From contig NZ_CP025003.1 in NCBI RefSeq assembly GCF_002812485.1, positions 2,108,001 to 2,172,000 of the forward strand: a stretch of DNA of 64,000 bases. The letters are read 5' to 3'. Positions 1-64,000 of this stretch are shown here, in pieces. The notes beneath the pieces are model-generated. The model was given only the letters and a program-made list of their open reading frames with translations, did no database searches and was not told the DNA's origin. The position numbers and the translations under genes are program-made. The number at the start of each line of letters is the position of its first letter. Position 1 is the stretch's first letter. This DNA comes from Dickeya fangzhongdai (lineage in GTDB: Bacteria > Pseudomonadota > Gammaproteobacteria > Enterobacterales > Enterobacteriaceae).

Positions 1-238
1 ACACGGCGAGAAGGACCTTACCCGCCCGGCGACGCTGGAGCCGATTTCTGAGCACCAGGTGCGGTTGACCATCAGCGAAGGTCGCTACCATCAGGTAAAA
101 CGCATGTTTGCCGCGGTTGGCAACCATGTCGTGGCATTGCATCGTGAACGCATCGGCGCGATTGCGCTGGATGACGCGCTGGAGCCCGGCGAATATCGGC
201 CGCTGACGCCGGAAGAGGTGGCCAGCATCGGGCAATAG
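1..238 (+). CDS. rsuA: 16S rRNA pseudouridine(516) synthase RsuA, C-terminal part
   Basis: This is the 3' end of a gene that begins before the window. The 78 visible residues include [10 protein letters not shown], the segment [20 protein letters not shown] and LHRERIG. These match the C-terminal half of the RsuA/RluB family catalytic domain and closely match E. coli RsuA. The enzyme isomerises U516 of 16S rRNA to pseudouridine during small-subunit assembly. The stop codon is TAG at 236-238. The catalytic Asp region and the N-terminal S4 domain lie outside the window. The neighbour bcr follows in the same direction, as in E. coli. Confidence 0.93.
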
Positions 239-337
239 TCGCAAGACCGTCGGCTATCGCTTTGTTCTTTGTTAAGTCCTTTTGTCCGCCGCCGTCAGGT
301 GGCGGGAAACCGTCGTCTACCTGGAGAACCGCTTTTC

Positions 338-1519
338 GTGCAACCACAATCATCCTCGCGCGTCGGTCTGATTTTTATTCTGGGGTTGATATCGATGCTG
401 ATGCCAATCGCCATCGATATGTATTTACCGGCGCTGCCGGTGATCGCAAAAGAGTTTTCGGTCGATCCGGGTCGGGTGCAGATGACCCTCAGCTCCTATG
501 TGCTCGGTTTTGCCATCGGTCAGGTTTTTTACGGCCCGATGTCGGACAGCATCGGCCGTAAGCCGGTTATTCTGGGCGGCGTGCTGATTTTTACTCTGGC
601 CGCTGCCGCCTGCGCGCTGTCGCAAACGGTCGACCAGTTGATTCATATGCGTTTCCTGCACGGCTTGTCGGCCGCGTCGGCCAACGTGGTGATCAACGCG
701 CTGATGCGGGACATGTTTTCGAAGGATGAATTCTCGCGCATGATGTCGTTCGTGATCCTGGTGATGACGGTGGCGCCGCTGCTGGCGCCGATCATCGGCG
801 GCGCATTGCTGTTCTGGCTCAGCTGGCACGCGATCTTTTGGACTATCGCCGCCGCGTCGCTGGTGGCGACAGTGCTGGTGTGGCTGTTTATCCGAGAAAC
901 CCTACCGGCGGAGCGACGGCAGCGTTTCCATTTGCGTACCACGCTGGGGAACTTTTTGCTGTTGGTTCGCCATCGTCGCGTCTTCAGCTATATGTTTGCC
1001 AGCGGACTGTCGTTTTCCGGCATGTTTGCCTTTCTGAGCGCCGGGCCGTTTGTGTATATCGACCTTAATGGCGTGTCGCCCCAGCATTTTGGCTACTATT
1101 TTGCGCTGAACATCGTGTTCCTGTTCCTGATGACATTGCTCAACAGCCGTATCGTGTCGCGTATGGGGGCGATGTTTATGTTCCGGCTGGGGCTGATTAT
1201 CCAGTTTGTGATGGGGATATGGCTGGTGGTGGTCAGCTGCTTCGATTTAGGGTTTATCCCGCTGGTGATCGGCGTCGCGGCATTCGTGGGCTGTGTCGCC
1301 ACGGTGGCGTCCAACGCGATGGCGGTGATTCTCGACGATTTCCCCCATATGGCCGGAACGGCGTCTTCGCTGGCCGGCACCATGCGCTTTGGGTTGGGCT
1401 CGCTGGTAGGAACGTTATTGTCGCTGGCGACGTTCCAGAGCGTATGGCCGATGGTGGGCGCGATGGCGTTCTGCTCGGCAGGCGCATTCGGCTTATTTCT
1501 GTACGCGGGTCGGCGTTAA
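338..1519 (+). CDS. bcr: Bcr/CflA family multidrug efflux MFS transporter
   Basis: This inner-membrane drug:H+ antiporter has 12 predicted hydrophobic segments and belongs to the DHA1 family. In E. coli, Bcr exports bicyclomycin and sulfonamides. The N-terminal stretch [11 protein letters not shown] and the loop 2-3 motif [13 protein letters not shown] are hallmarks of this family, and similarity to E. coli Bcr runs the full length. I chose GTG at 338, about 12 bases after a GGAG at 322-325, because homologues begin just there. An upstream in-frame ATG at 269 would add 23 residues not found in relatives. The gene sits between rsuA and yejG as in E. coli and may be co-transcribed with rsuA. 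Confidence 0.92.
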
Positions 1520-1877
1520 GACGTCTCTTCTGTTCTCCTCTTTCCTGCTTCTGCTGCCGGCAACCCGCCGGCAGCGCCCCGCTTATTGTTCCTAAAATGT
1601 GAAAATATTGAATCGAAAGTGAACGATTTGAAGAAAATGATTGAGATATCGGGAATAAAAGGTTACATATAGCGCAAAACCAGTCAAAATCGTGATCTCG
1701 TTAACGTTTTGAACGGTTACCAATCTGAGCGCCATGCTTCTGGGACGGGCTCATCATGAAAATATGTTGCTTTTTTGTATCCTGATGGTGAGAAAAGAAG
1801 GGTGCATAGCAAAAAATTTTGCTGGGTTATGTTATAATTTTGTGAATTTTAAAGCAGCTTAGCTGAGGAAGACCGCT
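1520..1877. other. Intergenic region between bcr and yejG
   Basis: This 358-base gap has no convincing coding sequence. It contains a GC-rich inverted repeat (1553-1561 with 1567-1575) just after bcr, without a clear T-run. Its right half is AT-rich and carries a good extended -10 promoter motif before yejG. Confidence 0.6.
1830..1838 (+). promoter_or_regulatory. Putative extended -10 promoter for yejG
   Basis: The sequence TGtTATAAT is a perfect extended -10 element, about 40 bases upstream of the GTG start of yejG. No strong -35 hexamer is seen 17 bases upstream, which is usual for extended -10 promoters. The call is based on motif only. Confidence 0.45.
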
Positions 1878-2222
1878 GTGAATACTCTCCAACTTTCGGT
1901 AGTTCATCGCTTGCCGCAAAGTTACCGCTGGTTATCCGGTTTTACTGGCATCAAAGTTGAACCGATTCCGCTTTGCAGCATGGATGACGACAGTTATCTG
2001 ATTGGTTTTAAACTGCTCAGCCACGACGGCGAAGAGGCCCGCCAGATTATGCGCCACCTCAACCAATCACTGGATGATATCCAGCTGCAGTGCGCAATAG
2101 TGGAGTGGGAGGGCGAGCCATGCCTGTTCCTGCATCGCCAGGACGAGAGCGCCGCCATGTGCCGCCTGAAAGACGTCGGCGTGGCGATCGCCGAATCCGT
2201 CTGCGCTCAATATCCTTTCTGA
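1878..2222 (+). CDS. yejG: YejG family protein
   Basis: This is a small cytoplasmic protein of 114 residues, the same length as E. coli YejG, and it is similar throughout (for example LQLSVVHRLPQSYRW near the start and EGEPCLFLHRQDE near residue 80). No catalytic motif or membrane segment is visible, and the molecular role of the family is not firmly established. The GTG start is supported by GAGGAA at 1865-1870. The gene is convergent with the yejFEBA operon, with a hairpin between them. The position beside bcr matches E. coli. Confidence 0.88.
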   Translation: MNTLQLSVVHRLPQSYRWLSGFTGIKVEPIPLCSMDDDSYLIGFKLLSHDGEEARQIMRHLNQSLDDIQLQCAIVEWEGEPCLFLHRQDESAAMCRLKDVGVAIAESVCAQYPF

Positions 2223-2226
2223 AGCG

Positions 2227-2248
2227 GCAGCATCGGTAACGATGCTGC
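2227..2248. terminator. Hairpin between convergent yejG and yejF
   Basis: A perfect 9-bp stem (2227-2235 with 2240-2248) and a 4-base loop lie just after the yejG stop. The T-run is weak on both sides, so this is a probable bidirectional transcription end rather than a strong intrinsic terminator. Confidence 0.5.
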
Positions 2249-2288
2249 TGTAACGCCTTTCCCCATGCTTTCCCGAACGGGCCAATAG

Positions 2289-3881
2289 TCAGGCCGAGAG
2301 TTGCAGCAACTGCCGGGTATAATCCTGCTGTGGATGCTCAAACAGTTGCCGACACTCGCCTTGCTCCACCACTTCGCCATGCCGCAGCACAATAACCTGA
2401 TGACACAATGCACGCACCACGTGCAGATCGTGGCTGATGAACAGGTAGGCCAACTGGTGGGTCTGCTGCAGGGTTTTCAACAGCGTCAGAATCTGCGCCT
2501 GTACCGTGCGATCGAGCGATGAGGTCGGTTCATCAAGAATCAGGAGTTCCGGTTGCAGGATCAACGCCCGGGCGATGGCGATACGCTGGCGCTGACCGCC
2601 GGAAAACTCTGACGGATAGCGATGGCGGCTGTCCGGGTCCAGCCCGACTTCCTGCATGGCCTGGATCACCCGCTGCGTCTGTTCCGCCGGGCTTAACTGG
2701 TGATGCACCCGCAGCCCTTCCGCGATAATCTGTTCTACATTCAGGCGGGGATTCAGCGAACCGTTTGGATCCTGAAACACCACCTGAATGCGACGACGTA
2801 CCGGCAGCATCTGCTTACGGTTAAAATGGTGCAGCGGCTGGCCGTCGAACCAGATCTCGCCACGGCTGCGCAGCAGCCGCAGCAACGCCAGCCCGGTGGT
2901 GCTCTTGCCGGAACCGGATTCGCCCACCAGCCCGATGCTTTCTCCGCGGCGCAGGCTAAAGCTGAGCACTTGCAGCACCGATTTTTCTCCCACGGTACGA
3001 CGTAACAGGCCACGTCGGATGGGGAAGCTGACGCCCAGATCCCGAACATCCAGCAGCGTCGCGGCGGTCTGTTCCAGCGGCAAGGCTTCCCCTGCCGGCT
3101 CGGCATCCAGCAACTGCCGGGTATACGGATGCTGCGGCGCACTGAACAGCTCGCGGGTTTGGTTCTGCTCCACGCAACGTCCGGCCTGCATCACCGCCAC
3201 CCGGTCCGCCAGCCGACGCACAATGTTCAGGTTGTGGGTAATGAACAGCAGCCCCATGTTCAGCTCCTGTTTCAGCTCGTTGAGCAGATCCAGAATTTGC
3301 GCCTGTACGGTGACGTCCAGCGCGGTGGTTGGCTCGTCGGCAATCAGCAGGGCGGGTTGCGTCAGCAATGCCATTGCGATCATCACCCGCTGGCGTTCGC
3401 CGCCGGAAAGCTGGTGGGGAAAGTCCGCCAGTCGCCGCGCCGCCTGACGAATACCGACGCGTTCAAGACAGCCGACGATTTCGCCCCGCGCGGCGTCGTG
3501 GCGCATGCCCCGGTGCAGCGAGAGAACTTCCGCCAATTGCTTTTCGATGGTGTGCAGCGGGTTGAGGGACACCATCGGTTCCTGAAAGATCATGGCAATC
3601 CGGTCGCCGCGAATCTGGCGCAGCCGCTGCTCGCTGGCGTTCAGCAATGATTCGCCGGCAAACAGAATGTCACCGTGCGGGTAGACCACCGGCGGCGAGG
3701 GCAACAAACGCAGCACCGACAGCGCGGTCACGCTTTTGCCTGAGCCGGACTCGCCGACCAGCGCCAGCGTTTCTCCGGCCTCAATGCTCAGCGAGACCTG
3801 ATCGACCACCTGTCGCTGCTGGCCGCCGTTGCGAAACGCAATGCTCAGGTCCCGGATTTCAAGTAAAGGTTGTGCGGACAT
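2289..3881 (-). CDS. yejF: Peptide/microcin C ABC transporter, dual ATP-binding subunit YejF
   Basis: This ATPase has two fused nucleotide-binding domains and powers the YejABEF oligopeptide importer, the inner-membrane route for microcin C in E. coli. Each half has Walker A (GESGSGKS), the signature LSGGERQR or FSGGQRQR, and Walker B ([18 protein letters not shown]), with oligopeptide-type C-terminal tails. I start it at the ATG at 3881 ([12 protein letters not shown]), which matches E. coli YejF. The longer open frame to 3905 adds 8 residues overlapping yejE. The start lies one base after the yejE stop, so translation is probably coupled. It is the last gene of yejABEF. Confidence 0.93.
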
Positions 3882-3882
3882 A

Positions 3883-4908
3883 TCAATGCGCCTTGCTAGG
3901 GTCAAAAGCGTCGCGAACCGCTTCGCCGATAAAGATAAGCAGTGACAGTACTACCGCCAGCACCATGAAGACCGTGATGCCAAGCCACGGCGCCTGCAGG
4001 TTGTTTTTCCCTTCCAGCAACAACCCGCCGAGCGAAGCGGACCCCATCGGCAGACCAAAGCCCAGAAAGTCGAGCGAGGTCAGGGTAGTGATGGAGCCGC
4101 AGAGAATGAACGGCAGGTAGGTGAGGGTGGCGACCATGGCGTTGGGCAGCATGCAGCGAAACATGATGGCGCGATCGCTGACGCCCATCGCCTGCGCCGC
4201 GCGGATATAGTCGAAATTGCGGGTACGCAGGAATTCCGCCCGCACTACGCCGACCAGCGCCATCCAGCCAAACAGCACGGTAATGCCCAGCAACCACCAG
4301 AAATTCGGTTGGATCACGCTGGAGAGCAGGATAATCAAGAACAGCGTCGGCATCCCGGACCAGACTTCGATAAGGCGCTGTCCCCACAGGTCCACACGCC
4401 CGCCGTAATACCCCTGAGATGCGCCCACTACGATGCCGATCAGGCTGGACAGCAACGTCAGCGCCAGCCCGAATAGAATGGAAATGCGAAAGCCATACAA
4501 CACCTGCGCCAGCACGTCGCGCCCCTGACTGTCGGTGCCGAGCAGATTCTGGCGCGACGGCGGCGACGGAAACGCGCGTTGGGTGGCGTAGTTGATGGTG
4601 TCGTAGCGGTAGTGAATCAGCGGCCACAGCGTCCAGCCGCTTTGCTCCAGCCGCTGTTCCAGCCAGGGATCGCGATAATCCGCCGGCGTCGCCAACTGGC
4701 CGCCGAAGGTGGTTTCACTGTAATCCACCATAAACGGCGCGTACCACTGCCCCTGGTAGCGCACCAGCAGCGGTCTGTCGTTGGCGACCAGCTCCGAACA
4801 CAGGGTAACGACAAATAACACCAGAAAAATCCACAGCGACCAGTAGCCGCGACGATTAGCGCGAAAGCGCGCCCAACGCGCCTGATTAATGGGGCTTAGA
4901 CGGCTCAT
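3883..4908 (-). CDS. yejE: Peptide/microcin C ABC transporter permease YejE
   Basis: This is an inner-membrane permease of 341 residues in the DppC/OppC class. After a short cytoplasmic tail ([21 protein letters not shown]) there is one N-terminal membrane helix, a large periplasmic loop with the usual Q-rich and W-rich segment, and then five helices. The EAA loop is recognisable near [22 protein letters not shown]. It pairs with YejB to form the channel. Its ATG overlaps the end of yejB by 4 bases, typical of coupled translation. Length and sequence match E. coli YejE closely. Confidence 0.93.
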
Positions 4909-5999
4909 TGGCGCTCCTCGAAATCGATACGCGGGTCAACCAGCGTATAGGTCATGTCGCTGAGAATGTTCAGCAGCAGGCCGATGAGGGTGAAAATGTA
5001 CAGGGTGCCGAACATCACCGGGTAATCGCGCTGCAGGGTGGCGTCGTATCCCAGCAGTCCAAGACCGTTGAGGGAGAACATCACCTCGATCAGCAGCGAG
5101 CCGGTAAAAAACATGCTGATGAACGTGGCGGGGAAACCGGCGATCACCAACAGCATGGCGTTGCGAAATACGTGGCGATAGAGAATTCGTTTTTCATCCA
5201 GCCCTTTGGCGCGGGCGGTGACCACGTACTGCTTGCGGATTTCATCCAGAAACGAGTTTTTGGTCAGCATGGTCAGCGTGGCGAAACCGCCAATCACCAT
5301 CGCCAGCACCGGTAGCGCAATGTGCCACAGATAGTCGATAACCTTGTCAAACCAGGACAGACTGTCAAAATGCGGCGACACCAGCCCGCGCAGCGGGAAC
5401 CAGTCGAGATAACCGCCGCCGGCGAACAGCACGATCAGCAGAATCGCGAACAGGAACGCCGGGATAGCGTAGCCGACGATAATCAGCGTGCTGCTCCAGA
5501 CGTCAAAGGCTGAGCCGTTGCGCACCGCTTTTTTGATGCCGAGCGGAATGGAGACCAGATAAATGATCAGCGTGCTCCACAGCCCGAGGGATATCGATAC
5601 CGGCATACTCTCTTTAATCAGGGCAATGACCGACGAGCCGCGAAACAGGCTGTTGCCGAAGTCAAACCGCACGTAATCCCAGATCAATTTGAAATAGCGT
5701 TCGTGCAGTGGTTTATCGAAGCCGTAACGTTTGGTGATTTCCGCGATGATTTCCGGATCCAGCCCGCGAGCGCCGCGATAGGTGTTTTCCACCGACGGCT
5801 TGCCGCCGCCCGGCCCGCGCGCCAGCCCGCCGCCGTCCCCGCCGGCGCTAAAACCGCTGCCCTGGCCCATTTCAATCGAGGCGATGGCCTGATCGACCGG
5901 GCCGCCCGGCGCGACCTGCACAATAAAAAAGTTGATGGTGATGATTGCCCACAGCGTGGGGATCACCAGCAATAGTCGACGTAACAGGTAAGTTCCCAC
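4905..5999 (-). CDS. yejB: Peptide/microcin C ABC transporter permease YejB
   Basis: This is an inner-membrane permease of 364 residues in the DppB/OppB class. It begins with [20 protein letters not shown] and has the conserved motif [20 protein letters not shown] in the EAA loop. A glycine-rich stretch at roughly residues 45-72, in the first periplasmic loop, is also present in a related form in E. coli YejB. It overlaps yejE by 4 bases and follows yejA after 9 bases, so the four genes form one operon transcribed leftwards. Confidence 0.93.
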
Positions 6000-6008
6000 A
6001 TCGGCTCC

Positions 6009-7820
6009 TTATCGACGCGCTGCCGGCAGGGTGGCCGCTTTATCAGCGTCATACCACCAGCTGTCGATACCCAGCGTATAGGCCGGGCGGGTTGCAGGCA
6101 TGGCAAATTTGTTCCAGTAAGCGAAACGGTCGTGATTGGAATACCACATCGGTATGGCGAACTGGTTCCAGGTCAGCACTCTGTCCAGCGCCGGTCCCAG
6201 CGACAATAGCGCCGGTTTGTCGCCCTGATGGCGAATGATGTTGTCGATCAGCTGGTCGATGGCGGCGTCCTGTACCCCCGGCGAGTTATAGGAGGAATTG
6301 ATATAGCCGGAACTCCAACTGATGGCGAGGTCCGAGCTGGGGTAGGGCATCGCCGGGTACAGCTTCGGGATCATGTCGAAATCGCGCTTGCGAAATCGGT
6401 TGTTGAACTGCGGGCTATCGACGCTGCGTACTTCCATGCGGATACCCAGTCGCGCCAGACTATGCTGGAGCGGCAGCACATAGATGGAGTTGGCGGCGCT
6501 CGGCAGCAGCAGTTCGAAACGGAAAGGCTGACCGGTTTGTTTATTCACCAGCACCTGATTTTTCAGTTCCCAACCCGCCTGTTGCAGCAGTTGCAGCGCC
6601 TTAAGCAGGCCGGCGCGGTCGTAACCGCTACCGTCGGAGCCTTCCGGCCGGTATGCCGGGCCGAAGACGTCGGCGGGGATCTTGTCTTTCAGCGGCGTTA
6701 GCCAGGCCAGTTCGTCCGCCGATGGCGTTCCCTGCGCCGCGTACTCGGTGTTCTGGAAAAAGCTGTTGGGGCGCTGATAGCTATTAAAAAACAGCGCCTT
6801 GTTCATCCAGTTGAAGTCAAAGGCCAGCGCCAGCGCCTGACGCACCCGACGATCGCTAAACTGCGGCCGCTGGATGTTAAACACCAGCCAGCGGGTATCC
6901 TGCGCCGCCCGATTGGTTTCATCTTTCTTGCGAATGTAGCCGCGGGCGAAATTGCCGCCTTCGTACTGGGTCGCCCAGTGCTTGGGTGAACCCTCTATGC
7001 GCAGATCAAACGCGCCGGCCTTGAAGGCTTCCAACGCTACGCTGTCGTCCAGATAGTAGTCATAACGCAGTTGGTCGAAGTTGTAGCGGCCGCGATTGAC
7101 CGGCAGGTCGGCAGCCCAGTAGTCGGTCACGCGCGAATAAATCACGTACTGGCCCATGCGGTAATCGGTAATGCGATAGGGGCCGCTGGCCAGCGGCGGG
7201 GTGTTCAGCGGGTCGCTTAGTTTGTGGTCGCGCCAGAATTTCTCCGGCATGACCGGCAAGGTCAGCATCCCCAGCATCTTTTCCTTGTCTGGTTCAGGGA
7301 AAGTAAAGCGGACCGTGTGCGGGGTGACTGCTTTGACTTCGGCGCCTTTGTAGTACAGACGGAACTGCGGCACGCCCTGCGTCATGAACATATTGAAGGT
7401 GAACGCCACGTCGGCGGCGGTAATCGGTGAGCCGTCGTGAAAACGCGCGGCGGGATTCATCTCCACTTCAATCCAGCTGTAATCGCTGGCGTAACGGGCG
7501 GTAAGCGCAATCAACGGGTAGTAACTGGCGGGTTCGTCTTCCGAACTGACGTAAAGGGCGTCGTACAGGCTTTCGGTGCGGGCGGCGGCCAGACCGCGCA
7601 AGGCGAAGCGGTTAAAGTTATCGAAGGTGCCCAGCGCGCTGAGTGTGGCTTTGCCGCCTTTGGGGGCCGATGGATTGGTGTAATCGTAGTGGGTAAAGCC
7701 CTGCCGGTATTTTGGTTCGCCCAGCGTGGCGAACGCATAAGCCTGTTGTGTGGTCGGTTCCGCATAGGCCAGCCAGGTGCAGGCAGACAGCAAAACGGCG
7801 ATAAGTGCACGTGTAAACAT
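6009..7820 (-). CDS. yejA: Peptide/microcin C ABC transporter substrate-binding protein YejA
   Basis: This periplasmic solute-binding protein of 603 residues belongs to the SBP_bac_5 family and is the first gene of yejABEF. The N-terminus (MFTRALIAVLLSACTWLAYAEP) is a signal peptide with probable cleavage after AYA. The interior SAC is not followed by lipoprotein-like sequence. Family blocks include FHDGSPITAADVAFTFN and ALALAFDFNWMNKALFF. In E. coli and relatives this system takes up oligopeptides and microcin C. In E. coli pdeN lies upstream; here the neighbour is mepS. Confidence 0.93.
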   Translation of the reverse strand: MFTRALIAVLLSACTWLAYAEPTTQQAYAFATLGEPKYRQGFTHYDYTNPSAPKGGKATLSALGTFDNFNRFALRGLAAARTESLYDALYVSSEDEPASYYPLIALTARYASDYSWIEVEMNPAARFHDGSPITAADVAFTFNMFMTQGVPQFRLYYKGAEVKAVTPHTVRFTFPEPDKEKMLGMLTLPVMPEKFWRDHKLSDPLNTPPLASGPYRITDYRMGQYVIYSRVTDYWAADLPVNRGRYNFDQLRYDYYLDDSVALEAFKAGAFDLRIEGSPKHWATQYEGGNFARGYIRKKDETNRAAQDTRWLVFNIQRPQFSDRRVRQALALAFDFNWMNKALFFNSYQRPNSFFQNTEYAAQGTPSADELAWLTPLKDKIPADVFGPAYRPEGSDGSGYDRAGLLKALQLLQQAGWELKNQVLVNKQTGQPFRFELLLPSAANSIYVLPLQHSLARLGIRMEVRSVDSPQFNNRFRKRDFDMIPKLYPAMPYPSSDLAISWSSGYINSSYNSPGVQDAAIDQLIDNIIRHQGDKPALLSLGPALDRVLTWNQFAIPMWYSNHDRFAYWNKFAMPATRPAYTLGIDSWWYDADKAATLPAARR

Positions 7821-8003
7821 CGAAATGGCGGACTCCTGATAACCTCATGTTTCTCCGTACGAAAAGCCGGTTTACCGGAGAAAGTGCCTGAAATTCCTGG
7901 CAATCACGATGCCGGACGCTATGGTGTTCTGTTTTATCATGAAATAAGGCGTCAAACCTACTGTTAATCGATCCAAGTTGTTACCGGGAAGGCGAGTGAC
8001 GCA

Positions 8004-8036
8004 ATAAAAAACGCCGCTGTCTGACGAGCGGCGTTT
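8004..8036 (-). terminator. Intrinsic terminator downstream of mepS
   Basis: A perfect stem (AACGCCGCT at 8010-8018 with AGCGGCGTT at 8026-8034) is followed, on the minus strand, by a run of six T. It lies 35 bases past the mepS stop and also separates mepS from the yejA promoter region. Confidence 0.85.
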
Positions 8037-8071
8037 TGAATTTGTTTGGACGACATCAAAGGAAAAGAAAA

Positions 8072-8647
8072 TCAGCTGTGCGAATCCTGCTTCAGCACCC
8101 GCCGCGCTTCGCGGTAACGGGGTTTCCAGTAGTTATCATCCATACTGGAAATGGTCACGCCAATGCTGGTGGACGCGTGGACGAACTGCTGGTTGCCGAT
8201 GTAGATGCCCATGTGGCGGCCGGTAGAGCCGGCATGGAACACAACCAAGTCACCCGGGCGCAGCTTATTGCGCTGGATTTGAACACCAATGTCCTGCTGT
8301 TCATAGCTGGAACGCGGCAAATCCATACCGAACTGTTCACGGAAGGTTCGCTGAACGAAACCGGAGCAATCAATGCCTTTCCGGCTGTCGCCGCCGAGGC
8401 GATAGCGCACGCCTTTCCAACTGGCGTATTGTTCAAGCAACTTGGATTTGACTTCCACGTTGCGAACCATCGCTTCGAATTCATCCTGAGAGGCTTGTAG
8501 TGAAGGGTCACCACCGTTAACCACACGCCTATCAGTTTGATTATTAATGCTGGCAGTATTGTTGGTACAGGCGGAAAGCATCACCGCTACCGCCACGGCA
8601 GGCAGCGCCCGCCAGATATATCTCAGAGTCGGTTGAGATTTGACCAT
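8072..8647 (-). CDS. mepS: Murein DD-endopeptidase MepS (Spr), NlpC/P60 lipoprotein
   Basis: This outer-membrane lipoprotein cleaves D-Ala-mDAP cross-links in peptidoglycan to allow wall expansion. In E. coli it is degraded by NlpI-Prc. The product has 191 residues, with a lipobox LSAC ending at Cys27 and a C-terminal NlpC/P60 domain. The catalytic residues are visible as Cys94 (GIDCSGF), His145 (RHMGIYIG) and His157 (FVHAST). The beginning [11 protein letters not shown] matches E. coli MepS, which fixes the start. It is monocistronic, with its own terminator. The lpxT-mepS order is as in E. coli. Confidence 0.95.
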
Positions 8648-9072
8648 TGTTGTTATGTTCCCTTGATGTCCTTAACGATTCAATCGCTATCGCTGTGTTT
8701 ATGAACGATGTATCTATGCCAAACAAAACGAGTGTCAGACTAAAGCACTACTTTTAATGGGACAATTATCCGTCAATCAAATTGTGCAATGCCGCACATT
8801 ATTATTGGTGTGGCAACAGTTGTTTAACTGGCCGGATGTCTGCCCATAAATCACGGACCTCGGTGACCATACCTTAACGAATATTAGATTGCGAGTTTTT
8901 TTGTTTCTTTTGTTTATACGATTTCGTGATGAAATCTTTTACGCCAGCCCTATAAAAAACTGCGGCGGGAGAGCGGAACGAGAAAACGTGCGCAAAATAA
9001 CCAAAAAAATTGAATGGACGGGCAGGGGTGACCGCAGCGAGGAGAGCGATCGTTTGCTGCGGTCACCACCAG
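8648..9072. other. Intergenic region upstream of mepS
   Basis: This 425-base, mostly AT-rich gap must contain the mepS promoter and the end of lpxT transcription. No convincing open frame was seen. The only clear structure is the hairpin at 9027-9067. Confidence 0.5.
9027..9067 (-). terminator. Long hairpin downstream of lpxT
   Basis: A perfect 12-bp stem (9027-9038 with 9056-9067, GGTGACCGCAGC and its complement) with a 17-base loop starts 5 bases past the lpxT stop. On the minus strand a run of seven T occurs about 20 bases further on, so termination is plausible but not textbook. Confidence 0.55.
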
Positions 9073-9786
9073 TCAGGCTGGCTGACTGAGCGATTTTTTG
9101 CCGGGTAGTAGGCGGTCAATACGGCTAATCAAGGCGTCGCAGGCTGGGGTCAGCAACCACCAGCTTAGTCCCACCAGCACCACCGACAGCGACCCGACGG
9201 CGACATCGGTAAACCAATGTGCGCCGATCATGATACGCGGCGTGGCGAACACCAGCAGAATCAGCATGCTGACGGCAAAGGCGGCACGGCCAAAGTAGCG
9301 CAGCATAAATACGGCGAAGATCATCAGCATCATACCGTGATCGCCGGGGAAACTGTCGCTGGACGCATCTTTGGTGGGAATGCCGGTCAGCTCGCCCACC
9401 CGGTTGATGCCGCTGAAAAAGAGCGTCGGGCTACTGTGCTGCACCGGTATCAGATGCCCCAGTTGATTGAGCACCACCGCGGTCACCAGCATGGCCAGGC
9501 CGATAAGCAGCATCTGACGGCGCGCGTCATGGGAGCGACGCAGATAATAGAACAGATAAAGCAGTCCCATCGCCAGCAGCGCGCAGGCATCAAAGGCGCG
9601 ATTGTTGGTAATCGCCACTAAATGGAGAAACGCGCTGGATGTGGCCAGGCGCTGGTTGAAATAGAAAAACAGCGATGTGTCTATCTCGAACCAGAACCCG
9701 TGCTGTGCTGGTAAATACCAGGAGAAGAACAGAGCAAAACCCAGAAGATTGAAGAATAAAATAAGTAGTGTATTACGCTTTGACAT
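9073..9786 (-). CDS. lpxT: Kdo2-lipid A phosphotransferase LpxT (PAP2 family)
   Basis: This polytopic inner-membrane enzyme moves a phosphate from undecaprenyl pyrophosphate to the 1-phosphate of lipid A on the periplasmic face. That recycles the carrier and affects polymyxin sensitivity. The 237 residues carry the LpxT form of the PAP2 motifs: SFPGDHGM (in place of PSGH) and PRIMIGAHWFTD (SRxxxxxHxxxD type). Five or six hydrophobic helices are visible. The GDHGMM and GAHWFTD blocks are shared with E. coli LpxT, and so is the location beside mepS and zigA. Confidence 0.9.
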   Translation of the reverse strand: MSKRNTLLILFFNLLGFALFFSWYLPAQHGFWFEIDTSLFFYFNQRLATSSAFLHLVAITNNRAFDACALLAMGLLYLFYYLRRSHDARRQMLLIGLAMLVTAVVLNQLGHLIPVQHSSPTLFFSGINRVGELTGIPTKDASSDSFPGDHGMMLMIFAVFMLRYFGRAAFAVSMLILLVFATPRIMIGAHWFTDVAVGSLSVVLVGLSWWLLTPACDALISRIDRLLPGKKSLSQPA

Positions 9787-9834
9787 ACATCCTGACTCAC
9801 TGTCAAATTTGTCCAGGCGTGTAACTTACACCGC

Positions 9835-10809
9835 TTACATTAAACGGGAATTTAACAACTGCTTTTGCAACGTGTTCCATTCCGCTTCAGATTCATTAAT
9901 GATTTCGATGCGGCTGTCCGGCGGCGCAGCTGATTGTGTTTCAATGCGCAGGTCGAATCCCTGCCGGTTAACCACCAGCGTGCCCTCCGGGATACGCATC
10001 ACACCTTTAACGCGGCTTACCGGTGCCAGACGCACCCAGTCAAGCAGACTGGCGGTGTTGAACTGGGTGTCGCCATCGAAAATCCAGCCGCAGGCATAAT
10101 AGCCTTGGCCCTGATTCAAGGCTCGACGCCAGCTTTCCCGGCCGGTCAGTTTCAGTGCGGCCAACCCGGTTTTGGCGGCGGCGTGATGATGGTGGCGGGC
10201 ATCCGGCAGCGCATTGTGGTTTTCCCGCGGCAGGTCCAGCACTGCGGTATCCAACTGCCCCTGGGCTACCGTGATCAGGCGACGATCCTGCCCCTGTTGC
10301 TGATACCACGCCATCAGCGCGTCACGGTCGCTGTCCTGCCAGGTGTCTTCCTTATTAGCGACAATTACGTCCGCGGCGGCCAACTGGTCGCGGAAGTTTT
10401 CATTTTCCAGGCAACGGCTGTCGCCGAGTTGACGCGCATCCAGCAGACACAGCGTAGCCTGCAACTGGAGCCACGGTTGGTAGGCTTCTGTGGTCAGCAA
10501 GTTCAGAATCTGTTTTGGATGACCGAGACCGGTGGGTTCGATCAGCAAGCGATGAGGCTTTTTCTGCAGCAACATATTGAGCCCCACCTGCATCGGCAAG
10601 CCATTCACACAGCACATGCAACCGCCGGGGACCTCTTTGAGCAGAGCGCCGGTATCGCTCAGCAATGCGCCGTCGATACCGATTTCGCCGAACTCATTGA
10701 CCAGCACCGCCCAGACTTCGTCTTCGGGTTTGCGGGACAGCAGGTGCCTGATGGTGGTGGTTTTGCCGCTGCCGAGAAAACCGGTGATCAGGTTTACTTT
10801 CGTCAACAC
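9835..10809 (-). CDS. zigA: Zinc-binding GTPase ZigA/YeiR (COG0523, CobW family)
   Basis: This is a G3E-class GTPase of 324 residues. The P-loop GFLGSGKT is at residues 10-17, the metal-binding motif GCMCC at 63-67, and VANKED is the NKxD element. A histidine-rich stretch (DARHHHH) lies between the GTPase and CobW C-terminal domains. COG0523 proteins act as metal chaperones or insertases; E. coli YeiR binds zinc and hydrolyses GTP. It is transcribed leftwards, 70 bases after efpL, the same order as E. coli. No Zur box was identified by eye. Confidence 0.9.
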   Translation of the reverse strand: MLTKVNLITGFLGSGKTTTIRHLLSRKPEDEVWAVLVNEFGEIGIDGALLSDTGALLKEVPGGCMCCVNGLPMQVGLNMLLQKKPHRLLIEPTGLGHPKQILNLLTTEAYQPWLQLQATLCLLDARQLGDSRCLENENFRDQLAAADVIVANKEDTWQDSDRDALMAWYQQQGQDRRLITVAQGQLDTAVLDLPRENHNALPDARHHHHAAAKTGLAALKLTGRESWRRALNQGQGYYACGWIFDGDTQFNTASLLDWVRLAPVSRVKGVMRIPEGTLVVNRQGFDLRIETQSAAPPDSRIEIINESEAEWNTLQKQLLNSRLM

Positions 10810-10879
10810 AGGAGCCTCCTTGAGTCTGCAGGGAAACGTCTGGCGTGGCCCGCCAGACGCGGGTATTCATCAGCGGCGG

Positions 10880-11452
10880 TTAGTCCGCGCGACCCATGTA
10901 GCGACGCTCGGCGATATGAATACGGATTTTTTCGCCGGCGCTCAGGTATTCCGGCACCTGAATCACCAGACCGGTGGTCAGCGTGGCCGGTTTGTTACGG
11001 GCGCTGGCGGACGCGCCTTTGATGCCCGGTGCGGTTTCCACGATTTCCAGATCGACCGTCTGCGGCAGTTCCAGCGCCAGCAGTTGACCGTCCATGGTTA
11101 ATACCTGAATACCCGGCATGCCGCCTTCAGGAATAAACAGCAGTTCATCTTCGATCTGCTCTTTCTTGAAGGTATACGGGGTATAGTCTTCCTCGTCCAT
11201 AAAGATGTATTCATCGCCATCAATATAAGAGAAGGTAACGGAACGGCGGGTCAGGGTGATGGTGTCCAGGATGTCATCGCCCTTGAAGCGTTCTTCCACT
11301 TTCAGACCGGTGCGGACATCGGAGAAACGCATTTTGTACAGCGTACTGGCGCCGCGGGCGCTAGGGCTCTGAATATCGATATCTTTTACCAGCAGCAGCT
11401 TACCGTTGTAATTAACGGCCATGCCGCGTTTGATTTCATTCGCTCTTGCCAT
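10880..11452 (-). CDS. efpL: Elongation factor P-like protein EfpL (YeiP)
   Basis: This is a three-domain EF-P paralogue of 190 residues that binds the ribosome between the P and E sites and relieves stalling on proline-rich sequences. The tip of the first domain reads SPSARGAS with Arg33 where EF-P carries its modified lysine. This is diagnostic of the YeiP/EfpL subgroup and explains why no EpmA-type modification is expected. The C-terminal OB domain ends with [15 protein letters not shown]. The start [10 protein letters not shown] matches relatives. Confidence 0.93.
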
Positions 11453-11640
11453 GAAACATACCTTAAATAAAGAAGAGAAATTTTTGTGGCGACACGTTAC
11501 CCGTCAGGATGGGTTCAGGCAAGCGGGATTTGCGGCAGCCGGATGCCAAACAAACCGGCGGGAAATATTGGCCTTGCGACTGGCAGCCTGTTAGGCTCTG
11601 CGGCCTGAAAGAGTAACGGGAATCCCCGGAGGTTATGCTG

Positions 11641-11895
11641 ATGGAATGTCGTCCTGATTGCGGCGCCTGCTGTACCGCGCCTTCTATCTCCAGCCCGATT
11701 CCCGGCATGCCGCAGGGAAAACCGGCCAATACGCCCTGCATCCATCTGGATGAACGCATGCGTTGCGGCCTGTTCCATTCAGCGTTGCGCCCGGCGGTGT
11801 GCCGCGGCCTGCAACCGAGCCGCGACATGTGCCGAAACCACCGCGATGAAGCGATGCTGTACCTGATTCAACTGGAAGAGGCCACCGCGCCCTGA
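11641..11895 (+). CDS. yeiW: YkgJ-type cysteine-cluster protein (YeiW-like)
   Basis: This is a small protein of 84 residues with a CxxxCxxCC arrangement at the N-terminus ([11 protein letters not shown]), another cysteine in NTPCIHLD, then MRCGLFH, AVCRG and DMCRNH. This fits the UPF0153/YkgJ zinc- or iron-cluster family of unknown function. The ATG at 11641 is preferred over the one at 11635, because GGAGG at 11628-11632 is 8 bases from the former and only 2 from the latter. It lies between efpL and setB, the position of yeiW in E. coli, so the symbol rests on synteny plus family type. Confidence 0.75.
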
Positions 11896-11900
11896 CGGGA

Positions 11901-13082
11901 TCAGGCGTCGCGGATGCGCCACATGCAGACGGCGGCGCCGGCCAGCATGACGATGGCGATGACAAAGCCCGCATGGTAACTCCAGACTTCGGCCACGATG
12001 CCCGCCAGCGAACCGGAGATGATCCAGCCTACCCGGGTGGTGTTGGTGAACAGCGTCGTGGCGGCGCCCGCCTGACCCGGCATCAGATCCTGAAAATACA
12101 GCATCCCCATCCCGGCCAGAATGCCGATGAAAATCGCGTTCAGCAGTTGCAGCGCCAGCAAGGCCCACGACCCGTTCAGCAGCGTCAGCCCGACATAAAA
12201 AATCAGCCCGGCGATCACCGCCAGCCGCATCAGCAGGCGCTTGCCTAACCGGCTGGTCAGGTAGCCGGCCAGTAGCATCACCGGAATTTCCAGCCCGGCG
12301 GCGGTGCCCATCATGACCCCGGCCAGCTTTTCGGGTAACTGCAATTCATTGACCAGATACAACGGCATATTGATCAGATAGATGCCGTTGCAGGTCCACA
12401 TCAGCGTACAGGCGGTAAACAGCAACAGCGTGTCGCGTCGGTTCTGGCGGGGCGACTCCAGCGTCGCGGCGGATTTAACCCGGGTTTTGGGCATTGACGG
12501 TAACAGCAGCCACACCAGCAGCCCGCACAGTACGAATACCACCGCAGCCGTCAGATACATCGCCGGGAAGCCGAAGCCCAGCGCCAGCGCGAAGGCGACC
12601 GGCGGCCCGATCACCCAGGATAGCGAAATCTGCGCCCGCATCACCGAACTGAACATGGCGGCGCCGCGACCGGTGCGGTCGGCGTGTTCCCGCGCCAGCG
12701 CAAACAGTTGCGGGTTGGCGGTGGAACCGAAACTCGACAGCAGTACGCCGATAAACAGCAGAACAAAATAGTTGCGGTTCCAGGCATACAGCAGGCAAGA
12801 CAGCGCGCCCAACAGGCAGCACTGCAATATCAGCGTCTTGCGGTCGCCCTGACGATCGGAATAGGTCGCCAGAATCTGGCTGACGACGATGCCGATCACC
12901 GCGCTGCCGGTATAAAACAGCCCGACCATGAACGGACGCGCCTGTACTTCCGTTGACAAAAACAGGCTGAGCGTGGGGAGCTGCAGCGCACCGGCAATCC
13001 CGGTCAGAAAAGCAATTACCAGAAACGCCGAAGACGTCAGGTCGGGCAGGCGTCGGGCCGCGCGGGCAGAAGAAATTGTCAT
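11901..13082 (-). CDS. setB: Sugar efflux transporter SetB
   Basis: This is an MFS exporter of 393 residues with 12 hydrophobic segments. It is similar along its whole length to E. coli SetB (blocks DLTSSAFLVIAFLTGIAGAL, NPQLFALAREHADRTGR and LPEKLAGVMMGTAAGLEIP). SetA/SetB proteins export lactose, glucose and analogues and may protect against sugar-phosphate stress. It is divergent from fruBKA across a 335-base shared control region, as in E. coli, which invites co-regulation by Cra. Confidence 0.92.
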   Translation of the reverse strand: MTISSARAARRLPDLTSSAFLVIAFLTGIAGALQLPTLSLFLSTEVQARPFMVGLFYTGSAVIGIVVSQILATYSDRQGDRKTLILQCCLLGALSCLLYAWNRNYFVLLFIGVLLSSFGSTANPQLFALAREHADRTGRGAAMFSSVMRAQISLSWVIGPPVAFALALGFGFPAMYLTAAVVFVLCGLLVWLLLPSMPKTRVKSAATLESPRQNRRDTLLLFTACTLMWTCNGIYLINMPLYLVNELQLPEKLAGVMMGTAAGLEIPVMLLAGYLTSRLGKRLLMRLAVIAGLIFYVGLTLLNGSWALLALQLLNAIFIGILAGMGMLYFQDLMPGQAGAATTLFTNTTRVGWIISGSLAGIVAEVWSYHAGFVIAIVMLAGAAVCMWRIRDA

Positions 13083-13315
13083 GCTGAATTCAGGTTAAAA
13101 AAGAAGCAGGGAGGAAACTGAACGCGCTATCTTACGCTGATGGAATAGAAACGAAAGTCCGTTTCAGTTTTTTTTCTTCAGCACCAATTCAGCACCGGTG
13201 TGTCAAAGTGTTACAAATTTTGGTGTTTCGTGGTGAAAATGTGCGTGACCTCTAAGATCTGTCATTTTATCTATGCAGAATGCTTGCATACATATAGTGA
13301 AAAACGCAGAATTTT

Positions 13316-13327
13316 TGAAACGTTTCA
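13316..13327. promoter_or_regulatory. Cra (FruR) operator 1
   Basis: TGAAACGTTTCA is a perfect 12-base palindrome matching the Cra consensus (TGAAWCGWTTCA). In E. coli the fru operon is likewise repressed from two Cra sites, with D-fructose 1-phosphate, the substrate of FruK, as inducer. Confidence 0.88.
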
Positions 13328-13383
13328 GCGAGGTTTTGCTGAAACTACCCTGAGAGAGTCAGCAAATTATTTCTCATAAAGGC

Positions 13384-13395
13384 TGAAACGATTCA
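13384..13395. promoter_or_regulatory. Cra (FruR) operator 2
   Basis: TGAAACGATTCA, within GCTGAAACGATTCAAG, matches the Cra consensus. It lies 68 bases downstream of operator 1 and 22 bases before the fruB start, within the predicted leader. Confidence 0.87.
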
Positions 13396-13417
13396 AGTTC
13401 AGCGAGAGAGGAGCGTT

Positions 13418-14557
13418 ATGTTTCAGTTGTCACAGCACGACATTCATTTAGGTGCTTCCGCCGGCAGTAAAGAGGAGGCCATCCGTCAGGTGGCTGCCGC
13501 ACTGACCGAAGCTGGTTGCGTGAGCGAGGGCTATGTCGCGGGGATGCTTCAGCGCGAGCAGCAGACCTCTACCTATCTCGGCAGCGGTATTGCCATTCCG
13601 CATGGCACCACCGATACGCGCGATCTGGTGCAGAAAACCGGTGTTCAGGTGTTCCAGTTCCCGCAGGGGATCGCGTGGGGCGAAGACCAGACCGCGTATG
13701 TGGTGCTGGGGATCGCCGCCCGTTCCGATGAACATCTGGCGCTGCTGCGTCAGCTGACCCATGTGCTGAGCGATGATCGCGTCGCGGCCCGTCTGGCCAG
13801 CACCACGTCAGCCGACGAACTGCGCGGGTTGCTGATGGGCGAACAACTGGCGGGCGCGTTCCGTTTTGATACCTCGCTGATTAGCCTGAATGTGGCGACC
13901 GACAACCTGATGACGCTGCAGGCGCTGAACGCCGGCCGTCTGCAACAGATTGGCGCGGTCGACGCCAGCTTTGTCAGCCATGTGGTCGGCAACAAGCCGG
14001 TACATCTGGGGCAGGGCGTCTGGTTGAGCGACAGCCTGAACGGCAATCTGGTGAGCGCGCTGGCGGTGAGCCGCCCGGCGGAGCCTTTCGCGGTGGATGG
14101 CGAAAACGTGGCGCTGCTGCTGACGGTCTCGGCGGCTGATGAGCAGGTGTTCGCGTCGCTGGATTATCTCAGCAAGCTGCTGATCGCCGGCAAGGCCGAT
14201 CGTCTGCTGTCCGCTGACGAAGCCACGCTGCTGGCGCTGCTGACCAGCGAAGAAGAGGAAGAAGAAGAGAGCAACGCGCTGGCGGCGGAATTTACCGTCC
14301 GCAACGAGCACGGTCTGCATGCCCGTCCGGGCGCGATGCTGGTTAACGTCATCAAGCAGTTCTCCAGCGAGATCACCGTGACGAACCTCGACGGCACCGG
14401 CAAACCGGCCAACGGCCGCAGCCTGATGAAAGTGGTGGCGCTGGGCGTTAAGAGCGGTCACCGCCTGCGCTTTACCGCCAACGGCAGCGATGCTGAAGCG
14501 GCGCTGAAAGCCATCGGCGAAGCTATTCAGTCCGGTCTTGGGGAGGGCGCAGCATGA
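13418..14557 (+). CDS. fruB: PTS fructose-specific EIIA/HPr fusion protein (FPr)
   Basis: This cytoplasmic phosphocarrier of 379 residues fuses an N-terminal EIIA-Fru domain (phosphorylated His62 in IAIPHGTTD), a central domain, an acidic linker with a run of glutamates at about 278-284, and a C-terminal HPr domain (His301 in HGLHARPG). It takes phosphate from enzyme I and passes it to FruA. The start follows GAGAGGAG. The last 4 bases overlap fruK, as expected for coupled translation in fruBKA. Length is close to the E. coli protein (376). Confidence 0.95.
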
Positions 14558-15492
14558 GCAGGCGCGTTGCCACCATCACCCTGAATCCCGCCTATGATTT
14601 AGTAGGCTACTGCCCGGAAATCGAACGTGGCGAAGTCAACCTGGTTCAGACCACCGGCCTGCATGCCGCGGGAAAAGGCATCAACGTCGCCAAGGTACTG
14701 AAAGATCTTGGGATTGACGTCACCGTGGGCGGCTTTCTGGGCAAAGACAATCAGGACGGTTTTCAGCAGCTGTTCAGCGAACTGGGCATCGCCAACCGTT
14801 TCCAGGTGGTATCGGGGCGGACTCGCATTAATGTCAAACTCACCGAGCAGAATGGCGATGTAACCGACCTGAATTTCTCCGGTTTCGAGGTAACCCAGCA
14901 GGACTGGCAGCGTTTCGTCAACGATTCGCTGAGCTGGCTGGGACAGTTTGACATGGTCGCCGTTAGCGGCAGTCTGCCGAGCGGCGTTGACCCGGATGCG
15001 TTTACCGACTGGATGTCGCGCCTGCGCAGCCAGTGTCCGTGCATTATTTTCGACAGCAGCCGCGAAGCGCTGGTGGCAGGTCTGAAAGCCTCGCCGTGGC
15101 TGGTGAAACCCAATCGCCGGGAGCTGGAAATCTGGGCCGGACGTAAGTTGCCCACGCTGGCGGATGTGGTGGATGCGGCGCATGCGCTGCGTGAACAGGG
15201 TATTGCCCATGTCGTGATTTCGCTGGGAGCGGAAGGCGCGCTGTGGGTCAATGCGTCTGGTGCCTGGCGGGCGTTGCCGCCGGCCTGTGAAGTGATCAGT
15301 ACGGTAGGTGCGGGTGACTCCATGGTGGGGGGATTGATTTATGGCTTATTGATGCGTGAGTCCAGTGAACACACGTTGCGCCTGGCAACCGCGGTGGCAG
15401 CATTGGCCGTCAGCCAGAGCAACGTAGGCATTAGCGATCGTCCGCAGCTGGCTGCGATGATGGCGCGTGTCGATCTCAAACCATTTAACTGA
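14554..15492 (+). CDS. fruK: 1-phosphofructokinase
   Basis: This is a PfkB-family sugar kinase of 312 residues that phosphorylates fructose 1-phosphate to fructose 1,6-bisphosphate with ATP. The N-terminus [13 protein letters not shown], the glycine-rich [10 protein letters not shown] block and the C-terminal catalytic signature [12 protein letters not shown] (with the catalytic Asp) are all present. It is the middle gene of the operon, overlapping fruB by 4 bases and followed by fruA after 16 bases. Its activity removes the Cra inducer fructose 1-phosphate. Confidence 0.95.
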
Positions 15493-15508
15493 CAGCAGGA
15501 GATAAACA

Positions 15509-17197
15509 ATGAAAACGCTGCTGATACTTGATAAATCACTGGGGCTGGCGAAAAGCCGTCTGGTGAAAAATTTGCTCGGTGCTGCTGCCGCTAACGCAGG
15601 ACTTACCCTCACTGAGCAGTTTGCCGACGCGGAGCTGGCCATCGTGTTGGGCGCTCCCGTACAGGCAGACAGTGGTCTGAATGGCAAAAAAGTGTTTGCC
15701 GGGGATAGTGAACTGGCGTTGAGTCAACCGGCGGCGTTTCTGGAACAAGCCAAAGCGCAAGCGCAGACGTATCAGGCGCCTGCTGCCGCTGTTGCAACTG
15801 CTCCGGCTACCGCTAAGCGCATCGTGGCGGTGACCGCCTGCCCGACCGGGGTGGCGCACACCTTTATGGCGGCGGAAGCGATTGAAAGCGAAGCGAAAAA
15901 ACGCGGCTGGTGGGTGAAAGTGGAAACCCGCGGTTCCGTGGGCGCCGGCAACCCGATCAGTCCGGAAGAAGTGGAGCAGGCGGATCTGGTGATCGTGGCG
16001 GCGGACATCGAAGTTGACCTCAGCAAATTCGCTGGCAAAAAGATGTATCGCACCTCCACCGGTCTGGCGCTGAAGAAGACGGCGCAGGAGTTTGACAAGG
16101 CGCTGTCCGAAGCGACGGTGTTCCAGCCGTCCGCCCAAAACAGTGCGGCGGCTGGCGGCGAGTCCGCCAAGAAAGGCGGCGCAGGTCCGTACCGTCACCT
16201 GCTGACCGGCGTGTCCTACATGCTGCCGATGGTGGTGGCCGGCGGTCTGTGTATCGCCCTGTCGTTCGTGTTCGGTATTACGGCGTTCAAGGAAGAGGGG
16301 ACGCTGGCTGCCGCGCTGATGAAGATCGGCGGCGGTTCGGCTTTTGCCCTGATGGTGCCGGTACTGGCCGGTTATATCGCGTTCTCGATTGCTGACCGTC
16401 CGGGTCTGACGCCGGGTCTGGTTGGCGGTATGCTGGCCGTTAGCACCGGCGCGGGTTTCCTCGGCGGCATCATCGCCGGCTTCCTGGCCGGTTATCTGGC
16501 GCGCGCCATCAGTAACCATGTGACGCTGCCGCAGAGTATGTCGGCGCTGAAACCGATCCTGATTATTCCGCTGGTCGCTACGCTGATCACCGGTTTGATC
16601 ATGATCTACGTGGTGGGTACGCCGGTAGCGAAAATCCTGACCGGTCTGACCGGCTGGCTGCAGTCTATGGGCACCGCCAACGCGGTTATCCTGGGCGCGA
16701 TTCTGGGCGGCATGATGTGTACCGACATGGGCGGCCCGGTGAACAAAGTGGCCTACGTGTTCGGCACGACGCTGCTGAGTAGCCAGGTGTATGCGCCGAT
16801 GGCCGCCGTCATGGCTGCCGGTATGGTGCCGCCGCTGGCGATGGGTCTGGCGACCTTCATTGCCGGCAAGAAATTCACCGCCAGCGAACGTGAAGGCGGC
16901 AAGGCGGCGGTGGTGCTGGGGCTGTGCTTCATCTCCGAAGGGGCCATTCCTTACGCTGCCCGCGACCCGATGCGTGTGCTGCCGTGCTGTATCCTGGGCG
17001 GCGCGCTGACCGGCGCGATCTCCATGGCGATTGGCGCTAAACTGATGGCGCCGCACGGCGGTCTGTTCGTGCTGCTGATTCCGGGTGCGATTACACCGGT
17101 ACTGGGTTACCTGTTCTCCATCATTGCCGGTACGGTAGTGGCTGGCGTGCTGTACGCCGTGCTGAAACGTCCGGAAGAGCAACTGGTCAAAGCCTGA
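15509..17197 (+). CDS. fruA: PTS fructose transporter subunit EIIBC
   Basis: This 562-residue protein brings in fructose and releases fructose 1-phosphate. It has a degenerate N-terminal B' domain (about 1-95), an Ala/Pro linker, a true EIIB domain with the phosphorylated cysteine at 111 (VTACPTGVAHT), and a membrane EIIC domain from about residue 225. The start ATG follows AGGAG. A strong intrinsic terminator closes the operon. It matches E. coli FruA in layout and length. Confidence 0.95.
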   Translation: MKTLLILDKSLGLAKSRLVKNLLGAAAANAGLTLTEQFADAELAIVLGAPVQADSGLNGKKVFAGDSELALSQPAAFLEQAKAQAQTYQAPAAAVATAPATAKRIVAVTACPTGVAHTFMAAEAIESEAKKRGWWVKVETRGSVGAGNPISPEEVEQADLVIVAADIEVDLSKFAGKKMYRTSTGLALKKTAQEFDKALSEATVFQPSAQNSAAAGGESAKKGGAGPYRHLLTGVSYMLPMVVAGGLCIALSFVFGITAFKEEGTLAAALMKIGGGSAFALMVPVLAGYIAFSIADRPGLTPGLVGGMLAVSTGAGFLGGIIAGFLAGYLARAISNHVTLPQSMSALKPILIIPLVATLITGLIMIYVVGTPVAKILTGLTGWLQSMGTANAVILGAILGGMMCTDMGGPVNKVAYVFGTTLLSSQVYAPMAAVMAAGMVPPLAMGLATFIAGKKFTASEREGGKAAVVLGLCFISEGAIPYAARDPMRVLPCCILGGALTGAISMAIGAKLMAPHGGLFVLLIPGAITPVLGYLFSIIAGTVVAGVLYAVLKRPEEQLVKA

Positions 17198-17217
17198 TAG
17201 TTGCTGACTTGATGACA

Positions 17218-17247
17218 AACGCCAGTCTTGCGACTGGCGTTTTTTTT
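17218..17247 (+). terminator. Intrinsic terminator of fruBKA
   Basis: A perfect 10-bp stem (17218-17227 with 17232-17241), a 4-base loop and a run of eight T lie 20 bases after the fruA stop. Confidence 0.92.
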
Positions 17248-17319
17248 ATGTTTTTTCCGCCGAGTCGGGTAATAGCGCTATGATTTTGTATTGCTGTGAG
17301 GCAAGAGAAGGAGAACCGT

Positions 17320-18030
17320 ATGCCGCGTCACCATGCCAGTCGTGGAATTTTGGTGTTGGAATCGCCCTGGGAGCTGGATGAGCACGATGCCAATCGTTCA
17401 TCCGTGGTGCCGTTTATTGAAGGCATTGCTAAAGTCGCCGGTGATACCGAGGTGTATTACGCGAACTTCTACGATAAGAAGAGTTTTCGCACCGCATTGC
17501 ATTGCCTGTGCAAGATCCCGTTCAAAAACATCATTATTTATGTCGCCGCGCACGGTCAGGGAAAAAAGCTTGGCGGTACGCATATCCGGGATGTTCTCGT
17601 ACCGGTCGGTGAATTGTCCCATCATTTCAATATTACCGGGCTGCTACTCGGCGCCTGTTTCGTTGGCGCCCATACCGATTTGATGGAAACATTTACCAGC
17701 GGCAACTATCTGCGCTGGTGCGCCGGATATGCCTCAGAAACCGAATGGCTTACCGGCACGCTGATTGACTGCGCCATCATCAATCAGATGCTGTCGCTAA
17801 AAAAGAGTGCATTCGCCGATCGCGATACTATCGTCGAGAATCTGGCGCTGGCGATTTCGCCCTTCCACGATAAGTACGCGATTGGGCGGGATACGCACGG
17901 CAAGCCGATGCCGCTGCGCGATGCCTTTCAGTGTGTGGTGCAACCCAGCGGACAGGGGCATAAGCCGCGCACGGTATCGGACAAGATATTCCAGCGGGCG
18001 GGGCAACTGCGGCGGCAGGAAGTCGAATAG
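17320..18030 (+). CDS. Putative caspase-fold (clan CD-like) protein of unknown function
   Basis: This 236-residue protein is not in E. coli at this place and I do not recognise a named family. A hydrophobic strand followed by His78-Gly (IIIYVAAHGQGKKLGG) and, 35 residues later, another strand ending in Cys113 (GLLLGACFVG) look like the His/Cys dyad of caspase-like peptidases. A third block, LRWCAGYASETEW, resembles the substrate-pocket region after the cysteine. There is no signal peptide or membrane helix. The ATG at 17320 is preferred (AAGGAG 7 bases upstream) over 17296. Peptidase activity is inferred from motif spacing only. A protein that merely keeps the fold is also possible. Confidence 0.6.
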   Translation: MPRHHASRGILVLESPWELDEHDANRSSVVPFIEGIAKVAGDTEVYYANFYDKKSFRTALHCLCKIPFKNIIIYVAAHGQGKKLGGTHIRDVLVPVGELSHHFNITGLLLGACFVGAHTDLMETFTSGNYLRWCAGYASETEWLTGTLIDCAIINQMLSLKKSAFADRDTIVENLALAISPFHDKYAIGRDTHGKPMPLRDAFQCVVQPSGQGHKPRTVSDKIFQRAGQLRRQEVE

Positions 18031-18080
18031 GTGGAATTCGAGCCGTTGGGCGGCCTAAAAACAGGCCGCGACGTGAGTGT

Positions 18081-18938
18081 TCAGGCGATGCCGACAGACG
18101 ACTGCTGTGACTTCAGCCAGGCGATTTCCTGCGCCCAGATATCCGGGTTGATGGTTTCCAGAATCAGCGGAATGCCGTCAAAGCGCGGGTCGCGCATAAT
18201 ATAGCTGAACACGGTTTTACCGATGTTGCCTTCCCCCAGGCTGTGATGACGGTCAACCCGGCTGTTGAATTCGCTTTTGGCGTCATTCAGGTGCATGCCG
18301 CGCAAATAGCGGAAACCGACTACGCGTTCCAGCTCGGCAAACGTGTGCTCGCAGTCGGCCTCGGTGCGCAGATCATAGCCGCCGGCAAAGGCGTGGCAGG
18401 TATCGATGCAGACGCCGACCCGGCTTTTGTCTTCCACCTGATCGATGATTTCCGCCAGATGTTCAAACCGAAACCCCAGGTTGCTGCCCTGACCGGCGGT
18501 GTTCTCGATCACCGCGGTCACGCCGGCGGTGGCGTCCAGCGCCAGATTAATAGACTGGGCGATGCGGCTCAGGCAGGTGCTTTCGTCGATCTGACGCAGG
18601 TGGCTGCCGGGATGGAAATTCAGCAGCGTCAGCCCCAGTTGCTGACAACGCGACATTTCGTCGATAAACGCCGTCTGGGACTTCTGCAAAGCGTCGTCGT
18701 CCGGGTGCCCCAGATTGATCAGGTAACTGTCGTGCGGCAGAATTTGGGCCGGGGCGAACTGATACTGCGCGCAGGCGGCCTGGAAACGCTCGATGACGTC
18801 CGCCGTCAACGCCGGGGCCTGCCACTGGCGCTGATTTTTGGTAAACAGCGCAAACGCGGTGGCGCCGATGTCATGGGCGCGGGCAACCGCCTGATCCACG
18901 CCGCCCGAGGCGCTGACGTGGGCTCCGACATATTTCAT
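18081..18938 (-). CDS. nfo: Deoxyribonuclease IV (endonuclease IV, Nfo)
   Basis: This AP endonuclease of base-excision repair has 285 residues, a TIM barrel with three zinc ions. Signature stretches include [32 protein letters not shown] ([13 protein letters not shown]) and [23 protein letters not shown] start at [13 protein letters not shown], which matches E. coli Nfo and has AAGGAGAA just upstream. The open frame extends 22 residues further but those are not conserved. The fruA side is the same as in E. coli, apart from the inserted caspase-like gene. Confidence 0.95.
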
Positions 18939-19018
18939 GTTTTTCTCCTTTTCATGCCCGCGCATTATGACATTACTGCTTAGCTGGCTGTAGCCTTGTT
19001 TCATCCATGTCGTTTCGC

Positions 19019-20101
19019 TCAGGCGAAGAGATGCTGTACCGCCAGATTGATGGCCGCGCCGCCCGCCACCAGCCAGATAAACAGGACCGCCGCCAGCAGC
19101 AGCGGTTTGATGCCGGCCTGTCGTAGCGTGCTCAGGCGCGTAGCCAGCCCCAGCGCCACCATCGCCATAGTCAACAGCGCATTATCCAGTTGCGTCAGCA
19201 TGGCGACCCAGCCCGCCGGTAGCCAGTTCAGCGAATTAACCCCGCACATCAACACAAAACCCAGGGCGAACCACGGATAACCCGCGGTAGCGGGCGCGGC
19301 GGCCTGATGTGCGGGTTGGCGCTGTTTCAGCCACAGGCCGAGGATAAACAGGAACGGCGCCAGCATCATCACACGCAGCATCTTGCCGATGACCGCCGTA
19401 TTCTCGGTTTCCGGGCCAATGGCATGACCGGCGGCCACCACCTGCGCGACTTCATGCACCGTTGAGCCGAGGTAGAGTCCGAAAGTCTGCGGGGTAAATA
19501 ACCAGCCGCTATACTGGATAAAATGTTGGTACAGCCACGGGTAAAAAAACATGGCGGTGGTGCCGAACAGCACCACGGTCGATACCGCCACCGCCACCTT
19601 GTCGGCGCTGCTTTTCAGCACCGGCGCGGTAGCCAGTACGGCGGCGGCGCCGCAAATGCTGCTGCCTGCGCCGATCAGCAATACGGTATGACGATCCAGC
19701 CGGAACCAGCGCTGTCCCAGCCAGCAGGCGAGCAGCAGGGTAGAGGTGAGCGTCAACAGGTCGATCACCAGACCGGCGGCGCCGATGGCGGTGATTTGCT
19801 GAAAGCTGAGTTTGAAGCCGTACAGGATGATGCCCCAGCGCAGCAGATGATGCCGGGACCACTGAACGCCGGCGTCGCACCAGGGTTGCAGATGCGCGTA
19901 GACGGTATTGCCCAGCACCATGCCAACCAGTATCGCCAGCGTCAGGGAACCTAGTCCCAATCCGGCTATCGTTGGCTGACCGGATAACCATAACACGCCC
20001 CGCGTCAGCAGGCCGGTCAGGATGACGCCGGTCAGCAGATGACCGGCGGCGGACAACGGGGAAAAGCGTTGTACCCTGGAAGAAAATGAAAACATAGTCA
20101 T
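19019..20101 (-). CDS. yeiH: YeiH family putative sulfate exporter (UPF0324)
   Basis: This is an inner-membrane protein of about 360 residues with ten or eleven hydrophobic helices. Similarity to E. coli YeiH includes LGIILYG(F), [16 protein letters not shown] and [16 protein letters not shown]. The family is annotated as putative sulfate exporters on weak evidence. It is divergent from the LysR gene yeiE, the usual arrangement for a regulated target. Start choice is uncertain: ATG at 20101 (used here), ATG at 20095 or GTG at 20107, none with a strong ribosome site. Confidence 0.88.
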
Positions 20102-20208
20102 ACCCACTCTGGATGATAGAGGTTGAGGGCACAGCCTATGATCAGCACACTTAAAATAGAAATTGATTATATATTTATAACCTATAGATATTTACGATAA
20201 GAGCCCCT

Positions 20209-21087
20209 ATGCATATTACGTTACGTCAACTGGAAGTGTTTACCGAAGTCCTGAAAAGCGGTTCAACAACGCAGGCGTCGGTGGTGTTGTCGCTGTCACA
20301 GTCGGCCGTCAGCGCGGCGCTGGCTGATCTTGAAAGTCAGTTGGGGGTGCAACTGTTTGACCGCGTCGGTAAACGGCTGGTGGTCAATGAGCACGGTCGC
20401 CTGTTGTATCCCAAAGCGCTGGCGCTGCTGGAACAGTCGGCTGAAATCGAGCAACTGTTCCGAAGCGATAACGGCGCGCTGCGCATTTATGCCAGCAGTA
20501 CCATCGGCAATTATCTGATGCCGGCGATGATCGCCCGCTACCGTCAGGATTTTCCGGCCATTCCGCTGGAGCTGTACGTGGGCAATACGCTGGATGTGGT
20601 CAATGCCGTTTCCGAATTCCGGGTCGATCTGGGGCTGATAGAAGGGCCGTGCCATCATCCCGATCTGATCACCCAGCCCTGGCGGGAAGATGAACTGGTG
20701 GTGTTTTGTGCTCCGGGTAATCCCCTGATTGATCGTGAGTTTACGTTGCAGATGCTGGCGGACGCTCCCTGGATCCTGCGTGAGCATGGTTCGGGAACGC
20801 GCGAAGTGCTGGACCACCTGCTGCTGGCGCGCCTGCCGCATTTCCGGCTGGTGATGGAGCTGGGCAACTCGGAGGCGATCAAGCACGCGGTGCGGCACGG
20901 TATCGGCATCAGCTGCCTGTCGCGCCATGTGATCGCCGATCAGCTTGATGCCGGCACGCTGGTGGAACTGCCGGTTCCTTTGCCGCCGCTAAACCGCACG
21001 CTGTATCTGGTGCACCACCGTCAGAAACATTTATCCGGCGTGCTGCAATGTTTTCTGGGGTACTGCCAGGGCGATGACGGTATCTAA
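20209..21087 (+). CDS. yeiE: LysR-family transcriptional regulator YeiE
   Basis: This is a 292-residue LysR regulator with an N-terminal winged helix ([20 protein letters not shown], helix-turn-helix at about 18-37) and a C-terminal type 2 periplasmic-binding-like effector domain. It is very similar to E. coli YeiE and divergent from yeiH. YeiE homologues have been linked to sulfite tolerance and to lysP control in other enterobacteria. Its position between yeiH and lysP is consistent with regulating either neighbour. Confidence 0.9.
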
Positions 21088-21250
21088 ACAGACTGGCAAC
21101 ACCGGTGTAACGAACCGGGCCTCAAGTCAGAGGGATTTCTTATGATGCCGGGTGAGTTATGAAGGTCTCTTATAATCCGCGCTGTGCGCTATTCAGCGGG
21201 TAGCGGATTGCCTACAATCCGCCCTCAAATTTTCAAGGGCATGGATTGTA

Positions 21251-22735
21251 ATGGCTCAACATGACACTCACTCCGCCGAACAGCGGGGAACCACACTGCG
21301 CCGTGAGCTGAAAGCGCGGCATTTGACGATGATCGCCATTGGCGGTTCGATCGGCACCGGATTGTTTGTCGCCTCCGGCGCGACGGTGTCGCAGGCCGGC
21401 CCCGGCGGCGCGCTGCTGTCCTATGCGCTGATCGGCCTGATGGTCTATTTCCTGATGACCAGTCTTGGCGAGCTGGCGGCATTCATGCCGGTTTCCGGCT
21501 CGTTCTCCACCTATGGCGCGCGCTATGTGGAAGAAGGGTTTGGCTTCGCGCTGGGCTGGAACTACTGGTACAACTGGGCGGTGACCATCGCGGTCGACCT
21601 GGTGGCGGCGCAACTGGTGATGGGATACTGGTTTCCGTCGGTGCCCGGCTGGGTGTGGAGCGCGCTGTTCCTGTCGCTGATGTTTTTGCTGAACTACATC
21701 TCCGTCAAAGGGTTTGGCGAAGCGGAATACTGGTTCTCGCTGATTAAGGTCACCACGGTAATCCTGTTTATCGCGGTCGGGCTGATGATGATGATCGGCA
21801 TTCTGCGCGGAGGCGAGCACGCGGGCTGGCATAACTGGCAGATTGGCGATGCGCCGTTCGCCGGCGGTTTTTCCGCCATGATCGGCGTGGCGATGATTGT
21901 CGGCTTCTCGTTCCAGGGCACGGAGCTGATTGGCGTGGCGGCGGGGGAATCAAAAGATCCGCAGACCAACATTCCGCGAGCGGTTCGTCAGGTGTTCTGG
22001 CGTATTCTGCTGTTCTATATTTTCGCCATTCTGATCATCAGTCTGCTGGTTCCTTACACCGACCCGAACCTGCTGCGCAATGATGTGAAAGACATCAGCG
22101 TCAGTCCATTCACGCTGGTGTTCGAGAACGCTGGCCTGCTGTCGGCGGCGGCGGTGATGAATGCGGTGATCCTGACCGCGGTGCTGTCGGCGGGTAATTC
22201 CGGCATGTACGCGTCCACCCGCATGCTGTTTACGCTGGCGCAGGAAGGCAAGGCGCCGGCCTGCTTCGGCAAACTGTCCAAAGGCGGGGTGCCGCGCAAC
22301 GCGCTGTACGCCACCACGGTGGTGGCGGGCCTGTGCTTCCTGTCTTCCATGTTCGGCAACCAGACGGTATACCTGTGGCTGCTGAATACCTCCGGCATGA
22401 CCGGGTTCATCGCCTGGCTGGGGATTGCCATCAGCCACTATCGTTTCCGTCGCGGCTACGTTATGCAGGGGCGCGATCTGAACGCGCTGCCGTACCGTTC
22501 CGGTTTCTTCCCGCTGGGCCCGATCTTTGCCTTCGTACTGTGCCTGATTATTACGCTGGGCCAGAACTATCAGGCGTTTCTGGCCGACAAGATCGACTGG
22601 TCCGCGGTGACGGCGACTTACATCGGTATTCCGCTGTTTCTGGTTATCTGGTTCGGCTACCGGTTGGTAAAAGGTTCGCGGGTGGTGAAATACAGCGAGA
22701 TGACGTTTCCTGAGCATCGTTCCGAGGAAAATTAA
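21251..22735 (+). CDS. lysP: Lysine-specific permease LysP
   Basis: This 12-helix amino acid:H+ symporter of the APC superfamily (494 residues) imports lysine. In E. coli it also acts as the sensor partner of CadC. The start region TTLRRELKARHLTMIAIGGSIGTGLFVASG is the classic AAP family signature, and similarity to E. coli LysP is end to end. No lysine riboswitch structure is apparent in the 163-base upstream gap, which contains a TATAAT at 21171-21176. A strong terminator follows. Confidence 0.94.
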   Translation: MAQHDTHSAEQRGTTLRRELKARHLTMIAIGGSIGTGLFVASGATVSQAGPGGALLSYALIGLMVYFLMTSLGELAAFMPVSGSFSTYGARYVEEGFGFALGWNYWYNWAVTIAVDLVAAQLVMGYWFPSVPGWVWSALFLSLMFLLNYISVKGFGEAEYWFSLIKVTTVILFIAVGLMMMIGILRGGEHAGWHNWQIGDAPFAGGFSAMIGVAMIVGFSFQGTELIGVAAGESKDPQTNIPRAVRQVFWRILLFYIFAILIISLLVPYTDPNLLRNDVKDISVSPFTLVFENAGLLSAAAVMNAVILTAVLSAGNSGMYASTRMLFTLAQEGKAPACFGKLSKGGVPRNALYATTVVAGLCFLSSMFGNQTVYLWLLNTSGMTGFIAWLGIAISHYRFRRGYVMQGRDLNALPYRSGFFPLGPIFAFVLCLIITLGQNYQAFLADKIDWSAVTATYIGIPLFLVIWFGYRLVKGSRVVKYSEMTFPEHRSEEN

Positions 22736-22756
22736 CTAACTGTTTCGTAAACAAAA

Positions 22757-22787
22757 AAGCCAGTCGGATTAGCGACTGGCTTTTTTT
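22757..22787 (+). terminator. Intrinsic terminator of lysP
   Basis: A 10-bp perfect stem (22757-22766 with 22773-22782) is followed by seven T, about 20 bases after the lysP stop. It can also act for the convergent sotB, since A-rich bases precede the stem. Confidence 0.9.
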
Positions 22788-22833
22788 ATGAGCGCTTGTT
22801 ATGAACGCCTTTTATGAACGAAAAAGATGGAAC

Positions 22834-24021
22834 TCAAATGCGGGAATGCACCAGCCGCACGTTGCGGTAAACGCTGAGCAGGGTGGCGAACAACGCCGCC
22901 AGCACCAGCGGCGCGCCGACATAACCGATTTTGTCCATCCCCAGATGCAGGCTGACCTGACTGCCCAGCAGCGCGCCGCCGCCGATGCCGAGGTTGAACA
23001 GCCCGGAGAAAATCGACATGGCGACATCGCTGGCGTCAGGCGCGAGCGACAGTACTTTGGCCTGCATTGCCAGCCCGATGGACATCATCGCCAGCCCCCA
23101 CACCAGACACAGCAGCGTCAGGCCGAACGGATAACCGGACAGCGGCATCAGCAGCGTCAGACAGGCCAGCAGCAGCAACATGGCGGTCACCAGAAAGCCA
23201 ATCGGGAAGCGCTCGCTGTAACGGCTATAGAGCATACTGCCCACGATCCCGGCGCAGCCGAACAACAGCAAAATCAGGGTAGTGAAGTTTTCCGGCAGAC
23301 CGGCCACCGTCTGGATAAACGGTTCGATATAGCTGTAGGCGGTGAAATGCGCGGTCACCACCACCACGGTCAGCAGGTAGATGCCGACCAGCGCCGGGCG
23401 GCGGAACAGCTTCGGCACGCTGGACAGCGAGCCGGAATGTTCGCTTGGCAGCAGCGGCAGCAAGCGCGCCAGCATGATCATGGCGACCGTGGCGCCGGCG
23501 GCAATGGTCAGGAAGGTCACACGCCAGCCGAGATACTGACCAATCACCCTTCCTAGCGGTAGCCCCAGCACCATCGCCAGCGACGACCCGGTGGCGATCA
23601 GCCCCAGTGCCTGCGCGCGTTTGCCGGGAGGCGCCATGCGAATCGCCAGCGAGGCGGTAATCGACCAGAATACCGAGTGCGCCAGCGCCACACCGGCGCG
23701 GGAAATGACCAGCACGGTAAAGTTCCAGGCCACGGCAGACAACAGGTGGCTGACGATAAACAGGCTAAACAGGCCGATCAGCAATTTACGACGCTCAATA
23801 CCGCTGGTCAGCAACATGCAGATCAGCGAAGCCACCGCCACAATCCAGGCATAAATAGTAATCATCAGACCGACATCTTCGGTTTTCATGGCAAAGGTGT
23901 TGGCGATGTCGCTCAGCAGCCCCACTGGAATAAATTCCGTGGTGTTGAAGATGAACGCGGCCACAGCCAGCGTCACCACGCGTAACCAGGCGGTGGAGCG
24001 TGAGGGGGAAGCGGATGTCAT
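22834..24021 (-). CDS. sotB: Sugar efflux transporter SotB
   Basis: This MFS exporter of 395 residues with 12 helices is close to E. coli SotB/YdeA and to the SotB of Erwinia chrysanthemi (Dickeya), which export arabinose and other sugars. Diagnostic blocks are [49 protein letters not shown] and [11 protein letters not shown] start at [15 protein letters not shown] (24021); the frame stays open to 24072. The gene is divergent from the tetronate-type cassette across an AT-rich gap and is not at this location in E. coli. Confidence 0.88.
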
Positions 24022-24697
24022 AGTCAGGTTCCAGTCGGGTATTACAAATTGCGAACGGCCTATTGTAGTCAATCGTGGGTTAAAATGCGATTACGATCAC
24101 ATTTCAATCAGGGGACGCCGCGCCTGAATCGTGGCTCGGCGCGCTGCTTTCGACGGCCGTTTGGCGTCCGTGCCGATAGCAGGCATCGTTGCGAAGACCG
24201 CCTAATATTATTGTAGATAGAATTATGCCGCCAATAATTGACGTTCAAAATTATGCGACATAATGAATATTATTATTTTGTTGTATTTGCTTATTTTAAA
24301 TAAGCTACATAAAGAAATATTATTTGTTTTCTTTGGTGTTTGGCTATTGTGACGCAACGAAAATATTAATTATGAATATTCTTTGTATGCGAATATATGA
24401 CGATTTTATTACGCTTTACATTTTCCAAATGAATGCCGGGGATTTTGCTTTTGGCAGGGGTTTATAACTTCTGAATAGCCGTCTTGTTATTTTTTTTGTG
24501 GGGTTTTTACTATTTGTTATGCCTAACCATAGAAAAATAAACTGGTATGCCTAAGAATTACCCTGGTAATTGTTTTATTTTACAGAGTGGTAACATGCAT
24601 AAGGTGGAATAGCTTTTTATAATGATGCATGAAATTGCGGTTGCAAAAGAAAAACAGGTGTGAGAACTTTATCACAAGCTTCGATGAGGGAACAGCA
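24022..24697. other. AT-rich gap between sotB and the biosynthetic cassette
   Basis: This gap is about 675 bases. From about 24190 to 24650 it is much richer in A and T than the flanking genes and contains no convincing gene. It must hold the promoter of the cassette and probably that of sotB. Such composition is typical of H-NS-silenced entry points of acquired clusters. The last bases carry a good ribosome site (GAGGG at 24686-24690). Confidence 0.6.
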
Positions 24698-25723
24698 ATG
24701 AGCGTATATATTAATGCGGTGGAAACCTATTTGCCTGGCCCGATTATTAGTAATCAGGAGTTGGGAAATAAAATCGGATTTAAACCTGAGTTAATTAAAA
24801 AGCTTTTCGGGAATACCGGTCGGCATTTTGCCGTTAATATGAATACCGGTAAACCTATCGCGTCGTCAGCGGAATTAATTACCATCGTAATCAAGAAACT
24901 CCTTTCCAGTTCCGGCATAAGTAAAGAACGCATCGATTTTATTATCGTAGCGTCCGCTACGCCTGATACGCTGTTGCCAAGTAGTGTAAATCAGGCGTGT
25001 CATGCCATGGGGTTTCGGCAGATAGAAACCTACCAGATTGTTTCGGGGTGTTCCGGCGCGGTACAGGCGCTCAAGCTGGCTCGTGAGCTGGTGGCGGCGC
25101 CGGACAATGGCCTGGACAACGGCCTGGTCATCGGGGTTGAGACAGCTTATAAATTCCTGGATATCTTTGATGAACATGCCGGTAAGAAAGAAACGAAAGA
25201 ACTGGTGAATTATACGCTGTTTGGCGACGGTGTCGGTGGATGCCTGCTCTCCAATCAGTCATCCGCATCCAGTATTGAGATTGAACATATTTCTTTTAAA
25301 TATCTGGGTGTTGATGAAGTGGTTGGGCAATTGGCAAATTGGCGTGGCACCCGTAATGATATTGATTATGGCGCTTTGCTGAATGAAGAATATAAATTGA
25401 TTGAGAAACTGGTGCCGGGTATTACCCAGGATACGATCAATGCATTAACGGATAAATTAGGCGGGCGTCCGGACTGGCTGCTGCCGCCGCAACTTTCCGG
25501 TTCGATGCTGGAGAAAATTTTGTCCGATATCGGTTATACGGCAGATGAAGTATTCAGCCTGGTGGATGAAATCGGTAATACCGCTAATGCTGCGTTATTT
25601 TTTCAGATAAAAGAATTCAGCGATATCTCTCTTGCCAATGAATGCGCCATCGGTATTTCTGTTGAGTCATCGCGTTGGCTGGCGGGTGGTCTGATTCTGC
25701 GAAACAGGAAAGGCCTTTTATAG
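24698..25723 (+). CDS. KASIII-like 3-oxoacyl-ACP synthase, tetronate-type cassette gene 1
   Basis: This thiolase-fold ketosynthase III-like protein (341 residues) has the nucleophile Cys118 in IVSGCSGAVQAL and Asn294 in EIGNTANAA. The position of the usual catalytic histidine reads LLPPQLSG, with Pro264 where PHQAN is expected. In tetronate pathways (RK-682, agglomerin) such an enzyme joins glyceryl-ACP to a 3-oxoacyl chain to form the tetronate ring; the neighbours here suggest this role. I start at the ATG at 24698 (GAGGG 7 bases upstream), because the 23 extra upstream residues are not family-like. Codon use is more AT-rich than the backbone. Confidence 0.78.
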   Translation: MSVYINAVETYLPGPIISNQELGNKIGFKPELIKKLFGNTGRHFAVNMNTGKPIASSAELITIVIKKLLSSSGISKERIDFIIVASATPDTLLPSSVNQACHAMGFRQIETYQIVSGCSGAVQALKLARELVAAPDNGLDNGLVIGVETAYKFLDIFDEHAGKKETKELVNYTLFGDGVGGCLLSNQSSASSIEIEHISFKYLGVDEVVGQLANWRGTRNDIDYGALLNEEYKLIEKLVPGITQDTINALTDKLGGRPDWLLPPQLSGSMLEKILSDIGYTADEVFSLVDEIGNTANAALFFQIKEFSDISLANECAIGISVESSRWLAGGLILRNRKGLL

Positions 25724-25747
25724 CATCATGTAAAAAGACCTTTTATC

Positions 25748-25979
25748 TATACCCGTCATACTTCAAGTTGCAGGCGCGTTGGCTTTATTACTCGGCCCAT
25801 CCTTGGGCCTCGCCCCTGCGGGGCTGAGGTAAACCGCGTTCAACGCTGCTTCCGGCAGCGTTGTCGCTTACCCCAGTCACTTGACTTCAGTAAGCTCCTG
25901 GGGATTCGCTGCGTCGCCGCCTTCCCGCAATTCGAATTATTTCGGGTATCTATCCGAAATAATTCGAGTTGCAGGGCAA
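25748..25979. repeat. Dispersed enterobacterial repeat, copy A, with inverted right end
   Basis: The left end reads TATACCCGTCATACTTCAAG and the right end CGCAATTCGAATTATTTCGG, ending in GTA at 25948. It is immediately followed by the same right-end motif in reverse orientation (CCGAAATAATTCGAGTTGCA, 25954-25973). The two right ends form a long hairpin with about 20 paired bases. It lies between genes 1 and 2 of the cassette, where the transcript would carry it. Confidence 0.75.
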
Positions 25980-26017
25980 CCGACAAGCGCGTAAGGATAA
26001 AGAGAATAAGGACATTT

Positions 26018-27766
26018 ATGAAACAGGACAATGCATTAAGTCGGATCGCCGCCTCGAAAAAAATTGCATCGGAAGGAAAGCGCATCGTTAACATAGCCAC
26101 TTTCAGCAATTTTAATCATAAAGCATTGAATGATCTGATTACGTTCAACCTGAATGACCTGGGCTGTTATCCATCCTTTTATGACGGTATTTACAGCGAC
26201 TATTTTCCCCACGTTTTGGGTAATGCCGCCGATATCAAGACGTTCGGGGCGCAATTTCATTTTTATGTCCTTGATTCTTCCTTTATCGAAAACGACATTG
26301 GTTCGCTGCTGCCGGTGGACGATATCCGCGACAATATCCGGGAGCACAAAAGTCGGCTGGCGTATCTGCTGAATTTTTCCGCTGTCGGCTGCGATGCCCG
26401 CATTGTGCTGAACACCGTCCATATCGCTGAATCGCAGCTCAAACAGATTATCGCGCAGGATCAGCGGGCGGCGTTGAAGCAACTGATCGGCGAGTTCAAC
26501 GCGTATCTTTTGGCGCTGGGGCAGACGGAAGATCGCGTGACGGTGGTCGATCTGCAGGAGACCGGCGGGACAGTGGAGGATGCGGCCACCCGCCGAGCGG
26601 CGCAGTTACTCGGTCTGGGCGTGGGTCTGGATGCGCTGGACGTTATTGCGCGCGCCGGCGTCGCCGCTATCCGGCACGCGCTGGGGAAAACGCTGAAATG
26701 CGTGGTCAGCGATCTGGATAACACGCTGTGGAAGGGCATTTTGGCGGACGACGGCGCCGACGGCATTCTGATGGCGGATAAACATATCGGCACGGGGCAC
26801 CTGCGCTATCAGGAGTATCTGCGCCATCTGTACGATCAGGGCGTCATTCTGGCCATTTGCAGCAAAAACAATCTGGAGAATGTGGAAGAGGCGTTTAAAC
26901 GCCGCGCCGACGAGATGCGCATTTCGCTGGACAAATTTTCCGTGGTCAGCGCCAACTGGCAGGGGAAAAGCGGCAACATCCTGAACATCGCCAACGAGTT
27001 GAATATCTCCCCGGAACACATGCTTTTTATTGACGACTCGGCGTTCGAATGCGCGGAAGTCAAGGCCCGTATTCCAGCCATCACCGTGCTGGAATTTTCC
27101 GGCGACGTGGCGGAGAACGTCGCCGCATTGATCGCCGCCGACTATTTCCTGCGTCCGACCATCAGCAGCGATGACCGCATGCGCAATCTGAGCTATGCGC
27201 AGAATAAACTCCGCACGGAGCTGCAAAAAGAATTTGCGGATGACCACGCCTTTCTGTCCAGCCTGGGCATGACGCTGACTATCCTGCCGGTGGAAACGTC
27301 CACGCTGGATCGCGTATCGCAACTGACGCTGCGCACCAACCAGTTCAATATGACGACGCAACGGATGACCACGCAGGACGTGGCCGGCTACCTCGCACGG
27401 GAAGGGCATCTGGCGGTTACGCTGGCATGCCGCGACCGAATCGGCGACTACGGCACCATCGGCGCGATATTTCTGCGTTTCGACGGCGATGGCTGCCACA
27501 TCGATAACTTCATCATGAGCTGCCGTATCTTCGGGCGTCAGATCGAGTTCGCGGCGATGCGCTGGCTGTTCGGCTTGTGCCGGGCGCGAGGTGTCGACCG
27601 GATTACCGCCGCGTACGGTCCGACCGAAAAAAATAAAAAATTCCAGCGTTTTTATCCGGATTGCGGGTTCGGCGAAACCGCAAGCAATGTGTTCACCGTT
27701 ATCGACCCGGCGCCCGCGTTGCTGACCGAGAACAGTAATACCGTCACTGTCAAAGAAGGGGAATGA
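26018..27766 (+). CDS. FkbH-like HAD-IIIC enzyme (probable glyceryl-ACP synthase), cassette gene 2
   Basis: This 582-residue protein has an N-terminal SGNH-like region (about 20-215), a HAD phosphatase domain with DLDNT at 232-236, a CSKNN motif near 281-285 and FIDDS at 337-341, and a C-terminal GNAT-like domain. FkbH enzymes take 1,3-bisphosphoglycerate, dephosphorylate it and load D-glycerate onto a stand-alone ACP. The adjoining ACP gene overlaps it. The start follows TAAGGA at 26007-26012. This is well known for extender units and tetronates; here the substrate is inferred from family and context. Confidence 0.82.
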   Translation: MKQDNALSRIAASKKIASEGKRIVNIATFSNFNHKALNDLITFNLNDLGCYPSFYDGIYSDYFPHVLGNAADIKTFGAQFHFYVLDSSFIENDIGSLLPVDDIRDNIREHKSRLAYLLNFSAVGCDARIVLNTVHIAESQLKQIIAQDQRAALKQLIGEFNAYLLALGQTEDRVTVVDLQETGGTVEDAATRRAAQLLGLGVGLDALDVIARAGVAAIRHALGKTLKCVVSDLDNTLWKGILADDGADGILMADKHIGTGHLRYQEYLRHLYDQGVILAICSKNNLENVEEAFKRRADEMRISLDKFSVVSANWQGKSGNILNIANELNISPEHMLFIDDSAFECAEVKARIPAITVLEFSGDVAENVAALIAADYFLRPTISSDDRMRNLSYAQNKLRTELQKEFADDHAFLSSLGMTLTILPVETSTLDRVSQLTLRTNQFNMTTQRMTTQDVAGYLAREGHLAVTLACRDRIGDYGTIGAIFLRFDGDGCHIDNFIMSCRIFGRQIEFAAMRWLFGLCRARGVDRITAAYGPTEKNKKFQRFYPDCGFGETASNVFTVIDPAPALLTENSNTVTVKEGE

Positions 27767-27768
27767 CC

Positions 27769-28008
27769 ATGAAACTGGACGATTTTATCGGCTTTATCAA
27801 CACCAAAACCGGCATGGCGCTGGCGACCGAGCAGGCGCAGGAAGATTTGACCAACCTTCCGGAGTGGGACTCGTTGACCTTCGTCTATCTGTTGATGGAA
27901 ATCGAAAAACAGCAGAGCGTCAAAATCGATGTCGAGAAGGTATTGCAGTGCACCACGCTGAATGACATTTACAGGGTTGTGAGCCATGAAGTTACTGAAA
28001 GTTTCTAG
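27769..28008 (+). CDS. Stand-alone acyl carrier protein, cassette gene 3
   Basis: This is a four-helix ACP of 79 residues with the phosphopantetheine serine at Ser35 in PEWDSLTFVYLL. It would hold the glyceryl thioester made by the FkbH-like enzyme. The ATG at 27769 has AGAAGGGG 7 bases upstream. The ATG at 27763, overlapping the preceding stop, is too close to that site. The stop overlaps the next gene by 23 bases. A phosphopantetheinyl transferase must come from elsewhere in the genome. Confidence 0.85.
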   Translation: MKLDDFIGFINTKTGMALATEQAQEDLTNLPEWDSLTFVYLLMEIEKQQSVKIDVEKVLQCTTLNDIYRVVSHEVTESF

Positions 28009-28732
28009 GGAAAGGCGCCAGACGCTCTCTTTTCTGGCGATATCCAGGGGCATTCCGGCCATTACCGTCATGCGCGAGATAGATGTCTCGCGCATTGTGG
28101 CGGGCGGGCTGCAGCGCAGCATGACGGCGATTACCATCAAGGCGATCAGCGAGGCGCTGCGTCAGTTTCCGCAACTGAACGCGATGGTCCGATTCGGCAG
28201 CGACAGCACGCTGATTTGCCCGGACAACATCAGTACCCGGGTGACGCTGGAAAAGGTGCTGAACGGCGTGTCCGGGGTGTATTCGCGGGTGATCAGCAAT
28301 ACGGATCGGCTGTCTGTTGCCGATATCGAACGGGCGCTGCAGCAGTTCAAGCAGGAGGACGCGGCTACCAGCGAGCATTACGAGAAAATTCGCCTTATTC
28401 AGCGATTGCCGCCGTTACTGGCCGGCCTGTTGCTGCGGCTGGCGATGCTGTCGCCGACGCGGCAGGCGGAAACCTGGGGCAGCTTCACCGTGACATCGCT
28501 GGGGAAAAACAGCCCCGACGCCTGTATCCCCATATCCGGTTCCACGTTCACGTTTACGCTGGGGTTGATTAACGAAAAGTTGTCGCGAAACTCGCATGAC
28601 GTGGCGGTGTCGCACGTGGCGAATCTGTCGATGATTTTCGACCATCGCGTGCTGGACGGCCGGCTGGCGTCAGAGTTTCTGGCGCAGATAAAAAGCAACA
28701 TGGAAGGTTTTGCACTGGAGTCATCATCATGA
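27986..28732 (+). CDS. 2-oxoacid dehydrogenase E2-like acyltransferase, cassette gene 4
   Basis: This 248-residue protein consists only of the CoA-dependent acyltransferase catalytic domain of lipoamide E2 proteins. It has no lipoyl or peripheral-subunit domains, and the active-site motif DHRVLDG is at 219-225 with His220. Such free-standing domains (Agg4, QmnD3) acetylate the hydroxymethyl group of a tetronate before elimination. It overlaps the ACP gene by 23 bases and the next gene by 4, indicating tight translational coupling. Without this context it could be read as a broken E2 gene, but the reading frame is full length for the isolated domain. Confidence 0.8.
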   Translation: MKLLKVSRERRQTLSFLAISRGIPAITVMREIDVSRIVAGGLQRSMTAITIKAISEALRQFPQLNAMVRFGSDSTLICPDNISTRVTLEKVLNGVSGVYSRVISNTDRLSVADIERALQQFKQEDAATSEHYEKIRLIQRLPPLLAGLLLRLAMLSPTRQAETWGSFTVTSLGKNSPDACIPISGSTFTFTLGLINEKLSRNSHDVAVSHVANLSMIFDHRVLDGRLASEFLAQIKSNMEGFALESSS

Positions 28733-29802
28733 TGCTTGATGAACTCAAGAATTTTGTGCTGCTGCACAGCAATGTGCTGAATGTCGGCGCGGAAACCCGC
28801 GCCATCCTGCCGGATATTCATCATCTGGGCGACGATTTGCCGCATAGCTGGAGCCAGGTGTTTTACCGTCAGGCGCAAAATTATGAAAATCAAGGTGAAT
28901 TGCTCAAGGCGTGTTCGCTTTACAACCTGGCGCGTTTTCCCTATCCGGAAACACCGCTCCAGCATGAGAGCAACCGGCATTGTCAACGGTTGTTCCGCCG
29001 GCAGTATATCGAGAGCGGCACGGTGACGAGGGTCAGTCTGTCGCAGGGGCGGCAGGTGTGCTACGTCAGAAAAAAGAACACCGGCAACGTCGTCATTATT
29101 AATGGGGGCATTATCTCGCTGAAAGAGCAGTGGGTGCATCTGGTGGGTCTGTTCGAACGTTTCGACGTTACCGTGGTGTTGACGGAAATGCCGGGGGTGG
29201 GGGAAAACCAGTTGCCCTACAACGAACAATCCTTCCGCATGTACAGCGACGTGCTGGATTACCTCGCCCAGGATCGATCCGACATCCGGTGCCATATTTT
29301 CGGCCTGAGTTTCAGCGGGTTTATCGCGTACAAGAACAGCCTGACCGACAGCCGCATCGTGGGCATCACTATGGCGGGCACGCCGCTGGATTCGCTGTAC
29401 CACGATCGGGATGTCTATCGGCGGCTACCTTACGTTACACGGTTGGTCATCGGGCATAACGTGGGGAAAACGCATCCGGAACTGGATGACGACGACAAGG
29501 TATTTCGTTACCTCGATACCACGTTTGTGATGCGCCAGGAGGATATCAACCATGGCGTCAGACTGTATTACGTTCAGAGCCTGCGCGACGAAGTGATCCC
29601 GAACGTCGAAGCGGACACGATCCGCCGGTTGTCCCGGCAGCACCATATTCTGTCGCTGGATGACGTGCATGGGTCGCCCGGGTACGGCAAAACCGTGCGG
29701 GTTTATTTGCTGTGGTCGTTGCTGGATTCGCTGCGCCTGTCGCGGGTTCTGGCCGGCGTCGCCAGGCTGGGGTTTCGCATCCTGCGGCGTCTGAAGCGAT
29801 AG
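28729..29802 (+). CDS. Alpha/beta hydrolase-fold eliminase, cassette gene 5
   Basis: This 357-residue protein has a helical N-terminal part (about 1-95) followed by an alpha/beta hydrolase fold. Visible elements are INGGIISLKEQW, a likely oxyanion-hole region near 124-135, and the nucleophile elbow FGLSFSG with Ser194. In agglomerin-type pathways a protein of this fold (Agg5, QmnD4) removes acetate from the acetylated tetronate to give the exocyclic methylene. The C-terminus is arginine-rich. It starts within the end of gene 4. A hairpin with T-run follows after about 120 bases. Confidence 0.76.
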   Translation: MMLDELKNFVLLHSNVLNVGAETRAILPDIHHLGDDLPHSWSQVFYRQAQNYENQGELLKACSLYNLARFPYPETPLQHESNRHCQRLFRRQYIESGTVTRVSLSQGRQVCYVRKKNTGNVVIINGGIISLKEQWVHLVGLFERFDVTVVLTEMPGVGENQLPYNEQSFRMYSDVLDYLAQDRSDIRCHIFGLSFSGFIAYKNSLTDSRIVGITMAGTPLDSLYHDRDVYRRLPYVTRLVIGHNVGKTHPELDDDDKVFRYLDTTFVMRQEDINHGVRLYYVQSLRDEVIPNVEADTIRRLSRQHHILSLDDVHGSPGYGKTVRVYLLWSLLDSLRLSRVLAGVARLGFRILRRLKR

Positions 29803-29920
29803 GCGGTGTCTCGTCAGGATTCGTGTGCCGACGCGGATCCTAAACGCGGCAATCGACGCACAGAGCACCGCGTAGAAGCGGGTCGGTACACGGAGCCGGC
29901 AATGCCGGGCGCGGCGCGTT

Positions 29921-29948
29921 GGGGCGGTAATACCGGCCCCATTTTTTA
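29921..29948 (+). terminator. Probable intrinsic terminator of the tetronate-type cassette
   Basis: GGGGCGGT pairs with ACCGGCCCC with one bulged base (29921-29940), followed by ATTTTTTAT. It lies about 120 bases after gene 5 and just before the convergent permease gene. Confidence 0.65.
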
Positions 29949-29969
29949 TGTGCCGCGCCGTCTCGTCGG

Positions 29970-30977
29970 TCAGCGTTTCTGGAAATAGGTCAGCGCCAGC
30001 GCCAGCGCCAGCACCAGACCTTTGATGATATCCATGGCGTAGTAAGGCACGGACAGCATCACCAGCCCGTTTTGCAGCACGCCGAGGATCACCGCGCCGA
30101 CCAGCGTTCCCAACGCATTGGGTTTGCCGGAACCGGCCAGCGAAAAACCGATATAGGCGGCGGCCACCGCGTCCATCAGGTACCCGCCGCCGGCGTTGAC
30201 CTGCGAAGAGCCGATGCGGGACGCCAGCAGGATGCCGCCCAGCGCGGCCAGCAGCGACGAAAGCAGATAGGCCAGCACGCGGTAACGGGCAGTGCGAATA
30301 CCGGCCAGCCGCGCGGCTTCCGGATTACCGCCAATCGCGTACATGCGGCGGCCGTGCTTGGTCAGCGACATATACAGTTGCACCAGCACCGTCACCACCA
30401 GCATGATCACCACAATCACCGGCACCTGTCCCAGCGTGGCGAACACCTCGGGGATTACGCCTTCCGCCATCTCGCCGCTCGGCAGCAGCATATTTTGGGT
30501 GATGGAGCCGCCGTAGCTGTAGGTCATGGCGACGCCCTGAATCACGAACAGGCTGGCCAGCGTCGCCAGCATGTCGGGAATCCGCAATATCACAATCAAA
30601 AACGCGTTGAACAGCCCCACCAGCAGACACAGCGTCAGCGTCAATACAATCGCGCCGGTGGTGCCAAAACCGTGCCAGACGAACAGCGAGACAACCAGCG
30701 CGTTCGCCAGCGAGGCGGTCGACCCGACCGACAGGTCGAAACCGCCGACCGACAGCGAGATGGAAACGGCTATCGCGATCACCGTGACGATGGCGATGGA
30801 ACGCAGGATATTGATGATGTTGTTCGGATCCAGAAAATTGTCCGACGCCAGCCCGAACAGGGCGATCAGCGCGACGACGGTAATCAGCATCCCCCATTTG
30901 TAGAACAGGTCAAACAGGCGGTGGTGAAAGGGGAGCGCTTCGTTGGGCGCGCCGTTGGATGCAAGTGGCTGACTCAC
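29970..30977 (-). CDS. CUT2-type sugar ABC transporter permease (RbsC/MglC-like)
   Basis: This is an inner-membrane permease of 335 residues in the BPD_transp_2 family, with about ten hydrophobic helices. Family blocks include VGGFDLSVGSTASLANAL, AIGGNPEAARLAGI and GSGKPNALGTLVGAVILG. The GTG start at 30977 overlaps the stop of the ATPase gene as GTGA and has GGAGG nearby; the frame is open upstream to 31085 but that part is arginine-rich and not family-like. Substrate is unknown: no binding protein gene is adjacent. In E. coli the mgl genes lie near this locus, but here the order and partners differ. Confidence 0.83.
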   Translation of the reverse strand: MSQPLASNGAPNEALPFHHRLFDLFYKWGMLITVVALIALFGLASDNFLDPNNIINILRSIAIVTVIAIAVSISLSVGGFDLSVGSTASLANALVVSLFVWHGFGTTGAIVLTLTLCLLVGLFNAFLIVILRIPDMLATLASLFVIQGVAMTYSYGGSITQNMLLPSGEMAEGVIPEVFATLGQVPVIVVIMLVVTVLVQLYMSLTKHGRRMYAIGGNPEAARLAGIRTARYRVLAYLLSSLLAALGGILLASRIGSSQVNAGGGYLMDAVAAAYIGFSLAGSGKPNALGTLVGAVILGVLQNGLVMLSVPYYAMDIIKGLVLALALALTYFQKR

Positions 30978-32485
30978 GCGGGAGTTCCTCCGGTTGAATA
31001 AAGTAACAACGTCTCTTCGTCGGCGTCGGCGCCGTCCAGTTCGGCGACGATACGCCCGTCCCACAGCACGCAGATTCGGTCGCACAGGCCCACCAGTTCG
31101 GAGAACTCGCCGGAGGCGTAAATCACGCCTTTGCCCTGCTGCGCCAGCGAATCGATCAGGGTAAATAAATCCTGTTTGGCTTTGATGTCCACGCCTTTGG
31201 TGGGTTCATCCAGAATCAACACCTGCACGTCGCTGCGCAGCCATTTGCCGATCGCCACTTTTTGTTGATTGCCGCCGGACAGACGGCGCAACCGCTGTTG
31301 CGGCCCGCTGGTGCGGATGGTCAGCTGCTGGATCAAATCGCGGGCCCAGGTCAGCGCCTGACCGTGACCGAAAACGCCGTAGCGGGAAAAGCTGTCGCTG
31401 GCGCTGATGCTGAGATTCATGGTGACGGATTCGTCAATAAATATGCCTTCTTTGCGCCGCTCTTCCGGCACCAGTGCGATACCCTGCTGGACCGCGTCGG
31501 CCGGCGAGGTAGGGCGCCAGGGCTTTCCCTGATAGCGTCCGGAGTCGATGCGGCTGCGGGCGGCGCCGAACAGCGCCTTGCACAGCTCGGTCTTACCGGC
31601 GCCGGCAAGACCGGCGATGCCGAGAATCTCGCCTTTGCGCAGCCGGAGCGAAATGTTGTGCAGCAGGGTGTCGTCATGCAGACCGTCTACCTGCAACAGC
31701 GGCTCTGCGTCCGTGAGCGTGCGGCGCGGCGGGAAAATATCATCCAACCGATGACCCAGCATCCGCTCGACAATTTCCCCGCCGCTTAGCCCCTGCATTG
31801 GGCCGCTGCTGACAAACTGCCCATCGCGCAACACGGTCAACGTATCGCAGATGGCTTTCAGTTCGTGGATACGGTGCGAAATGAAGACGATGCCGATACC
31901 GTCCTGCTGCAGACGGCGCACGACGGCGAACAGCCGGGCGCTTTCTTCCTGGTCGAGCGGGGCGGTAGGTTCGTCAAGAATCAGAAACCGGCAGCGGTGG
32001 GAGAGGGCGCGCGCCAGCAGGATTTGCTGTTTTTCCGCCAGCGTACACTGTTCCAGCCGCTGGCGGACATTGATGCTGACCCCCAGTTGCGTCAGCAAGG
32101 CCTGCGCCTGCTGGTAAAGCGTTGACCAGTTGAGCACGTGACCGCTCTGTGCCAACTGGTCCAGCATGATATTTTCCGCCACCGACAGCGTAGGGACCAG
32201 CGCGGCGTCCACTTCCTGCTGAACCAGATGAATACCGTGGCGTTTGGCGTCGCGGGGAGAATGAATTGCGACTTTTTCGCCATCCAGCAGGATATCTCCG
32301 CTGTAATGGTCATAAGATCCAGAAAGAATCGCCATCAGCGTGGATTTTCCCGCGCCGTTGGCGCCGGTCAGCGCGTGGATAGATCCGCCTTCCAGCGTGA
32401 AATTCACCTGTCTGAGCGCCGGGAATCCGGCAAAAGAGATGGAAATGTAGCGCATTTCCAGACGCGAACGCGGGTTTATGGACAT
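30974..32485 (-). CDS. CUT2-type sugar ABC transporter ATP-binding protein (RbsA/MglA-like)
   Basis: This tandem ATPase has about 503 residues. The N-terminal half has Walker A GANGAGKST and Walker B LILDEPT but a degenerate signature (CTLAEKQQ). The C-terminal half has GLAGAGKTEL in place of a strict Walker A and a good LSGGNQQK signature with LILDEPTKGVD. This asymmetry is normal for the RbsA class. The start at ATG 32485 is chosen; a TTG at 32497 is possible. It is translationally coupled to the permease. The pair lacks a periplasmic binding protein in this window. Confidence 0.84.
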   Translation of the reverse strand: MSINPRSRLEMRYISISFAGFPALRQVNFTLEGGSIHALTGANGAGKSTLMAILSGSYDHYSGDILLDGEKVAIHSPRDAKRHGIHLVQQEVDAALVPTLSVAENIMLDQLAQSGHVLNWSTLYQQAQALLTQLGVSINVRQRLEQCTLAEKQQILLARALSHRCRFLILDEPTAPLDQEESARLFAVVRRLQQDGIGIVFISHRIHELKAICDTLTVLRDGQFVSSGPMQGLSGGEIVERMLGHRLDDIFPPRRTLTDAEPLLQVDGLHDDTLLHNISLRLRKGEILGIAGLAGAGKTELCKALFGAARSRIDSGRYQGKPWRPTSPADAVQQGIALVPEERRKEGIFIDESVTMNLSISASDSFSRYGVFGHGQALTWARDLIQQLTIRTSGPQQRLRRLSGGNQQKVAIGKWLRSDVQVLILDEPTKGVDIKAKQDLFTLIDSLAQQGKGVIYASGEFSELVGLCDRICVLWDGRIVAELDGADADEETLLLYSTGGTPA

Positions 32486-32863
32486 AATTGACAACAACGG
32501 GTTCTTAACAGCGATAATGACGGGAGGTCGACGTTGAAAAATATCATATTAACCGCAGAATGGAATGCCTGAATGGGCTTGCGGACGCCCCAGAGAAGAA
32601 ATGAAAAAGCATAACTTAAGCAAAAACGTTATTAAGACCCGCGCCGGCTATCCCTAAAGAGGGCTTTTCCGCGCAGGATTCCAGATTAAACAGCGCATTA
32701 TCTCTACCCGTCATGCTTTACGTTGCCGGTGCGTCGGCCGCCCTCGTTCGCTTCGGTCACTGATCCATGTAAGCGCCTGGGCATTTACACGGTTGCCGTC
32801 TGACCGCAACTCGAATTATTTTGTGTGACGACAAGAATTTATTCAGACAGGAATGTATCCGTA
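32486..32863. other. Divergent gap between ABC transporter and hcxA
   Basis: This gap of about 378 bases holds repeat copy B (32703-32827) in its right part. The left part has no recognisable gene and must hold the leftward promoter of the ABC transporter. No operator motif was recognised. Confidence 0.5.
32703..32827. repeat. Dispersed enterobacterial repeat, copy B
   Basis: The left end TACCCGTCATGCTTTACGTT and the right end GCAACTCGAATTATTTTGTG are about 100 bases apart, the same end motifs as copy A. The core differs. It lies just upstream of hcxA. Confidence 0.7.
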
Positions 32864-33952
32864 ATGAGTAGCACTGATATTCGGGTCCAGGTGGGACCGG
32901 CCAACTATTTTTCTTTCCCAGGGGCGATCGACAAGCTGAACGAATTTTATCCGGACGAGGTGCTGGCCCGCGCGTTCTGGATACACGGCGAACGCGCGCT
33001 GGCGGCGACGCACGCTTATCTGCCGGCGGCGTTTTCTGCGCCGACGGCCCGGTTGGCCGGTTTTTCGGCACACTGCAGTGAAAATGAAATTGCGCGGTTG
33101 ACGGCGGCGGCGGGCGATGACCGCACCGTGGTGATTGGCGTGGGCGGCGGCGCGGTGCTGGACACCGCCAAGGTGGTGGCGCGTCGTCTTGGCCTGCCGC
33201 TGGTGGCGATTCCGACCATTGCCGCGACCTGCGCCGCCTGGACGCCGCTCTCGGTCTGGTACAACGAGGCCGGGCAGGCGCTGCGATTCGAGATTTTCAA
33301 CGATGCCAACCATCTGGTGCTGGTGGAACCGCGTATTCTGCTGGCGGCGCCGGTGGAGTACTTGCTGGCGGGGATCGGCGATACGCTGGCGAAATGGTAT
33401 GAGGCGGTGGTGTTAAGCCCGCAGCCGGAAACCCTGTCGCTGACGGTGCGTCTGGGTTTGCAGACCGCGCAGGATATCCGCGATGTGCTGCTGAACCAGA
33501 GCGAATCTGCGTTGAAGGCGGCGCATAATGCCACGCTGAACCAGGATTTTCTGGATGTTGTCGACGCGATTATCGCCGGCGGCGGCATGGTGGGCGGGTT
33601 GGGCGAGCGTTACACCCGGGTGGCGGCGGCGCACGCGGTGCACAACGGTTTGACGGTACTGCCGCAGACGGCGCATTTTCTGCATGGCACCAAAGTAGCC
33701 TACGGCATTCTGGTACAGTGCGCGCTGCTGGGGCAAACCGATACGCTGCGTCAGCTGAAAGCGGCGTTCCGGGTCTTCGGGCTGCCGGTGTCGCTGGCCG
33801 AACTGGATGTGGATATTAGCGATGAAGCGGCATTGCAGGCGGTCATCGCCCGTACTTTGCAGAGTGGCGAATCCATTCATTATCTGCCCGGTCCGCTGGA
33901 CGCTGACACGCTACTGACCGCGTTCCGGGCAGTGGAACTGGCGAACGGCTAA
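32864..33952 (+). CDS. hcxA: Hydroxycarboxylate dehydrogenase HcxA (YbdH), iron-containing ADH family
   Basis: This 362-residue oxidoreductase is similar along its length to E. coli YbdH/HcxA, which reduces 2-oxo acids such as 2-oxobutyrate with NADPH. The nucleotide motif GVGGGAVLDTAK and the blocks IPTIAATCAAWTPLSVWYN, GIGDTLAKWYEAVV and AAAHAVHNGLT are clear. The ATG at 32864 fits relatives (VRVVGPANYF-like start VQVGPANYFSF). In E. coli this gene is elsewhere in the chromosome, so its place here is part of the accessory region. Any link to the ABC transporter is only positional. Confidence 0.9.
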   Translation: MSSTDIRVQVGPANYFSFPGAIDKLNEFYPDEVLARAFWIHGERALAATHAYLPAAFSAPTARLAGFSAHCSENEIARLTAAAGDDRTVVIGVGGGAVLDTAKVVARRLGLPLVAIPTIAATCAAWTPLSVWYNEAGQALRFEIFNDANHLVLVEPRILLAAPVEYLLAGIGDTLAKWYEAVVLSPQPETLSLTVRLGLQTAQDIRDVLLNQSESALKAAHNATLNQDFLDVVDAIIAGGGMVGGLGERYTRVAAAHAVHNGLTVLPQTAHFLHGTKVAYGILVQCALLGQTDTLRQLKAAFRVFGLPVSLAELDVDISDEAALQAVIARTLQSGESIHYLPGPLDADTLLTAFRAVELANG

Positions 33953-33960
33953 TAAAGCAA

Positions 33961-33985
33961 CGGGGCGGTTTTTTAAACCGCCCCG
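33961..33985. terminator. Hairpin between convergent hcxA and KTSC gene
   Basis: CGGGGCGGTTT (33961-33971) pairs with AAACCGCCCCG (33975-33985), an 11-bp perfect stem with a 3-base loop, 9 bases after hcxA. No long T-run follows on either strand, though the stem itself has terminal A/T pairs. Confidence 0.55.
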
Positions 33986-34000
33986 TCATTGAGGGCTGGG

Positions 34001-34213
34001 TTATTGCAGTTTGTCATACGGAAAGGAATTCCTGATGTAACGTGCGTAATAACGCGCTTTGGCGTTAGAGGCCATTAACTCCTCATAAATCATTCGTGCT
34101 ACGTTTTTGTACTGAAACAGACTGCCGTTCAGTAATTCTACTTCTAATGTGCTGGTTTCCGAATCGTAACCTACGGCAAACAGCTCGGTGGAAGATACAC
34201 GTTTGCGTTGCAA
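34001..34213 (-). CDS. KTSC domain-containing protein
   Basis: This is a 70-residue protein that is essentially one KTSC domain: VSSTELFAVGYDSETSTLEVELLNGSLFQYKNVARMIYEELMASNAK. The family occurs in bacteria and phages, sometimes fused to lysyl-tRNA synthetase-like or nucleic-acid enzymes, and its function is not established. There is no signal peptide or membrane helix. The start is the first ATG (34213), with GGAGCAATTTG just upstream on its strand. It is transcribed alone. Confidence 0.75.
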   Translation of the reverse strand: MQRKRVSSTELFAVGYDSETSTLEVELLNGSLFQYKNVARMIYEELMASNAKARYYARYIRNSFPYDKLQ

Positions 34214-34542
34214 AACAAATTGCTCCCTGTTGATGGTTGCGATGTAACGGTAATGTTACTTGCTGTGTTTTTTTTGGTCAACGTCGACGCCAGAGGGTCG
34301 AAAAAATCGTCAGCAAAACAGACGAAAGAATACAAGAACAGCTTATTATTTCCCTATTTCACCTGCACATCGGCAGATGATGCCACGTTTGCAGGAATCT
34401 ATCCGTCAGTCAACGATTGGCTGTCAGGATGAATTCCTGTTTTGGTGGCGATCACGTTTTTAATGTCATACCGGCACATCAGCGGTGGTTCAATCTGAAC
34501 CGTCTGTTGTGCCGGTTTTATCGCATTATTAAACAACTCTGA
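34214..34542. other. Intergenic region between KTSC gene and fghA
   Basis: This gap of 329 bases is open in places, but the frames look random. Near its right end is a long interrupted hairpin (ACCGGCAC at 34470-34477 with GTGCCGGT at 34509-34516, inner pairing around GGTTCA/TGAACC) followed on the plus strand by TTTATC. This may end fghA transcription from the other side. Confidence 0.45.
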
Positions 34543-35388
34543 TCAGTTCGACTGCAAGTGCTTTGCATGAAAACGCAGATGATCTTCGATAAAGCTGGCG
34601 ATGAAGTAGTAGCTGTGGTCATAACCCGGCTGAATACGCAGCGTCAGCGGCCATTGCCGTGCGCTGGCGACGGCTTCCAACTGCTCCGGCTGAAGCTGGA
34701 CGGGCAGGAAGCTGTCGCCGTCGCCCTGATCGATCAACGTCGGCAGCGGCGCGTCGCTGTGAGCGAGCAGATGACAACTGTCGTACTGCAGCCACTGCTG
34801 GCGGTCGTCGCCCAGATAGGCGCTGAAGGCTTTCTGCCCCCAGGGCACCTGCGTCGGGTTGACGATTGGCGCAAAGGCCGACACCGAACGAAAACGCCCC
34901 GGATGGCGCAGCGCCAGCATCAGCGCGCCGTGCCCGCCCATCGAATGACCGCTGATGGCGACCCGATCGCTGGCGCTGACGTGCTGGCGCACCAGCGCCG
35001 GCAGTTCGTCGCTGATATAGTCGAACATGCGGAAATGCCGGTCCCAGGGGGATTGCGTGGCGTTGACATAAAAACCGGCGCCTTTACCCAGATCGTACTG
35101 GGCGTCGTCCGCAACCTCATCGCCGCGCGGACTGGTGTCCGGCATCACCAGCGCCAGCCCCAGTTCCGCCGCCACCCGCTGGGCGCCGGACTTGAAGGTG
35201 AAATTCTCGTCGTTGCAGGTCAGCCCCGACAGCCAGTACAGCACCGGCGGCGGAGCCTCCCCGGCGAGGGGAGGATAAAACACGCTGAAGGTCATGTCGC
35301 AGTTCAACGTGGCGGAGGCATGGCGGTAACGCCGCTGCCAGCCGCCGAACAACCGGTGTTCTTCCAGCAATTCCAGTGACGCAGTCAT
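34543..35388 (-). CDS. fghA: S-formylglutathione hydrolase
   Basis: This esterase-D family alpha/beta hydrolase has 281 residues and completes glutathione-dependent formaldehyde oxidation by releasing formate and glutathione. The nucleophile motif is [10 protein letters not shown], with [10 protein letters not shown] and the C-terminal His in [12 protein letters not shown]. It is similar to E. coli FrmB and YeiG; yeiG occupies this locus in E. coli. I start at [16 protein letters not shown] (35388), with AGGAAAC upstream. The frame is open to 35409, where it would overlap frmA by one base. It forms an operon with frmA. Confidence 0.92.
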
Positions 35389-35408
35389 GGTGTGCGAGTT
35401 TCCTGTCA

Positions 35409-36545
<1,137 letters not shown>

Positions 36546-36627
36546 TCAGAGTGGCGCAGCCGCCGGAATGACGCAGCGGCTGCCAGGGATAATGCGGCAT
36601 TGACATCGAATGCCGACAGGGAATGCA

Positions 36628-37491
36628 TCAGGCGCCGATTTCAATCATCAGTTTTTTCAGCGCCTCGACATTGGGACCGAAGGCGTCCCGCCGCCAGATA
36701 AGCCAGGTGCTGACCGACGCAATGTCGGTAGGCAGGTGATGGACCTGAACCTGCTGACCGGCAGGCAGGGCTTCCAGTACGCTGAGCGGCACCATCGCCA
36801 CGCCGCTGCCGCCGGCCACGCCCGCCAGCAGGGCGCTATACGACGGCATTTCCAGCACGGCGGCGGGCGAGATGCCCTGCCCGCGAAACCAGCCTTCCAG
36901 CCGCTGGCGGTAGCCGCAGCCGGACGCGAAGGCCAGCAACGGCAGATTACGCACCTGCGCCGCCTGAGAAACCGGCGGTATGCCGGCGGCGGTAATCAGC
37001 GCCAGCTGTTGTGAAAACACCCGGCAACTGTTGACGGCGTCATGATTAATCGGCCCGGTTACCAGCGCCGTAGCCAGTTCGCCGGCGTTCACGGCATCCA
37101 GCAACGCGCCGCAGGTGTCGCTGCGCAACGCTAACTGAACCTGCGGATAGCGGCGGTGGTACAGCGCCAGCAATTCGGGCAGCGCGGTGATCAGCAGACT
37201 TTCCACTGCGCCCAGCGCGAACAGGCCGGCGGGTTCGCTGGTGTGTGCCATCGCCAGCGCTTCATCGCTCAACGCCAGAATACGCTGGGCGTAGCACAGG
37301 AAATTATGGCCTGCCGGTGAAAGGCGAACGCGCTGGCGCTCACGAATAAACAGATCGGTACCCAGTTCCTGTTCCAACTGGCGCAGCCGGGTGGTGAGGT
37401 TGGAAGGCACGCGGCCGAGCTGTGCGGCCGCGCGCACCAGCGAGCCGGTTTCCGCCACCAGACAGAACATACGCAGTTGGGTTAGGTCCAT
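36628..37491 (-). CDS. LysR-family regulator, PtrR-like
   Basis: This 287-residue LysR protein has an N-terminal winged helix (MDLTQLRMFCLVAETGSLVR, followed by AAAQLGRVPSNLTTRLRQLE) and a substrate-binding domain. The region RVPSNLTTRLRQLE and LSPAGHNFL are strongly like E. coli PtrR (YneJ), a regulator of putrescine utilisation. It lies 97 bases upstream of frmA in the same direction, so it may control frmA-fghA or be co-transcribed with it. The start at 37491 matches family members; 47 further residues upstream are not LysR-like. Confidence 0.82.
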   Translation of the reverse strand: MDLTQLRMFCLVAETGSLVRAAAQLGRVPSNLTTRLRQLEQELGTDLFIRERQRVRLSPAGHNFLCYAQRILALSDEALAMAHTSEPAGLFALGAVESLLITALPELLALYHRRYPQVQLALRSDTCGALLDAVNAGELATALVTGPINHDAVNSCRVFSQQLALITAAGIPPVSQAAQVRNLPLLAFASGCGYRQRLEGWFRGQGISPAAVLEMPSYSALLAGVAGGSGVAMVPLSVLEALPAGQQVQVHHLPTDIASVSTWLIWRRDAFGPNVEALKKLMIEIGA

Positions 37492-37739
37492 ATTATTCTC
37501 TTTACGTGAATAACTTTTGTTGAGTTGTTTATTTATATTGAGTGTAACGGTTGTGTTTGCCACTGGCAACCCGGTTGTTGATCCGGTTGCTGACCGCCAG
37601 AAACGGTGTGGAAATGCATTTGGCGTCATCACCGTGTCGGATACGGCCCAATGTGTGCTACCGGTGATGAAAGACCGGTGGTCATGGTTATATGGAAAAC
37701 CCCGATTAGGCGAACATGTAATTGGCGAGCGTTGACTAT

Positions 37740-37870
37740 CCGTTTATCCCCGCCGGACGGCAAATTGCCGTGGCGCCGGTTGGCCGAGCTCATCCCAATA
37801 CTAACCAGAGTCGGCGACCGGGGATTCGCCTGGTCGCCGTCGGTCTGCAACTCGAATTATTTTAGGGGAG
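37740..37870. repeat. Dispersed enterobacterial repeat, copy C (degenerate left end)
   Basis: The right end TGCAACTCGAATTATTTTAG (37846-37865) is well kept. The left end, around TTATCCCCGCCGGACGGCAA, is diverged from the TACCCGTCAT form. It also contains an internal GGCGACCGGGGATTCGCC-like hairpin. Confidence 0.55.
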
Positions 37871-38081
37871 ATATCTATAAACACCGGACGTTCGCCGCCG
37901 TTTTTTTTATTTTTTGTGACATTTAAATCCGCCGTCGGGTAATAGCGCGGCTTTTTTTTTATCGCAGAGTAAGGATAAGATGGGATTCGGGTTTTGGCAC
38001 GGAGCCTGTTTATTCCTCTTTTTTCTTTGTGACATCCTATGGACGACACAGACGGTCAGAACTGACTGATCTCCTACCCGT

Positions 38082-38206
38082 TATACCCGCCATATTTCAA
38101 TTGCGGATGTGTTGGTCGCGTTCCCTGACTCCCGTCTCTTACCCGTGTAGGCGACCGGGGAGCCGCTGGGTTGCTGCCTGCGCGCGACTTGAATTATTTA
38201 GGGTAA
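38082..38206. repeat. Dispersed enterobacterial repeat, copy D
   Basis: The left end TATACCCGCCATATTTCAAT and the right end CGCGACTTGAATTATTTAGG, ending GGGTA, are about 100 bases apart. It shares GGCGACCGGGGA with copy C in the core. It lies about 85 bases before the first chemoreceptor start. Confidence 0.7.
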
Positions 38207-38291
38207 ATAGCTCCATGCATCCTTGCGCCATCGCGTTTGCTGCGCTGCGGATGAGACATTATTCAAATCAGACACACACTATCTGGATATC

Positions 38292-39920
38292 ATGATGCGC
38301 ATTTTAAAAAATATCACCATCAGGGCCATGTTGTTAATCATACTCGTCGGATTCACTTTAATCTGGGGAGGCAGCGCGATTACCACTATCGTGTCATTAA
38401 ATAAAATCGAGTCCTTATTGGACACCAATCAGACCGAGAAAAAAAATTACACTATTCTGTCCAACGGCCGCGAGGCCTTTACCCAGTCTATCGCGCTGAT
38501 TAACCGCAGTACGCTGTTCCAGCAACGGGGGGATAGCGCTCAGGCTCAGGCGCTGCTGCAAAAAGTGCAGGGCAACCTCGACAGCACCCGAACGCTGCTG
38601 ACCACCTTTCGCGCCGCCAGCCATGACGGCATCAACACCACGCTGGCGGGACAAATCGCCGACTCGTGGGATAACGCCATTTCCCAGGCGCTGATGCCGA
38701 TGCTGAACGCCAGCCGCGCCGGCCGCTTCGATGAATACCAGCATTATTATCTGGACGTTTACCCCGCGCTGGCGCAGGCGTTTGGCAACAACGTGGCGCA
38801 GTACGGCGAGGCGATACAGGTCGACGATTCGTTGAGCAAAGCGAATCGTCTGGCTTCCATCAGCCGGGATGTGCTGAGCGCCGCTCTGATTTTCGGGCTG
38901 CTGGCGTTGCTTCTGTGCGATCGCTATCTGGTCAACTATCTGGTTAAACCGGTAGGGGATATCAAGCGTCATCTGACCGCCCTGACGGAGGGGCGTCTTG
39001 GCGCGGATTTGCAGGAGTTTGGCCGTAACTGCGTCGGGCAACTGATTCCCTACATCCGGCAAATGCAGAGCAATCTGCGCGATACCGTGAGCGTGATCCG
39101 CGATAGTTCGGCGGCGCTGCATGTCGGCGCGAGCGAGATTAAAAGCGGCAACGACGAGCTGGCCAGCCGGACGGAAGAACAAGCCGCGGCGCTGCAACAG
39201 ACGGCCGCCAGCATGGAACAGTTGAGCGCCACGGTTATCCAGAACGCGGATAACCTTAAGCAGGCGAGCAAGCTGGCGCAGGAAGCCACCGAACGCGCGC
39301 TCAGCGGCGGCGAAGCCGGCAAATCGCTGGAATCGATGATGAAGGGGATTTCTGACAGTTCACGTCAAATCAATGACATTATCACTCTGATCAACGGCAT
39401 TGCTTTCCAGACCAATATTCTGGCGCTGAACGCCGCGGTGGAAGCGGCGCGCGCGGGCGAGGCCGGGCGCGGTTTCGCCGTGGTGGCGGGCGAAGTGCGT
39501 AATCTGGCTCAGCGTAGCGGCCAGGCGGCTAAGGATATCGGTGCGTTGATCGGCGATTCCGTTCAGCGCGTCGAAGCGGGATCCATCCAATTGACGCAGG
39601 CTGGTGCGGCAATGAGCGATATTATTAACAGCATCATGAGCGTGGATGCGTTGATCCGCGATATCGCGTCGGCGTCTGAAGAGCAGAAGAATGGCATCAT
39701 GCAGGTGGGTCAGGCGGTGACGGAAATGGACAGCGTGACCCAGCAGAATGCGGCGTTGGTCGAGGAAGCGGCATCATCGGCGGCATCGCTGGAATCCCAG
39801 GCCCGGCAACTGGCGGACGCCGTCACCGTATTCAGCCTGTCGGAGGAGGAGCACCGCTATTCCGCCAACGGAATGCTGCCTTCTTCACCACTGGCATTGA
39901 GCGTATCGCCGTCCCGGTAA
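38292..39920 (+). CDS. Methyl-accepting chemotaxis protein 1 of five (no CheR/CheB tether)
   Basis: This is a 542-residue transmembrane chemoreceptor. It has TM1 at about 12-36, a helical periplasmic ligand domain of the Tar/4HB type to about 195, TM2 at about 196-215, HAMP, and a cytoplasmic signalling domain with the hairpin tip [26 protein letters not shown] sequence. It is the most diverged of the five: it ends in LALSVSPSR without the C-terminal pentapeptide found in its neighbours. The start is ATG 38292 or the adjacent 38295. The ligand is unknown. It ends at a strong terminator, so it is its own unit. Confidence 0.9.
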
Positions 39921-39973
39921 TATTAAACGCCGTGTCGTGAACATCGCGGCTTCTCTTGCTCCGATCGCGTAAT

Positions 39974-40006
39974 AAAAACCACCGGTTCAATACCGGTGGT
40001 TTTTTT
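39974..40006 (+). terminator. Intrinsic terminator of chemoreceptor 1
   Basis: AAACCACCGGT pairs with ACCGGTGGTTT (39976-39986 with 39992-40002), followed by a T-run to 40006. Confidence 0.9.
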
Positions 40007-40429
40007 ATCGCTAAAATCGCCTAAATCATGCCCCATCACTTGGCAGGTTGCCCGCGTCGGCTGCTCTGTATCCCGTTTCTCTGCCTTGTCTTTTCGGCAT
40101 GACGGCCCGTTCGCCTAAGGCTTTCCTGTCGCCGGAATAAGTTAGGATATAACGATGACAACAATAGGTATCCTTAATCAAAAGGAAAATAGTCAGTAAT
40201 ATTAAAGGGAAGGTACAAAGATATTTTATAATGTGACCGCGTAAGAAATTGTCTTTTTTAATTTAAGGCTCGCTTAATTTTTAATAGATAATCTTTGAGG
40301 TGAAGATTGTCGGGTTCTCGGATTATTTTTCTGAGCAACGAAAACGATAAACTGAAGTGCTATTTCACTTGTTTAATTGGCAATAGTTTACACCGGAAAG
40401 ATTAGTGCTGTGACTGATTTTCAGCGCTG

Positions 40430-40581
40430 GCTTTGCCGGTTTGACCAGGGTTTTTCTTGTCACGATGCGAAGATAGGTAAGCAGCGGTAAAGAATACGTC
40501 TGATTACATGGGTAGCAACCAACGCAGGTGACTATGACTAATATACGTGCCATGCACGCAGAAAATGATTCGGAGCCTGTT
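40430..40581 (+). repeat. Conserved chemoreceptor leader, copy 1
   Basis: It contains CCAGGGTTTTTCTTGTCA, then CGCAGGTGACTATGACTAA, and ends with CGGAGCCTGTTATGA at the receptor start. The same ordered blocks occur before receptors 3 and 4. It is probably a duplicated 5' untranslated region with promoter. Confidence 0.7.
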
Positions 40582-42255
40582 ATGAATTTCTTAAAGAATA
40601 TTACCGTCAGACGAATGATGTTAATTATCCTGGCGCTGTTTACGGTTGTGTGGGGAATGGCGTCCTCGTTTACCCTGTATTCACTTGGCAATGTCAATGG
40701 TTTATTAAGTGACAATCAGGATCAGAAGAAAAGTTATTCCATTCTGGTTCGCGGCAACGACCAATATTCCCGTGCGGTAATGCGTATGTCGCGCATACCG
40801 GAATTTATACAGCAAGGCGATATGGATAATGCCCAGAAAACGTTGAGCTCTGCGACGGATGCGCTGAACAATGCCAAAGAGGCGTTGGCGCAGTTTAAGC
40901 GCAGCCGGCAGGTCGGCGTTAGCAATGAACAGGTTCAGCAACTGACTGCATCGTGGGAACAGATCCTCAGCAATGCGGTCGAGCCAATGATGAGCGCGCT
41001 GAAAGACGGGCGAATGGATGAATTTAAACGAATTTTCCTGAAACAATATCCGCCGATGAGCGTGGAGTTCGGTGAGTTGACAGAAAAATACGCTGCCGCT
41101 ATCCAGTCCGACAGCACCATTATGAACGTGGGATATTACATCGAGATTAGCAGAAACGTATTACTGGCCGCGCTGATTATCGGTATTACCATATTGTTCC
41201 TGAGCGACCGCTATCTGGTGAGTTATCTGGTGACGCCGATTGGTCAGATTAAACGTCATCTGGAATTGCTGACCAGCGGTAAACTCGGCGTGGAACTGAA
41301 TGAATTCGGCCGCAACTGCGCCGGCCAGTTGATCCCCTACATCCGGACGATGCAGCACAGCCTGCGCAATACGGTGCAGACCATCCATGCCAGCTCGTCG
41401 GTGATTTACACCGGTACCAGCGAAATCCGTCAGGGCAATGACGAGCTGTCGCGCCGTACCGACCAGCAGGCGGCCGCCTTGCAGGAAACCGCCGCCAGTA
41501 TGGAAGAGCTGACCTCGACGGTGAAAAACAATGCCGACAACGTGCGTCAGGCGCGGCAGATTTCGGAAGAAGCGCAGCAGATGGCCCGGCAGGGCGGCGA
41601 GATTACCGACAACGTGGTGACCACCATGCAGAGCATTTCCGACAGTTCCCGCAGGATTGCCGATATTACCAATGTGATTAACGGTATTGCGTTCCAGACC
41701 AATATCCTGGCGCTGAACGCGGCGGTGGAAGCGGCGCGGGCCGGCGAGCAGGGGCGAGGCTTTGCGGTGGTGGCCGGAGAAGTGAGAAATCTGGCGCAAC
41801 GCAGCGCGCAGGCGGCCAAAGAGATTGAAACGCTGATCGGCGAATCGGTCAGCCGGGTGAATACCGGCTCTGAACTGGTGCGCGAAGCGGGCAGCGCTAT
41901 GGAAGTGATTATCTCCTCGGTATCGCGGGTGCATGACCTGATGGGCGAGATTTCGGCGGCGTCCGACGAGCAGAGCCGGGGCATTGCGCAAATCGGTCAG
42001 GCGGTAACGGAAATGGACGGCGTGACGCAGCAGAACGCGGCGTTGGTGCAGGAAGCCACCACGGCGGCGGCGTCGCTGGAAGATCAGGCGCAGAGTCTGG
42101 CGGCGGCGGTAGCGGCGTTTGACCTGGGAGAACGACAGATTTCGCTGAGCGCTTCGCGTGTGGCCGCTCCGGCGCTGAAACGGCCTGTACTGGCTTCTTC
42201 GGTGAACGCGCGGCCGGTTGCGGCTTCCTCTCAGGGGGACTGGGAAACGTTCTGA
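40582..42255 (+). CDS. Methyl-accepting chemotaxis protein 2 of five
   Basis: This is a 557-residue receptor: short N-terminus [15 protein letters not shown]1 to about 35, a Tar-type helical sensor domain, TM2 near 190-210, HAMP, and a signalling domain. It ends in GDWETF, matching the C-terminal pentapeptide (xWETF) that binds CheR and CheB in Tar/Tsr. The sensor differs from receptors 3 and 4, whereas from TM2 onward the sequence is almost identical to theirs. GGAG at the conserved leader end sets the start at 40582, not the longer frame from 40528. Confidence 0.92.
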
Positions 42256-42282
42256 TACGCTTCTGGTTCTCTCACGCTATCT

Positions 42283-42312
42283 CAGAATGCACCGACTTGC
42301 CGGTGCATTCTG
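42283..42312 (+). terminator. Terminator-like hairpin of chemoreceptor 2
   Basis: CAGAATGCACCG (42283-42294) pairs perfectly with CGGTGCATTCTG (42301-42312), followed by CTTTATGG. The GAATGCACCGG core recurs after receptors 3 and 4. Confidence 0.75.
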
Positions 42313-42614
42313 CTTTATGGCAATGGATTAAATTCGTATACGGGTGGTTGACGTCGGGATGATTACCCTGGACTCAATAACGGAGGGAATTAAAAAATAA
42401 ACAAGGTCGAAAATGAAATAACGTGATCCTGGTCCATTTTACTTTTTTATTTTAAGGCTCACTTAATTTTTAATCTGTAGTCTTAGAGATGAAGACACAG
42501 TGAGCGTGTTACCGGTCATGAAAGTGAATACGAGTTGCTAAAAAGGAATGCAGTTTTATTTAACCGTTATTCATGCCGGAATAAAAATTGTTATTACATT
42601 GTTGAAAATAATTT

Positions 42615-42750
42615 ATTGAGCCAGGGTTTTTCTTGTCACAATGCGCAGCACAGTGGTGAGCGATGCATCTATTTACACTGGGGAATACCAATCGCAGGTG
42701 GCTATGACTAAGCAAGCGCTGAATGCGCGACTAATTATCCGGAGCCTGTT
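42615..42750 (+). repeat. Conserved chemoreceptor leader, copy 2
   Basis: The blocks GAGCCAGGGTTTTTCTTGTC, CGCAGGTGGCTATGACTAA and CCGGAGCCTGTTATGA appear in the same order and spacing as in copies 1 and 3. Confidence 0.72.
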
Positions 42751-44412
42751 ATGAATATTTTAAGACACATCACTGTCAGAAGGATGATGTTAATTATCCT
42801 GGCACTGTTTACCGTCCTCTGGGGAATCGCCTCCATTTTTACTCTGAACTCATTTAGCAGCATGAGCAATTTGCTGAATGACAACATGGCGCAAAAGAAG
42901 AGTTACTCGATGCTGGTCAAAGGCAACGATCAATATTTTCGTGCGGTAACCCGGATGCTGCGTGCGGTGGATTTCCTGCAGACCGGCGATGCCGATAATG
43001 CGCAGAAAACCCTGAGTTCAGCCGCCAGCGCGCTGAAAAATAGCGAAGAAGCGCTGGCGCAGTTCAAAAGCAGCGAGCATATCGGTGTGGACAAAGACGT
43101 CGTGCAGCAGATGACCGATGTCTGGGGCCGATTGCTGCAAAGCGGAGTAGAGCCGATGCTGGCGGCGGTTAAAGACGGTCGGATGGACGATTTTCGTCAG
43201 CTGTTTCGCAAACAGTATCCGCCGCTGAGCGTGGAATTCGGCGGCGTGGCGGATAAATACGCGGCGGCAATTCAATCCGACGACGCTATCATTTCGGCAT
43301 CGCAACACATTGCCATCAACAAGAATGTACTGCTGGTCGCGCTGATTATTGGGGTTATCGTGCTGTTCCTGAGCGACCGCTATCTGGTCAATTATCTGGT
43401 GACGCCGATTGGTCAGATTAAACGTCATCTGGAATTGCTGACCAGCGGTAAACTCGGCGTGGAGCTGGATGAGTTTGGCCGCAACTGCGCCGGCCAGTTG
43501 ATCCCCTACATCCGGGCGATGCAGCACAGCCTGCGCAATACGGTGCAGACCATCCATGCCAGTTCGTCGGTGATTTACACCGGTACCAGCGAAATCCGCC
43601 AGGGCAATGATGAACTGTCGCGCCGTACCGACCAGCAGGCGGCCGCCTTGCAGGAAACCGCCGCCAGTATGGAAGAGCTGACCTCGACGGTGAAAAACAA
43701 CGCCGACAACGTACGTCAGGCGCGGCAGATTTCGGAAGAAGCGCAGCAAATGGCCCGGCAGGGGGGGGATATCACCGACAGCGTGGTGACCACCATGCAG
43801 AGCATTTCCGACAGTTCCCGCAAGATTGCCGATATTACCAGCGTGATTAACGGCATCGCGTTCCAGACCAATATCCTGGCGCTGAACGCGGCGGTGGAAG
43901 CGGCGCGGGCCGGCGAGCAGGGGCGTGGTTTCGCGGTGGTGGCCGGAGAAGTGAGAAATCTGGCGCAGCGCAGCGCGCAGGCCGCCAAAGAGATAGAGAC
44001 GCTGATCGGCGAATCGGTCAGCCGGGTGAATACCGGCTCTGGACTGGTGCGGGAAGCGGGCAACGCCATGGAGGAGATTATCTCCTCGGTATCGCGGGTA
44101 CATGACCTGATGGGCGAAATTTCGGCGGCGTCCGACGAACAAAGCCGGGGCATTGCGCAAATCGGTCAGGCGGTGACGGAGATGGACGGCGTGACGCAGC
44201 AGAACGCGGCGCTGGTGCAGGAAGCCACCACGGCGGCGGCGTCGCTGGAAGATCAGGCGCAGAGTCTGGCGGCAGCGGTAGCAGCGTTTGATCTTGGCGA
44301 CAGACAGACCGCGCTGAACGCTCCGCGTGTTGCCGCTCCGGTGCTGAAACGGCCGGTGCTGAAAGCCTCCCTGCCGGCCAGTTCGTCCAACGGCGACTGG
44401 GAAACGTTCTGA
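42751..44412 (+). CDS. Methyl-accepting chemotaxis protein 3 of five
   Basis: This is a 553-residue receptor starting [13 protein letters not shown] at the conserved GGAGCCTGTT ribosome site. Architecture is TM1, Tar-type helical sensor, TM2, HAMP and signalling domain, ending in NGDWETF. Its sensor is closer to receptor 4 than to receptor 2 (shared [13 protein letters not shown], SSEHxGVD). The cytoplasmic part matches receptors 2 and 4 at almost every residue, which suggests recent duplication or gene conversion. Ligand unknown. Confidence 0.92.
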
Positions 44413-44442
44413 CGTATTAGGGACATCTGCGTTATCTTCTTC

Positions 44443-44476
44443 GAATGCACCGGCCAGCCGGTGCATTCGCTTTTTC
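44443..44476 (+). terminator. Intrinsic terminator of chemoreceptor 3
   Basis: GAATGCACCGG (44443-44453) pairs with CCGGTGCATTC (44458-44468), followed by GCTTTTTC. Confidence 0.85.
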
Positions 44477-45064
44477 ACGCCGTATAGACCTCACGCTACA
44501 CCCGACATCTGGCTGGAACGGATATTGACCGTCAATCGGCCGTCTGCGCACTTTAATAATTTCTTATCGCTTCTATACTCGATTGAAACAGCCTGAAACA
44601 TCTGGAAACCGAATGGCGGTCGTCAGTGATATCAACGGGCTGTGGCATCGTTGTCGCTACGGTGTCGAGCCAGCAGGGCCACGCGTTTTAGCATAGGGCT
44701 GACGCATCATTTGGGGGCGATAATGCGTGATGGGATGGGAATAAAGTGGTGTAAAACTGAACAGTTGCCATCTGGGATGATTACCTTAAACTCAGTAACG
44801 GGAGAAATTAAAATGTAAGCAATCGAATTGAGAAGGCGTGATCCTGATTGGTTTTATTTATTTTAGATCAGGATGCTCCTGGTTTTTACCGTATTGTTTT
44901 GTTTTTTATCGTATAGTTTAGCGACGTGAAAACCATTGAGGGCGTTATCGGTCATGGCTGACTAAATAGAACGTCGTCAACGCTGGCGTGTTGCTTTGAT
45001 TTTCTCAGTAATCATTCGTACCAGAAACATAAATGTTATTACTGACGTCTTCCCGATGATTGTT

Positions 45065-45206
45065 GTTGAGCCAGGCGTTTCCTTGTCATGGTACGAAGCG
45101 AGTGGCTGTGGTGAGGGATGCGTCTGGCTACAGTCGGGGTCAACCAAACGCAGGTGGCTACTATCAAACATGTGCTTAACGCGCGATTAATTGTCCGGAG
45201 CCTGTT
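45065..45206 (+). repeat. Conserved chemoreceptor leader, copy 3
   Basis: GAGCCAGGCGTTTCCTTGTC, CGCAGGTGGCTACTATCAAA and GTCCGGAGCCTGTTATGA follow the same order as in the other two copies, with more substitutions. Confidence 0.7.
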
Positions 45207-46874
45207 ATGACTTTTTTAAGAAATATTACCGTCAGAAGAATGATGCTGGTGATTCTGGCACTGTTTACCGTTATCTGGGGTATCGCCTCTATTTATACAT
45301 TGAACTCCTTCAGCAGCATGAACAACCTGCTGGATGACACGATAGACCAAAAGAAAAGTTATTCGAATCTGGTCAAAGGCAATGATCAGTATTTCCGCTC
45401 GGTAACGCGGATGATGCGGGTGGTGGATTACCGGCAGGCCGGCGATACCGACAATGCGCAAAAGACCCTGCTCTCGGCTACCACCGCACTGAAAAATAGC
45501 GAAGAGGCGCTGGCGCAGTTTAGAAGCAGCGAGCACGTCGGCGTGGATGAGGCGCTGGCGAAGCAGATGGTCGATGTCTGGAGTCGGCTGCTGCAAAACG
45601 GAATGGCGCCGCTGTTGGCGGCGGTTAGCGAAGGCCGGAACGATGATTTCCAGCAGCTTTACCGCCAACAATATATGGCGCTGAGCGTGGAATTTGGCGA
45701 TGTGGCGAACAAATACGTCAACGCCATCCAGGCGGACAATACCATCACGGCGTTGAAGGAACACATCGCCTTCAATAAAAACGTGTTGCTGGTCGCGCTG
45801 ATTATTGGCGTCATCGTGCTGTTCCTGAGCGACCGTTATCTGGTCACCTATCTGGTGACGCCGATTGGTCAGATTAAACGTCACCTGGAATTGCTGACCA
45901 GCGGTAAACTCGGCGTGGAACTGAATGAATTCGGCCGCAACTGCGCCGGACAACTGATCCCTTACATTCGGGCGATGCAGCATAGCCTGAGCGATACCGT
46001 ACAAACCATCCACACCAGTTCGTCGGTAATCCATACCGGCACCAGCGAAATCCGCCAGGGCAATGACGAGCTGTCGCGCCGTACCGACCAGCAGGCTTCG
46101 GCGCTGCAGGAAACCGCCGCCAGCATGGAAGAACTGACCTCGACGGTGAAAAACAACGCCGACAACGTACGTCAGGCGCGGCAGATTTCCGAAGAAGCGC
46201 AGCAAATGGCCCGGCAGGGCGGTGACATCACCGACAGCGTGGTGACCACCATGCAGAGCATTTCCGACAGTTCCCGCAAGATTGCCGATATTACCAGCGT
46301 AATTAACGGCATTGCCTTCCAGACCAATATCCTGGCGCTGAACGCGGCGGTGGAAGCGGCGCGGGCCGGCGAGCAGGGGCGTGGTTTCGCGGTGGTGGCC
46401 GGGGAAGTGCGCAGTCTGGCGCAGCGTAGCGCGCAGGCGGCCAAAGAGATTGAGACGCTGATCAGCGAATCGGTCGGCCGGGTGAATACCGGTTCTGAAC
46501 TGGTGCGCGAAGCGGGCAGCGCTATGGAAGTGATTATCTCCTCGGTATCGCGGGTGCATGACCTGATGGGCGAGATTTCGGCGGCGTCCGACGAGCAGAG
46601 CCGGGGCATTGCGCAAATCGGTCAGGCGGTGACGGAAATGGACGGCGTGACGCAGCAGAACGCGGCGTTGGTGCAGGAAGCCACCACGGCGGCGGCGTCG
46701 CTGGAAGAGCAGGCGCAAAGTCTGTCGGCGGCGGTAGCGGCGTTTGATCTTGGCGACAGGCAGAGTGTGTTTATTTCACCTCGCGCCGCCGTGCCGGCGC
46801 TGAAACGACCGGCGCTGAAAGCTTCCCTGCCAGCCGCGACCAGTTCGTCCCACGGCGATTGGGAAACGTTCTGA
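45207..46874 (+). CDS. Methyl-accepting chemotaxis protein 4 of five
   Basis: This is a 555-residue receptor starting [13 protein letters not shown]. The sensor region is diverged from receptor 3 by scattered changes (for example [11 protein letters not shown] and [12 protein letters not shown]), while the HAMP and signalling domains are nearly identical to receptors 2 and 3. It ends in HGDWETF, a CheR/CheB docking pentapeptide. The start is fixed by the conserved GGAGCCTGTT. It is a separate transcription unit with its own leader and terminator. Confidence 0.92.
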
Positions 46875-47252
46875 CGGGTTTCGGGCTTCCCGTTTTATCT
46901 CCGAATGCACCGGCTTGCCGGTGCATTTTTTGATCATAACGCCGGCGAGGTAAACGCTGTGTTGGCTTTTTCCCGGTACGGTTTTTAGGCGAATAGCCGG
47001 ATGCGTCATCCCATTTTTTCTATCCCTGCCTATACTTGCTGGTAATCAGAACGCACTTGACCAGATATTGATTCTCCTGCTCATAACCGCCGGTTGGCGT
47101 TACTTTTGCTTTTTCTATGCATGACGTGTTTGCCGGTGGTGTGTGGCAACGTTAGCGTTCCGATATTTATGTCTTGCCGTATTAAGGGGTGAAGGATGCT
47201 CTGCTAATCAGTGAATCGTGGAAAAACGTCAAATAACGATCTGGAGTTAACT
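46875..47252. other. Intergenic region upstream of chemoreceptor 5
   Basis: This gap of 378 bases has the terminator of receptor 4 and then sequence unrelated to the leader shared by receptors 2-4. No gene or clear promoter was seen. Confidence 0.55.
46903..46931 (+). terminator. Intrinsic terminator of chemoreceptor 4
   Basis: AATGCACCGGC pairs with GCCGGTGCATT (46904-46914 with 46917-46927), with six T overlapping its end. Confidence 0.88.
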
Positions 47253-48938
47253 ATGACTTTTCTAAGAAATATCAGCATAAAAATTATGATGTTAATCATC
47301 ATGGGTTTTTTTGTGGTGTTATGGTGCGGTGCGTCCGGTTTCAGTCTTTATTCGCTTCAGCATGTGACTGTACTTTTGAATAAAAGCGTCTCTCAGAAAA
47401 ACAGCTATTCCTCCCTGGTCTATGGCAACGATCAATATTTTCGCTCGGTTACCCGCATGGCGCGAGTAATGGATTATCTGCAATTCAATGATGCCGACAA
47501 TGCCAAAAAGACGCTGGATTCAGCGCAAAATGCGATTAACAACACCAAAGATGCGCTGGAAAAATTTAAAACAGCGGAGCACGTGGGAATTGATAAGGCG
47601 TTGGCGGATAACATGGTCACAACCTGGTCGAATTTAATCAGCACCGGAATTGAACCCATGTATAGCGCGCTGAGAAGCAATAATCTGGATGAGTTCCGGC
47701 GTATTTTTCGAACGGTCTATCCCGCCGCCAGCGTCGCTTTTGGCGAGGTAGCCCAGAAGTACTCCAGCGCGATAACCAGTTCCGATTATATCCAGTCGGT
47801 GAATGCCTATAATGGTTGGAACCGGAATGTCTTGGTTTTCGCTTTGCTGATGAGCCTGCTGGTGTTTGTGATCAGCGAACGTTATCTGGCTAACTATCTG
47901 GTTAGCCCCATCGGCAGTATTAAGGCGCACATGTCAAAGCTGACCGCCGGGCGACTGGATCAACATTTGGCGGAATTTGGGCGTAATTGCGCCGGGCGTA
48001 TTATTCCCGATATTAAACAATTGCAGAATAGCCTGATAAATACCGTGTCGTTAATTCGTAATAGCGCGGAAACCATTTATCAGGGCGCGACGGAAATCCG
48101 TCACGGTAATAATGACCTGTCCAGCCGTACCGAACAGCAGGCCTCCGCGCTGCAGGAAACCGCCGCCAGCATGGAACAACTCAGCTCTACCGTGCTGCAT
48201 AATGCTGAAAACGTGCATCAGGCCAGTAAGCTGGCGGGAGAAGCCACCGACGCGGCAAAACAGGGCGGGAAAATTACCAACAATGTGGTGGAAACCATGG
48301 ACAGTATTACCGCCAGCTCCCGCAAGATTGCCGATATTACCTCGGTCATCAATGGCATTGCCTTTCAGACCAATATTCTGGCGCTGAATGCCGCGGTGGA
48401 AGCCGCTCGGGCCGGCGAACAGGGACGGGGATTCGCGGTGGTGGCGGGAGAAGTGCGCAGTCTGGCGCAGCGCAGCGCGCAGGCGGCCAAAGAGATCGAG
48501 GGGCTGATCGCGGAATCGGTATCCCGGGTGGATATCGGCTCATCGCAGGTTAAACAGGCGGGGGAGGCGATGGGTACAATTATCACCGCCGTATCGCATG
48601 TCAGCGACCTGATTGGCGAGATAGCCTCGGCATCGGATGAACAGAGCCGGGGGATTGCGCAAATCGGACAGGCCGTCAATGAAATGGACGGCGTGACGCA
48701 ACAGAATGCCGCGTTGGTGCAACAGGCGATGACGGCCGCCACGTCGCTGGAAGATCAGGCGCGACAACTGACGCAGGCAGTAGAAGTGTTCCACCTCGGC
48801 ACTGAACACCAGACGGCCGCCGGGCGCGCAAACCCGGCGGGCAACATGGCGCTGAAGCGCCCGGCGCTCAGGGGAACAACCCCGGCTTTGCCGCCTGCCC
48901 GTAAGGCCAACGAGCAGGATAACTGGGAAAAATTCTGA
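47253..48938 (+). CDS. Methyl-accepting chemotaxis protein 5 of five
   Basis: This is a 561-residue receptor starting [13 protein letters not shown] with CTGGAG upstream. It has the same Tar-type layout, but sensor, HAMP and much of the methylation region differ from receptors 2-4; only the signalling tip and flanks are near identical. The C-terminus is DNWEKF, a variant of the NWETF pentapeptide with Lys in place of Thr. The proline-rich tail before it is longer than in its neighbours. Ligand unknown. Confidence 0.92.
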
Positions 48939-49137
48939 TCCTGTCCGACCGCCCGCCGCGTCCGTTGCAACGGATACGGCGGGCGCGGTGTTGTCGTGGT
49001 AAGCGCCGTGGCAAGTTGAAGTCTTTTCATCAGCCATGACACACAATCACTGGATAATCTTCAGACACTCCATTAGAGTTGTGGCCGGCGTTGGCCCTGG
49101 GCAACGTCAGACTGAGAGACACCTGCTGGAGAAAAAC

Positions 49138-49806
49138 ATGTCGGCTGTATTAACAAAAGAAGCGGCCCTGGTTCACGAGGCGCTGCTGGCGCGTGGCCTG
49201 GAAACCCCACTGCGCGGCAAGATGCTGGAGAGTGAAACCCGTAAGCGCCTCATCGCTGAGCACATGACGGAAATCATGAACCTGCTGAATCTCGATCTGG
49301 AAGACGATAGTCTGGCGGAAACCCCTCACCGCATCGCCAAAATGTATGTGGAAGAGATCTTTTCCGGTCTGGATTACGCCAATTTCCCGAAAATCACCAT
49401 TATCGAAAACAAGATGAAAGTGGACGAAATGGTGACGGTGCGCGACATCACCCTGACCAGTACCTGCGAACACCACTTTGTGACTATCGACGGTAAAGCC
49501 ACGGTGGCCTACATCCCGAAAGAGGGCGTGATTGGGCTGTCCAAAATCAACCGTATCGTGCAGTTCTTCTCCCAGCGCCCGCAGGTGCAGGAGCGTCTGA
49601 CCCAGCAGATTCTGGTGGCGTTGCAGACGCTGCTCGGCACCAACAACGTGGCGGTGTCGATTGACGCGGTGCACTATTGCGTCAAGGCGCGCGGTATTCG
49701 CGACGCCACCAGCGCCACCACCACCACGTCGCTGGGCGGCCTGTTCAAATCCAGTCAGAATACCCGGCAGGAGTTCCTGCGCGCCGTGCGTCATCACCAC
49801 AACTGA
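49138..49806 (+). CDS. folE: GTP cyclohydrolase I
   Basis: This is the first enzyme of tetrahydrofolate and pterin synthesis, converting GTP to dihydroneopterin triphosphate. It has 222 residues, the same length as E. coli FolE. Zinc and catalytic residues appear in [16 protein letters not shown] and [10 protein letters not shown], with the C-terminal [13 protein letters not shown]. The start is ATG 49138 (CTGGAG upstream); the frame is open 34 residues further without conservation. The next gene yeiB follows as in E. coli. Confidence 0.95.
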
Positions 49807-49918
49807 TCGTCCCGGTTGGTTGTCTTCCGGCGGCCGGTGTCGGCCGCCATAAAATCATGGGCATTTGCCGTGCCAGTCACTACAATTCGCTGATACTTCC
49901 CTGTATTTGCTAAAAGCC

Positions 49919-51103
49919 ATGTCGCCACCGCCTCATTCTTCATCCCGTATTCCTATGCTGGACTTCGCCCGTGGCCTGGCGATGCTCGGCATTCTGTTAA
50001 TGAATATTGTCTCGTTCGGTCTGCCGCACGCGGCCTACCTCAACCCGGCGTGGCAGGGGCCGCCTTCCGCCGCGGATGCCTGGACGTGGGCGCTGATGGA
50101 TATGGTGGCGCAGGGGAAATTTCTCACCCTGTTTGCCCTGCTGTTTGGCGCCGGGCTGCAACTGCTGCTAAAACGCGGCAAGCGTTGGATTCATGCGCGA
50201 TTGTTCTGGCTGATGGTGTTCGGTCTGTTTCACAGCATTTTTATGTGGGACGGCGATATCCTGCTGGACTATGGCCTGATCGGCCTGGTGTGCTACGGCC
50301 TGTTGCGGCACGCCGACAGCACCCGCATGTTGCTGCGTACCGGTGTGGTGCTGTATCTGATGGGGCTGGCGATGCTAGTGGTGTTGAGTCAGGTGCTAAG
50401 TCCGGACGGCGGCAGTTTCTGGCAGCCGGGGCCGGCCGAGGTCACCTATGAAGCCTGGTGGCTGGTGCAAGGCGGGCCGGAAGCCTGGCGTAATCGACTG
50501 TCGTTGCTGAATGAAAGCCTGTTGTCGCTGGGCATCCAGTATGGCTGGCTGCTGGCCGGGTCGATGGTGATGGGCGCGGCGCTGATGCGCAGCGGCTGGC
50601 TGCGTGGGCAGTTTAGCCAGCGGCATTATCGCCGCGTCGCGCTATGGCTGCTGCCGTTGGCGTTGCTGATTGACGGGGTGGGCGTCGCTGCACAGTGGCA
50701 ACTGCAATGGGACTACCGCTGGTGCGGTTTGCTGTTGCAAATCCCGCGGGAAGTGGGCGCGCCGCTGCAGGCGATTGCGTATCTGGCGTTGTGTTACGGC
50801 TTCTGGCCGACGCTGGCGAACTGGCGGCTAACTCGCTGGATTGTCGATGTCGGGCGTATGGCGTTAAGCAGCTATCTGTTGCAAACCCTGATTTGCACCG
50901 CGCTGTTCAACCGCCTCGGCTGGTTTATGCAATTGGATCGCTGGCAGCTATTGCTGGTGGTACCGCCGGTATGGCTATGCAATCTGCTGGCGGCGCGTAT
51001 CTGGCTGGGCGCTTTCCGGCAAGGGCCGCTAGAGGGCGTATGGCGCTGGCTGACGGCTCGGGTTGCCGGGCCGGTTTCTGCGCAATCCGCGCATGAACCC
51101 TGA
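49919..51103 (+). CDS. yeiB: DUF418 family inner-membrane protein YeiB
   Basis: This 394-residue protein has about ten hydrophobic helices. The N-terminal RIPMLDFARGLAMLGILLMNIVSFG and the C-terminal DUF418 region (IVDVGRMALSSYLLQTLICTALF) define the YeiB family. Its function is not established; it may be a transporter or acyl-type membrane enzyme. The start at 49919 is the one closest to the family N-terminus, though its ribosome site is weak. The folE-yeiB order matches E. coli. Confidence 0.88.
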   Translation: MSPPPHSSSRIPMLDFARGLAMLGILLMNIVSFGLPHAAYLNPAWQGPPSAADAWTWALMDMVAQGKFLTLFALLFGAGLQLLLKRGKRWIHARLFWLMVFGLFHSIFMWDGDILLDYGLIGLVCYGLLRHADSTRMLLRTGVVLYLMGLAMLVVLSQVLSPDGGSFWQPGPAEVTYEAWWLVQGGPEAWRNRLSLLNESLLSLGIQYGWLLAGSMVMGAALMRSGWLRGQFSQRHYRRVALWLLPLALLIDGVGVAAQWQLQWDYRWCGLLLQIPREVGAPLQAIAYLALCYGFWPTLANWRLTRWIVDVGRMALSSYLLQTLICTALFNRLGWFMQLDRWQLLLVVPPVWLCNLLAARIWLGAFRQGPLEGVWRWLTARVAGPVSAQSAHEP

Positions 51104-51970
<867 letters not shown>

Positions 51971-51991
51971 TCAGAATGACGGGGTGGGGAA

Positions 51992-52020
51992 ACACCAGCC
52001 GGGTTATCAACCCGACTGGT
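51992..52020 (-). terminator. Hairpin downstream of rimO
   Basis: ACCAGCCGGGTT and AACCCGACTGGT pair with one mismatch around ATC. It starts about 10 bases past the rimO stop. No good T-run is present, so termination is uncertain. Confidence 0.45.
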
Positions 52021-52030
52021 TTGGACGGAA

Positions 52031-53434
52031 TCAGACCCGGCTGCCCCACAGGTCGTATTCGTCGGCGTGTTCGATTTTCACGGTAACCAGATCGCCCACT
52101 TTGACCCGGCTTTCGCCGTTCAGATAGACCGCGCCGTCGATCTCCGGCGCATCCGCCATGCTGCGGCCGATAGCGCCTTCCTCGTCGACTTCATCGATCA
52201 GCACTTTCAGTTCGCGGCCCACTTTGGCCTGCAGGCGTTGGCTGGAAATCTGCTGTTGTATCTGCATGAAACGGTGGTAACGCTCTTCTTTCACCGCTTC
52301 CGACACCTGATCCGGCAGGTCGTTTGCCGCTGCGCCTTCCACCGGGCTGTAACGGAAACAGCCCACGCGATCCAACTGCGCTTCCTGCAGGAAATCCAGT
52401 AGCATCTGGAAATCTTCCTCGGTTTCGCCGGGGAAGCCGACAATAAAGGTTGAACGCAGCGTCAACTCCGGGCAAATCTCACGCCAGCGCTTGATACGTT
52501 CCAGCGTTCGCTCCACCGCGCCGGGGCGCTTCATCAGCTTGAGGATTTTCGGGCTGGCATGTTGCAGCGGAATATCCAGATACGGCAGCACCTTACCGGC
52601 CGCCATCAGCGGAATGATGTCGTCCACGTGCGGGTAGGGATAAACATAGTGCAGGCGCACCCACAGCCCCAGCGTCGCCAGTTGCTCGCACAGGCTGACC
52701 ATGCTGGTTTTCACCGGCTGTCCGTTCCAGAACCCGGTGCGGTGTTTGACGTCGGCGCCATAGGCGGACGTATCCTGGGAGATGACCAGCAGTTCCTTCA
52801 CGCCTGCATCCGCCAGCCGTTTGGCTTCATCCAGTACTGAACCGATCGGACGGCTGTCCAAATCGCCGCGCATCGACGGAATGATGCAGAAAGTGCAACG
52901 GTGATCGCAGCCTTCGGAAATTTTCAGATAGGCGTAGTGGCGCGGCGTCAGTTTCACGCCCTGCGCCGGGATCAGGCTGGTGAACGGGTCGTGTTCCGGT
53001 TTGGGAACGTAGTGATGCACATGATTAAGCACCTGCTCGTAGCTGTGCGGGCCGGTAATTTCCAGCACTTTGGGATGCACTTCGCGGATCTGATTCTCTT
53101 TCGCACCCAGACAGCCGGTCACAATCACCTTGCCGTTTTCGTTGAGCGCTTCGCCAATCGCTTCCAGCGATTCCTGCACCGCGCTGTCGATGAAACCGCA
53201 GGTATTGACGATCACCAGATCGGCGTCGTTGTAGCTTGGCACTACCTGATACCCTTCGGTACGCAGTTCGGTCAGGATGCGCTCCGAATCCACCAGGTTT
53301 TTCGGGCAACCGAGGCTGACAAAGCCGATCTTGCGTGACAGGTCTTTGCCGGCGCCACCGGATTGATCGCTCAGGGCTTTTTGCGGTGCCGACAGCGTAG
53401 TGGTCTGGGATGGATCGAAGGTGTTAACAGTCAT
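52031..53434 (-). CDS. rimO: Ribosomal protein S12 methylthiotransferase RimO
   Basis: This radical SAM enzyme of 467 residues adds a methylthio group to Asp89 of ribosomal protein S12. Its domains are an N-terminal UPF0004 with cysteines in LGCPKNL, NTCGF and TGCLG, a radical SAM domain with the CxxxCxxC motif in [11 protein letters not shown], and a C-terminal TRAM domain. It is about 26 residues longer at the N-terminus than E. coli RimO. The ATG used is the first in frame, so the true start could be internal. Neighbour yliI follows divergently; E. coli bssR is absent between them. Confidence 0.94.
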
Positions 53435-53689
53435 AGCGTCTCATACATCGGGTTGGGGCGGAAAAATGCGGCGGATTATACCTGAATCATCGTCAGGAAA
53501 CAGTCCCGTGTGATTATAAAATAATCAGCGAGAACCGACCGCCGGCGACTGGCGCGGTTTGGTGGAACAGGATGCAAATTTGAGTAAATTTTACCTGGCG
53601 GTTTGGTTCAACATGCTATTAGTTTTACATTCTGTGTCGTTTTACATGTGGTGGTTTCATCGCCATGTCCCATAACAGGGAGAACCTGC

Positions 53690-54814
53690 ATGTTTTTTCC
53701 CCGCGTTCATTTTATTACCTTGCCGCTGCTGGCGGCAGGCTGGCTGTTTTCCATGAGTCTGTTTGCTGCGCCGACAGTCACGGTGTTGCAGGATAATCTT
53801 GATCATCCGTGGTCGCTGGCGTTCTTGCCGGACGATCAGGGATTGTTGCTGACGGAACGCTCCGGCCAGTTGCGGTACTGGCAGGCTGGAAAAGGGTTGT
53901 CGGCGCCGCTCGACGGCGTTCCGGCGGTGTTTGCCCGTTCGCAGGGCGGTTTGCTCGATGTGGTGCTGTCGCCGAATTTCCGGCAGGATCGCCGCGTATA
54001 CCTGAGTTATGCCGAATCGGGACCGGAAGGGCTGGCGGGAACAACGGTGGGATTTGGCGTTCTGTCGGATGATATGCGCAAACTGAACAACTTCACCGTG
54101 ATTTTCCGGCAGTTGCCGAAGCGCTCGACCGGCGCCCATTTTGGTGGACGTATGGCGTTTGACCGGCAGGGGCATCTGTTTATCGCGCTGGGCGAAAATC
54201 AGCAGCGCATGCTGGCTCAGGATCTGGGCAGTTTGCAGGGCAAACTGGTGCGTCTCACCCCGGAAGGCGAGGTGCCGGCCGATAATCCGTTTGTTAACCA
54301 CTCGGGCGCCAGACCGGAAATCTGGTCCTACGGATTGCGCAACCCGCAGGGGCTGGCTCTGAATCCGTGGTCCGGCGATATCTGGGAAAGCGAACACGGA
54401 CCGCGCGGTGGCGATGAGGTGAATATTCCCCGTCCGGGCGAAAATTACGGCTGGCCGCTGGCGACGTACGGCATCGATTATTCGGGGCAAAAGATTCCGG
54501 AATTTCAGGGAACGGAAGTGGCCGGCACCGCCAACCCGGTTTATTACTGGAAAGTTTCGCCGGCCATCAGCGGGATGGCGTTTTACAACAGCGGCCGTTT
54601 CCCGGCCTGGCGTCATTCGTTATTCATCGGCGCGCTGGCGAGTACCAGCCTGATCCGGCTGTCGCTGGAAGGGGATCGGGTCGTTGCGGAAGAGCGGCTG
54701 CTGGCCGATCGGGGAGAGCGTATCCGCGATGTGCGGGTGGGGCCGGATGGCTATCTTTATGTGCTGACCGATCAGGATAACGGCAAATTGCTGAAAGTCG
54801 GGCTGGCGGAGTGA
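53690..54814 (+). CDS. yliI: PQQ-dependent aldose sugar dehydrogenase YliI
   Basis: This periplasmic six-bladed beta-propeller of the GSDH/YliI family (374 residues) oxidises aldoses with the cofactor PQQ. The signal peptide (LPLLAAGWLFSMSLFAAP) is followed by DHPWSLAFLPD, GGLLDVVLSP, GAHFGGRM, SYGLRNPQGLA and NEHGP-like SEHGPRGGDEVNIP. I start at MFFPRVHF (53690), with AGGGAGAACC upstream. PQQ must be made or scavenged, since no pqq genes are here. The rimO-yliI-gstB order matches E. coli. Confidence 0.9.
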   Translation: MFFPRVHFITLPLLAAGWLFSMSLFAAPTVTVLQDNLDHPWSLAFLPDDQGLLLTERSGQLRYWQAGKGLSAPLDGVPAVFARSQGGLLDVVLSPNFRQDRRVYLSYAESGPEGLAGTTVGFGVLSDDMRKLNNFTVIFRQLPKRSTGAHFGGRMAFDRQGHLFIALGENQQRMLAQDLGSLQGKLVRLTPEGEVPADNPFVNHSGARPEIWSYGLRNPQGLALNPWSGDIWESEHGPRGGDEVNIPRPGENYGWPLATYGIDYSGQKIPEFQGTEVAGTANPVYYWKVSPAISGMAFYNSGRFPAWRHSLFIGALASTSLIRLSLEGDRVVAEERLLADRGERIRDVRVGPDGYLYVLTDQDNGKLLKVGLAE

Positions 54815-54860
54815 CGACATCTAGCGTAACGGAGCGCCCGCGCCGGGCGCTCCAGCAAGA

Positions 54861-55478
54861 TTAAGTCAGCGGCAACATCACGGTCTGACGGAATGCGTCC
54901 CGTTCGGTCAATTGCTGATACCAGCGCTCCAGATGCGGACGAGGCTGGCGGCTAATCGGCAGATTGAACCAGCTATAAGCGATGCACCCTAACGGAATGT
55001 CGCCAATGCCGAATTCATCGCCGGAAAGCCAGCGCTGCTTCGCCAGCACCGCATCGGCGATAGCAAATAATTTTTCGCAACCGGCGATGCCGGTTTCGAC
55101 ATCCTGCATATTGCGTTTTTCCGGCGCGGTACGCACCAGGTTGATAAAGACCTGTTTGTAAGGTTCGGTGAACCCCGCGGCCCAATCCAGCCATTTATCG
55201 ATGCCGGCCTGTGTTTTCGGGTCGGCATGCCAGAAGCGGCCCTGACCATATTGCGCGGCCAGATAACGCACGATGGCATGCGATTCCCACAGCACCAGGT
55301 CGTCATCCTGCAGGCAGGGCACCAGCCCGTTGGGGTTCATGGACAGATAGTCCGGATCGCGGTTGCGGCCGAATTGCCCGCCCGCCGGCACCAGTTCATA
55401 CGCCAACCCGAGTTCTGCCGCACACCAGCGCGCCTTCTTCACATTGGTCGAATTTTCACGACCCCAGATTATCAGCAT
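54861..55478 (-). CDS. gstB: Glutathione S-transferase GstB
   Basis: This cytoplasmic GST of 205 residues has an N-terminal thioredoxin-like domain (WGRENSTNVKKARW, where Ser/Asn near the N-terminus would contact glutathione; LWESHAIVRYLAAQYG) and a helical C-terminal domain. E. coli GstB acts on bromoacetate and similar electrophiles. The start MLIIWG (55478) has AGGAG 8 bases upstream and matches E. coli. It is convergent with yliI. Confidence 0.9.
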   Translation of the reverse strand: MLIIWGRENSTNVKKARWCAAELGLAYELVPAGGQFGRNRDPDYLSMNPNGLVPCLQDDDLVLWESHAIVRYLAAQYGQGRFWHADPKTQAGIDKWLDWAAGFTEPYKQVFINLVRTAPEKRNMQDVETGIAGCEKLFAIADAVLAKQRWLSGDEFGIGDIPLGCIAYSWFNLPISRQPRPHLERWYQQLTERDAFRQTVMLPLT

Positions 55479-55748
55479 CACATCACTCCTTCCCGTTGGT
55501 TTTTTACGCAATGACGCCGGCGGTTATCGTGCCGCCTGACGCTCATGCTAATGTCAGTGCTTTAAATAACGCTATTGTCACTATACTCATAGCCGCGGTG
55601 GGATGTAACCGCTTCTTAGGTGGCGATTTATTCGTCATTCGGTACAACAGACAGACAGGAAATATTGATATAGCTTTTTTCTATTTACCAATCAGGCTGA
55701 TATTTCCAATAATGACCGCTATTTATTAGCAGACAGGATAACTATTAC

Positions 55749-56594
55749 ATGGCATTAACCCATTCGATTCGCGCCGCGCTGACGGTTGCGCTTTTGGCTT
55801 CTGGAACCTCGCTGGCGTTAGCGCAGAGCGACCCGCACACGATCGTATTCGGCGTAGCGCCAGGGCCATACGGGGATATGGTGAATCAGGCCATCAAGCC
55901 GGAGCTGACCAAAAAAGGCTACAACGTGGTGGTGCGTGAATTCAGCGACTATGTGCAGCCCAATCTGGCGTTGTCTAACGGCAGCATCGACGCCAACCTG
56001 TTCCAGCATACGCTGTATCTGGAAAAATTTTCCGCCGATAAAGGGCTGAAACTCACTCGCCTGATCACGGTGCCGACCGCCAGTATGGGGTTCTACTCCC
56101 GTAAAATTACCTCGCTGGATCAATTGAAGAAAGGCGATGTGATCACCTTGTCCAACGACCCGACCAATCTGGCGCGCGGTCTGCGTTTTCTGCAATCGTT
56201 GGGGTTGATCACCATTAAACCGAATATTGATCCGACCAAAGCGTCGGAAAAAGATATTCAGAACAACCCGCGCGAACTGGTGTTCAAGCCGCTGGAGGCT
56301 GCGCAACTGCCGCGTACGCTGGATAGCGTGACCGCGTCGCTGGTGAACGGCAACTTTGCCATCGCCGCCGGGCTGAAACTCTCTTCCGCGTTGAAGCTGG
56401 AAACGCTGGATGAAAACCTGAAAAACGTGATTGCGGTGCGCACCGATGATCTGGACAAGCCGTTTGTGAAAGAGATTAAAGCGGTGGTGGAATCCCCGGC
56501 GTATGCCGCGGTGATTAACGATCCGGCCACGATGTTCAGCCAGTTCCAGCGTCCTGACTGGATGACGGCGCAAACGCCGGCGCCGGCCAAATAA
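55749..56594 (+). CDS. NlpA/MetQ-family substrate-binding protein
   Basis: This periplasmic binding protein of 281 residues, from the family that binds methionine or related compounds, is gene 1 of a three-gene MetQNI-like importer. The signal peptide ends in LALAQS, with no lipobox cysteine, so it should be a soluble periplasmic protein, unlike lipidated MetQ. Family blocks are VFGVAPGPYGDMV, ANLFQHTLYLEKF and the VPTASMGFYS region. The substrate is uncertain. It is inserted between gstB and dacC, so it is accessory relative to E. coli. Confidence 0.86.
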   Translation: MALTHSIRAALTVALLASGTSLALAQSDPHTIVFGVAPGPYGDMVNQAIKPELTKKGYNVVVREFSDYVQPNLALSNGSIDANLFQHTLYLEKFSADKGLKLTRLITVPTASMGFYSRKITSLDQLKKGDVITLSNDPTNLARGLRFLQSLGLITIKPNIDPTKASEKDIQNNPRELVFKPLEAAQLPRTLDSVTASLVNGNFAIAAGLKLSSALKLETLDENLKNVIAVRTDDLDKPFVKEIKAVVESPAYAAVINDPATMFSQFQRPDWMTAQTPAPAK

Positions 56595-56739
56595 TAATCA
56601 CCTGAAGCCGATGGCGTTTGAGGTATGACGCCATCGGCAGTACGCCGATTCAGAACAAGGATCGCGTAGTATCAGCATGAGCCGGTCTTCGACCGGCTTT
56701 CTGTTTTTCTTCCATTGGTTATCAGGAGTCATGCGGATA

Positions 56740-57756
56740 ATGATTCAGTTAGAAAATATCTGCGTAGAATTTCCTCAGGGAAAAGGCGCGGGCGCGCGGG
56801 CGGTGGATGACGTCAGCCTGCACATTCGTCAGGGAGAGGTCTACGGGATTGTCGGGGCCAGCGGGGCGGGAAAGAGTACGCTGCTGCGCACCATTAATCT
56901 GCTGCAACGCCCGGTTTCGGGTCAGGTACGGGTCAATAGCGTGCAGGTCAGCGACCTGAGCGGTCAGGCGCTGCGGACCGAACGTCAGAAAATTGGCATG
57001 ATTTTTCAGCATTTCAATTTGATGCAGACGCGCACCGTAGCGCAGAACGTGGCATTCAGCCTGCGCGCCGCCGGTAAACCGACACCGATTATCGATCAGC
57101 GGGTTCCGGAAATTCTGGCGCTGGTTGGGCTGGCGGATAAAGCCGACGCCTATCCGTCGCAGTTGAGCGGCGGTCAAAAACAGCGTGTGGGCATCGCCCG
57201 CGCCATCGCCAATCACCCGGAAGTGCTGCTGTGCGATGAGCCGACGTCGGCACTGGATCTGGAAACGTCAGCGGCGATTCTGGATTTGCTAAAAGAGATC
57301 AATCAGAAGCTGGGCATCACCATTGTGTTGATCTCCCACGAAATGAGTGTGATCAAGGCGATTTGCGATCGAGTGGCGGTGATGACCGGCGGTCGTGTGG
57401 TGGAAGAGGGCGATGTGTTCGATATTTTCGCCACGCCGCGACATGCCTTTACCCGGCAACTGGTGTCGCACACCCTCAATCTGGAACTGCCGGCGCGCCT
57501 GAAGGAAGAGTTGCGCGGCACGTTGCTGAAAATCCTGTTCATCGGCGAGTCGGCAGAGCAACCGGTGTTGTCGGATGTGGCGACCCGCTATGGCGTATCG
57601 GTCAATATCCTGCACGGCAAAATCGAGTATATCGGTCATCGGGCGTTAGGCATTCTGGTCGCGCTACTGACCCATCCCAGTGACGATCGGGTTGTGGCGG
57701 ACGCGGTGAAACACATTCAACAACGCACGGCTCAGGTGGAGGTGCTGCATGGCTGA
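56740..57756 (+). CDS. MetN-like ABC transporter ATP-binding protein with NIL domain
   Basis: This 338-residue ATPase has Walker A GASGAGKST, the signature LSGGQKQR, Walker B VLLCDEPTSALD and H-loop VLISHEMSV, then a C-terminal NIL domain (about 260-338), the regulatory substrate-sensing domain of MetN. I start at MIQLENICVEF (56740). ATG 56731 is only two bases from the AGGAG at 56724-56728. It overlaps the permease gene by 8 bases. With its neighbours it forms a methionine-type importer that may handle another sulfur amino acid or analogue. Confidence 0.9.
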   Translation: MIQLENICVEFPQGKGAGARAVDDVSLHIRQGEVYGIVGASGAGKSTLLRTINLLQRPVSGQVRVNSVQVSDLSGQALRTERQKIGMIFQHFNLMQTRTVAQNVAFSLRAAGKPTPIIDQRVPEILALVGLADKADAYPSQLSGGQKQRVGIARAIANHPEVLLCDEPTSALDLETSAAILDLLKEINQKLGITIVLISHEMSVIKAICDRVAVMTGGRVVEEGDVFDIFATPRHAFTRQLVSHTLNLELPARLKEELRGTLLKILFIGESAEQPVLSDVATRYGVSVNILHGKIEYIGHRALGILVALLTHPSDDRVVADAVKHIQQRTAQVEVLHG

Positions 57757-58411
57757 GTTGCTGGCCGATCTGTTCAATGCCTTTGGCGAAACCTTCCAGA
57801 TGGTAGGCATTTCGACGCTGTTTGCGTTGCTGGGCGGGTTGCCGCTTGGGTTCCTAATCTATGTAACCGACCGTCATCTGTTCTGGGAAAATCGGTTTCT
57901 CTATCTGTTCGGTACTGTGCTGGTGAATATCATCCGTTCGATTCCGTTCGTCATTTTGCTGGTATTGTTGCTGCCGTTGACCCAGTTCCTGCTGGGGAAC
58001 ACCATCGGCCCGGTAGCGGCGGCGGTGCCGATGTCGGTGGCGGCGATCGCGTTCTATGCGCGTCTGGTCGACAGCGCTCTGCGTGACGTGGATCCGGGGA
58101 TTGTGGAAGCGGCGGAAGCGTTTGGCGCCAGTCCGTTGCGCATCATCTGCACGGTACTGCTGCCCGAGGCGCGCGCCGGGTTGCTGCGAGGGTTGACCAT
58201 TACGCTGGTCAGTCTGATCGGTTACTCCGCGATGGCCGGGATTGTCGGCGGCGGCGGTGTGGGCGACCTGGCGATTCGCTTCGGCTATTACCGCTACGAA
58301 ACCCAGGTGATGGTGATTACCGTGATTGCACTGGTTATTCTGGTACAGATCGTGCAAACGTTGGGTGACTGGTTGGCAAAACGCGCTGACAAGCGCGAAC
58401 GTCGCCGATAA
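57749..58411 (+). CDS. MetI-like ABC transporter permease
   Basis: This 220-residue permease has five hydrophobic helices, typical of MetI. The EAA-type loop EAAEAFGASPLRIICTVLLPEA and the C-terminal block GGVGDLAIRFGYYRYETQVM are characteristic. It overlaps the ATPase gene. The set of binding protein, ATPase and permease is complete in this order, transcribed rightwards, and ends at a hairpin. Confidence 0.92.
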   Translation: MAELLADLFNAFGETFQMVGISTLFALLGGLPLGFLIYVTDRHLFWENRFLYLFGTVLVNIIRSIPFVILLVLLLPLTQFLLGNTIGPVAAAVPMSVAAIAFYARLVDSALRDVDPGIVEAAEAFGASPLRIICTVLLPEARAGLLRGLTITLVSLIGYSAMAGIVGGGGVGDLAIRFGYYRYETQVMVITVIALVILVQIVQTLGDWLAKRADKRERRR

Positions 58412-58441
58412 TTAAATATTATTTGATAATCTACTTAGTGA

Positions 58442-58473
58442 CCAGGCCGCTGATATTGGTTCAGCGGCCTGGC
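58442..58473. terminator. Hairpin between MetI-like gene and rhlA
   Basis: CCAGGCCGCTGA (58442-58453) pairs perfectly with TCAGCGGCCTGG (58461-58472). Neither strand has a long T-run, but the two genes are convergent, so it likely ends both transcripts. Confidence 0.6.
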
Positions 58474-58487
58474 GAATAAGTGTCTTG

Positions 58488-59306
58488 TTATGCGAAAAAC
58501 GATATTATTCTTTCCGCTACCTGTTTTGCGGCTTTCCTGTTTTCGAGGTCAAGGAAGTGACCTGCCTCAGGAATCGTACTGAATTCGCAGATCCTGATAT
58601 ATTTTTCCATTTTCTTGATATCGTCGGCGGTGGTGTACTCGTCATTTTCACCATTCAGAAAAAGTACCTCAGCGTTAATATCTTTGAACATTTCTATATA
58701 ATGCTCTTCCTTGAGCGTGAGAACCTGGTCGATATGGAAATTGACCTGCTGGAATGCAAATTCGCTCATGGAGGAGATATGTTTCAGATTAATATGTTTC
58801 AATAAAGGCGGCAGGAATTTACCTACTTCATTATTGAGCAGTTCTGCCGCGTTTTCGAATTCCTTCGAGTGAATATATTGCCTGGCGCGTTGGATATAAT
58901 CTCGCATTTTATCGTTAAGATGCGCTGAAAATGACGCGATCACGGCTTTCTTGATCTGCTTGGGCTTGTTTGACAAGGCAAGCATTGAAGACAGGCCGCC
59001 CCAGGAAATCGACAGGATATGGTCCGGTTCAAGCGTGTCGATGAGATGAAGCAGGATATTGACTTCATCGCTTTTGGTTATGACTCTATCCAGCGTGTTG
59101 TGAGGCAGGGATTCACCAATAAACGGCAAATCAAAAAGAATTATATTAAACCTGCTGGACAGGTTTTTTACGGTATTTTTGAATGCTGCGGTTGTCGATA
59201 GTGCTCCGTTAACCATAATAATGGTTTCATGTGCAGGATCGGAAATATGCTTTTCAACATATATTTTCCATGAGTCATATGTGACAATGCATTTTTCTAT
59301 GGACAT
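58488..59306 (-). CDS. rhlA: RhlA-like 3-(3-hydroxyacyloxy)alkanoate synthase
   Basis: This 272-residue alpha/beta hydrolase-fold protein resembles Pseudomonas RhlA along its whole length: VNGALSTTAAF, NIILFDLPFIGES, VITKSDEVNILLHLID, SISWGGLSSMLALS (nucleophile Ser101), NFHIDQVL, NGENDEYTTADD and GHFLDLENR. RhlA joins two 3-hydroxyacyl chains from fatty acid synthesis to make a surfactant used in swarming. No RhlB glycosyltransferase is adjacent, so the free lipid dimer is the likely product. The gene and its upstream region are clearly more AT-rich than neighbours, a sign of transfer. Confidence 0.87.
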   Translation of the reverse strand: MSIEKCIVTYDSWKIYVEKHISDPAHETIIMVNGALSTTAAFKNTVKNLSSRFNIILFDLPFIGESLPHNTLDRVITKSDEVNILLHLIDTLEPDHILSISWGGLSSMLALSNKPKQIKKAVIASFSAHLNDKMRDYIQRARQYIHSKEFENAAELLNNEVGKFLPPLLKHINLKHISSMSEFAFQQVNFHIDQVLTLKEEHYIEMFKDINAEVLFLNGENDEYTTADDIKKMEKYIRICEFSTIPEAGHFLDLENRKAAKQVAERIISFFA

Positions 59307-59828
59307 GATAAATTCCCTTTTGTTTGCCCGGCCAAGGCATGGCGCTATCGTTAGAACATTTTTATTTGTGAGATTTAACCGAATTAATAATTCTCCCTCT
59401 GAAAAAAGACCGAAGGAAAACCGTTTCTATCCTTGTTGTTAATATATTGACATCGTTAATTTATCACATTATTTGGGATGAGATAAATGCCACTTAATTT
59501 ATTCGCAGCATTAAGCTTTCTAAAAAGAAATAACATATTAAAAATGTCGACCTAAGCGGTATGCAAAGATGATTTGATAAAAAATTTTAATGATTTCGAC
59601 AGATGTGTGGGCGAGGACGTGCTGTGGTGGCGTAAACAAGGGGATTATCGCCTGTTGGTAGTGAATCTGACTGTGTGCTCGGGCGGATTCTGCTGATTTT
59701 TTATTTTCTTTGACGAACTTTACAGAGTGAACGATTTTATTCTCAGGTATGCCGGGCTACCTTAGTACGGGTTAGACTGGGTAAACCGATTGATCCTCTT
59801 CACTTTTAACAATTTATGGGCAGCGCGC
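59307..59828. other. AT-rich intergenic region between rhlA and dacC
   Basis: About 520 bases separate these divergent genes. The part nearest rhlA (59310-59580) is very AT-rich and likely carries a regulated rhlA promoter. No gene or clear operator was recognised. Confidence 0.55.
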
Positions 59829-61037
59829 ATGAAGATAGTGACACCTCTCATTTCCTGGGGACGCGTAGTCGTGGTGGCCGCCACGGTGCTGATGACGGTT
59901 TCGCCGGTACTTCGGGCTGAGCAGATGCCGCCTCCGCCGCAAATTGAGGCCAAAGCCTTTATTCTGATCGATTACGCCAGCGGGCGGGTGCTGGCGGAGT
60001 CGAATGCCGATGTCAGGTTGGATCCCGCCAGCCTGACTAAAATCATGTCCAGCTATGTGATTGGTCAGGCCATCAAGGTGGGGAAGATCACGCCGGAAGA
60101 TAAAGTCACCGTTGGGAAAGATGCCTGGGCTACCGGTAATCCGGTGCTGCGTGGGTCGTCGTTGATGTTCCTTAAGCCGGGTGACCAGATTCCGGTGTCC
60201 GATCTTAATAAAGGCATGGTGATTCAGTCCGGCAACGATGCCAGTATCGCGCTGGCGGATTATGTCGCCGGCAGCCAGGATGCCTTCGTCAGCCTGATGA
60301 ACCAGTACGCCGCCACACTTGGGCTGGCGAATACCCATTTTCTCACGGTACATGGTCTGGATACGTCTGGGCAGTACAGCACCGCCCGCGACATGGCGCG
60401 CCTGACTCAGGCGTTGATCCGCGATGTACCGGGCGAATACGCGCTACACAGCGAAAAAGAATTTACGTTCAATAATATCCGCCAGCCAAACCGCAACCGC
60501 CTGCTGTGGAACAGCAATCTGCGCGTGGATGGCGTGAAAACCGGCTATACCGGCGGGGCGGGTCACAGTCTGGTGGCGTCCGCCGTCGATGGCGACATGC
60601 GGCTGATTTCGGTCGTGCTGGGCGCGCCGTCGGACGCGGTGCGCTTTCGGGAGAGTGAAAAACTGCTGACCTGGGGGTTCCGCTTCTTTGAAACCGTGAC
60701 GCCGGTGCGCAGCGATACGCCATTTACCACGTCGCGGGTGTGGTTCGGCACCGAAAAACAGGCCAGACTGAGCGTCGCGCAGGATGCCGCGCTGACCGTG
60801 CCGAAAGGGCAAATGAAAAACCTGAAGGCCAGTTTCACGCTGGCGCAGCCGCAGTTGCAGGCGCCGTTGAAGAAAGGTCAGGTGGTCGGAACCATTGATT
60901 TTCAGCTGGATGGCAACAGTGTCGGCCAGCGTCCATTGGTGGTGATGGAGGATATACCGGAAGCCGGCTTCTTCAGCCGCCTGTGGGATAGGGTGCTGAT
61001 GACGCTGTCCGGCTGGTTTGGCGGGGTATTCGGTTAA
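59829..61037 (+). CDS. dacC: D-alanyl-D-alanine carboxypeptidase DacC (PBP6)
   Basis: This periplasmic penicillin-binding protein of 402 residues trims D-Ala from peptidoglycan side chains. The signal peptide ([20 protein letters not shown]) is followed by the serine peptidase motifs: Ser68-x-x-Lys71 (ASLTKIM), Ser134-Gly-Asn136 and KTG at 237-239 (GVKTGYTGG). The C-terminal PBP5_C domain ends in an amphipathic anchor ([17 protein letters not shown]). I start at [10 protein letters not shown] (59829); a TTG at 59790 is less likely. Neighbours deoR and ybjL match E. coli. Confidence 0.94.
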
Positions 61038-61054
61038 CCGGCCTGAAATTGCGA

Positions 61055-61080
61055 GCAGATGGCCCAGCCGGGTCATCTGC
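61055..61080. terminator. Hairpin between convergent dacC and deoR
   Basis: GCAGATGGCCC pairs with GGGTCATCTGC with one mismatch around AGCC. There is no strong T-run on either strand. Confidence 0.45.
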
Positions 61081-61100
61081 CGTGAGTAAGGTCGTCAGTC

Positions 61101-61871
61101 TCAGGGCGTCAGCAATCGAATGTTGTTGGCTTTGAGATAGTGTATGCAGTCAGCGTCCGGCGTGTGGTTGGTAATGACCGTGTCAAATAAGGTCAGCGCG
61201 CCGATGCGCGCGGGCTTGCGTTTGCCGAATTTGCTGCCGTCCGCCACCAGAATCACGCGCTGGGATAACGCCATGGCGCGGTGTTTCATCGCCAGTTCGG
61301 CGAAGTTAAAACAGGTGGCGCCGGCCTCCTGATCGATTCCCCCCGCTGAGATGAACGCTTTGGTCGGGCAGATCTGATCCAGTTCATGCTGACGCCCCAG
61401 CGGAGTAAAAATGGCGTTGTCAGGATGGAACTCTCCACCGCACAGGATCACCCGGCCGTTCGGTTTGCCTTGCAGCACCAGAAACGTATTGAGCGAATAG
61501 CAAATGCCGGTAAACGGCAGGTCATCCGGAATGGCGGCAATGATGAAAGGGATGGTGGTGCCGCAGTCAAAAAACACGGTATCGTTTGGTTCGATGCAGG
61601 CGGCGGCCAGCTCGCCCACGATGCTTTTTTCCACCACATGCTTGGTCTGCTGATCGGAGACAAAATAGCTGGTGGCGCCGTTGGCTTTCAGATCACAAAC
61701 CACGTAGCCGCCCAGCAGCACTACCGACGCCTCCGGCTGGGCGTTCAGGTCGCGTCGAACTGTCATCTCAGAGACGCCGAGCAGTTGCGCCGCATCCTTC
61801 AGGTGCAGTTTATCGGCCTTTTTTAAAGCCTGAGCCAGTTTGTTGAGCCGTGCTGCGCGACGCGTTTCCAT
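61101..61871 (-). CDS. deoR: DNA-binding transcriptional repressor DeoR
   Basis: This 256-residue DeoR-family regulator has a winged helix at the N-terminus (LKDAAQLLGVSEMTVRRDLN) and a DeoR sugar-phosphate sensing domain (VFFDCGTTIPFI, FCGG-type LCGGEFHPDNAIF). It is similar to E. coli DeoR, the repressor of nucleoside catabolism genes with deoxyribose 5-phosphate as inducer. The start METRRAARLNKL matches E. coli. It lies in the same dacC-deoR-ybj neighbourhood. It is convergent with dacC. Confidence 0.92.
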   Translation of the reverse strand: METRRAARLNKLAQALKKADKLHLKDAAQLLGVSEMTVRRDLNAQPEASVVLLGGYVVCDLKANGATSYFVSDQQTKHVVEKSIVGELAAACIEPNDTVFFDCGTTIPFIIAAIPDDLPFTGICYSLNTFLVLQGKPNGRVILCGGEFHPDNAIFTPLGRQHELDQICPTKAFISAGGIDQEAGATCFNFAELAMKHRAMALSQRVILVADGSKFGKRKPARIGALTLFDTVITNHTPDADCIHYLKANNIRLLTP

Positions 61872-62352
61872 GTTTTTCCTCGATAATGCCGGTCAGACGT
61901 GCTCCGATGCAGAATCTTCACCATGCACTACGCCATCCTTCATGACAAATGCCTGAATCGGGATACGTGATTAAGGATGAAAGTGAAATGCACCGGGGAT
62001 GGTTAACCGCTGGCAATGTGCGCTGACTGCTCAGCAGATGGGGCATTAATATAACCTTCATGAAAGGTGGGGCGCAAATCCATCATGAAAATGTTATAAC
62101 GCACCGGACCTTATTAGATCGGCTAATTAACGTAAATAAACCAATGGGTAATTCGCGTGACGCCGGCAGATAACATCGGGGGCTAAACCATAAAAAAGAA
62201 AATGCCCGTCGCTCTTGAACCTAACCGGCGTGAACGACGGGCTCCTCAATTCAGGGATATCAAAGAAAAGCAGTGGCATTTATTCAGACTTTACCTCTGG
62301 AAAAAAGTTCTGCGTAATTCGAAAAAAAATTGACGTTGATTTACAAAGTGAC
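61872..62352. other. Intergenic region upstream of deoR
   Basis: This gap of 481 bases contains the deoR promoter and, at its right end, the ybjL terminator. Short open frames here have no family features. Confidence 0.55.
62192..62242 (-). terminator. Intrinsic terminator of ybjL
   Basis: Reading the minus strand, GCCCGTCG (62235-62242) pairs with CGACGGGC (62204-62211) around an internal region and is followed by ATTTTCTTTTTTA. It lies about 110 bases after the ybjL stop. Confidence 0.75.
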
Positions 62353-64000
62353 TCAGCCGGGCAGTTGCGGCCAGATAATCACAATCAACGACCCGGCCAG
62401 CGTCAGCAATACGTTGGCGATGGCATAGGTACCGGCGTAGCCCAACGCCGGGATATTGCTGCGGGCGGCGTCACTGATGATCTCCATCGCCGGGGCGCAG
62501 GTGCGCGCGCCCATAATGGCGCCGAACAGCAGCGCCCGGTTCATGCGCAGCACATAGGCGCCAAACAGAAAACAGATCACCACCGGCAACAGGCTGACGA
62601 TCAGCCCGGATAGCACCATCTGGATGCCGATGTCGCCGAAGCTGTGGTTGATGGTGCTGCCGGCGCTGAGTCCGACGCCGGCCATGAAGACCATCAGGCC
62701 GAACTCTTTTACCATATTCAGCGCGCCCTGCGGGATGTAACCGAACGTCGGGTGGTTGGCGCGCAGAAAACCGAGCATGATGCCGGAAAACAGCAAGCCT
62801 GCCGCGTTGCCGATGCCGAAGGAGAAATTGCGGAACTGGAAGGTGATTAGCCCCACCATGATGCCGATGATGAAAAAGGCGCAGAAGGCCAGCAAGTCGG
62901 TGACCTGGCTGTGAATGGAAATAAACCCGATGCGGTCAGCGATGCTTTTCACCCGACGGGCATCGCCGCTGACCTGCAAAACGTCCCCTTTGTTCAGCAC
63001 CACGGCGTCGTCGATCGGCATTTCAATCTGGCTGCGGACGATGCGGTTGAGGAAACAACCGTGGTCGGTGAGTTTCAACTGGCTCAGGCGCTTGCCCACG
63101 GCGTTGTGGTTTTTCACCACGATTTCCTCGGTCACGATCCGCATATCCAGCAGGTCGCGCTCAAACACTTCCTTGCCGTCGCGGAAATTGGGGTTGAGGC
63201 GGGCGTGAGCGTCCGGATACCCCACCAGCGCGATTTCATCGCCTAATTGCAGTACGGCGTCGCCATCCGGCGTCGCCAGAATGCCATTGCGACGGATGCG
63301 CTCAATGTAGCAACCGGTCTGACGATAAATGCCCAGTTCGCGCAGGTTTTTGCCGTCAGCCCAGGCCACCAGCTCCGGCCCGACCCGGTAGGCGCGAATG
63401 ATCGGCAGGTAGATCTTGCGCTGACTGTCGGCGTCCAGCCCACGTTCGCGGGCAATCTGCTGGGCGCTGGTCGGCAGGTCCTGATGTTGCAGTTTGGGCA
63501 GGTAACGGGCGCCGAAAATCAGGCTGACCAGACCGATCAGGTAGGTCAGCGCGTAGCCCAGACTCAGTTGCTCCTGCGTCATCGCTAACTGCGGCCCGAG
63601 GCTGATGGTGTTGCGCAGCGTATCCCCGGCACCCACCAGCACCGGCGTCGATGTCATCGCCCCCGCCAGCATGCCGGCGGTCAGGCCGATTCCCCAGCCG
63701 AATACCTTGCCCAGCACCAGAGCGATCAGCAATGCGCTGCTGACCATGACCAGTGCCAGCATCAGGTAATTTTTGCCGTCGCGAAAAAAAATCGAGAAGA
63801 AGTTGGGGCCGGCTTCCACGCCGACGCAGAAAATAAACAGCATAAAACCGAGGTTGAGCGCGTCGGTGTTGATGGCGAAATGCTGCTGCCCGAGCAACAG
63901 CGAAACCACCAGAACGCCAATGGAATTACCGAGTTGAACCGAACCGAGCCGCAATTTTCCCAGACAAAGACCTAAACAGAGAACCACGAACAGCAGCAGA
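62353..64000 (-). CDS. ybjL: Putative transporter YbjL (AspT/YidE family), N-terminus cut off
   Basis: This inner-membrane protein of the aspartate:alanine exchanger family runs off the right edge. Visible are N-terminal helices ([19 protein letters not shown] and so on), two RCK_C/TrkA_C domains in the middle ([40 protein letters not shown]), and C-terminal helices. About 549 residues are present; E. coli YbjL has 561, so only the first dozen or so are missing. A GTG at 63987 is internal. In E. coli YbjL has been linked to glutamate export; substrate here is not shown. Confidence 0.92.

Follow-up and report, generated by a model that had tools for sequence, protein, structure and literature searches.

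The window, by which we mean the whole 64,000-nucleotide stretch of the Dickeya fangzhongdai contig NZ_CP025003.1 (positions 2,108,001 to 2,172,000) that was analysed, carries five plus-strand open reading frames without internal stops, which together form a cassette flanked by two transporter genes. The features of the locus are the following:

22834..24072, minus strand: MFS transporter, left flank (NCBIfam sugar transporter PRK03545, 610 bits)
24073..24697, plus strand: AT-rich (37% GC) region upstream of the cassette, from base composition and conservation
24698..25723, plus strand: FabH-like (AbyA1/RkD-type) ketosynthase, predicted to close the tetronate ring, from family and structure-sequence matches and residue alignment
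25748..25984, no strand assigned: dispersed genomic repeat between the ketosynthase and FkbH genes, boundaries approximate
26018..27766, plus strand: FkbH-type HAD enzyme, predicted glyceryl-ACP synthase (TIGR01686, 286 bits)
27763..28008, plus strand: stand-alone ACP (PP-binding match), with the predicted phosphopantetheine serine (WDS) codon at 27871-27873
27986..28732, plus strand: free-standing E2-type acyltransferase resembling Agg4/AbyA4, made up of a catalytic domain alone, with DHRVLDG at 28640-28660, predicted to acetylate the hydroxymethyl group
28729..29802, plus strand: alpha/beta hydrolase-fold lyase (Agg5/AbyA5-like), predicted to eliminate acetate (AbyA5 match; Ser194/Asp287/His314)
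29970..31085, minus strand: sugar-type ABC transporter permease, right flank, from the flank scan

An initial annotation had described five consecutive genes, the last four of them coupled by overlaps, and the locus agrees on both counts: the genes are intact at these positions in the order ketosynthase, FkbH, ACP, acyltransferase and hydrolase, with overlaps of 4 bp (FkbH/ACP), 23 bp (ACP/acyltransferase) and 4 bp (acyltransferase/hydrolase). The ketosynthase and FkbH genes are separated by 294 bp. An alternative in-frame ATG for the ketosynthase lies upstream at 24629, and the start at 24698 was preferred because of a GAGGG shortly 5′ of it. The last ~70 bp of the upstream region are well conserved in three close cassette holders and weakly in Prodigiosinella. 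Counts of promoter-like and terminator-like elements lay within about 1 sd of those in shuffled sequence.

The ketosynthase matched ACP_syn_III with 32 bits (cut-off 24) and the fabH model with 82 bits, under the cut-off of 292. Among PDB sequences the best match was 5by7, which we take to be AbyA1 (E 5e-49, 170 bits; next entry 71 bits). The protein retains Cys118 and Asn294 and has Pro264 at the position of the FabH histidine. This proline is found in 7/7 cassette ketosynthases (the window and six relatives) and in 5by7 itself, and the FabH of the same genome has the histidine. Retention of Cys and Asn with replacement of His appears to mark FabH-like enzymes of the 5by7 type, and the window ketosynthase shows this combination.

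The FkbH match exceeds the cut-off of the FkbH domain model (147), and the ACP matched PP-binding with 27 bits (cut-off 21), a family match that is weak alone. The acyltransferase, of 248 aa, matched the 2-oxoacid_dh catalytic domain (66 bits, cut-off 23); Pfam finds only this domain and no lipoyl domain, and the HxxxDG motif is present as the DHRVLDG that the initial annotation had read. The match of the hydrolase to the FrsA-like hydrolase family is likewise weak alone (22.5 bits, cut-off 22); in the PDB search AbyA5 (E 3e-44) was its sole match at E 0.001. Ser194, Asp287 and His314 are unchanged across 6 sequences and are common to AbyA5. The enzyme families, the gene order and the conserved active-site residues are what the analysis itself shows. 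An FkbH-like putative glyceryl-ACP synthase, an ACP and a FabH-like enzyme, families that would together characterise a tetronate operon, are all encoded, and so are two further tetronate-operon components, a stand-alone E2-type acyltransferase with HxxxDG and no lipoyl domain and a predicted hydrolase-fold lyase of the AbyA5/Agg5 type.

These five enzymes group with tetronate enzymes, and by this grouping the tetronate reading is supported; the cassette very probably represents an agglomerin-type tetronate pathway without a polyketide synthase (PKS) of its own. We infer each chemical step from characterised homologues. FkbH would load glycerate from 1,3-bisphosphoglycerate onto the ACP, and the FabH-like enzyme would condense glyceryl-ACP with a 3-oxoacyl thioester, whose most likely source is fatty acid synthesis. 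Formation of the C-C and C-O bonds would give a 3-acyl-5-hydroxymethyl tetronate; its primary hydroxyl would then be acetylated by the E2-like enzyme using acetyl-CoA, and the hydrolase-fold enzyme would eliminate acetate to give the 5-methylene. The agglomerin-type loading, condensation, acetylation and elimination proposed in the initial annotation thus find support in the AbyA5 and 5by7 matches and in the gene order. Its 4-methylene tetronate has to be corrected to ring carbon 5: the methylene derives from a 5-hydroxymethyl tetronate, as described in PMC4979870, and therefore the predicted product is a 3-acyl-5-methylene tetronate. The absence of a PKS was confirmed at the level of the neighbourhood, since none of the 11 flanking genes scanned (18081 to 37632) encodes one and the longest ORF in the window has 603 aa. 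Dedicated genes for export, regulation or resistance were not found beside the cassette; the flanking MFS and ABC permease genes are not dedicated parts, because both occur in genomes without it.

Clusters of this kind have already been reported in Dickeya, with agglomerin clusters in 178/516 genomes by the account of a 2024 survey, and the tetronate chemistry is established, that of Agg4/Agg5 by the knockout, complementation and in vitro work reviewed in PMC4979870. Plasmid C2 of the genome shares 99.8% identity with D. fangzhongdai plasmids, which points to the species only indirectly because E. coli and Salmonella records come to 99%; the chemotaxis genes, searched against a phage collection, matched Salmonella over short stretches only. 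The agg cluster of Pantoea agglomerans PB-6042 (HF565364.1) is likewise enterobacterial and uses an E2-like acetyltransferase followed by elimination, and the window gene order fits Agg3 as ACP, Agg4 as acyltransferase and Agg5 as dehydratase (PMC4979870). Likened by description rather than by sequence, the published agg comprises 8,009 bp and seven ORFs, whereas the window has five genes between resident neighbours. Abyssomicin abyA1-A5 comprises these five families in an identical arrangement, and among homologues of the window hydrolase with a solved structure AbyA5 is the nearest; unlike the window, however, the abyssomicin system is actinobacterial, is supplied by a modular PKS and continues to a spirotetronate. 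The RK-682 system (rkD and partners) shares the FkbH, the ACP and ring closure by a FabH-like enzyme (PMC4979870).

In the family-level hydrolase search 11/295 genomes matched, and 8 were retained including the window's own; G075, G196 and G270 were set aside as holders of generic FrsA-like hydrolases (20-22% identity, E about 1e-4). All five genes were present in 7/7 further loci (a contig end truncates one of the hydrolases, and one FkbH is in two frames), and because of this recurrence a chance grouping of the five genes is excluded. The class-wide hydrolase-alignment search returned 3/369 genomes, namely the window's own and two with short weak matches that were taken as generic hydrolases. 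Scanning genome contigs with a single protein found no relative; the alignment scan found 7 loci, 6 of them with all five families; the seventh, in Streptomyces (L043), has just the final two. All five families are present, at 32-37% identity to the window, in clusters of Rouxiella badensis (L040) and Phaseolibacter flectens (L041). The latter differs in that a PKS, an additional ACP, proteins resembling an acyl-CoA dehydrogenase and an FAD monooxygenase, and a thioesterase are interleaved or adjacent, and the layout of the former resembles it as far as the sizes of its ORFs and their first residues show. Prodigiosinella, Enterobacter asburiae and Proteus myxofaciens have related five-gene sets, and the stretches examined there contain no ORF of PKS size; the set of Prodigiosinella confusarubida LacA (L037), a laboratory strain, is diverged. 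The first 3,994 bp of the E. asburiae cassette had no match in E. coli genomes. The literature search returned nothing joining Prodigiosinella with tetronate, and in the available text of PMC4552970 the word occurs in a reference title only. A search for Dickeya with FkbH led to oocydin. The main texts of two D. fangzhongdai genome papers that used antiSMASH contain neither a word beginning with 'tetron' nor 'FkbH', and the cassette, if their strains carry it, would therefore be easily overlooked.

In three genera the cassette lies next to one and the same MFS gene. It is absent from this site in 6/9 same-genus genomes, where the ABC permease follows the MFS gene directly, and is an optional element there. 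Third-codon identity between the window and G014, from another genus, is 0.71-0.83 in the cassette and 0.57-0.69 in eight flanking genes; since the cassette also exceeds the flanks in the same-genus genome G282 (0.75-0.85 against 0.66-0.77, a somewhat higher value), codon bias or a rate effect may account for some of the excess in G014. The lesser divergence of the G014 cassette relative to its flanks suggests transfer between genera, and the cassette probably moved between genera at the MFS site. Simple vertical descent with losses, for which the flank tree needs a minimum of 3 presence/absence changes, was rejected given that the G014 cassette is closer than its flanks; a tree of the four close cassette copies did not resolve the branching. 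A plasmid origin was also discarded: the DNA search found 3 plasmid records, each covering only 84-87 bp of the repeat, and the hydrolase protein search found 5 at 28-32% identity.

The genome contains 69 pieces that match the repeat, and a single copy can account for several of them. The repeat separates gene 1 from the others and could affect expression. Its position, the patchy presence within the genus and the FkbH in two frames in one related genome would suit a silent or decaying remnant that yields no product in this strain. We consider this highly unlikely, as none of the five window ORFs is interrupted and their active-site residues are conserved, and identity to the two same-genus copies is higher for amino acids (90-98%) than at third codon positions (75-92%), a pattern that purifying selection would leave.

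RK-682 keeps its hydroxymethyl group and is not known to involve the Agg4/Agg5 steps, which belong to agglomerin and quartromicin; for these last two steps the agglomerin part (with quartromicin) of the set named in the initial annotation therefore stands and the RK-682 part does not. Agg4/Agg5 do accept RK-682 as a substrate (PMC4979870). That RK-682 is not known to need either enzyme, together with the esterase-like Ser/Asp/His set of the hydrolase, gives some ground for a pathway stopping at a 5-hydroxymethyl or 5-acyloxymethyl tetronate (RK-682-like or an ester), its last two enzymes serving other acyl transfer or hydrolysis. To this we assign a very slight probability: the same residues are common to AbyA5, the acyltransferase and hydrolase accompany the other three genes in all seven loci, and, as described in PMC5819245, abmA4 and abmA5 mutants accumulate the expected intermediates, loss of the AbyA5 homologue AbmA5 leaving the acetyl one. 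FkbH alone cannot separate tetronate from methoxymalonyl pathways, which use the same FkbH family and stand-alone ACP and begin from the same glyceryl-ACP (PMC7489565), but it is extremely improbable that the pair supplies hydroxy- or methoxymalonyl-ACP to another assembly line, as neither an O-methyltransferase nor a PKS nor an acyl-CoA/hydroxyacyl dehydrogenase pair is encoded by the 11 flanking genes scanned, and the remaining three cassette genes are of the tetronate type.

Beyond the agglomerin-type pathway itself, we propose tentatively, and with somewhat less than even confidence, that agglomerin is a product of the Dickeya/Musicola/Prodigiosinella lineage, encoded there by an optional module at a single chromosomal site and swapped between genera by recombination through shared flanks, that the named producer PB-6042 was misidentified or acquired the cassette from that lineage, and that the more diverged branch of Prodigiosinella, Enterobacter asburiae and Proteus would make undescribed relatives. 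To what was reported before, the present analysis adds the location at the MFS site in three genera, the patchy presence, the divergence contrast in G014 and the related sets without a PKS-sized ORF. The five-gene cassette is small enough for heterologous work and, if it is expressed, soft-rot bacteria would hold a tiny antibiotic pathway without a polyketide synthase of its own.

ORF calls together with family profile matches placed five genes in a row on the + strand, and the position, gene order and motif given in the initial annotation were all correct. The cassette and the flanking genes scanned are as follows:

24698-29802, + strand, cassette of five genes: FabH-like ketosynthase, FkbH-type HAD enzyme, ACP, free E2-type acyltransferase, alpha/beta hydrolase
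From 18081, left flank: TIM-barrel protein, conserved hypothetical protein, LysR, amino acid permease, MFS sugar transporter
To 37632, right flank: sugar-type ABC permease and ATPase, glycerol-dehydrogenase-like oxidoreductase, S-formylglutathione hydrolase, class III alcohol dehydrogenase, LysR regulator

The last three junctions of the cassette overlap by 4, 23 and 4 bp. Neither a PKS nor a methoxymalonyl partner was found among the 11 flanking genes scanned (18081 to 37632). A dispersed repeat with 69 matching pieces in the same genome lies between the ketosynthase and FkbH genes (25748-25984); 84-87 bp of it match three Klebsiella records at about 92% identity, and the corresponding spacers in related genomes (137, 303, 167 and 30 bp) differ from it. 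Upstream of the ketosynthase start, about 70 bp (24629-24697) are kept in close holders of the cassette and are possibly regulatory; this stretch contains TGTGA-8-TCACA, imperfect in two other holders. Elsewhere in the window, 38223-48938 holds five consecutive long + strand ORFs of 553-575 aa, the first being a methyl-accepting chemotaxis protein, and the RybB small RNA is found at 62196-62274 (- strand; Rfam RF00110, 85.5 bits). The genome also includes a 5,284-bp plasmid (L052; contig C2, 1-5284). Two Dickeya fangzhongdai plasmids match it at 99.8% identity, and E. coli and Salmonella records do so at about 99%; the annotation of the matching records includes mobilization genes as well as anti-phage genes of the Kiwa type (kwaA/KwaB-like).

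The FkbH profile was matched at 286 bits (cut-off 147), and the E2-like acyltransferase consists of the catalytic domain only, carrying FDHRVLDG. When the hydrolase was searched against PDB sequences at E 0.001, both of the sequences matched were AbyA5 (best E 3e-44), and the Ser/Asp/His positions coincide in the hydrolase and AbyA5. The best PDB match of the ketosynthase was 5by7 (170 bits vs 71 for the next entry), titled merely 3-oxoacyl-ACP synthase III, which we take to be AbyA1. The ketosynthase keeps Cys118 and Asn294, and Pro replaces the His of the PHQAN motif in all seven cassette ketosynthases aligned (the window's and six others) as well as in 5by7, whereas the housekeeping FabH of the same genome has an intact PHQAN; this residue check sets the two enzymes apart. 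In FabH chemistry the PHQAN His is tied to malonyl-ACP decarboxylation, and its loss is consistent with an enzyme lacking this decarboxylation step.

The five families occur in identical order in the abyssomicin genes abyA1-A5 (PMC3625739). As reviewed in PMC4979870, a 3-acyl tetronate is built by an ACP together with FkbH-like and FabH-like proteins, and the exocyclic methylene then arises by Agg4 acetylation and subsequent Agg5 elimination, formally a dehydration of 5-hydroxymethyl tetronates; hydroxy and acetyl intermediates build up in abmA4/abmA5 mutants (PMC5819245). In the cassette, the FkbH-like enzyme, ACP and ketosynthase would accordingly yield a 3-acyl tetronate, which the Agg4-like acyltransferase would acetylate and the Agg5-like hydrolase would convert by elimination to the exocyclic methylene. 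The initial annotation had named a 3-acyl-4-methylene tetronate; sequence comparison supports the tetronate, but the methylene should be at position 5, because the reviewed chemistry dehydrates 5-hydroxymethyl tetronates (PMC4979870), and the predicted product is thus a 3-acyl-5-methylene tetronate.

The cassette was present in three of nine same-genus genomes; the remaining six lack it, and there the corresponding MFS and sugar-ABC genes are separated by 127-212 bp. In G014, a genome of another genus, it is flanked by the same two genes, and in two genomes of a third genus (G184 and G057, the latter Prodigiosinella confusarubida LacA, L037) it adjoins the same MFS gene, with the formylglutathione hydrolase at right. 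Between the window and G014, third-codon identity was 0.71-0.83 in the five cassette genes (475 codons for FkbH) and 0.57-0.69 in eight flanking genes, and amino-acid identity was 0.88-0.94 and 0.79-0.93, respectively, the cassette being conserved at least equally. Because its identity to G014 exceeds that of the flanks, the cassette looks to have moved between the two genera later than their split, most simply by recombination within the shared flanks. A codon-bias effect could also produce such a difference, and in the within-genus control G282 the third-codon identity of the cassette (0.75-0.85) is indeed slightly above that of the flanks (0.66-0.77), by a smaller margin; at the amino-acid level the cassette is the less conserved in that control (0.90-0.94, flanks 0.92-0.98). 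Prodigiosinella showed the pattern opposite to the one that suggests transfer with G014, with amino-acid identities of 63% for the cassette and 81% for five flanking genes. The FkbH match in G014 (L014 10246-11992, - strand) is split between two reading frames, reflecting either a broken or frameshifted gene or a sequencing error.

Beyond this lineage, five-gene sets were found in Enterobacter asburiae TN152 (L038) and Proteus myxofaciens (L042, ended by a contig edge), with no PKS-sized ORF in the stretches examined, that of L042 being just 9 kb. In Phaseolibacter flectens (L041) the five families are accompanied by a PKS, a FAD monooxygenase-like protein and a thioesterase; Rouxiella badensis (L040), compared by ORF layout alone, resembles it in ORF sizes and order.

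In the main texts of two D. fangzhongdai genome papers we found no words starting with 'tetron'. A 2024 survey reports agglomerin clusters in 178/516 Dickeya, 2/6 Musicola and 1/2,527 Pantoea genomes, and remarks that the identity of PB-6042, the Pantoea agglomerans source of the agglomerin cluster, cannot be confirmed (PMC11350110). The cluster type is therefore already published for Dickeya, and the cassette is of a known kind; what is new here is that it occupies a single site, that it shows a sign of transfer between genera, and that it has diverged relatives.
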